Shown here one piece after another: positions 1-24,134 of a stretch of DNA of 24,134 nt (the stretch's first letter is position 1; each line of letters opens with the position of its first letter). This DNA comes from a virus: the IMG/VR virus record IMGVR_UViG_3300020583_000040, positions 1 through 24,134 of that record; one strand, given 5' to 3'. The position numbers and the translations under genes are program-made. The notes beneath the pieces are model-generated. The model made no database searches. It worked only from the letters and a program-made list of their open reading frames with translations, and was not told the origin of the DNA.

Positions 1-105
1 AAGCAGATGGAGGCGCTTTCGGCCCGCATCCCCGCCACCGAACCCCAGCGAACGCTTGAGCAGCATGAGGCGAGCAAGACGCTGCATGCGAAGAAGGCGG
101 CATAG
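1..105 (+). CDS. C-terminal end of an upstream virion-block gene (partial)
   Basis: The reading frame is open from the first base and stops with TAG at 103-105, giving the last 34 residues of a protein that starts outside the window. The tail is charged and Ala/Lys-rich, ending in KKAA. The next gene starts two bases later, so it belongs to the same block as the tail genes. Position just before an adaptor-like gene suggests a capsid, scaffold or connector protein. That is inference from gene order only; the fragment is too short to name. Confidence 0.6.
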   Translation, partial: KQMEALSARIPATEPQRTLEQHEASKTLHAKKAA

Positions 106-107
106 GC

Positions 108-839
108 GTGCTCACAATCCTGCAATGCGTTCAAGAAGCCTGCAAGCGGGTTAACTTGCCGGTTCCGGGTGTGCTCGTCTCGAACCCGGACCCACAGGTC
201 AACCAGCTCCAGGCTCTGACGAACGAGCTGATGCAGGAGACAATCAAGCGCTACCGCTTCCAGGTGTGCATCCTGAACCCCTCTTGGACGAGCGTTGCCA
301 CGCAGAACCAGGGGACGATCCAATCGCTGTGGGGAGTCGAACCCGAGTCGATCGTCAACGCAACGATGTGGGACTTCTCGCTGCGGCGGCCGATCTTCGG
401 CCCGATGGACGACACGAACTTCCAGATCATTCAGGCGCTGATCCCCTCGGGTCCGATCTTCCAGTACCGCATCCAAGACAACAACCTGCTGATCCTGCCG
501 CCGCCCCCGGCCGGCAACACCCACTCCGCAATCATCCGGTCGAAGAACTGGCTCGCCCTGAACGGCAACACGTCGACGCTGGGCTACTACATCCAGAACG
601 ACACCGACACCCCCCTGATCGACGACACGACTCTCATCATGGGGCTGAAGTACCGCTTCAAGAAGGAGAAGGGGCTCCCCTACGCCGAGGACGAGCAGTC
701 CTGGGAGTCGATGATCGCCAACATCGCCCTGCGCGACGGCTCCAAGTCGATCCTGTTCCTCGACAAGCCCTCGCAAGAACTCGTGCCGGGGATCTTCGTG
801 CCGTCGGGCAACTGGCCCCTGTCGGGCGGGACGCTCTAA
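108..839 (+). CDS. Putative head-tail adaptor / tail accessory protein
   Basis: A 243-aa protein starting at GTG two bases after the upstream stop. It resembles a family common in podovirus-like phages between the capsid genes and the large tail protein. Visible features are an N-terminal helical segment (about residues 1-50, CVQEACKRVNLP then NELMQETIKRY), a central beta-rich region with the characteristic SLRRPIFGPMDD and YRIQDNNLLILPPPPAG stretches, an SKNW motif near residue 145, and a C-terminal helical part with GLKYRFKKEKGLPY. These fit an adaptor or tubular-A-like protein linking portal to tail. No enzyme motif is seen. The exact family assignment is from memory of similar proteins, so the structural role is likely but not proven. 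Confidence 0.65.
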   Translation: MLTILQCVQEACKRVNLPVPGVLVSNPDPQVNQLQALTNELMQETIKRYRFQVCILNPSWTSVATQNQGTIQSLWGVEPESIVNATMWDFSLRRPIFGPMDDTNFQIIQALIPSGPIFQYRIQDNNLLILPPPPAGNTHSAIIRSKNWLALNGNTSTLGYYIQNDTDTPLIDDTTLIMGLKYRFKKEKGLPYAEDEQSWESMIANIALRDGSKSILFLDKPSQELVPGIFVPSGNWPLSGGTL

Positions 840-851
840 GCGGGCGCAGCC

Positions 852-2420
852 ATGCGCTCCGCCCTCCAAGACCAGAAAATTCCTGCGGCCCAGAAGTCGC
901 AGATCATTACGATCCCGCCGCCCGTGGGCGGGTGGAATGCGCGCGATGCGCTACCGGCGATGCCGCCGACGGATGCCGTACAGCTCACCAACATGCTTGC
1001 ATGGCCGTCGGACTGCCGCACGCGGTTGGGGTCGACCGACTGGGTGACGGGTTTTGGCTCCCCCGTCCAAACCCTGATGCCCTACAACTCCGCCACGCCG
1101 GGGTCGAAGAAGATCTTCGGGGCAGCGGGCACCGCGATCTATGACGTCACGTCGAGCGGTGCGGTGGGTGCGGGTGTCGTGACCGGCCTAACGAATGCCC
1201 AATGGCAGTACGTCAACTTCGGGACCGCTGCGGGGCAGTTCCTTGTCGCCTTCAACGGCGCCGACCCGTGCCAGATCTACAACGGCGCGTGGTCGAACGT
1301 GGTGACGATGAATGCCGGTGCGCTCTCGATGAGCACCATCACCAACGTCGGCATCTACCAGAACACCCTCTACATGGTGCCGGCGAACACGCTCGGGTTC
1401 TACTACCTGCCGGCGCAAACGATCCCCACTACGGGCGGCACGGCGACTTTCTTTAACCTCTCGGCGTTGGCGAAGAAGGGCGGCTACCTCGTTGCGATTG
1501 ATACCTGGACGGTGGATGGGGGAGTTGGGCCGGAAGACTACTTTGCGGCACTGACGAGCGAGGGCGAAATCATAATCTTCCAAGGCTCGGCCTTTTCGAT
1601 CCCTCTGGGTTCACCGGGCGCAATGAACATCGTCGGAGTCTACTTCGTCGCACGTCCGATCGGTAAGCGCTGCACGTGGAAGTACGGCGGCGACCTGCTC
1701 ATCCTGACCGAGCGCGGCGTCTTCCCCATCTCCCGCGCACTCCAATCCGCCACCGTCGACAAGCGCGTTGCGGTGACCGACAAGATCGAGCCTGCGTTCG
1801 TGGCGAATGCGGCCGCCCTCTTCTCAACCTTCGGCTGGCAGATCGAAGCCCATACCGCAGGCCAGTTCCTGTTGGTCAACGTCCCCGCCAACCCCTCCAC
1901 CCAATTCATCATGCAATTCCAGACAGGCGGTTGGTCCAACTTCACCGGCTGGAACGCCAACTGCTTCCTCTACTTCAATGGGGTGATGTATTACGGCGGG
2001 GCGACCACCGTCACCCAGTGTTACCTCGGGTCGAGCGACAATGGCAACCAGATCAACACGGTGTGCCTGCCCGCCTTCACGCAGCTCAAAATCCCCGGCC
2101 AGCAGAAGCACGTCAAGATGGTGCGGCCGTACTTCAGCGCGACGGGTAGCTTCACCTTCTCGATAGGGGCAGCGGTGGACTACTTCGTCCCCTATCCGCC
2201 GAATTCCCCAACTGCCGTTACTACCTCGCTCTCGCTCTGGGACGTGGCATTGTGGGACGTGGGCGTGTGGGGTTCGCTCGCCGCCCAGTCGAAGCCCTGG
2301 ACCACCGTTCAGTCCTTCCCCTGCGTCGCCTTCACCCCCTTCTTCCAGATCGCCACGAACTCCGCCACGATCATGCTCGAAGCCTATGACATCCTGTTTG
2401 CACGCGGCGGGGTGTTGTGA
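852..2420 (+). CDS. Large tail protein, nozzle / tubular protein B-like
   Basis: A 522-aa, beta-rich protein starting 12 bases after the adaptor-like gene. The N-terminus has a pattern typical of podovirus nozzle or tubular-B-like proteins: PPPVGGWNARDALPAMPPTDA, then NMLAWPSDCRTRLG and later LMPYNSATPGSKKIFGA. The rest is a string of short beta strands with aromatic and Gly turns, as in beta-propeller-type tail proteins, with no enzyme motif. Its position after an adaptor and before ejection-like proteins and a tail fibre supports a role in the distal tail tube or nozzle. An alternative is a P22-type stabilisation protein with the same fold. No strong ribosome site is seen before the ATG, so translation may be coupled to the upstream gene. 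Confidence 0.6.
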   Translation: MRSALQDQKIPAAQKSQIITIPPPVGGWNARDALPAMPPTDAVQLTNMLAWPSDCRTRLGSTDWVTGFGSPVQTLMPYNSATPGSKKIFGAAGTAIYDVTSSGAVGAGVVTGLTNAQWQYVNFGTAAGQFLVAFNGADPCQIYNGAWSNVVTMNAGALSMSTITNVGIYQNTLYMVPANTLGFYYLPAQTIPTTGGTATFFNLSALAKKGGYLVAIDTWTVDGGVGPEDYFAALTSEGEIIIFQGSAFSIPLGSPGAMNIVGVYFVARPIGKRCTWKYGGDLLILTERGVFPISRALQSATVDKRVAVTDKIEPAFVANAAALFSTFGWQIEAHTAGQFLLVNVPANPSTQFIMQFQTGGWSNFTGWNANCFLYFNGVMYYGGATTVTQCYLGSSDNGNQINTVCLPAFTQLKIPGQQKHVKMVRPYFSATGSFTFSIGAAVDYFVPYPPNSPTAVTTSLSLWDVALWDVGVWGSLAAQSKPWTTVQSFPCVAFTPFFQIATNSATIMLEAYDILFARGGVL

Positions 2421-2514
2421 TATGCTGGCCGCAAGAGTGAACACTCACTTACGTCTTGGCGCCGCCTCCGGCGCAAGCGGCCGCGTGAACGAACCCCTTA
2501 ACTCTTGAGGGCTT
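2421..2514 (+). promoter_or_regulatory. Intergenic regulatory region with palindrome and GC hairpin
   Basis: At 94 bases this is the longest gap in the virion block. It holds a 14-base inverted repeat, AGTGA-N4-TCACT (2436-2449), followed by a perfect 6-bp hairpin GCGCCG-CCTC-CGGCGC (2459-2474). There is no T-tract after the hairpin, so a classical intrinsic terminator is unlikely. A GAGGG ribosome site precedes the ATG at 2515. The region could carry a late promoter, an operator or an mRNA processing hairpin; the sequence does not decide between these. Confidence 0.45.
2436..2449. repeat. Palindrome AGTGA-N4-TCACT, candidate operator (copy 1)
   Basis: Perfect 5+5 inverted repeat around ACAC. 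The core GTGA-N4-TCAC recurs exactly at 12723-12734, 12786-12797 and 23134-23145, and in degenerate form at 9397-9408. This copy lies in the only sizeable gap between virion genes, which favours a DNA-binding site. The binding protein is unknown; the HTH protein encoded at 22891-23121 is a candidate. Confidence 0.4.
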
Positions 2515-3345
2515 ATGGCTGCTCCTACCATTCCGAACTACATCGGCCCTGCGCAGACTCCCGGTGGGCCGCTCACGGGTCCGCTTGGCGCCGGTACGAG
2601 CGCGGCGCTCGGCGGGGCGAATCAGGCGCTCGGCGGCTTCTCGACGGCTAACAATCCGACGTACGGCGGGCCGCAGACCGCCGGCAACCTCGCCTTCAAC
2701 CCCGCCGGCGTCGCCCAGAACCTCTACCAGAGCCAACTCGGCCTGCTCGAACCGGGCATGCAGAGCCAGTTCAATGCGCTTGACCAGAACCTGAAGGCGC
2801 AGGGTTACGACACCAACCAGGCCGGCGGCGCCCAGACCGCCGAGAACAACCTCATGAACCAGCAGAACCTGGTGCGGGCGCAGACGGCGAACTGGGCAGC
2901 AGGGCAAGCAATCCCCCAAGGTGCCCAGCAGCTCGCCGCGCAGGAGTCGATCCCGCTCACCCAGCAGCAAGTCGCGCAGGGAGCCTTCGGCGCGGGCCTC
3001 CAGAGCGCCCAACTCCCCATCTCCGAAGCCCAGGGCCTGACGAACATCGGCCTGGGCGGCATCGGCGTGGGCCAGCAGCAGTACGCGAACCAGGTCGGCC
3101 AGTACAACACCGGCCTCGCCAACCAGGCCAACACGATGAATGGGTTGCTTGGGCTCGGGCAGGCTGGCCTCGGCGCCTACGCCACCAACCCGCAAGCCAT
3201 CAACGGACTCTTCGGTGGGCTCGGCTCGGCTATCGGCACCGGTGCGAACTGGCTCGGCAACCAAGTTGGCAGTGCCGGCAACTGGGCCAGTGGCTTGCTC
3301 GGACTGGGTGGCGGTAACAGCGCCCTCGATCAATTGACCTCCTAA
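2515..3345 (+). CDS. Gly/Ala/Gln-rich virion protein, putative ejection protein
   Basis: A 276-aa low-complexity protein rich in Gly, Ala, Gln and Asn. The N-terminal third is Gly/Pro-rich (repeated ALGG turns). The middle (about residues 70-200) is a Gln/Asn/Ala-rich helical region without aromatic core residues. The C-terminus contains Gly-rich hydrophobic stretches (GLGGIGVGQQ, LLGLGQAGLGAY). This composition and the place between nozzle and fibre genes are typical of proteins stored in the capsid and injected with DNA. No catalytic motif is seen. A GAGGG ribosome site precedes the ATG. Function is inferred from context and composition. Confidence 0.5.
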   Translation: MAAPTIPNYIGPAQTPGGPLTGPLGAGTSAALGGANQALGGFSTANNPTYGGPQTAGNLAFNPAGVAQNLYQSQLGLLEPGMQSQFNALDQNLKAQGYDTNQAGGAQTAENNLMNQQNLVRAQTANWAAGQAIPQGAQQLAAQESIPLTQQQVAQGAFGAGLQSAQLPISEAQGLTNIGLGGIGVGQQQYANQVGQYNTGLANQANTMNGLLGLGQAGLGAYATNPQAINGLFGGLGSAIGTGANWLGNQVGSAGNWASGLLGLGGGNSALDQLTS

Positions 3346-3346
3346 G

Positions 3347-4477
3347 ATGGCCCAGCTTCCTCCGAACCCCTACGCCAGCGGCCTTCTCGTCGCCGGGACG
3401 GGGCCGAACGGCTCCTCGACCAACTGGACGACGCAATGGGACCCGGCCACGGGGACCTACGCCGCCAACTCAGGCTTCGGGCTGGCCCCCATCTACACCG
3501 CCGACCAGTTCAGCCAGCTCATGGGTAAGCTGCCGGGGAACGAGTCCTTCGGTGGGGGTGCGCCCAACCCTCTCACCTACAACCCCGACGCCTCCAAGGG
3601 GAGCGGCCCGAACCTCGCCGGTACGGTGAACGCTGCCCGCCCCAGCGCGGGCGAAAACCTCATCATCAACACCGGCCAACCGGGCGGCGCTGTCTCCCCC
3701 GGTATGCAGGATGTCTCCTACATGCTCGACCCGAAGACGGGGTATTACGTTCCGTCGAGTGCGTCGGGCACGGCGCCCTTCAAGCAAGACATCCTCGATA
3801 CGCTCGTGCCGGGGGCGATCCTTGGTACGGCGGCTGCGGGGCTTGGGATTGGTGCGGCGGGGGCGCTTGGAGCGGGTGGCGGTGCGGCTGCTGGGGAAGC
3901 AGCAGGTGGAGTGTCCTCGATCGCCGATCCCACCGCCGGTTTCATCGCCAGTGCGGAGCCCGCCGGTCAGATCGCAGGCGGCATCGACATTGCCAGCGCG
4001 GCGCCCCTTGCCGAGGCGGGCGCCGCTAGCCTACCCGCCGCCACCTTCGGCCTCGACCAAGCCGGCAACTCCTCCCTCATCAACGACATTGCGAACGCTG
4101 CGGCGGGATCGACTGCCCCCCAACTCGCCGCAGATAACGCCGCGGCGGCTGCGGCAGGCGACGCCGGCATTACTGCTGACATTGGTGCAGGCGGCAGCAG
4201 TCTCGGCGACACCCTCCAAAGCCTCGGCCAGAACAAGAGTTTGGTGAATGCTATCGGGAAACTGCTTGGGGGTGCGCTGGGCGGCGGGCAGGGGATTGGT
4301 GGGGGGAACGCGGGTGGGATAGGCAGCGCCGGCTCCGTAGGCTACACGGGCGCCGGCGGCAACGTCGGCTACGTTCCCGGCTACTCCCCCATTCAAGCCC
4401 AATCCCAGAACATGAACCCCGCGCTCGTCACCGCCCTGCGCGAGATGCTTGGACAAGGGAACCGTTCGTATGGCTAA
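3347..4477 (+). CDS. Ala/Gly-rich virion protein, putative ejection protein
   Basis: A 376-aa protein starting one base after the previous stop. Residues 1-100 are Pro/Gly/Asn-rich. Around residues 143-185 lies a long hydrophobic Ala/Gly segment (VPGAILGTAAAGLGIGAAGAL) that could insert into a membrane. The remainder is Ala-rich with Gly clusters and a Tyr/Gly-rich C-terminus. Small-residue-rich hydrophobic segments of this kind are seen in phage proteins that form the DNA-translocation channel across the cell envelope; that reading is inference. It forms a set of similar genes with those at 2515, 4470 and 5889. Confidence 0.5.
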   Translation: MAQLPPNPYASGLLVAGTGPNGSSTNWTTQWDPATGTYAANSGFGLAPIYTADQFSQLMGKLPGNESFGGGAPNPLTYNPDASKGSGPNLAGTVNAARPSAGENLIINTGQPGGAVSPGMQDVSYMLDPKTGYYVPSSASGTAPFKQDILDTLVPGAILGTAAAGLGIGAAGALGAGGGAAAGEAAGGVSSIADPTAGFIASAEPAGQIAGGIDIASAAPLAEAGAASLPAATFGLDQAGNSSLINDIANAAAGSTAPQLAADNAAAAAAGDAGITADIGAGGSSLGDTLQSLGQNKSLVNAIGKLLGGALGGGQGIGGGNAGGIGSAGSVGYTGAGGNVGYVPGYSPIQAQSQNMNPALVTALREMLGQGNRSYG

Positions 4478-5885
4478 TTTCACCGATCCCACGCAGCAAC
4501 TTGCCGAACAGAAGGAGGCCATGGGCCTGCCGGCCGATGTCCAAGGCCAGCTCAATCAGGCGATGCTGCGCCAAGCGCTCGCCCAAGCAATGCTCCAACG
4601 CGGCATGCAGATGCCGGAGGGGCAGACAATCGCTACGGGCGCCGGCGCTCCCAACCGCTATGTCAAACCGTCGGCCTTCCAATACCTCGCCAGCCTCGCC
4701 AACACAGCAGCCGGCGCAAGTGGCATCGGCAAGTCCCAATCCGACATCACCGGGATCATGCAGCAGTTCCAACAGGCCCAGCAGCAGGAAACGGCCCAGA
4801 ACCAAGCCACCGCGCTCGCCCACAACCAGATCCCCGGTGCTTCCCCCATCACCAACCCCGGCCAACTCCCGCCCAACCTCCAAGGCGGCTACTTCGCCGA
4901 ACTCTCCCAGCTCGACCAAGCTAGCCGCTTCCCGGAGAATCGCGCCCGCGCGATCAAGGAGGCCGGCGTGGCGGCGGACCTGGGTAAGGCGCAGGCGAGC
5001 GAGGCCGGCCAGACGCAGCGGGCAGTATTCGGCGCCGCCGCTCCGCGCGCAACGGTCGGGAGTGTCGTTGGGGCGTCAAACGAAACCCCTCTCGGCGGCG
5101 CAGCCCCTCTCCAAGCCCCCACCGCACCCACCCCCGGCTCCGACATCAAGCCGATCGGAATGGGCCTGTTCTACGACCACATCCGCGACAAGATCTTTAA
5201 GATCAACCCGACGACCAACCAGGTCGAGCCCGTTGCGGAGGAAACCCTCCAAGGCAAGCAAGCGCTCGCCTATCAGCAAGCCCGCCAGGAAGGCCAACTT
5301 GAAGTCGCCAAGGACAAGGGCCTCCAGCAGTCGTTCGACGAGAATCAGAACGACGCCACAATGATGCAGCATCTTCAGGATGCACAAAAACTCCTCGGCT
5401 ATGTCCATACTGGCTGGGGCACGAACGAATTCGTCAAATTCAGCGCAGCGGCGAAGCGGCTCGGCATCGACCTTGGGCAGAACCCAGCGCCCGTCGAGGC
5501 CCTGCGCGGCCTCATGACCCCCCTCATCGGCCAGACGATCCACGCCGAAGGCGTCTCCGGCCGCCTGTCGAGCGCCGTCAAAAACGCCTTCGACAACAAC
5601 CCCGGCAATGTGGATCGCCAGAAGCCCGCAATCGACGCCGCTCTCCAGCGTGCCATCGCCGACATCCAATCCCAGTTCAAGGTACACAATCAGCTCGTCG
5701 ATCAGACGGCGGGGATTCTGAAGGGGAGCGTCGCCGACCCGCGCACGGTCACGCGCTTCCGCCTCACCCCCGAAAACACCGCCCGCACTCCCTTGCCGGT
5801 CGAAAGCATCTTCGAGCCCCCGACCTACGACTTCACCAAGGCAGCGCCCTTCCCCCGCGCCGCAACCGGCACCGTGACCCACTGA
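4470..5885 (+). CDS. Large Gln/Ala-rich virion protein, putative internal/ejection protein
   Basis: A 471-aa protein. I chose ATG 4470 because it overlaps the previous stop (ATGGCTAA) and has AAGGGA about ten bases upstream; an in-frame TTG at 4449 is less likely. The N-terminal 70 residues are a Gln-rich helix (QGQLNQAMLRQALAQAMLQR). The middle is Pro/Ala-rich linker, and residues about 230-460 are mostly helical (QQARQEGQLEVAKDKG, LRGLMTPLIGQTIHAEG, RAIADIQSQFKVHNQLVDQ). No transglycosylase or protease motif is visible. Length and helical content fit an internal virion protein delivered with the genome. Confidence 0.5.
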   Translation: MANFTDPTQQLAEQKEAMGLPADVQGQLNQAMLRQALAQAMLQRGMQMPEGQTIATGAGAPNRYVKPSAFQYLASLANTAAGASGIGKSQSDITGIMQQFQQAQQQETAQNQATALAHNQIPGASPITNPGQLPPNLQGGYFAELSQLDQASRFPENRARAIKEAGVAADLGKAQASEAGQTQRAVFGAAAPRATVGSVVGASNETPLGGAAPLQAPTAPTPGSDIKPIGMGLFYDHIRDKIFKINPTTNQVEPVAEETLQGKQALAYQQARQEGQLEVAKDKGLQQSFDENQNDATMMQHLQDAQKLLGYVHTGWGTNEFVKFSAAAKRLGIDLGQNPAPVEALRGLMTPLIGQTIHAEGVSGRLSSAVKNAFDNNPGNVDRQKPAIDAALQRAIADIQSQFKVHNQLVDQTAGILKGSVADPRTVTRFRLTPENTARTPLPVESIFEPPTYDFTKAAPFPRAATGTVTH

Positions 5886-5888
5886 CCC

Positions 5889-7226
5889 ATGGGTACCATC
5901 ATCTACACCCTGAAGGACGCTTCGGGCAACCCCATCAAAGGAACCTTCCCGGACTCCTTCACCCAGGACGATGCGCAGAACTACGTCCTGAGCGGACCGG
6001 GGGCCGCGACGATCGCGCAGGGCTCGCCCAATGTCCCACTCGACAAACCCGTCAACACCGGGTTCGACATCCTGAAGTCGGCCGGTGCGGGAATCGCCAA
6101 GGCCCCCGGCGACATTGCCCGCAGTGCGCTCGATCCGCTGCTGAAGGCCGTCACCCTACGGCCTCCCCAATGGGAGATCGACGAGTTCAAGAAGGGGACC
6201 GGCGGCACGCCCCTGCCCGAGCAAGCCTACCAGTGGTTGCGCTCCCACCTGATGCCGGGGGATCTGCCGGGTGCGGGGTACGAACCCCAATCGCAGCTCG
6301 GCACCTATGCCAAGCCGATTGCGGAGGGTGCAACCACGGCCGTCATGGGTGGCGGCCCAAGCACGACCGGCGCGAAGGTGGTCAACGCCGCCCTCGGCGG
6401 CACCAGCGGTGCGATCGGCGAAGCCGGCAACCAGATGGGCCACCCGGTGCTGGGCCAGATCGCCTCGATGCTCCCCTTCCTCGCCTCCGCTGGCGTCCGA
6501 GCAGCCTCCGCCCCCGTCGGTGCTCGCAATGAGGCAGTCAACCTCATCGAGAAGCAGACCCCGCAGGCCGAGATCGACCGCGCCAGCATGCTTGAAGACG
6601 CCGCCCGGAAGCTCGGCCTGGACAAGACGATGTTCTGGCAGCATTTCGGGCCGAATGAGGCATTGCGCATCCGAGGGGAGTCAGCTGCAGCCCAGCCGAA
6701 CGCCGGTCAGATCCAAGCGAACCTGATGGCACAGCAAGGCGGCCTCCCCGGCGGCCAGAACGCCGCCGTGAACCAAGTCGCCTCGAACGCCCAGCGCGTA
6801 CTGCCCCAACTCCCCGGCAATGCAGCCAACCGCCTCCAGACGATCTCGAACCTGATGTCGAACCTGCAATCGACCGGCGAGTTGCGCAACGCGAATGTGA
6901 GCGCAACTTCCCCCGTTGCCCACGCCTCTCAAGAAGTCGGCCGCGCCGCCATGGCCATGCCGATCATCGAGAAGGCGGGGGAGGCGATCGTCGGGCCGGG
7001 GTTTGGAGAGGGCCTGAACACCGCCGTCGGCGGCCTGCATCTGGCCCGCACCCGCGCGATGGGGAACATCCTCAAGGGCGGAGAGCAAGCTGAACTCGAC
7101 CGCCTCTATGCCCAGCCCACCTTCGACGACTTCCGCAACGCGCTGCTCGTGAACCCGCGCACCCGTGCGCTCTCGGATGTGGCTCGCGCCTATCTTATGC
7201 CCCAGAACCAGGATCAATCCAAATGA
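5889..7226 (+). CDS. Putative internal virion / ejection protein
   Basis: A 445-aa protein three bases after the previous gene. The N-terminus (about residues 1-40, IIYTLKDASGNPIKGTFPDSFTQDDAQNYV) resembles the short globular head found on phage internal proteins. It is followed by an amphipathic Ala/Gly/Pro region (GFDILKSAGAGIAKAPGDIA), an Ala/Gly hydrophobic stretch (about 145-205) and Gln/Asn/Ala-rich helices to the end. No enzyme signature is seen. It is the last of four successive low-complexity proteins before the tail fibre, and its stop overlaps the fibre start. The role is inferred. Confidence 0.5.
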   Translation: MGTIIYTLKDASGNPIKGTFPDSFTQDDAQNYVLSGPGAATIAQGSPNVPLDKPVNTGFDILKSAGAGIAKAPGDIARSALDPLLKAVTLRPPQWEIDEFKKGTGGTPLPEQAYQWLRSHLMPGDLPGAGYEPQSQLGTYAKPIAEGATTAVMGGGPSTTGAKVVNAALGGTSGAIGEAGNQMGHPVLGQIASMLPFLASAGVRAASAPVGARNEAVNLIEKQTPQAEIDRASMLEDAARKLGLDKTMFWQHFGPNEALRIRGESAAAQPNAGQIQANLMAQQGGLPGGQNAAVNQVASNAQRVLPQLPGNAANRLQTISNLMSNLQSTGELRNANVSATSPVAHASQEVGRAAMAMPIIEKAGEAIVGPGFGEGLNTAVGGLHLARTRAMGNILKGGEQAELDRLYAQPTFDDFRNALLVNPRTRALSDVARAYLMPQNQDQSK

Positions 7227-8485
7227 GCTTCAACGGAACGGGCACGTTCATTCTGAACACTGGCGGATATCCTTATCAGCCTAATACATTGATCGTCAGC
7301 GCGAACGTCAACGCGCTGCTCAATGACATCGCCAACGGGCTCTCGCTCACGGTCACACGCGACGGGCAGATGTCGATGACCGGGCCGCTGCACATGGCCA
7401 ACCAGCTCATTGACGGGATCAAGAATCTCCAGTTCGGCAGCGCAACCACGAGCCCCGGCGGCGCCCAAAACGGTTTCTACCTGACAGCCGCCAACACGAT
7501 TGGGGTGGGGATCAATGGGTCTGTGGTCGGGAGCTTCACTTCGACGGGACTAAATGGCATTGCGATCGGCGCCACCACCACCTCAACGGGCGCCTTCACT
7601 ACCCTGAGTGCGAGCGGGGCCTTTACCGTTGCCGGCATTACTAACACTGGCAGCGACACCGCCACCGCTTTCATCCCTACAGGAGCAATCGTCCCCGCGA
7701 ATGGAATGTACCTCTCTGCCGCCAACACCCTCGCCTTCGCCACCAATACCACCTTCGCAGGGGAATTCAGCAGCCTTGGCAATTTTCTGATCGGCACCTC
7801 AACAGACGCCGGAGCAGGATTCCCACTTCAAGTGTTTGGCAGCACAAACGCTCCCCAACTTGTGCGCAATTGGGTCAATAGCACAGGCGCTTCCGCCCAA
7901 GCAATCTTCCGTTGCCAGACCGGAACCGCAAATTCCATCTTCAGCATGGGATTGACGGACAATGGGGCGCCGGTAGCACTGCTGGATGTGGGCGCCGGAG
8001 TAGCTTCGTTTGGGATTTCCGTCTCCGGTGCAGCCGCCATAAACATCAACACCGCAACTAAAGGTGTTCAGGTCAACGCCCCATCGAGCGGAACAGCCTT
8101 GCATATTGGATCGGCGGCAAACGCCATCGCCGCCGACGTGAATTGGGATGGGGCCGGAACCTATTATGAAGTAGGTTCACGTGATATCCCCTTCAACACC
8201 CAAGCCAGCACTTACACTCTCCTAGTGACCGATCGCGGCAAGGTCATCAACGAAACCGGCCACGCGAACGTCACCGTCCCGAACGCCGTCTTCTCCCAAG
8301 GCAATGTAGTCTCAGTGCTGAACAACAGCGCCACCGCCATGACTCTCGTCCAAGGCGCCAGCATGTCGATGATCCAGGAGGGTACAGGTGCAACCGGCAA
8401 CCGTACCATCGCAGGTAACGGGCTCGCCACGATCCTCTTCACCGGCGCCTCCCAGTGCTACGTCGGCGGTCCGGGGGTAAGCTGA
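7223..8485 (+). CDS. Tail fibre protein
   Basis: A 420-aa protein whose ATG overlaps the previous stop (ATGA). Near residues 46-66 it has the fibre-type motif TRDGQMSMTGPLHMANQLID, common at the base of phage fibres. Two copies of a beta repeat, roughly N/G-x-YL-x-AANT, are seen at residues 83-110 and 159-186, with fibre-type GTSTDAGAGFPLQV at about 191-204. The C-terminal third contains DIPFNTQASTYTLLVTDRGK and a Thr/Gly/Asn-rich beta region typical of trimeric fibre tips. It probably carries the receptor-binding function, possibly with the small protein that follows. No depolymerase or lyase motif is visible. Confidence 0.8.
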   Translation: MSFNGTGTFILNTGGYPYQPNTLIVSANVNALLNDIANGLSLTVTRDGQMSMTGPLHMANQLIDGIKNLQFGSATTSPGGAQNGFYLTAANTIGVGINGSVVGSFTSTGLNGIAIGATTTSTGAFTTLSASGAFTVAGITNTGSDTATAFIPTGAIVPANGMYLSAANTLAFATNTTFAGEFSSLGNFLIGTSTDAGAGFPLQVFGSTNAPQLVRNWVNSTGASAQAIFRCQTGTANSIFSMGLTDNGAPVALLDVGAGVASFGISVSGAAAININTATKGVQVNAPSSGTALHIGSAANAIAADVNWDGAGTYYEVGSRDIPFNTQASTYTLLVTDRGKVINETGHANVTVPNAVFSQGNVVSVLNNSATAMTLVQGASMSMIQEGTGATGNRTIAGNGLATILFTGASQCYVGGPGVS

Positions 8486-8832
8486 TGGGAGTCGCACAAC
8501 AAATCCTCGCAGCCGAAAGCGGAGTCCCCCTCGTCCAAGGCACCATTACAATCGGCACTTCGGGATCTTCGACCGGCTTTGGTGCGGGGTTTGGCTCCAA
8601 GAGTCTATCCTTGGATACTGACACCCTGACGGTACTCTCTTACAACAGCACCGGTACCATCACCAATGTCACCTTCACAAGTGCCCCGCCCACTACCGCA
8701 CCTCTCTTTGTGATTTTCGGCACCACCGCCGCTTTCATTTCCAATCATACGGCCACCAATTGGCAAGCCTCGGGGGATATCTTTAACATCGGTAGCCAGG
8801 CCGGCACGGTCAATGTGAGCATTACTCAATGA
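8485..8832 (+). CDS. Small beta-rich fibre-associated protein
   Basis: A 115-aa protein. I chose ATG 8485, which overlaps the fibre stop (TGATG); the upstream in-frame extension would run inside the fibre gene. It is rich in Ser, Thr and Gly with alternating hydrophobic residues (VQGTITIGTSGSSTGFGAGF, SYNSTGTITNVTFTS), predicting a beta sandwich without enzyme motifs. Its place next to the fibre suggests a fibre tip, chaperone or decoration protein. I do not recognise the family. Confidence 0.6.
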   Translation: MGVAQQILAAESGVPLVQGTITIGTSGSSTGFGAGFGSKSLSLDTDTLTVLSYNSTGTITNVTFTSAPPTTAPLFVIFGTTAAFISNHTATNWQASGDIFNIGSQAGTVNVSITQ

Positions 8833-9395
8833 GTGTCCTTTCGACCTTCGCCCGCTGGCTCGGCCTGTTCTTGCTTTCCCTACTGGCAACTGCGAGCGCC
8901 CCTTTCCTAGTCCTCTTCACCCTGCCCTTCTGCCGCGAGGACTTCAACAACGTCCTTCCCTCGTGGCTCCAATGGTTCAACACGCCCGACGACCGGGGCG
9001 TCGACCAGGGGATGTACGAGCACCAGGTCTACCTGATCTACCACCGCTTCGGCTGGGTCGTCAAGACGTGGTATTGGCTCGGCGTTCGCAACCAGCTTAA
9101 CGGCCTGTTCGCCGTGCTCGCGCCGACCACCGGCCCCGGTAAGTTCTCCTGGTTCACCGCGAACGCTGCTCCCTACCCCCGCACCAAATCCCCGTTCACC
9201 CCCGGCCGCTGGCTCATGACTGCCTTGATTGACGGCCGCGGCTACTTCGAGTTCGACTGGGTGTGGAAATGGTCCGCCACTCACTGCGGCATCTTCCGCG
9301 CCGGCTGGAAGCTCGAACCCCTCACCCACGCACCGGGGCCGGTGATGTTCTTGCTCCAGCTTAAGCCCTGGCTGACGATCGACTCCACCACCTGA
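8829..9395 (+). CDS. Trp-rich phage protein with N-terminal membrane segment
   Basis: A 188-aa protein starting at an ATGA overlap. Residues about 8-34 are strongly hydrophobic (FLLSLLATASAPFLVLFTLP), a transmembrane helix or uncleaved signal. The rest is soluble and unusually rich in Trp, Tyr and Phe (WLQWF, WYWLGVRNQLNGLF, FEFDWVWKW). The FTPGRW and KWSATHCGIFRAGWKLEP stretches resemble uncharacterised phage proteins found near tail-fibre and lysis genes. Function is unknown; membrane anchoring next to the lysis cassette is the only hint. Confidence 0.6.
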   Translation: MSVLSTFARWLGLFLLSLLATASAPFLVLFTLPFCREDFNNVLPSWLQWFNTPDDRGVDQGMYEHQVYLIYHRFGWVVKTWYWLGVRNQLNGLFAVLAPTTGPGKFSWFTANAAPYPRTKSPFTPGRWLMTALIDGRGYFEFDWVWKWSATHCGIFRAGWKLEPLTHAPGPVMFLLQLKPWLTIDSTT

Positions 9396-9441
9396 AGTGG
9401 GTACTTACGAACTTGACGCCCTCCCACCCACGCGCTACGCT
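9396..9441 (+). promoter_or_regulatory. Candidate promoter and operator ahead of the lysis cassette
   Basis: The gap between the membrane protein and the 52-aa gene contains TTGACG (9413-9418), a 17-base spacer and TACGCT (9436-9441): a good -35 with a weak -10. Just upstream is GTGGGTACTTAC (9397-9408), 10 of 12 bases identical to the palindrome at 12786-12797. A TTTGGAGA ribosome site (9453-9460) precedes the next ATG. This would allow separate timing of lysis genes, but the weak -10 keeps confidence low. Confidence 0.35.
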
Positions 9442-9466
9442 CATCTGACCCCTTTGGAGACTTCTG

Positions 9467-9625
9467 ATGCAACTCGAACTTTCTCCCGCGACGCTGGACG
9501 AGATCGTCCGCGCGCTTCAACTGAAAGTGATCTCAGGCTTCAACCCCGGCCATGCCCAGACGGCGATGATGGATCTTCAAACCGCGATGCAAGCCACTGT
9601 GAAGGCGCCTGGGGCAGCAGAGTGA
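9467..9625 (+). CDS. Small 52-aa protein at the head of the lysis cassette
   Basis: ATG 9467 is preceded by TTTGGAGA with good spacing, and the stop overlaps the next gene's GTG (GTGA). The product starts MQLELSPATLDEIVRALQLK and looks like two short amphipathic helices with Ala and Gln; there is no membrane segment or enzyme motif. I do not recognise it. Its position directly before the holin candidate suggests a regulator of lysis or simply an operon leader gene. Confidence 0.6.
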   Translation: MQLELSPATLDEIVRALQLKVISGFNPGHAQTAMMDLQTAMQATVKAPGAAE

Positions 9626-9825
9626 GTGATTATGATCCCGTCGCGTTCGGGCGGCTTGAGGAACGCGTTGAGGGGCTAGTCAAGGGGCAGGAGAAAGTCT
9701 CCGCTCAACTGGAAACCATCATCGACAAGATGAATCAACTTCGTGGCGCAAAATGGGCGGTGGGCTCCTTCATCGCGGTGATTGCCTCCGGCGGTACCCA
9801 CCTCCTGCACAAGTGGCTTGGATGA
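9622..9825 (+). CDS. Putative holin, XhlA-like (coiled coil plus one membrane helix)
   Basis: A 67-aa protein. I chose GTG 9622 because it overlaps the previous stop; the longer upstream frame is the shadow of the 52-aa gene. Residues 8-40 form a charged coiled coil (RLEERVEGLVKGQEKVSAQL), followed by one hydrophobic helix (about 46-62, AVGSFIAVIASGGTHLL). This is the layout of XhlA/haemolysin-type phage membrane proteins that work in lysis. It sits between the 52-aa gene and the DUF5675-like gene and is coupled to both by overlap. Holin function is inferred from topology and position. Confidence 0.65.
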   Translation: MSDYDPVAFGRLEERVEGLVKGQEKVSAQLETIIDKMNQLRGAKWAVGSFIAVIASGGTHLLHKWLG

Positions 9826-10223
9826 TCGCAAACCGTGTGGAGGTCGGACCCAATGGCAGCTTCGCCGAGATCCTCGACGATACCGGCGCTCATGTCATGT
9901 GGACTGCCGAGCACACCTACAACTCCATTCCCAAAGTACCCGCCGGAACCTACACCTGCCAACGCGGCCTCCACACCATCCCTACCGGAGAGCAATTCGA
10001 CACCTTTGAGGTTCTGGCCGTTCCCGGTCATACCGGCATCCTGTTCGTCCACCCCGGCAACCTGCCCCAGATCGACAGTGACGGTTGCTTCCTCTGCGGC
10101 AAGGCGCTCGGATTCGTGAACAACGCCCGCGCCGTCATCATGTCCCGGCCTGCGTTCGCCGCGTGGTCCGATCGAATGCGGGGGATCGACACCTTCCAGC
10201 TCACAGTGAATGACCCCTCATGA
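9822..10223 (+). CDS. DUF5675-like protein, candidate cell-wall enzyme in the lysis cassette
   Basis: A 133-aa protein starting at ATG 9822 (ATGA overlap). It matches my recollection of the DUF5675 family: PAGTYTCQRG near residue 40, then a His/Cys signature HTGILFVHPGN...DSDGC at residues 70-89. The order His77, Asp85, Gly88, Cys89 resembles the H...S-x-GC catalytic motif of YkuD L,D-transpeptidases. It occupies the slot where the endolysin is usually found, between holin and spanins, and no lysozyme, amidase or peptidase gene is present nearby. A peptidoglycan-active role is plausible but unproven; it might instead modify the wall or be structural. Confidence 0.6.
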   Translation: MIANRVEVGPNGSFAEILDDTGAHVMWTAEHTYNSIPKVPAGTYTCQRGLHTIPTGEQFDTFEVLAVPGHTGILFVHPGNLPQIDSDGCFLCGKALGFVNNARAVIMSRPAFAAWSDRMRGIDTFQLTVNDPS

Positions 10224-10474
10224 CTCTCTGGCAACGAATCGGACTTACATTTCAGGACAAGGACGGCAGTGTCGCGGTTCCCGAAGTGGTTGCGGTTGTT
10301 GCTTCTCTCAATTGCATTGTTTGCCCTTTTGTCGATTGGGTTCATCGGGGTGAGCATTACCCTGTTGGTACTGTCAGCACGTCTCTTATGGGCCTTATCC
10401 TGGCGCTGGCTACAGCACAGCGCGTCCGAGATGGGCTCTGGAAACCCGATCATGACGAGGGAGAGCACCAGTGA
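10220..10474 (+). CDS. Small membrane protein, second holin candidate
   Basis: An 84-aa protein with ATGA overlap at the start and GTGA overlap at the end. After the N-terminal TLWQRIGLTFQDKDGS come two hydrophobic stretches, about residues 18-40 (VAVPEVVAVVASLNCIVCPF) and 48-66 (VGTVSTSLMGLILALATAQ), then a charged tail. Two-helix proteins in this position can be holins or antiholins. The family is not recognised with certainty; the call rests on topology and context. Confidence 0.5.
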   Translation: MTLWQRIGLTFQDKDGSVAVPEVVAVVASLNCIVCPFVDWVHRGEHYPVGTVSTSLMGLILALATAQRVRDGLWKPDHDEGEHQ

Positions 10475-10971
10475 TCCCGATTGGCTTGTGGAAGTACGTG
10501 GGGATCATAGCCGTGATCCTGGGCCTTGGACTCTGGATCGAGAGTTTGCGGGTGACGGTGGCACGCCAACAGTTGACGATCCAGCAATACCAGAGCGCGA
10601 CCGCCTTGGCGAAGGCGGAAGTCGAAGCGACCCGAGCGGCCGACGCGAAGACGGCCAAGGAGATCAGTGATGCGAACGATGAACAAGTCCGCGAGTCTAG
10701 CAGCGCAATTACTGCTCTGCTCCTGCACAAGCCTGCCGCAGGCGTGCCCGCCCCCGCAGCTCATCCAACCGCAGCCCCCGCAATCGCTGATGCAGGAACC
10801 GGCGGACAGCCAAGTGGAGGCAATCCTCCAAGCCCTGACTGTGCGGTTGTGCCAGCTCGATCCGACGCAGCCGAGGTGCTCGGCGTTGCGATCCTCGGAT
10901 GGGAGCAGGTGAAAGCATGGAGACAGTGGCAGAGGGAGACGGCGGCTACCCCTATGATGCCGTCAAGATAG
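10471..10971 (+). CDS. Inner-membrane spanin subunit, Rz-like
   Basis: A 166-aa protein from GTG 10471, which overlaps the previous stop. Residues 6-22 are one N-terminal membrane helix (LWKYVGIIAVILGLGLW). Residues about 25-85 are a charged Ala/Gln/Glu-rich coiled coil (RQQLTIQQYQSATALAKAEV). The second half is Pro/Ala-rich, where the same DNA encodes the overlapping lipoprotein. In spanin systems the inner subunit pairs with an outer-membrane lipoprotein to fuse the two membranes at lysis, so this indicates a Gram-negative host. Sequence is not conserved in the family; topology and the nested gene make the call. Confidence 0.75.
   Translation: MIPIGLWKYVGIIAVILGLGLWIESLRVTVARQQLTIQQYQSATALAKAEVEATRAADAKTAKEISDANDEQVRESSSAITALLLHKPAAGVPAPAAHPTAAPAIADAGTGGQPSGGNPPSPDCAVVPARSDAAEVLGVAILGWEQVKAWRQWQRETAATPMMPSR
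10670..10912 (+). CDS. Outer-membrane spanin lipoprotein, Rz1-like, nested in Rz
   Basis: An 80-aa protein lying entirely inside the Rz-like gene in another frame. AAGGAG (10657-10662) is seven bases before ATG 10670, so I prefer that start over GTG 10667. The N-terminus is a lipoprotein signal: positively charged start, hydrophobic LAAQLLL, then a lipobox-like LCSC with Cys as the lipidated residue. It continues Pro/Gln-rich (PPPQLIQPQPPQ), as in known Rz1 proteins. Mature lipoprotein would sit in the outer membrane and bind Rz across the periplasm. The nested layout is the classical one for phage lambda-type spanins. Confidence 0.75.
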   Translation: MRTMNKSASLAAQLLLCSCTSLPQACPPPQLIQPQPPQSLMQEPADSQVEAILQALTVRLCQLDPTQPRCSALRSSDGSR

Positions 10972-11258
10972 TCTGGCAGGATGCGGAGACGGATGACGGC
11001 GGGTGGCAAGTCCACTCGGAGCTCGCCCCCAAGAAGCACCTGTGCATCACCTACGGGTTCTTGCTTCAGAAGACCAAGGACTTCTGCCTGATCGCCTCGA
11101 CAATCGGCATCAGTGCGGGTGAGCCGGAGAATTGCAGCCGCTTCCAGATCCCGCGCGGCATGGTCCAGTCAATCACCGTCGTGGAGAAGCGTGCGATGAA
11201 GAGGAAGCGGAAGACTGCCCCCAAGGTTGCTGAGCAGGCTCCCAATGCCAACCCCTAA
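10917..11258 (+). CDS. Hypothetical phage protein (beta-rich, 113 aa)
   Basis: I chose ATG 10917 because GGAGCAGG lies about seven bases upstream; an in-frame ATG at 10899 lacks spacing. The product has the pattern VKIVWQDAETDDGGWQ, then KKHLCITYGFLLQKTKDFCLIAST and a C-terminal IPRGMVQSITVVEK, suggesting a small SH3- or barrel-like beta protein, followed by a Lys/Arg tail. Similar uncharacterised proteins occur in many phages near the end of late operons. No function can be given. Confidence 0.6.
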   Translation: METVAEGDGGYPYDAVKIVWQDAETDDGGWQVHSELAPKKHLCITYGFLLQKTKDFCLIASTIGISAGEPENCSRFQIPRGMVQSITVVEKRAMKRKRKTAPKVAEQAPNANP

Positions 11259-12213
11259 GCTCTACAACCGGGAAAACCTCGCCCCCATCATCGAACACTA
11301 CAGGGAGAAGGGGTCCGTCCAGACCGCGCTCGACCTCGGCATGACCCGTCACCAAGTGGACTACGCGGTCCGCACGGCGATGGAGATGGGGATGGATGTG
11401 CAGAGGCGCCGGCCGATGCAGGCGGCGATCAAGGAGCGCATCCAGCGCATCGAAGGACGCCTGCACAAGGAGCTCACGGACGGCTACGTCCTCGTCGGCT
11501 CCGATTGCCACTATTTCCCCGGTGTTGTCTCCACCGCCCACCGCGCGTTCGTCAAGCTGTGCAAGGAGATCCGGCCGGCCGTGGTCGTCCTGAACGGCGA
11601 CGTGTTCGACGGCTCGACCATCTCCCGTCACCCCCGCATCGGCTGGGACAGCAAGCCCACCGTCGCGCAGGAGCTGAAGGCGGTCGACGAGTGCACCGGG
11701 GAGATCGAAGACGCCGCCGGCACCCACGAACTCTACTGGCTCCTCGGGAACCACGACGCCCGCTATGAGACGTTCCTGGCGGCCCACGCGCCCGAGTTCC
11801 AGAACGTCGACGGCTTTACCCTCAAGAGCCATTTCCCGGCTTGGAAGCCTGGCTGGAGCCTCTTCCTGAACGAGGATTGCGTCATCAAGCACCGCTTCAA
11901 AGGAGGCATCCATGCCACGCATAACAATGTTCTGTGGGCTGGGCGAACAACTATCACTGGACATCTGCACTCCCAGCGAGTCACACCACTTTCTGATTAC
12001 AACGGGACCCGGTGGGGAGTTGATTGTGGAACGATGGCGGCACCCTATGGACCGCAGTTCCAGGACTACACGGAGGACAATCCGAAAAATTGGCGAAGCG
12101 GATTCGTGCTCGCTCGCTACTGGAGAGGGCGGTTGCTAGAGCCGCAGACGGTCACGGTGCTCGATGAGGAGGCGGGGCTGGTGAGGCTGGGGACGGGGGT
12201 GTTTGAGGTATGA
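11245..12213 (+). CDS. Calcineurin-like metallophosphoesterase with N-terminal HTH-like segment
   Basis: A 322-aa protein from ATG 11245 (GAGCAGG upstream, 14-base overlap with the previous gene). The metal-binding motifs of the superfamily are all present: SDCH (Asp87, His89), GDVFDGS (Asp119), GNHD (Asn169-Asp171), a later His cluster (His216, His223, His226) and GHLH (His240, His242). The fold cleaves phosphomono- or diesters; phage members include DNA repair nucleases and nucleotide phosphatases, and the substrate cannot be told here. Residues about 22-46 (KGSVQTALDLGMTRHQVDYA) look like a helix-turn-helix, hinting at nucleic-acid binding. An enzyme gene at the end of a virion and lysis block is unusual. 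Confidence 0.8.
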   Translation: MPTPKLYNRENLAPIIEHYREKGSVQTALDLGMTRHQVDYAVRTAMEMGMDVQRRRPMQAAIKERIQRIEGRLHKELTDGYVLVGSDCHYFPGVVSTAHRAFVKLCKEIRPAVVVLNGDVFDGSTISRHPRIGWDSKPTVAQELKAVDECTGEIEDAAGTHELYWLLGNHDARYETFLAAHAPEFQNVDGFTLKSHFPAWKPGWSLFLNEDCVIKHRFKGGIHATHNNVLWAGRTTITGHLHSQRVTPLSDYNGTRWGVDCGTMAAPYGPQFQDYTEDNPKNWRSGFVLARYWRGRLLEPQTVTVLDEEAGLVRLGTGVFEV

Positions 12214-12365
12214 CAAGCGACGACCCCGCCATTGCCCTCGCCTGCCTCCTCACCCTGATGGGCTCGATCTTCTGCCTGACGATGTGCTGCGTCTATCTCA
12301 TCCTGGCGTGGCATGAGGAGGGGACGAAGCGCCGGCCACGAAAAACGGACGACTCGGATCGCTAA
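12210..12365 (+). CDS. Small 51-aa membrane protein at the end of the late block
   Basis: ATG 12210 overlaps the metallophosphoesterase stop (ATGA). The product has one long hydrophobic segment, about residues 7-34 (ALACLLTLMGSIFCLTMCCV), and a basic/acidic C-terminal tail. Its last 68 bases are antisense to the end of the DUF3987-like gene, so the two convergent operons overlap. The overlap argues for some caution, but tight coupling and clear membrane topology support a real gene. Function is unknown. Confidence 0.5.
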   Translation: MTSDDPAIALACLLTLMGSIFCLTMCCVYLILAWHEEGTKRRPRKTDDSDR

Positions 12366-13503
12366 GGTCCAGATGGTAATGCCCCGCCGCCTGCCCCGCC
12401 GCCATGATGTCCTCGATGCTCGTCTTGTGGGGAAAGTACCGCTTCGCCCAGGCGTAGGTCTCCGCGTACGACACCCGCTCCCGCCGACGTATCATCTCGG
12501 ACAACCTCTCACTCTGGACCCCCTCCTGGGACATCCCGATCTTTTCGAAGACGAATTGCATATCGGGTTCGAGGTCGGAGAGCATGTCGATGGCGGTCTG
12601 GAGGTCCTTCCGTTCGACGATTAGCTCGTCCGAGCGCGACGCCGCCATCACCATCGCGACCTTGTGGGCCAGGGTCTGCTTGCGGGCAACGTAGCCCCCG
12701 AACCGCGCTGGGTCCATGAGCTGTGACTCCTCACGGAACCACTTCTCGTACCACTCCTCCCCCCACTCCCTCGCCTCCTGGGAGAGTGAGTACTCACCAA
12801 CCATCTCGGAGATGTGAGTCAGATCGGCAATGAGATCGGCACGCCGCTCCGCGAACCCCATCGGGCTCACCGGATAGGCGACGTACTTCTCCTTCTCCGC
12901 CGCATAGACGAACAGGCAGCGGGAGGTGAACCCGCCCCCGACCATGTATTCGGGCAGGTTGGCGGCGATCCACTCGGGCGTCGTCGCGGCGAGCACATTG
13001 ATCCACGGGTTGACCACCTCATCCGTGCCGCTATTCTTCGTGACCTTGGTAAAGGGCTTCCCATCCCAGAGGTGGACCAGCATGTCAATCATCTGGCGGT
13101 CGCGGGGGTCGACCAGGTTGCCGAACTCGCTGCTGTTGATCGTCAGGGGGCTCATAGTGTAGAGCTGGTCGCGCCACTCGAAGGTCGTCCGCACCTCCGC
13201 GAAATGGCTCACCAGGGCCTGCCAGGTGACCACGGCGGGGCCGAAATGGATGCCGGGGACCTCCCGGAGCAGGTTCATCGCGGTGTCGGCGGTCGTGGAC
13301 TTGGCGACGATCCCCGGTGGGGCCACGAAGACGATGTAGAGATTGGGCTTCCACTCCCAGTAGGGGAACTTCATCCAGACGCGGCCGCGCAGGGCGCCGG
13401 CTATCGCGCTCACCCCTGCCCAGAGGTTCATCCGCTTCGGGGCCTCACTGAAGCCAGCGTAGTCGACGTAGGCGGCGAGCCAGTCGGTCAGGCGTCGACT
13501 CAC
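12298..13503 (-). CDS. DUF3987-like P-loop ATPase, putative replicative helicase/primase-type protein
   Basis: A 401-aa protein. I chose GTG 13503 because it overlaps the upstream polymerase stop (GTGA) and has GGGGGAG five bases before it. The N-terminus (FSEAPKRMNLWAGVSAIAGA, then KPNLYIVFVAPPG) matches the DUF3987 pattern. The P-loop is PPGIVAKST (about residues 62-70) with Ala replacing the second Gly, and a Walker B-like INSSEFG follows near residue 123. DUF3987 proteins are RecA-type ATPases often found as the helicase part of primase-helicases. No primase domain is visible here. Location beside the polymerase fits a replication role; the reaction is inferred. Its end overlaps the opposite-strand gene by 68 bases. 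Confidence 0.65.
   Translation of the reverse strand: MSRRLTDWLAAYVDYAGFSEAPKRMNLWAGVSAIAGALRGRVWMKFPYWEWKPNLYIVFVAPPGIVAKSTTADTAMNLLREVPGIHFGPAVVTWQALVSHFAEVRTTFEWRDQLYTMSPLTINSSEFGNLVDPRDRQMIDMLVHLWDGKPFTKVTKNSGTDEVVNPWINVLAATTPEWIAANLPEYMVGGGFTSRCLFVYAAEKEKYVAYPVSPMGFAERRADLIADLTHISEMVGEYSLSQEAREWGEEWYEKWFREESQLMDPARFGGYVARKQTLAHKVAMVMAASRSDELIVERKDLQTAIDMLSDLEPDMQFVFEKIGMSQEGVQSERLSEMIRRRERVSYAETYAWAKRYFPHKTSIEDIMAAGQAAGHYHLDLSDPSRPFFVAGASSPPHATPG
12723..12734. repeat. Palindrome GTGA-N4-TCAC inside the DUF3987-like gene (copy 2)
   Basis: Exact GTGA-CTCC-TCAC, 63 bases from another copy at 12786-12797. Both lie in coding sequence, so they may be coincidental. The pair spacing is close to six helical turns, compatible with cooperative binding. 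Confidence 0.25.
12786..12797. repeat. Perfect 12-base palindrome GTGAGTACTCAC (copy 3)
   Basis: A fully self-complementary 12-mer of the same GTGA-N4-TCAC form. It encodes part of the VGEYSLSQ segment of the DUF3987-like protein. The degenerate copy at 9397-9408 in front of the lysis cassette differs from it at only two positions. Confidence 0.3.
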
Positions 13504-14240
13504 CCGCACTCCCCCCAGCTCACCTGCGACGTTTTCAAACCCACCGGAATCCTCAAAGGCTCAGGATACGGGATCGCAACGGATTGGGCGAGGTCGACGA
13601 TGGCTCGGCGATAGTGAGGGGCTTCGGCGATGGCATACTGCCCGACGAGGGAATCGTGGACCTGGAGGAGGATTTGGGCTCCGGGGAGCTCGCCTCGCAG
13701 CCGGTCCCAGATCCGGTTGATGAGCAATCCGATGGTGGACTGGGGCACCCAGGCAGCAGCTCGATTGTAGATGTTGCCCTCGATCCGGTCGAAAATGTAC
13801 CAGCGATTTCCCCAAGCATTTCGCACGCTTCGCTCGGCGTCCACTCGTGCCTTGAGATCAAGCTGCCATTGCCGGATTCGTGGAAATCTCCCAAGGTACC
13901 ACCCTTGAATGCGCTCAACCTCCTTAACACCCAACCCAAGTCGTTTGGCAATTCCACCTGGAGTTCCAAGGTAATTCGTAGCGTGGGCGAAGGATTTGAA
14001 GGTTCGGTAGCGGGGGTGCTCGCGGGTGATGGTTGGGTCATTGTAGTACTCCTTGGCGATCTCCACGTAGGGGTTCAGGCCGGCGGCCAGCATCGCCTTC
14101 AGCTCCCCCTCCCCACTCTCCCACACCACGACCCGCAGATCGGCGCTCGACAAATCAATCTCGAACATCTCCATGCCGGGGTCGGGCAGGAAGAGTTTGC
14201 GGATGTTGGGGAGGACGAGTTTAAGTTTTGGCGTATCCAT
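13500..14240 (-). CDS. Family A DNA polymerase, C-terminal half (motifs A, B, C)
   Basis: A 246-aa ORF carrying the polymerase active site: motif A EIDLSSADLR (Asp29), motif B region RTFKSFAHATNYLG (Lys82, Tyr90) and motif C LLQVHDSLVGQ (His195, Asp196). It begins just where the N-terminal half stops: PNIRKLFLPDPG at residues 11-22 normally follows the LQNIP motif directly. I chose ATG 14240 (MDTPKLKL) because GGGAGAAGG lies just upstream, inside the end of the HNH gene, and because homology starts there. It therefore looks like an independently translated subunit that must pair with the product of 14675-16378 to make a working polymerase. Splicing is the alternative. Its stop overlaps the DUF3987-like start. 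Confidence 0.8.
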   Translation of the reverse strand: MDTPKLKLVLPNIRKLFLPDPGMEMFEIDLSSADLRVVVWESGEGELKAMLAAGLNPYVEIAKEYYNDPTITREHPRYRTFKSFAHATNYLGTPGGIAKRLGLGVKEVERIQGWYLGRFPRIRQWQLDLKARVDAERSVRNAWGNRWYIFDRIEGNIYNRAAAWVPQSTIGLLINRIWDRLRGELPGAQILLQVHDSLVGQYAIAEAPHYRRAIVDLAQSVAIPYPEPLRIPVGLKTSQVSWGECG

Positions 14241-14685
14241 TCGCCTTCTCCCATTCCCAGCGAATGTGACAAGCCTCCGCAAAGTCCCGGCCGTGGTACA
14301 AACGTAAAGTCTTTTTTCTACCGGGGAAAGCTAGCGCAGTCCAATAGATGTATTCCTTGCCGTTCTTACGGCACAAATTCCTACTAACGCCTACAACCCC
14401 AGAGGTGTTAGTTTTAAATGTGTGGCGATTGATGCAACTTTCTCTGCGATCAACCCAGCGACAATTTGCGGGTCCATATCCCAGTAAATTATCAACTCGA
14501 TCAAGTACAAAACCAGCGGGGCGCTCCCCCATATCAATCAAGAAGCGCTCAAACTTCAGCCAGTGTGCGCAGACTCGGATGCCACGGGCGCCATAGGCTT
14601 GATACTGTCGTCTATACGATACTTGGCAACGCCTTACCATAGCGTACCAACTTTGATAGGTTCGTTTGCGCCCCTCAGTCATCAT
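14221..14685 (-). CDS. HNH homing-endonuclease-like protein with AP2-type domain, inserted in the polymerase gene
   Basis: A 154-aa protein from ATG 14685, overlapping the polymerase N-terminal stop. Residues about 8-85 match a phage HNH family: TYQSWYAMVRRC, YGARGIRVCAHW, FLIDMGERPAGFVLDRVDN and GPANCRWVDRRES. Residues about 92-150 (NTSGVVGVSR, then YWTALAF and AEACHIRWEWEK) look like an AP2 DNA-binding domain. HNH-AP2 proteins are known mobile homing endonucleases. The gene is AT-richer (about 45% GC in lines I counted) than the flanking polymerase, a sign of transfer. Its end overlaps the start of the C-terminal polymerase half. Cleavage would be expected in an uninterrupted polymerase gene; whether the enzyme is active is unknown. 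Confidence 0.8.
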   Translation of the reverse strand: MMTEGRKRTYQSWYAMVRRCQVSYRRQYQAYGARGIRVCAHWLKFERFLIDMGERPAGFVLDRVDNLLGYGPANCRWVDRRESCINRHTFKTNTSGVVGVSRNLCRKNGKEYIYWTALAFPGRKKTLRLYHGRDFAEACHIRWEWEKANGYAKT

Positions 14686-16378
14686 TACCCTCGGGAATGT
14701 TTTGCAGATTTGCCCCGCTGCCAAACGCATTCTGGCTCGACGACAGCCGAAAGGTGGTCGTCCCCGCCACATTGTACGAGCACCGTAGGCGCCCGTCCAC
14801 ATCGGGCTTGCTCTCGACGAAGGTCGACTTGAAGACGCCGAGGCGGCGGATCTCCAGGATGCGGCGCACGAGCGGGCGGACGAGCGGCGTGCGGGCGGCG
14901 ATTTGCTCCAGCGCCTCTTCGTTTGTGCTCGCCTTCATCCCCTCCTTGGTGCGGATTTTGACGACCGGTAGACGGAAATCCTCGTAAAAAAGGGTGTGGA
15001 GCTGCTTGGGCGATCGTACATTGAGTTTGTGCGAGAGAACACGCTCCAACCAATCTTCACGGGTCTTGATCTCTTGGCGTAGTTCCCCCGACAATCCCTT
15101 TTTGACCTCTGCATCACAGCGTACTCCTCTCACCATCGCATCGAGTGCATGCCACCACATCTGGTGCTGGAACACGCACTGGTCGCGCAGCCCTTCGGCC
15201 TCGATCAGCGGCGCAAGCGCCTGCCCGATCTCCCACGTCGCTACGCAATCTCGACAGTTATAGCTCCATCGGCCAAGATCATCTTCTCGCTCGTCGGCTT
15301 CCTTGGACTCTTGCTTCCAGAAATGGTGATAATCGCAGTAAAGGCTGGACAGCGTATTAAGGTCTTTATCGGTCCCGGGCCAAAGGACGTGGTGTCCAAC
15401 CATCGTGTCAAATCCAAGACGAAGTTTGAATCCCCATTGGCGGAAGATGTATTGGATGTCGTAGGAGAGGTTCTGGCCGATGATGCGGGCGTTGCGGTGA
15501 AGGAGAAGGTGTCGTAGCCCACGAACAATGGAGTGCTCTTCAGATTCGCCCCAATAGTTGCTCCGGGCGCGGCTCCAGAAGGGGATACAAAGGGCATCGG
15601 TTGCGGACCAGCCAATCCCAATGCAGTCAATTTGGCCGCGACGGGTTTCGATGTCGATTGCAAACGCCTGTGGTCGCAGCTCGCACAAGTTCCTGAGGGA
15701 TGCAATGTGACCATGAACCTGCTCCAGTGTGGGGTTGAGGGTGAATCGAAAGTTGGGCTTGCGGAGCCCATTCGCTAAGACGTCACACCCACGTCTAAGG
15801 TCCCGACAAACGTATGGCCGCCAACTCCATTGACGGAGTACAGCCGCAGGGTGGTAGGTAGCAATGACTGATCGAGATGTACCATCTCCGAGAAGATCCA
15901 ATCCGAACGTAGAACCTCGCCAGTCCCCGATCCCCCAGTTCCCCGTAAGCGCCCAAAGTGCCAAGTTCCCGAATCCGATCGTAAGATCAGGCTGAACCTG
16001 GGCAAGTTCGGCTTGAAGGCATCGGAGGGAGTCGGCGACGAGGGGGTGGAACGCAAGCTGGCGTCCGCCAGTGATAGGCGCAACCCATTCCCAGCCTTCC
16101 GGGAGCTTCCTCTTGAAGCTGACGAACGCGTCGAGCTTGTTCTGGGGCGGGCGGATTTTGAGGACATTGGTGACATAGCACTCCGCCCGCTCGATCCCCG
16201 CTTCTTCGAGGAGCTTGGTGAGCTCTGCGCCGGCTGCGCCGACGAACGGTTTGCCTTGGACTTCTTCATTCGCTCCTGGTGCCTCCCCCACTATCATCAC
16301 CCGCGCCGGTATCGGCCCCCACGACCCCACCCGTTTCGGCAAGGAACTCGGTTCGGGCGGCGCGCAGGATTCGGTCAT
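14675..16378 (-). CDS. UDG-like / 3'-5' exonuclease / family A DNA polymerase, N-terminal half
   Basis: A 567-aa protein from ATG 16378; an in-frame extension to 16414 exists. Residues about 24-195 are a family-4 uracil-DNA glycosylase-like domain: VMIVGEAPGANEE, GKPFVGAAG, YVTNVLKIRPPQN and ATYHPAAVLRQ. The usual iron-sulphur Cys are mostly absent (KIRPP where KCRPP is typical, no N-terminal CxxC). Residues about 238-385 are a DnaQ-type exonuclease with DIET (Asp242, Glu244), NLSYD (Asn303, Asp307) and YNCRD (Tyr373, Asp377). The polymerase thumb/palm begins after 400, and the ORF ends just after RLSSS...LQNIPEGNDD, before motif A. The gene is broken here by the HNH insertion. It overlaps the upstream 105-aa gene by about 206 bases on the 5' side when counted to 16583, with 113 bases shared. 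Confidence 0.85.
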   Translation of the reverse strand: MTESCAPPEPSSLPKRVGSWGPIPARVMIVGEAPGANEEVQGKPFVGAAGAELTKLLEEAGIERAECYVTNVLKIRPPQNKLDAFVSFKRKLPEGWEWVAPITGGRQLAFHPLVADSLRCLQAELAQVQPDLTIGFGNLALWALTGNWGIGDWRGSTFGLDLLGDGTSRSVIATYHPAAVLRQWSWRPYVCRDLRRGCDVLANGLRKPNFRFTLNPTLEQVHGHIASLRNLCELRPQAFAIDIETRRGQIDCIGIGWSATDALCIPFWSRARSNYWGESEEHSIVRGLRHLLLHRNARIIGQNLSYDIQYIFRQWGFKLRLGFDTMVGHHVLWPGTDKDLNTLSSLYCDYHHFWKQESKEADEREDDLGRWSYNCRDCVATWEIGQALAPLIEAEGLRDQCVFQHQMWWHALDAMVRGVRCDAEVKKGLSGELRQEIKTREDWLERVLSHKLNVRSPKQLHTLFYEDFRLPVVKIRTKEGMKASTNEEALEQIAARTPLVRPLVRRILEIRRLGVFKSTFVESKPDVDGRLRCSYNVAGTTTFRLSSSQNAFGSGANLQNIPEGNDD

Positions 16379-16583
16379 AGATCGCTTCGAGAAGAGTGAG
16401 GGAGGAGAAGGCACAGCCGATCGAGTCGCTGCGCAAGTGTGGGCGCTCCGGCGTGCTCTGGAGCCACATCAACTGGCAAAGCTGCTGGATCGACTCCACG
16501 TCCATGCGGTCGGGCTCGAAGCGGGTGAGGTGCTCGCCGAAGATCTCGCTGAAGCGGACCCATTGGGGGTGGGTGAGGTTCAC
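16266..16583 (-). CDS. Hypothetical phage protein (105 aa)
   Basis: I chose GTG 16583 because AAGGAG lies six bases upstream and it overlaps the zinc-ribbon gene's end. The product starts as NLTHPQWVRFSEIFGEHL and continues helical with QQLCQLMWLQSTPERP and FSSLTLLEAIYDRILRAA, ending in a Gly/Asp-rich tail. The last 113 bases overlap the polymerase start in another frame. I do not recognise a family; it may be a small replication accessory protein by position alone. Confidence 0.5.
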   Translation of the reverse strand: MNLTHPQWVRFSEIFGEHLTRFEPDRMDVESIQQLCQLMWLQSTPERPHLRSDSIGCAFSSLTLLEAIYDRILRAARTEFLAETGGVVGADTGAGDDSGGGTRSE

Positions 16584-16891
16584 ATCGGCTCCTTCGAGTA
16601 GGGGCTCCACAGCCCACAATCCTCCTTGTGGGGCTTGGCCTGACACACCGGACAGACAACCGCCGTCGGCTTGCGACCAGCAATCGCCCCGCCGCAGCAC
16701 GTCCGCAACCACCCCTTCTGGAGGTCATACTTCCATTTCGCCCCGCCGCAGATTGGGCAGGCGTCCTTCTCGGGCATTGGGGCGTTGGCCCCGCACACGC
16801 AGATCAGTCCGGGGAATATGTCCAGATCCTCCGCCCGCATCCGAAGGATGGACCCCCGCCCGCATCCGCAATTCCTCTCCATCTCTACCAT
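16580..16891 (-). CDS. Multi-zinc-ribbon protein (103 aa)
   Basis: Starts at ATG 16891 with GGAG six bases upstream. It contains several Cys pairs: CGCG near residue 8, CVCG near residue 31, CPICGG at 45-50, CCGG at 65-68 and CPVCQ at 79-83. This implies two or three zinc ribbons. Such small proteins in phage replication blocks can bind nucleic acids or protein partners. No catalytic domain is present. The stop overlaps the next gene's GTG start. Confidence 0.65.
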   Translation of the reverse strand: MVEMERNCGCGRGSILRMRAEDLDIFPGLICVCGANAPMPEKDACPICGGAKWKYDLQKGWLRTCCGGAIAGRKPTAVVCPVCQAKPHKEDCGLWSPYSKEPM

Positions 16892-17007
16892 GTCGGCTCC
16901 GTTTTCCTGATCGACTCAATCACCCGCTTGACCTGCTCGACCCTCTTCCATTGGAGCTTGTACTTCAGGATCAGGCCAATCTCCTCGTTCGTGAAGAGGC
17001 GTTGCAT
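16885..17007 (-). CDS. Small basic helical protein (40 aa)
   Basis: ATG 17007 to TAG 16885, whose stop overlaps the zinc-ribbon start (ATGGTAG). The product reads as one amphipathic Lys/Arg-rich helix: FTNEEIGLILKYKLQWKRVE, then QVKRVIESIRK. There is no strong ribosome site, but it fills a gap that would otherwise be unexplained in a fully packed operon. Function is unknown. Confidence 0.45.
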   Translation of the reverse strand: MQRLFTNEEIGLILKYKLQWKRVEQVKRVIESIRKTEPTW

Positions 17008-17040
17008 TGGCGTCGGCGTGCCTAGAAGGGGGTGGGCCAC

Positions 17041-17298
17041 TCACCTCTCCTTGACGACCGAATCCCAAATCTGATCCAGCATCAGCATCTCAGCCGGCGC
17101 CACGCTGCGGCCCACTTCCAGCGCGTGCTCGATCAGATGGACGAACGTCCTCTCATCATGGCTCAACTTGTGCCGCCACGCCATGATCTCCTGGACCATC
17201 CGGCGGGCTTCGGTTCGATCTTCGGGCAGCATGGGTGGCTCCGGGTGGGGAAGAAAAGGGTGGGTTTTGGGTTCAGGTACCCACCGGACCTCTGGCAT
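17041..17298 (-). CDS. Hypothetical helical protein (85 aa)
   Basis: Starts at ATG 17298, two bases after the preceding stop. The first 25 residues are Pro-rich (EPKTHPFLPHPEPP); the remainder is helical and acidic/basic (EARRMVQEIMAWRHKLSHDE, then LIEHALEVG). An internal Met at about residue 23 could be the true start. No known motif. Confidence 0.5.
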   Translation of the reverse strand: MPEVRWVPEPKTHPFLPHPEPPMLPEDRTEARRMVQEIMAWRHKLSHDERTFVHLIEHALEVGRSVAPAEMLMLDQIWDSVVKER

Positions 17299-17300
17299 GC

Positions 17301-17516
17301 CTACTCGGCCTCGGCCTCGCCGCTGGCCCGCTCGACCGGCACCCCCTTACCCACGAGATGCGCGATGAGCTTGCCCTCGGCCAGTGCCGCCGTGCCGTAC
17401 GCCTGGAACACATACCGCACCGCCGCCGCCTTGGAGGTCGCATCGACGAGGTGGTCAACCCCGTGCTGCTCCCCTTTCCCATACATCTCGACGTGGTAGA
17501 TGCGAGACTCCGCCAT
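17301..17516 (-). CDS. Hypothetical small protein (71 aa)
   Basis: ATG 17516 overlaps the stop of the ssDNA-binding-like gene (TGATG). The longer upstream frame is a shadow of that gene. The product starts MAESRIYHVEMYGKG and has a compact alpha/beta pattern: a strand, VDATSKAAAVRYVFQAYG as a helix, then a charged Glu-rich end. Small phage proteins of this shape can be DNA-binding or inhibitory, but nothing specific is seen. Confidence 0.6.
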   Translation of the reverse strand: MAESRIYHVEMYGKGEQHGVDHLVDATSKAAAVRYVFQAYGTAALAEGKLIAHLVGKGVPVERASGEAEAE

Positions 17517-17926
17517 CACGCCCTCCGAATCGCCGTCACGATCTCGTTGATGCGCTCGGGGTCGTTGCGGTCGATCTCGTGCTTGATCGTAACGCTCACT
17601 GTATGCCCCTCGGGCTCGCCCCAGGTCCACGGGCTCCCAGGCGTATGCCCGCAAGCCTTCTGGAGCTGACCAAAAACCTGGTTGCGCTCGGCGTCGAAGT
17701 TGCCCGCATCGTCGAACCGCAGGAAGATCCCTAACCGCTTGTTCTTGCGCTTCTCGGTGTCGACCGTCAGGTCGTACCTCGCCCACGGCTTGCCGTTCTT
17801 CTCACCGGCCGCTACCTCGGCCTTGGTGATGAAGGCGGTGTGTTCGCCTTCGGCCATCGGGACATACTTGTCCGCCACGACCTCATGCAACGCCGCACTC
17901 TTGAATGCCTCTGCATCAAACGTCAT
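17516..17926 (-). CDS. DUF669-like putative ssDNA-binding protein
   Basis: A 136-aa protein from ATG 17926, which overlaps the ATPase stop (ATGA). The pattern FDAEAFKSAAL, then YVPMAEGEHTAFITKAEVAA and KPWARYDLTVDTEKRKNKRL resembles DUF669, an OB-fold-like phage family often encoded beside recombinases and thought to bind single-stranded DNA. It lies directly after the Sak4-like ATPase, the pairing expected for a recombination module in which the annealase or recombinase works with its own SSB. The acidic C-terminal tip of canonical SSB is absent. Confidence 0.6.
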   Translation of the reverse strand: MTFDAEAFKSAALHEVVADKYVPMAEGEHTAFITKAEVAAGEKNGKPWARYDLTVDTEKRKNKRLGIFLRFDDAGNFDAERNQVFGQLQKACGHTPGSPWTWGEPEGHTVSVTIKHEIDRNDPERINEIVTAIRRA

Positions 17927-18750
17927 TTCGTATCTCCATTGGTTAGACTCTCGATGACTCCTCCAGCCTTCTTCCACGCCTCGATCAGCGGGCCGAAGGC
18001 CGGTGTTTGGTCGGCCGCGTACGGCAGGTAGCGCTTCTTTCCAAGCGCACCTTCCCGCACATTCGTCCAACTGAACTTGATTCCGTTGCGCTCGGCCAGG
18101 ATGACCTCATCGAAGTCCCGGCCAATCTTCCCCGCGAGCGCCTTGCCGGGGAGCACGGGGGTGATACGCATCCCACCGTTGAGCGTATCGACCTCCTTCT
18201 CCGCATGTGCTGTCACCACGACGTGGCAGCGCAGCCCGCACAGGATTGCCAGCAAATGCTCCATCTGCGTCTGGGCGAGCATGTAGTCGGGCTTGTCCAG
18301 CAACGCACGCTTGCCCGTGGTGTTCTGCCAAATGGCGCGGGTCAGCCCGGAGAGGGAGTCCAGCACGAGCGCCACGCCCGTCCCCCACGCTCCCATATTT
18401 CCCCAGTCCCGCCCATTCTGGTCGACGAACTTCTCCATCGAACCGATGATGCGGTCGAGCGGGCCGTTGATGTAGCGGTCGCGGTCGTGCTCCTGCCCGA
18501 GCTGGCTCTGGTTCTTGGTGCCGATCGACTTGATTTGCTCCCGCAGGTCCTCCAACGACCCCTTGATCGGCTTCACGTAGACCCAGCTCACCTTCTCCCG
18601 GAGCGCATCCCCGAGCACACCGTAGCCTTGCTCCGTGAAGATGCAGATGGGCTTCAGGCCAGCCACAAGCAACGAGTCGATCGAGCGCGTCTTGCCCGTG
18701 CCAATATCACCGAACAGTAGCGTCTTCGTGCCTGGAAGTGGCGATTGCAT
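17923..18750 (-). CDS. RecA-fold ATPase, Sak4/AAA-24-like recombinase
   Basis: A 275-aa protein. Walker A is GDIGTGKT at about residues 14-21, Walker B is VALVLDS near residue 127, and a switch-like HVVVTAHAEKE lies near residue 177. The sequence is a single RecA-type core without extra domains, typical of phage Sak4-like proteins that load on SSB-coated DNA and promote annealing. Neighbours support this: a YqaJ exonuclease upstream (44-base overlap) and an SSB-like gene downstream. A DnaB-type helicase is less likely because of its small size. Start ATG 18750 is just before the P-loop strand, as expected. Confidence 0.75.
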   Translation of the reverse strand: MQSPLPGTKTLLFGDIGTGKTRSIDSLLVAGLKPICIFTEQGYGVLGDALREKVSWVYVKPIKGSLEDLREQIKSIGTKNQSQLGQEHDRDRYINGPLDRIIGSMEKFVDQNGRDWGNMGAWGTGVALVLDSLSGLTRAIWQNTTGKRALLDKPDYMLAQTQMEHLLAILCGLRCHVVVTAHAEKEVDTLNGGMRITPVLPGKALAGKIGRDFDEVILAERNGIKFSWTNVREGALGKKRYLPYAADQTPAFGPLIEAWKKAGGVIESLTNGDTK

Positions 18751-19408
18751 TGAGTCTCCGGATGTTGGTAAGGCCGTTCAGGTGCTGGACCAGATCGTCG
18801 ACATCCCGCAGGAAGGTTCGAAGCTGGCTCTCGTAGGCTTTCAGGAGGTCGGCCGCCCAGGCGCGCTCCTCGCGGTAGACGAAGAGCTGCAACTCCGCCG
18901 GCAGCTCCTTGTTGTAGGACACGAAGTCGCAGAACGTCGCCCCGGTCACCAGCATGTTGTGCAGCACCTGCTTGACGTAGGCGGGCGGGACGCGATTCGC
19001 CTCAAGGTACTCGACGTGGATCGCGGGCAGCGGGCATTTGATCTCGACGATCCCGGCTCCACCCTCGACGAACCCATCCACCGAGCACCCGATTGGCAAG
19101 TCGGGCCAGTGGGCGAAGCCGGCGAGGGTGACGGTGCGCCCCGTTGCGGCCTCGTACGCAGCGCGCGCCACCGCCTCAAACTCCCGCCCCCGCTCCATGT
19201 GGGCGTTCGTGTAGTCGTCCACGACGGGCCTGCCTGTCAGCCGCTCGCACGCGAGCTGGTAGCGGTAATTGCGGCGCGTCGTGGCCTCACCCGTGCCCCG
19301 CCCCTGCGCGCACACGGCCTCGGCTTTGGAGCCCGTCACCCGGCCGGCACGGTCGGCGAACCAGCCGGGGGTGCCTTGTTCGTGGGGGCTAAGTAAGTAG
19401 TGGGACAT
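18707..19408 (-). CDS. YqaJ / lambda-exonuclease-type recombination nuclease
   Basis: A 233-aa protein from ATG 19408 (MSHYLLSP); the longer Arg-rich extension is unlikely. Visible family motifs are GTPGWFADRAGRVTGSKAEA near the N-terminus, ERGREFEAVARAAYE, SVDGFVE with the catalytic Asp, VEIKCPLP with the catalytic Glu-x-Lys, and YVKQVLHNMLVTGA. Enzymes of this type resect one strand of a DNA end, 5' to 3', leaving ssDNA for the annealase. It overlaps the ATPase start by 44 bases and the upstream 65-aa gene by 20 bases. Confidence 0.85.
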   Translation of the reverse strand: MSHYLLSPHEQGTPGWFADRAGRVTGSKAEAVCAQGRGTGEATTRRNYRYQLACERLTGRPVVDDYTNAHMERGREFEAVARAAYEAATGRTVTLAGFAHWPDLPIGCSVDGFVEGGAGIVEIKCPLPAIHVEYLEANRVPPAYVKQVLHNMLVTGATFCDFVSYNKELPAELQLFVYREERAWAADLLKAYESQLRTFLRDVDDLVQHLNGLTNIRRLNAIATSRHEDATVR

Positions 19409-19586
19409 CGGGTGCCGTCTCCTTCGTCTTCTTCGCACGCTTCGCAGCCTTGGGCTTCTTCACCGCCATGAAGCTATTGCGGGAGCCCCGCAGCGCCGCA
19501 AGCCGCACCGCAAGCTCCTCATCCGAGATCGCCTCGTCGCACTGGGCCAGTTCTGCGATCTCATCAATCATGGGGGTTGGCATCAT
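19389..19586 (-). CDS. Small protein with Lys-rich tail (65 aa)
   Basis: ATG 19586 (a second ATG follows at once) with GAAGG just upstream; the stop lies 20 bases inside the exonuclease gene. The N-terminal half is acidic and helical (MIDEIAELAQCDEAISDEEL). Residues about 42-55 are a Lys/Ala block (VKKPKAAKRAKKTK). The charge split suggests nucleic-acid or protein interaction. No family recognised. Confidence 0.5.
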   Translation of the reverse strand: MMPTPMIDEIAELAQCDEAISDEELAVRLAALRGSRNSFMAVKKPKAAKRAKKTKETAPDVPLLT

Positions 19587-19607
19587 GCGCCTTCGGCCGC
19601 CGCCTTG

Positions 19608-19697
19608 TCAAGCCCAATACCCAAGCGCGATGAGGATGAGCAGCCCTGCCCCCACGAGCACCAAGAGCGGCCACAAGCCTTGCCAAAGGTTCCCCAT
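19608..19697 (-). CDS. 29-aa single-helix membrane protein
   Basis: ATG 19697 overlaps the previous stop (TGATG). After GNLWQGLW it is almost entirely hydrophobic (PLLVLVGAGLLILIALGYWA), one membrane helix. It closes the run of exported proteins. Short phage membrane proteins can act on host envelope proteins; no evidence for a specific target. Confidence 0.5.
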   Translation of the reverse strand: MGNLWQGLWPLLVLVGAGLLILIALGYWA

Positions 19698-20044
19698 CAC
19701 GATCCCTTCACCGCCGCCGCCTTGCACAGCTCGTAGAAGTGCTGCGCGAAGTCCTGGTCGATCTCAGGATGCGCGTAGATGTACCCAATGGCATCGCTCA
19801 CGAACTGCGCCTGCTCGTGTGTGCGAATCGAGCACCCATCCTTCCCATGCTCCTCGATGCATGCCTTCAGCGCCTCAGCGCTGGCGTTGCGCAGATCCTT
19901 CTCACTGATCCCCGCATCCCGCGACCGTACGAACGTCGCCAGCGCGTTGCCGATGGTGCCGCAATCGCGCTCCTCGAAGGGCATTGGGAGGTCCGCAGCG
20001 AGGGCTGCAATCGGAAACGCGAGCACGAACAACATCCTTCTCAT
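19697..20044 (-). CDS. Exported Cys-containing helical protein (115 aa)
   Basis: I chose ATG 20044 because GGAGGTGG is five bases upstream, better than the in-frame ATG at 20059. It begins with a signal peptide, MRRMLFVLAFPIAALAAD, probably cut after AALA or LAA. The mature part has four Cys and helical segments (TIGNALATFVRSRDAGISEKD, then EALKACIEEHG, FVSDAIGYIYAHPEIDQDFA and FYELC). Similar exported proteins, with RDAG-type segments and a C-terminal Cys, occur in proteobacteria and phages without known function. A periplasmic location is expected. It starts within the stop of the lipoprotein gene. Confidence 0.65.
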   Translation of the reverse strand: MRRMLFVLAFPIAALAADLPMPFEERDCGTIGNALATFVRSRDAGISEKDLRNASAEALKACIEEHGKDGCSIRTHEQAQFVSDAIGYIYAHPEIDQDFAQHFYELCKAAAVKGS

Positions 20045-20214
20045 CGAAACCACCTCCAACGGTTGGCGAACGGGATCGGCGACAGCGGCACCGTGCAGCG
20101 CGCATTGATTTGCACCCGGTGCATCTTCACCTCATACTCCGGCGTCACGAGCACGAACTGCGAGCAAGCTGCTAGGGGCAGCGACGCCAGCACCCCTAGC
20201 AACCGACGTGTCAT
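20041..20214 (-). CDS. Small lipoprotein (57 aa)
   Basis: ATG 20214 overlaps the previous stop (ATGA), and the stop overlaps the next gene. The N-terminus MTRRLLGVLASLPLAAC ends in a clear lipobox (LAAC, Cys17). The short mature part is SQFVLVTPEYEVKM and a basic, aromatic C-terminus (RWRWFR). It would be a lipid-anchored envelope protein. It is not an Rz1-type spanin by composition (not Pro-rich), and it lies in the early strand, so lysis is not the obvious role. Confidence 0.65.
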   Translation of the reverse strand: MTRRLLGVLASLPLAACSQFVLVTPEYEVKMHRVQINARCTVPLSPIPFANRWRWFR

Positions 20215-20579
20215 TGCAGGTAGAGGTCAGGCAACGTCGGCAGCGCCGGGTCGCTGAGCTGGTAGCACGTCCCTTCGGAGAGCGCACCCTCCGGCACCTG
20301 GGTGACGCCCGACGCCATTGGGTTGTACTCCCCCCACGTCCAAGTCCCCGAGGTCCCGCACTTGTAATTGGCCTCGGCGACGCCCTGCACATTCGTGATG
20401 AGGTCTATGTAGGTGCAACCGTACGGCCCGCAGCCACCTTGGAGGTTGCCAAAGAGCTCCGTCCGCTTGGTCACAGCCGCATGGATCGCCTGCTTGGCGA
20501 CGTAGTAGACCGCCGTCCCGCGCGCGAACACCGACAACGCGAACGCCGCACACACCACTCCCGCAATCAACTTCTTCAT
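20211..20579 (-). CDS. Exported four-Cys protein (122 aa)
   Basis: Signal peptide MKKLIAGVVCAAFALSVFA, then a mature part with four Cys outside the signal (GGCGPYGC at 49-54, YKCG, GTCYQL), likely two disulphides formed in the periplasm. The rest mixes one helix (YYVAKQAIHAAVTKRTELFG) with Gly/Trp/Tyr-rich loops (TSGTWTWGEYNP). Eleven bases separate it from the upstream gene. Family not recognised. Confidence 0.65.
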   Translation of the reverse strand: MKKLIAGVVCAAFALSVFARGTAVYYVAKQAIHAAVTKRTELFGNLQGGCGPYGCTYIDLITNVQGVAEANYKCGTSGTWTWGEYNPMASGVTQVPEGALSEGTCYQLSDPALPTLPDLYLQ

Positions 20580-20589
20580 TTGTCTTCTC

Positions 20590-20964
20590 CTATTGAGGAT
20601 TGATGGTCAGGCTACCCCCGACCTCGGTACACCAACACGAGCGCGTGTTCCGATGCCACATCCAGACCTCCGAATAGGCTGCAACATTCCCCTGCCCATC
20701 AGCCAAGCTCGCCGTGACGGTGAAAGTTTGATCCGGCTGATCCTGACCAGTGGTGAAGTGTCCGCTGAAGGCATGGCGCTCGCCGTTGATCTCGACGTGG
20801 GCCGTCAGGGTGTCGGCTGGCTGGCCCGTGTAGAGCCAGCACGTCGAGGCGTACGGGTAGAGGGTGAAGGTGACCTCCGGAGTCGGCAAGGTGATCGTCT
20901 CGGGTGCGATCTGGGCCTGCGCGATGCTGGAGAGGAGAAGGAAAAGTCCCGCCCAATTTTTCAT
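20590..20964 (-). CDS. Exported beta-sandwich-like protein (124 aa)
   Basis: Signal peptide MKNWAGLFLLLSSIAQA with a good cleavage site before QIAP. The mature ~107 residues are beta-rich (PEVTFTLYPY, TLTAHVEINGERHAFSGHF, QTFTVTASLADGQG), resembling an Ig- or fibronectin-type sandwich, with Cys at STCW and SCWC near the ends. No enzyme motif. It would be periplasmic or outer-face; its partner is unknown. Confidence 0.65.
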   Translation of the reverse strand: MKNWAGLFLLLSSIAQAQIAPETITLPTPEVTFTLYPYASTCWLYTGQPADTLTAHVEINGERHAFSGHFTTGQDQPDQTFTVTASLADGQGNVAAYSEVWMWHRNTRSCWCTEVGGSLTINPQ

Positions 20965-20971
20965 GTTGGCC

Positions 20972-21742
20972 TCACTTGATGAAGTAGTGGTAGTTCAGAA
21001 GCCACGTTTGGTACTTGGTGAAATCGGTGCTGTAGGCCCACGTCCCGCTGCCCCACTGGATTTGAGCGAGGCCATTGCAAACTTCGATGACCCCATCTAC
21101 TGATCCTCCGGACCCTTGACCTTGAGCTACTCCAGCAGCACCACAAACCGCAGACGATACCGGGATCGGCCAACCGGGGTAACCTGTAGGGATTCCGTTT
21201 GTAGATGTCAGGATTACTTTTTCTTCCACTTGAACTAAATTGTCGCTGACTTGATACATGCCATAGCTGTTGGTGGAATCAATATCACCGGATGGGATTT
21301 GTGTACCGCCAACTGCAATGGTGGGAGTGTAGGATGGAAGCTGATCAGGCCAAGCTATGACTTTAGTACAACTTCCGTTTATAAAAGCAAACCCTTGATA
21401 GCATCCAGTGAAATTGGTATTGTTGGGTGATCCAATCCCCCCGTAGTTCGCGGGACCACCATTGGCAGAACTGTACCACCACCCTTGATAGCCACTTCCC
21501 TGTATGCGGACACCCATAATACCGCTTGTTGCATGGGTGTCCCCAATGTAGGTGACTATGTTTGATGCTGTCCAGAACGCGACACAAGCTGCAAGAGTCA
21601 GATGGTTACCTCCTTGATTACAATTGACATCATCGGGGGAGGCTGTTACTGGATTAGCTGTCCAAGGAGGTGCTGATATACCAGCGAAGGCTGGGGTGGT
21701 CATCGCAAAGGCAAAACATAAAACCCCAATCAATCTCTTCAC
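20972..21742 (-). CDS. AT-rich exported Gly/aromatic-rich protein (256 aa), moron-like
   Basis: I chose GTG 21742, with AAGGAGA seven bases upstream; the longer frame crosses the leader. Signal peptide VKRLIGVLCFAFAMTTPAFA is cut before GISA. The mature part (~236 aa) is rich in Gly, Asn, Thr, Trp and Tyr with several Cys (VNCNQGG, AACVAFW, TGCYQGFAF, NGSCTK, AVCGAAG, IEVCNGL), suggesting a disulphide-bonded, beta-rich secreted protein. Two 60-base lines I counted have about 35-37% GC, far below the flanks. With its own leader, possible promoter and hairpin it looks like a recently acquired cargo gene. Function unknown; an envelope or exclusion role is possible. Confidence 0.65.
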   Translation of the reverse strand: MKRLIGVLCFAFAMTTPAFAGISAPPWTANPVTASPDDVNCNQGGNHLTLAACVAFWTASNIVTYIGDTHATSGIMGVRIQGSGYQGWWYSSANGGPANYGGIGSPNNTNFTGCYQGFAFINGSCTKVIAWPDQLPSYTPTIAVGGTQIPSGDIDSTNSYGMYQVSDNLVQVEEKVILTSTNGIPTGYPGWPIPVSSAVCGAAGVAQGQGSGGSVDGVIEVCNGLAQIQWGSGTWAYSTDFTKYQTWLLNYHYFIK

Positions 21743-21766
21743 TTCACGTCTCCTTCGGGTTGAGAA

Positions 21767-21796
21767 ATTATGTTCAGTGTGTAGTTGATGTTTCAG
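21767..21796 (-). promoter_or_regulatory. Candidate promoter for the AT-rich exported gene
   Basis: On the minus strand, CTGAAA (21796-21791), an 18-base spacer and CATAAT (21772-21767) resemble a sigma70 promoter, with the ribosome site AAGGAGA (21755-21749) and GTG 21742 following closely. Four of six and five of six matches make it possible, not strong. Confidence 0.35.
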
Positions 21797-21812
21797 CAGA
21801 AGCTCTTCTGCT
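21795..21812 (-). other. Perfect 7-bp hairpin AGCAGAA-GAGC-TTCTGCT
   Basis: An exact stem-loop in the 82-base gap between the coiled-coil gene and the exported gene. There is no T-tract, so it is a weak terminator candidate; it may be an mRNA processing or regulatory hairpin, or the edge of the acquired segment. Confidence 0.4.
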
Positions 21813-21824
21813 CCCGGAATGTAA

Positions 21825-22163
21825 TCAACCGCCCCGCTCGTATTCAGAAGCCATGAGGCGAAGTTCCTCAGCAATCTCTTCGGCCGCCTCCCTCAACGCT
21901 TGGGCCTTGGCTCCCGCCAGCGCGCGCTCGGCTGCTTCGGCGCAATCTTTCTCTTCAATGATGGCAGCATGAGCAGACATATCGGTGTCATGTGCCTGTC
22001 GCCTTAGCCTCTCAATCTCCGCATCCCTCTCGGCAATCATCCGCTCGTGGATCTCGCGGGGGATGGCGTCGGGGGCGTGGGCGGTAGTCGTAGCTGGCTG
22101 CATCTGCTGCACCCCGTGAAATGGACACCAAGCGCTATCGAATTTGTAGCAAGTGCAGTTCAT
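21825..22163 (-). CDS. Coiled-coil protein with N-terminal Cys/His motif (112 aa)
   Basis: ATG 22163 with GAAGGGTGAG upstream. The first 15 residues, CTCYKFDSAWCPFHG, hold three Cys and a His in a spacing that could bind zinc. Residues about 37-110 are a charged helix or coiled coil (EIHERMIAERDAEIERLRRQ, then KDCAEAAERALAGAKAQALR and EELRLMASEYE). Proteins of this style are common, uncharacterised accessory genes of phages. It may be a scaffold for protein interactions. Confidence 0.6.
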   Translation of the reverse strand: MNCTCYKFDSAWCPFHGVQQMQPATTTAHAPDAIPREIHERMIAERDAEIERLRRQAHDTDMSAHAAIIEEKDCAEAAERALAGAKAQALREAAEEIAEELRLMASEYERGG

Positions 22164-22166
22164 TGC

Positions 22167-22769
22167 TCACCCTTCCCGGCTGGCGTCGGCCAGGGTTGGC
22201 TTCCCCTTGAGTGCAGCACGGACGCGTTTCGTCCAGTCTCTAGTCGCAATCAGGACGCGCCCGAAACCGTCAGCGCCCTCTTGCAGCAGAGCTTGGAAAG
22301 CATCCCGATCAGCCCTGTATTTGGCTTCCATCGCCTCAGCATCGGACCGAGCCGATCTACAGTCACATAACTCGCAGAACAGATCCTCTCCGGTTTCTGC
22401 AGATTTCCTCATCAGGCTTGCTGGATGCCCGCAACTAAGCTGCTCAGTGCCCTTCCCGGCTGGCGGTTGAGGGGCGGCGTAGAGTGGCATCCATCCTTCG
22501 TTACGCTTCTCGTGAAGCGATATGAAGTCTTCGGGGATCACCTCGCGTCGGCCGGTGCGCGGCACGACGCGCATCCACGCCACCGGCTTCGCGCCCCGGG
22601 GCTGGGCGAAGTATCCCCCATCTACCTCGCCCTTCGCGTTGAGTGTTTCGATGATCTGCGGTTGGGCGAGGGCGGCATCAATGCGTTCGACCATATGTCC
22701 ATCAGCACACCAGTCCTTAGCTAGGATATCGCGGCACTCCCGCAGCAGTTCGCGCAATGGGTCAGTCAT
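22167..22769 (-). CDS. Accessory phage protein with zinc-finger-like segment (200 aa)
   Basis: ATG 22769 (MTDPLRELL) overlaps the previous stop (ATGA). Residues about 1-45 are helical. The middle has AKPVAWMRVVPRTGRREVIP and a GWMPLYAAPQPP stretch, a pattern typical of Eaa/DUF551-type accessory phage proteins. Residues about 111-140 have a CGHP...FCELCDC zinc-binding arrangement, followed by a helical end. It is probably dispensable in the core replication cycle; function unknown. Confidence 0.6.
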   Translation of the reverse strand: MTDPLRELLRECRDILAKDWCADGHMVERIDAALAQPQIIETLNAKGEVDGGYFAQPRGAKPVAWMRVVPRTGRREVIPEDFISLHEKRNEGWMPLYAAPQPPAGKGTEQLSCGHPASLMRKSAETGEDLFCELCDCRSARSDAEAMEAKYRADRDAFQALLQEGADGFGRVLIATRDWTKRVRAALKGKPTLADASREG

Positions 22770-22894
22770 GGCAGTAGCTTTCCAGTTTTCCAGTACACCA
22801 GAGCGAAACAGATAGCAATTAGCACAAATTTCGCCTTCTGTGTCCAAACTACCTTGTCCATTTCCTCTCGTTGCTCTTTGGTCGGTGCGCTCAC
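22766..22894 (-). CDS. 42-aa single-helix membrane protein
   Basis: GTG 22894 overlaps the HTH gene's stop (GTGA) and its own stop overlaps the next ATG. It starts charged (SAPTKEQREEMDKVVWTQKA) and has one hydrophobic helix (KFVLIAICFALVYW). Double coupling supports a real gene. Function unknown. Confidence 0.5.
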   Translation of the reverse strand: MSAPTKEQREEMDKVVWTQKAKFVLIAICFALVYWKTGKLLP

Positions 22895-23121
22895 GTCCCC
22901 TCCCCCAACACCCTCTCAATCTTCGCCTTGAGCTCCCGCAGTGCCCAGCGCACCGCCCGCTCGCTGCCCTTCTCCCTGCGCACGACAGTCTCGGTGCGCC
23001 ATTGGTGGATGGTTGCCTCCGGTACCCCACTCATGCGGGAGAGCATCGCCGGTCGAACGAGATTGAGCACATCCACAAGAGGATCGGAGGAGGACTGGGG
23101 CAAGGGATTGAATTTTGCCAT
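22891..23121 (-). CDS. Small HTH DNA-binding protein (76 aa)
   Basis: I prefer ATG 23121 (MAKFNPL); a GTG at 23145 would start inside the palindrome and neither has a clear ribosome site. The region LVRPAMLSRMSGVPEATIHQ looks like a helix-turn-helix, followed by WRTETVVRREKGSERAVRWA and a charged helix. It could be a regulator. The palindrome AGTGA-N4-TCACT (23133-23146) lies just upstream of the ATG, which would suit self-regulation. Confidence 0.55.
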   Translation of the reverse strand: MAKFNPLPQSSSDPLVDVLNLVRPAMLSRMSGVPEATIHQWRTETVVRREKGSERAVRWALRELKAKIERVLGEGT

Positions 23122-23132
23122 GGTCGAATGTG

Positions 23133-23146
23133 AGTGAGCAATCACT
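23133..23146. repeat. Palindrome AGTGA-N4-TCACT upstream of the HTH gene (copy 4)
   Basis: Perfect 5+5 inverted repeat around GCAA, identical in its arms to the copy at 2436-2449. It lies between the 18-aa ORF and the HTH gene start, a good operator position. Confidence 0.4.
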
Positions 23147-23203
23147 TCAGAGCATCTTGATTATCAAGATGGCCAGAACGATGCATGCGAGGAATTCGAG
23201 CAT
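23147..23203 (-). CDS. 18-aa membrane micropeptide with strong ribosome site
   Basis: ATG 23203 is preceded by GGGAGG at good spacing, three bases after the preceding stop. The product MLEFLACIVLAILIIKML is one membrane helix. Very short, so it may be a leader ORF, but the ribosome site and hydrophobicity argue for translation. Confidence 0.4.
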   Translation of the reverse strand: MLEFLACIVLAILIIKML

Positions 23204-23206
23204 TTG

Positions 23207-23518
23207 CTACCTCCCAAGGTTGAATTGAAGCTGTAATCCGCCGATCCACGCCGGATCATGGTTCCCGCCCGTCTTGCCGTCCAGATTCATCGTCCGCCCG
23301 ACATAGGGGCCGGCGGAGAAGCGGCCGAAGCGTACCGCCTGGTACGAAGCGACGAACGCGAGCGTATCCCAATCGACCGCCCCTGTAACCGCCATCTGCC
23401 GGTAGACCCAGTTCGCCGACACACCGACCCCCTCGTACTGGTAGCCGATACCGACACCGCCCAGCACATTGCACCCGGCGCAGATCGCAGGGGCCATCAG
23501 GTTTAGGAAGAAACCCAT
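23207..23518 (-). CDS. Small exported beta-rich (outer-membrane-like) protein (103 aa)
   Basis: ATG 23518 overlaps the previous stop (TGATG). The first ~18 residues (MGFFLNLMAPAICAGC) are a signal-like segment, with a Cys that might be lipidated but a poor lipobox. The rest alternates hydrophobic and polar residues as in membrane beta strands: GVGIGYQYEGVGVSANWVY, FVASYQAVRFGRFSAGPYVG and GLQLQFNLGR at the end. This looks like a small barrel or sheet in the outer membrane. Full barrels are usually longer, so it may be a partial sheet or oligomer. Function unknown. Confidence 0.55.
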   Translation of the reverse strand: MGFFLNLMAPAICAGCNVLGGVGIGYQYEGVGVSANWVYRQMAVTGAVDWDTLAFVASYQAVRFGRFSAGPYVGRTMNLDGKTGGNHDPAWIGGLQLQFNLGR

Positions 23519-23661
23519 CAGTTTGCTCCCAGGAGAATGCTTGCGAGGATGGCGGTGCCGAAAAGCAGGCCCAGGCCGAAGCCGATGCCGGCCATCAGCC
23601 AGCTCCAAGCCCACGCCTCGCGAATCAACTCGCTGAATGACTTCGCTTCGATCGGCTTCAT
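23518..23661 (-). CDS. 47-aa membrane protein
   Basis: ATG 23661 overlaps the upstream stop (ATGA) and its stop overlaps the next ATG. The N-terminus KPIEAKSFSELIREAWAWSW is amphipathic; residues about 23-46 are a Gly-rich hydrophobic helix (AGIGFGLGLLFGTAILASIL). Probably an inner-membrane protein co-expressed with the exported protein after it. Confidence 0.55.
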   Translation of the reverse strand: MKPIEAKSFSELIREAWAWSWLMAGIGFGLGLLFGTAILASILLGAN

Positions 23662-23848
23662 TGCCTCGGCTCCACCAAGCGACCGTGCGCCAGAAATTCC
23701 TGAAAAACGGCCCGCAACGCGGGGAAACGGATTGCCATCGGCAGGCGGGCCGGCGCCTTGCCACTCTCCCGCTTGTAGGCTTTCGAGAACAGATCCACTT
23801 GATTGTGGAGATGGGAGATTAGCGTCTCAAAATGAGATTCTTCAGGGG

Positions 23849-23852
<4 letters not shown>
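23658..23852 (-). CDS. Hypothetical helical protein (64 aa)
   Basis: I chose ATG 23852, which overlaps the previous stop (ATGA) and has GGAGGCGGA upstream. The product starts MTPEESHFETLISHLHNQVD and continues with FSKAYKRESGKAPA and a helical end (ALRAVFQEFLAHG). No recognised motif. Confidence 0.55.
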
Positions 23853-24133
<281 letters not shown>

Positions 24134-24134
24134 A

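Follow-up and report, generated by a model that had tools for sequence, protein, structure and literature searches.

The window analysed here is the whole of a 24,134-base virus record. Six consecutive reading frames, gA, gB, gC, gD, gE and gF, occupy its minus strand from position 21742 down to 19608. The nearest relative found, IMGVR_UViG_3300021178_000024 (L027), was reached via its primase. The cluster and its immediate surroundings are composed as follows, with export assigned by rule.

21825..22163, minus strand: upstream border gene, partly conserved in L027
20972..21742, minus strand: gA, GTG start, 256 aa, predicted exported protein with signal peptide MKRLIGVLCFAFAMTTPAFA; conserved in L027
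20590..20964, minus strand: gB, 124 aa, predicted exported protein with signal peptide MKNWAGLFLLLSSIAQA; not conserved in L027
20211..20579, minus strand: gC, 122 aa, predicted exported protein whose signal peptide ends ...SVFA; not conserved in L027
20041..20214, minus strand: gD, 57 aa, predicted small lipoprotein with lipobox LAAC and Ser at +2; not found in L027
19697..20044, minus strand: gE, 115 aa, predicted exported small helical protein with four Cys, PHROG 2315; conserved in L027
19608..19697, minus strand: gF, 29-aa membrane peptide with one hydrophobic helix; L027 has a soluble 61-aa ORF instead
19389..19586, minus strand: g7, small cytoplasmic protein forming the right border of the cluster; its L027 homologue is 65% identical over 48 aa
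18707..19408, minus strand: YqaJ exonuclease, the first replication/recombination gene downstream of the cluster

An initial annotation of this DNA had described five genes for exported proteins, mostly coupled by ATGA or TGATG overlaps, followed by a 29-aa membrane peptide and lying on the replication strand away from the lysis genes. The positions it gave are correct, the numbers cited being the low (stop) ends of minus-strand genes, and the layout is borne out. ATGA overlaps occur at gC/gD and gD/gE and a TGATG overlap at gE/gF, the membrane peptide being gF itself. The gaps between gA and gB (7 nt) and between gB and gC (10 nt) are short, and Shine-Dalgarno-like sequences are present along gA-gB-gC. 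Downstream of the cluster and in the same direction lie g7, the YqaJ exonuclease, a Sak4-like annealing protein, an A-family DNA polymerase and the primase, whilst the opposite strand carries the structural and lysis-type genes, at 108-10971. It is from this position beside the replication genes that we infer early expression of the cluster. No integrase was found in the window. A -35/-10-like site precedes gA at 21796-21767 in a promoter scan, which returned six promoter-like sites in the scanned region against 1.5 expected. The region before the L027 gA showed no site of this type on reading, and no convincing conserved promoter was found.

The export signals were identified with a scan that required a positive N-region, a hydrophobic stretch and either an AxA motif or a lipobox. 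By this rule gA, gB, gC and gE each carry a positively charged N-region, a hydrophobic stretch and an AxA-type site, and gD carries the lipobox LPLAAC followed by S, so that the signal peptide or lipobox attributed earlier to all five genes is upheld. The description of the products as Cys-rich holds only in moderation (7 Cys in 256 residues for gA, 3 in 124 for gB, 5 in 122 for gC, 2 in 57 for gD and 4 in 115 for gE), some of these residues lying within the signal peptides. Elsewhere among the approximately 36 genes of the window, only the o-spanin-like ORF at 10667-10912 and one membrane protein were flagged, and there is no second run of this kind. With 7 of 36 genes flagged, permutation gives a probability of about 0.0016 for five in a row. 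A stricter automated criterion recognizes up to three such genes in 2.3 kb in both the window and L027; in ten further phage records that served as controls, no 2.3 kb of one strand holds more than two. The GC3 of gB to gF (0.77-0.85) is the same as that of the other, housekeeping genes of the phage, which supports their being real coding frames; gA, at 0.46, is the exception in the cluster.

Comparison with L027 reveals which parts of the cluster are retained. The two phages are 71% identical in the primase, 73-75% in the polymerase and 67% in the exonuclease. Between its homologues of the upstream border gene and g7, L027 has three exported-type genes encoding, in order, 265 aa (with a GTG start), 181 aa and 135 aa, and then the soluble 61-aa frame in the position of gF. 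The first of these is a homologue of gA, at 30% identity and a local score Z of 8.7 versus shuffles, and the third a homologue of gE, at 31% identity and Z 6.8 versus shuffles. The similarity of the middle gene to gB and gC does not rise above that of shuffled sequences, and no gD was found in L027. Since gA and gE are homologous in the two phages and the middle gene is unlike gB or gC, the cluster combines a conserved frame, gA...gE, with exchangeable genes inside it. The initial annotation had allowed that synteny might expose the set as unrelated variable cargo. This is not so for gA and gE, which are syntenic in L027, although about half of the set, namely gB, gC, gD and gF, is indeed variable, being replaced or absent. 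In more distant relatives (MW202489, Mel-JY34 and relatives found through YqaJ) no exported run was seen, nor does one lie beside the exonuclease in the YqaJ-based relatives.

The gA gene is unusual in composition. Its GC3 is low in both phages, 0.46 in the window (20972-21742) and 0.45 in L027 (L027:1837-2634), whilst the neighbouring genes mostly lie at 0.74-0.85. That this feature is common to both genes, though their proteins are only about 30% identical, suggests either that gA was repeatedly imported from a gene pool richer in AT or that some unusual constraint acts on it. The gA protein founds a new, fast-evolving family with two members. Structure prediction for gA reached a pLDDT of only 31.

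For gE a known family can be named. The profile of PHROG 2315 matches gE with E=0.0014, residues 1-108 of the protein aligning to positions 1-104 of the 109-position profile, and thus over the full length and from the correct start; the L027 homologue matches the same profile at E 2.6e-6. By profile and motif, gE joins PHROG 2315 as a new member. The proteins of this known family are small, exported and helical and share two invariant Cys. The family is annotated in Salmonella phage Vi II-E1, where the member VIP0031 (B1GS55) resembles gE in its signal peptide, its length of about 100 aa, its helical character, the residues C28, R42 and C107, and the motif RDAGISxKD, which aligns in a profile comparison of the two proteins. 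C28, R42 and C107 are invariant in seven sequences from phages and genomes. An insertion and an additional pair of Cys set gE and its homologue in L027 apart from the Vi II-E1 member. An AlphaFold2 model of gE built from two sequences is helical (pLDDT 78.8). Its best match in BFVD is the Vi II-E1 'exported phage protein' with a probability of 1.00, but with an E of 0.06 and a TM of about 0.57. Among PDB structures gE has weak helical matches only (saposin C at Z 5.4), and the RI, HdeA and Rap1a folds are absent among the matches listed, an absence that excludes none of them.

The wider distribution of PHROG 2315 was followed with an extended profile built to include gE and the member from Vi II-E1, and the list of structure matches supplied two phages for the search, PPpW-3 of Pseudomonas and PHB04 of Bordetella. 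This profile finds PPpW-3 and PHB04, together with the included Vi II-E1, and none of ten other phage records. Relatives of the Vi II-E1 gene occur in 125 records of Salmonella, Escherichia and Shigella phages. In PPpW-3 the PHROG 2315 gene sits between genes for a ParB-like protein and a Holliday resolvase, and in PHB04 it lies within a run of small genes near the primase/helicase. In Vi II-E1, Bas78 and phage C1 it is counter-oriented between tail genes; a counter-oriented cassette within a tail module is a typical position for accessory genes. Unlike gE, the Vi II-E1 gene lies in such a cassette without gA or other exported genes adjoining. In Salmonella and E. coli siphophages the PHROG 2315 genes (L057:19409-19747; L058:3001-3294; L059:3001-3294) are located between the major tail protein and tail assembly genes. 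In Bas78 and C1 the gene heads a short cassette, and Bas78, as a phage of the BASEL set, offers a tractable test case. Of 274 genomes from the class to which Paraburkholderia dilworthii belongs, 8 contain a match to the PHROG 2315 profile, and PHROG 2315-like small exported proteins were noted in bacterial genomes (L038, L042, L050, L055, L048).

The remaining products could not be placed in this way. Neither viral contigs nor 50,697 phage records yielded a relative of gA, gB, gC or gE in direct searches; gA, gB, gC and gD have no match in PHROGs, Pfam, PADLOC or phage records, and searches of PDB sequences with these four gave nothing convincing. For gB, gC, gD and gF no convincing relative was found. 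Matches of gB in 252 genomes (E 0.004-0.009) were discarded as being at chance level, two of them containing stops, and a weak match of gC in a bacterial genome was set aside as the stretch there lacks a comparable exported gene. With a mature part of 41 residues, gD has no match among PDB sequences at E 10, such small proteins being known to diverge fast. By the E. coli rule, the Ser at +2 predicts sorting of the outer-membrane type. A role for gD as an Rz1-type o-spanin was also considered and rejected, as no i-spanin lies beside it; nor is gD needed in that capacity, because the phage has its own Rz/Rz1-like pair. This is a nested arrangement on the plus strand, a membrane-anchored frame at 10471-10971 with an embedded lipoprotein frame at 10667-10912, and it is conserved in L027. 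The spanin pair is followed by a metallophosphoesterase gene convergent with the primase. The earlier statement that the set could not be matched to a described system therefore fails for gE, with its family annotated in Vi II-E1, and stands for the rest; no function was found for PHROG 2315 itself. Of the roles that the initial annotation suggested, superinfection exclusion and defence blocking would still be plausible.

The most likely reading of the stretch is a single early accessory operon, carried by a podovirus-like phage, with products that act in the host envelope. Made early, the products of gA to gE would be exported shortly after the start of infection to the periplasm or outer membrane. 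There gA and gE could form a periplasmic or surface-acting core, with the lipoprotein gD and gB and gC as possible host- or competitor-specific adapters. Working from within the periplasm, like T5 Llp and Rtp45, the products might then bind a receptor or the DNA-entry path, and the infected cell, along with its debris after lysis, would become unattractive or impermeable to further phages. Small phage lipoproteins of the size of gD are known as exclusion factors acting from the periplasm (PMC9586334; PMC12685063). T5 Llp binds FhuA from the periplasm and alters its outer loops (PMC9586334), and Rtp45, of about 6 kDa, acts likewise on LptD (PMC12685063), whilst P22 SieA blocks DNA injection (PMC10883804). 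On the grounds of location and the analogy with Llp and Rtp45, superinfection exclusion is tentatively put forward as the leading role, with somewhat less than an even chance of being correct. It is consistent with the five consecutive export signals and the rarity of such runs, the translational coupling, the replication-side position and the synteny with L027, and also with the siting of PHROG 2315 genes elsewhere in early-type regions (PPpW-3, PHB04) or an accessory cassette (Vi II-E1, Bas78, C1).

The likeness to these factors has its limits. Like T5 Llp, the T1-type Cor and Rtp45, gD is a very small lipoprotein with a lipobox and predicted sorting of the outer-membrane type, which would support at most an analogy in the manner of working. 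Known exclusion lipoprotein genes adjoin receptor-binding genes and are not found in replication operons (PMC9586334, PMC11990801), whereas gD lies among replication-side genes. Furthermore, gD has one internal Cys and so cannot form an intramolecular bridge like the Cys30-Cys38 bridge of Rtp45 (PMC12685063). P22 SieA and HK97 gp15 are phage-made envelope proteins which block the entry of further phages (PMC10883804), as is proposed for the cluster; they are, however, inner-membrane proteins, unlike the predicted exported products of the cluster, and sequence links to them were sought only via family libraries. Against exclusion, no tested function was found for any member of gA, gB, gC, gD or PHROG 2315, half of the set is not conserved, the promoter scan gave no convincing conserved promoter for early expression, and by sequence gD matched no solved structure that would link it to Llp or Rtp45. 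The occurrence of PHROG 2315-like proteins in some bacterial genomes also allows other roles. In a more ambitious and distinctly doubtful form of the proposal, gA and gE would be the fixed core of a new multi-protein exported early system with exchangeable specificity proteins in gB, gC and gD, shielding the envelope from rival phages or from envelope-sensing defence.

Much of the same evidence can be read otherwise. The localisation data would serve equally for a takeover of the host periplasm other than exclusion, in which the cluster would block or divert host envelope enzymes, stress signalling or an envelope-sensing defence. Several unrelated exported proteins with Cys and the turnover of gB to gD between relatives would suit inhibitors matched to host variants; since neither a known defence family (PADLOC) nor any other annotated family is matched, and no target can be named, this is judged somewhat unlikely. 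The turnover, with gB, gC, gD and gF absent or replaced in L027 and having no convincing relatives, would also be expected of a loose set of exchangeable exported genes with separate, unrelated roles, brought together only by the tendency of early operons to gather genes of this kind. The divergent GC3 of gA in both phages, which suggests separate acquisition, and the PHROG 2315 genes standing without an exported run in other phages point the same way. This explanation is nevertheless considered unlikely, as gA and gE stand in the same order within the same borders in both phages, despite a divergence of some 25-30% even in primase and polymerase, and what lies between them is of the exported type in both.

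Two further proposals concern single products. T4 RI is a soluble periplasmic antiholin (PMC12642591), and gE, which like RI is small, periplasmic by prediction and helical, and which has four Cys, could stall lysis on the arrival of further phages with the coupled membrane peptide gF as a small partner. Such control of lysis timing is quite improbable: a wide distance separates gE from the lysis genes, gF has no conserved counterpart in L027, and in the phages inspected no PHROG 2315 gene adjoins a holin. In addition, gE has no PDB sequence match and RI is absent among the structural matches listed, although this absence does not amount to an exclusion. Finally, a tail-fibre-tip-like beta domain in gA, through which the exported protein would serve as a receptor decoy, is highly improbable. 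The protein is rich in Gly, Ser, Thr and Asn and its C-terminal motif may resemble tail-fibre ends; that part of gA has, however, no match in PHROG, Pfam, PDB or phage tblastn searches, and together with the low pLDDT of the model this leaves a tail-fibre-tip origin unsupported.

Superinfection exclusion remains the leading proposal for the role of the operon. The exclusion factors in the papers surveyed are single proteins, encoded beside tail genes or expressed by prophages, and no description of a multi-gene exported operon heading replication genes, with a fixed frame and an exchangeable middle, was found in the open-licence papers searched. If the reading is true, such an operon would make envelope control an early, modular function of a phage in whose window no integrase was found. 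The cluster also provides a testable context for PHROG 2315, an uncharacterised family in phages of Salmonella, E. coli, Pseudomonas and Bordetella.

Two features lie outside the cluster. The DNA polymerase gene is split by about 440 bp (14226-14680, minus strand) which are missing from L027, where the polymerase matches are continuous from 7612 to 10005 with a 15-nt gap. The insert overlaps a basic ORF of 193 aa at 14221-14802; neither has an Rfam or Pfam match, and the arrangement suggests a putative intron or endonuclease insertion in the polymerase domain. At the contig end, 23911-24121 is a low-complexity tandem array of CCGCCG and 21-bp units in about 10 copies, which may be real or an artefact of the assembly end.
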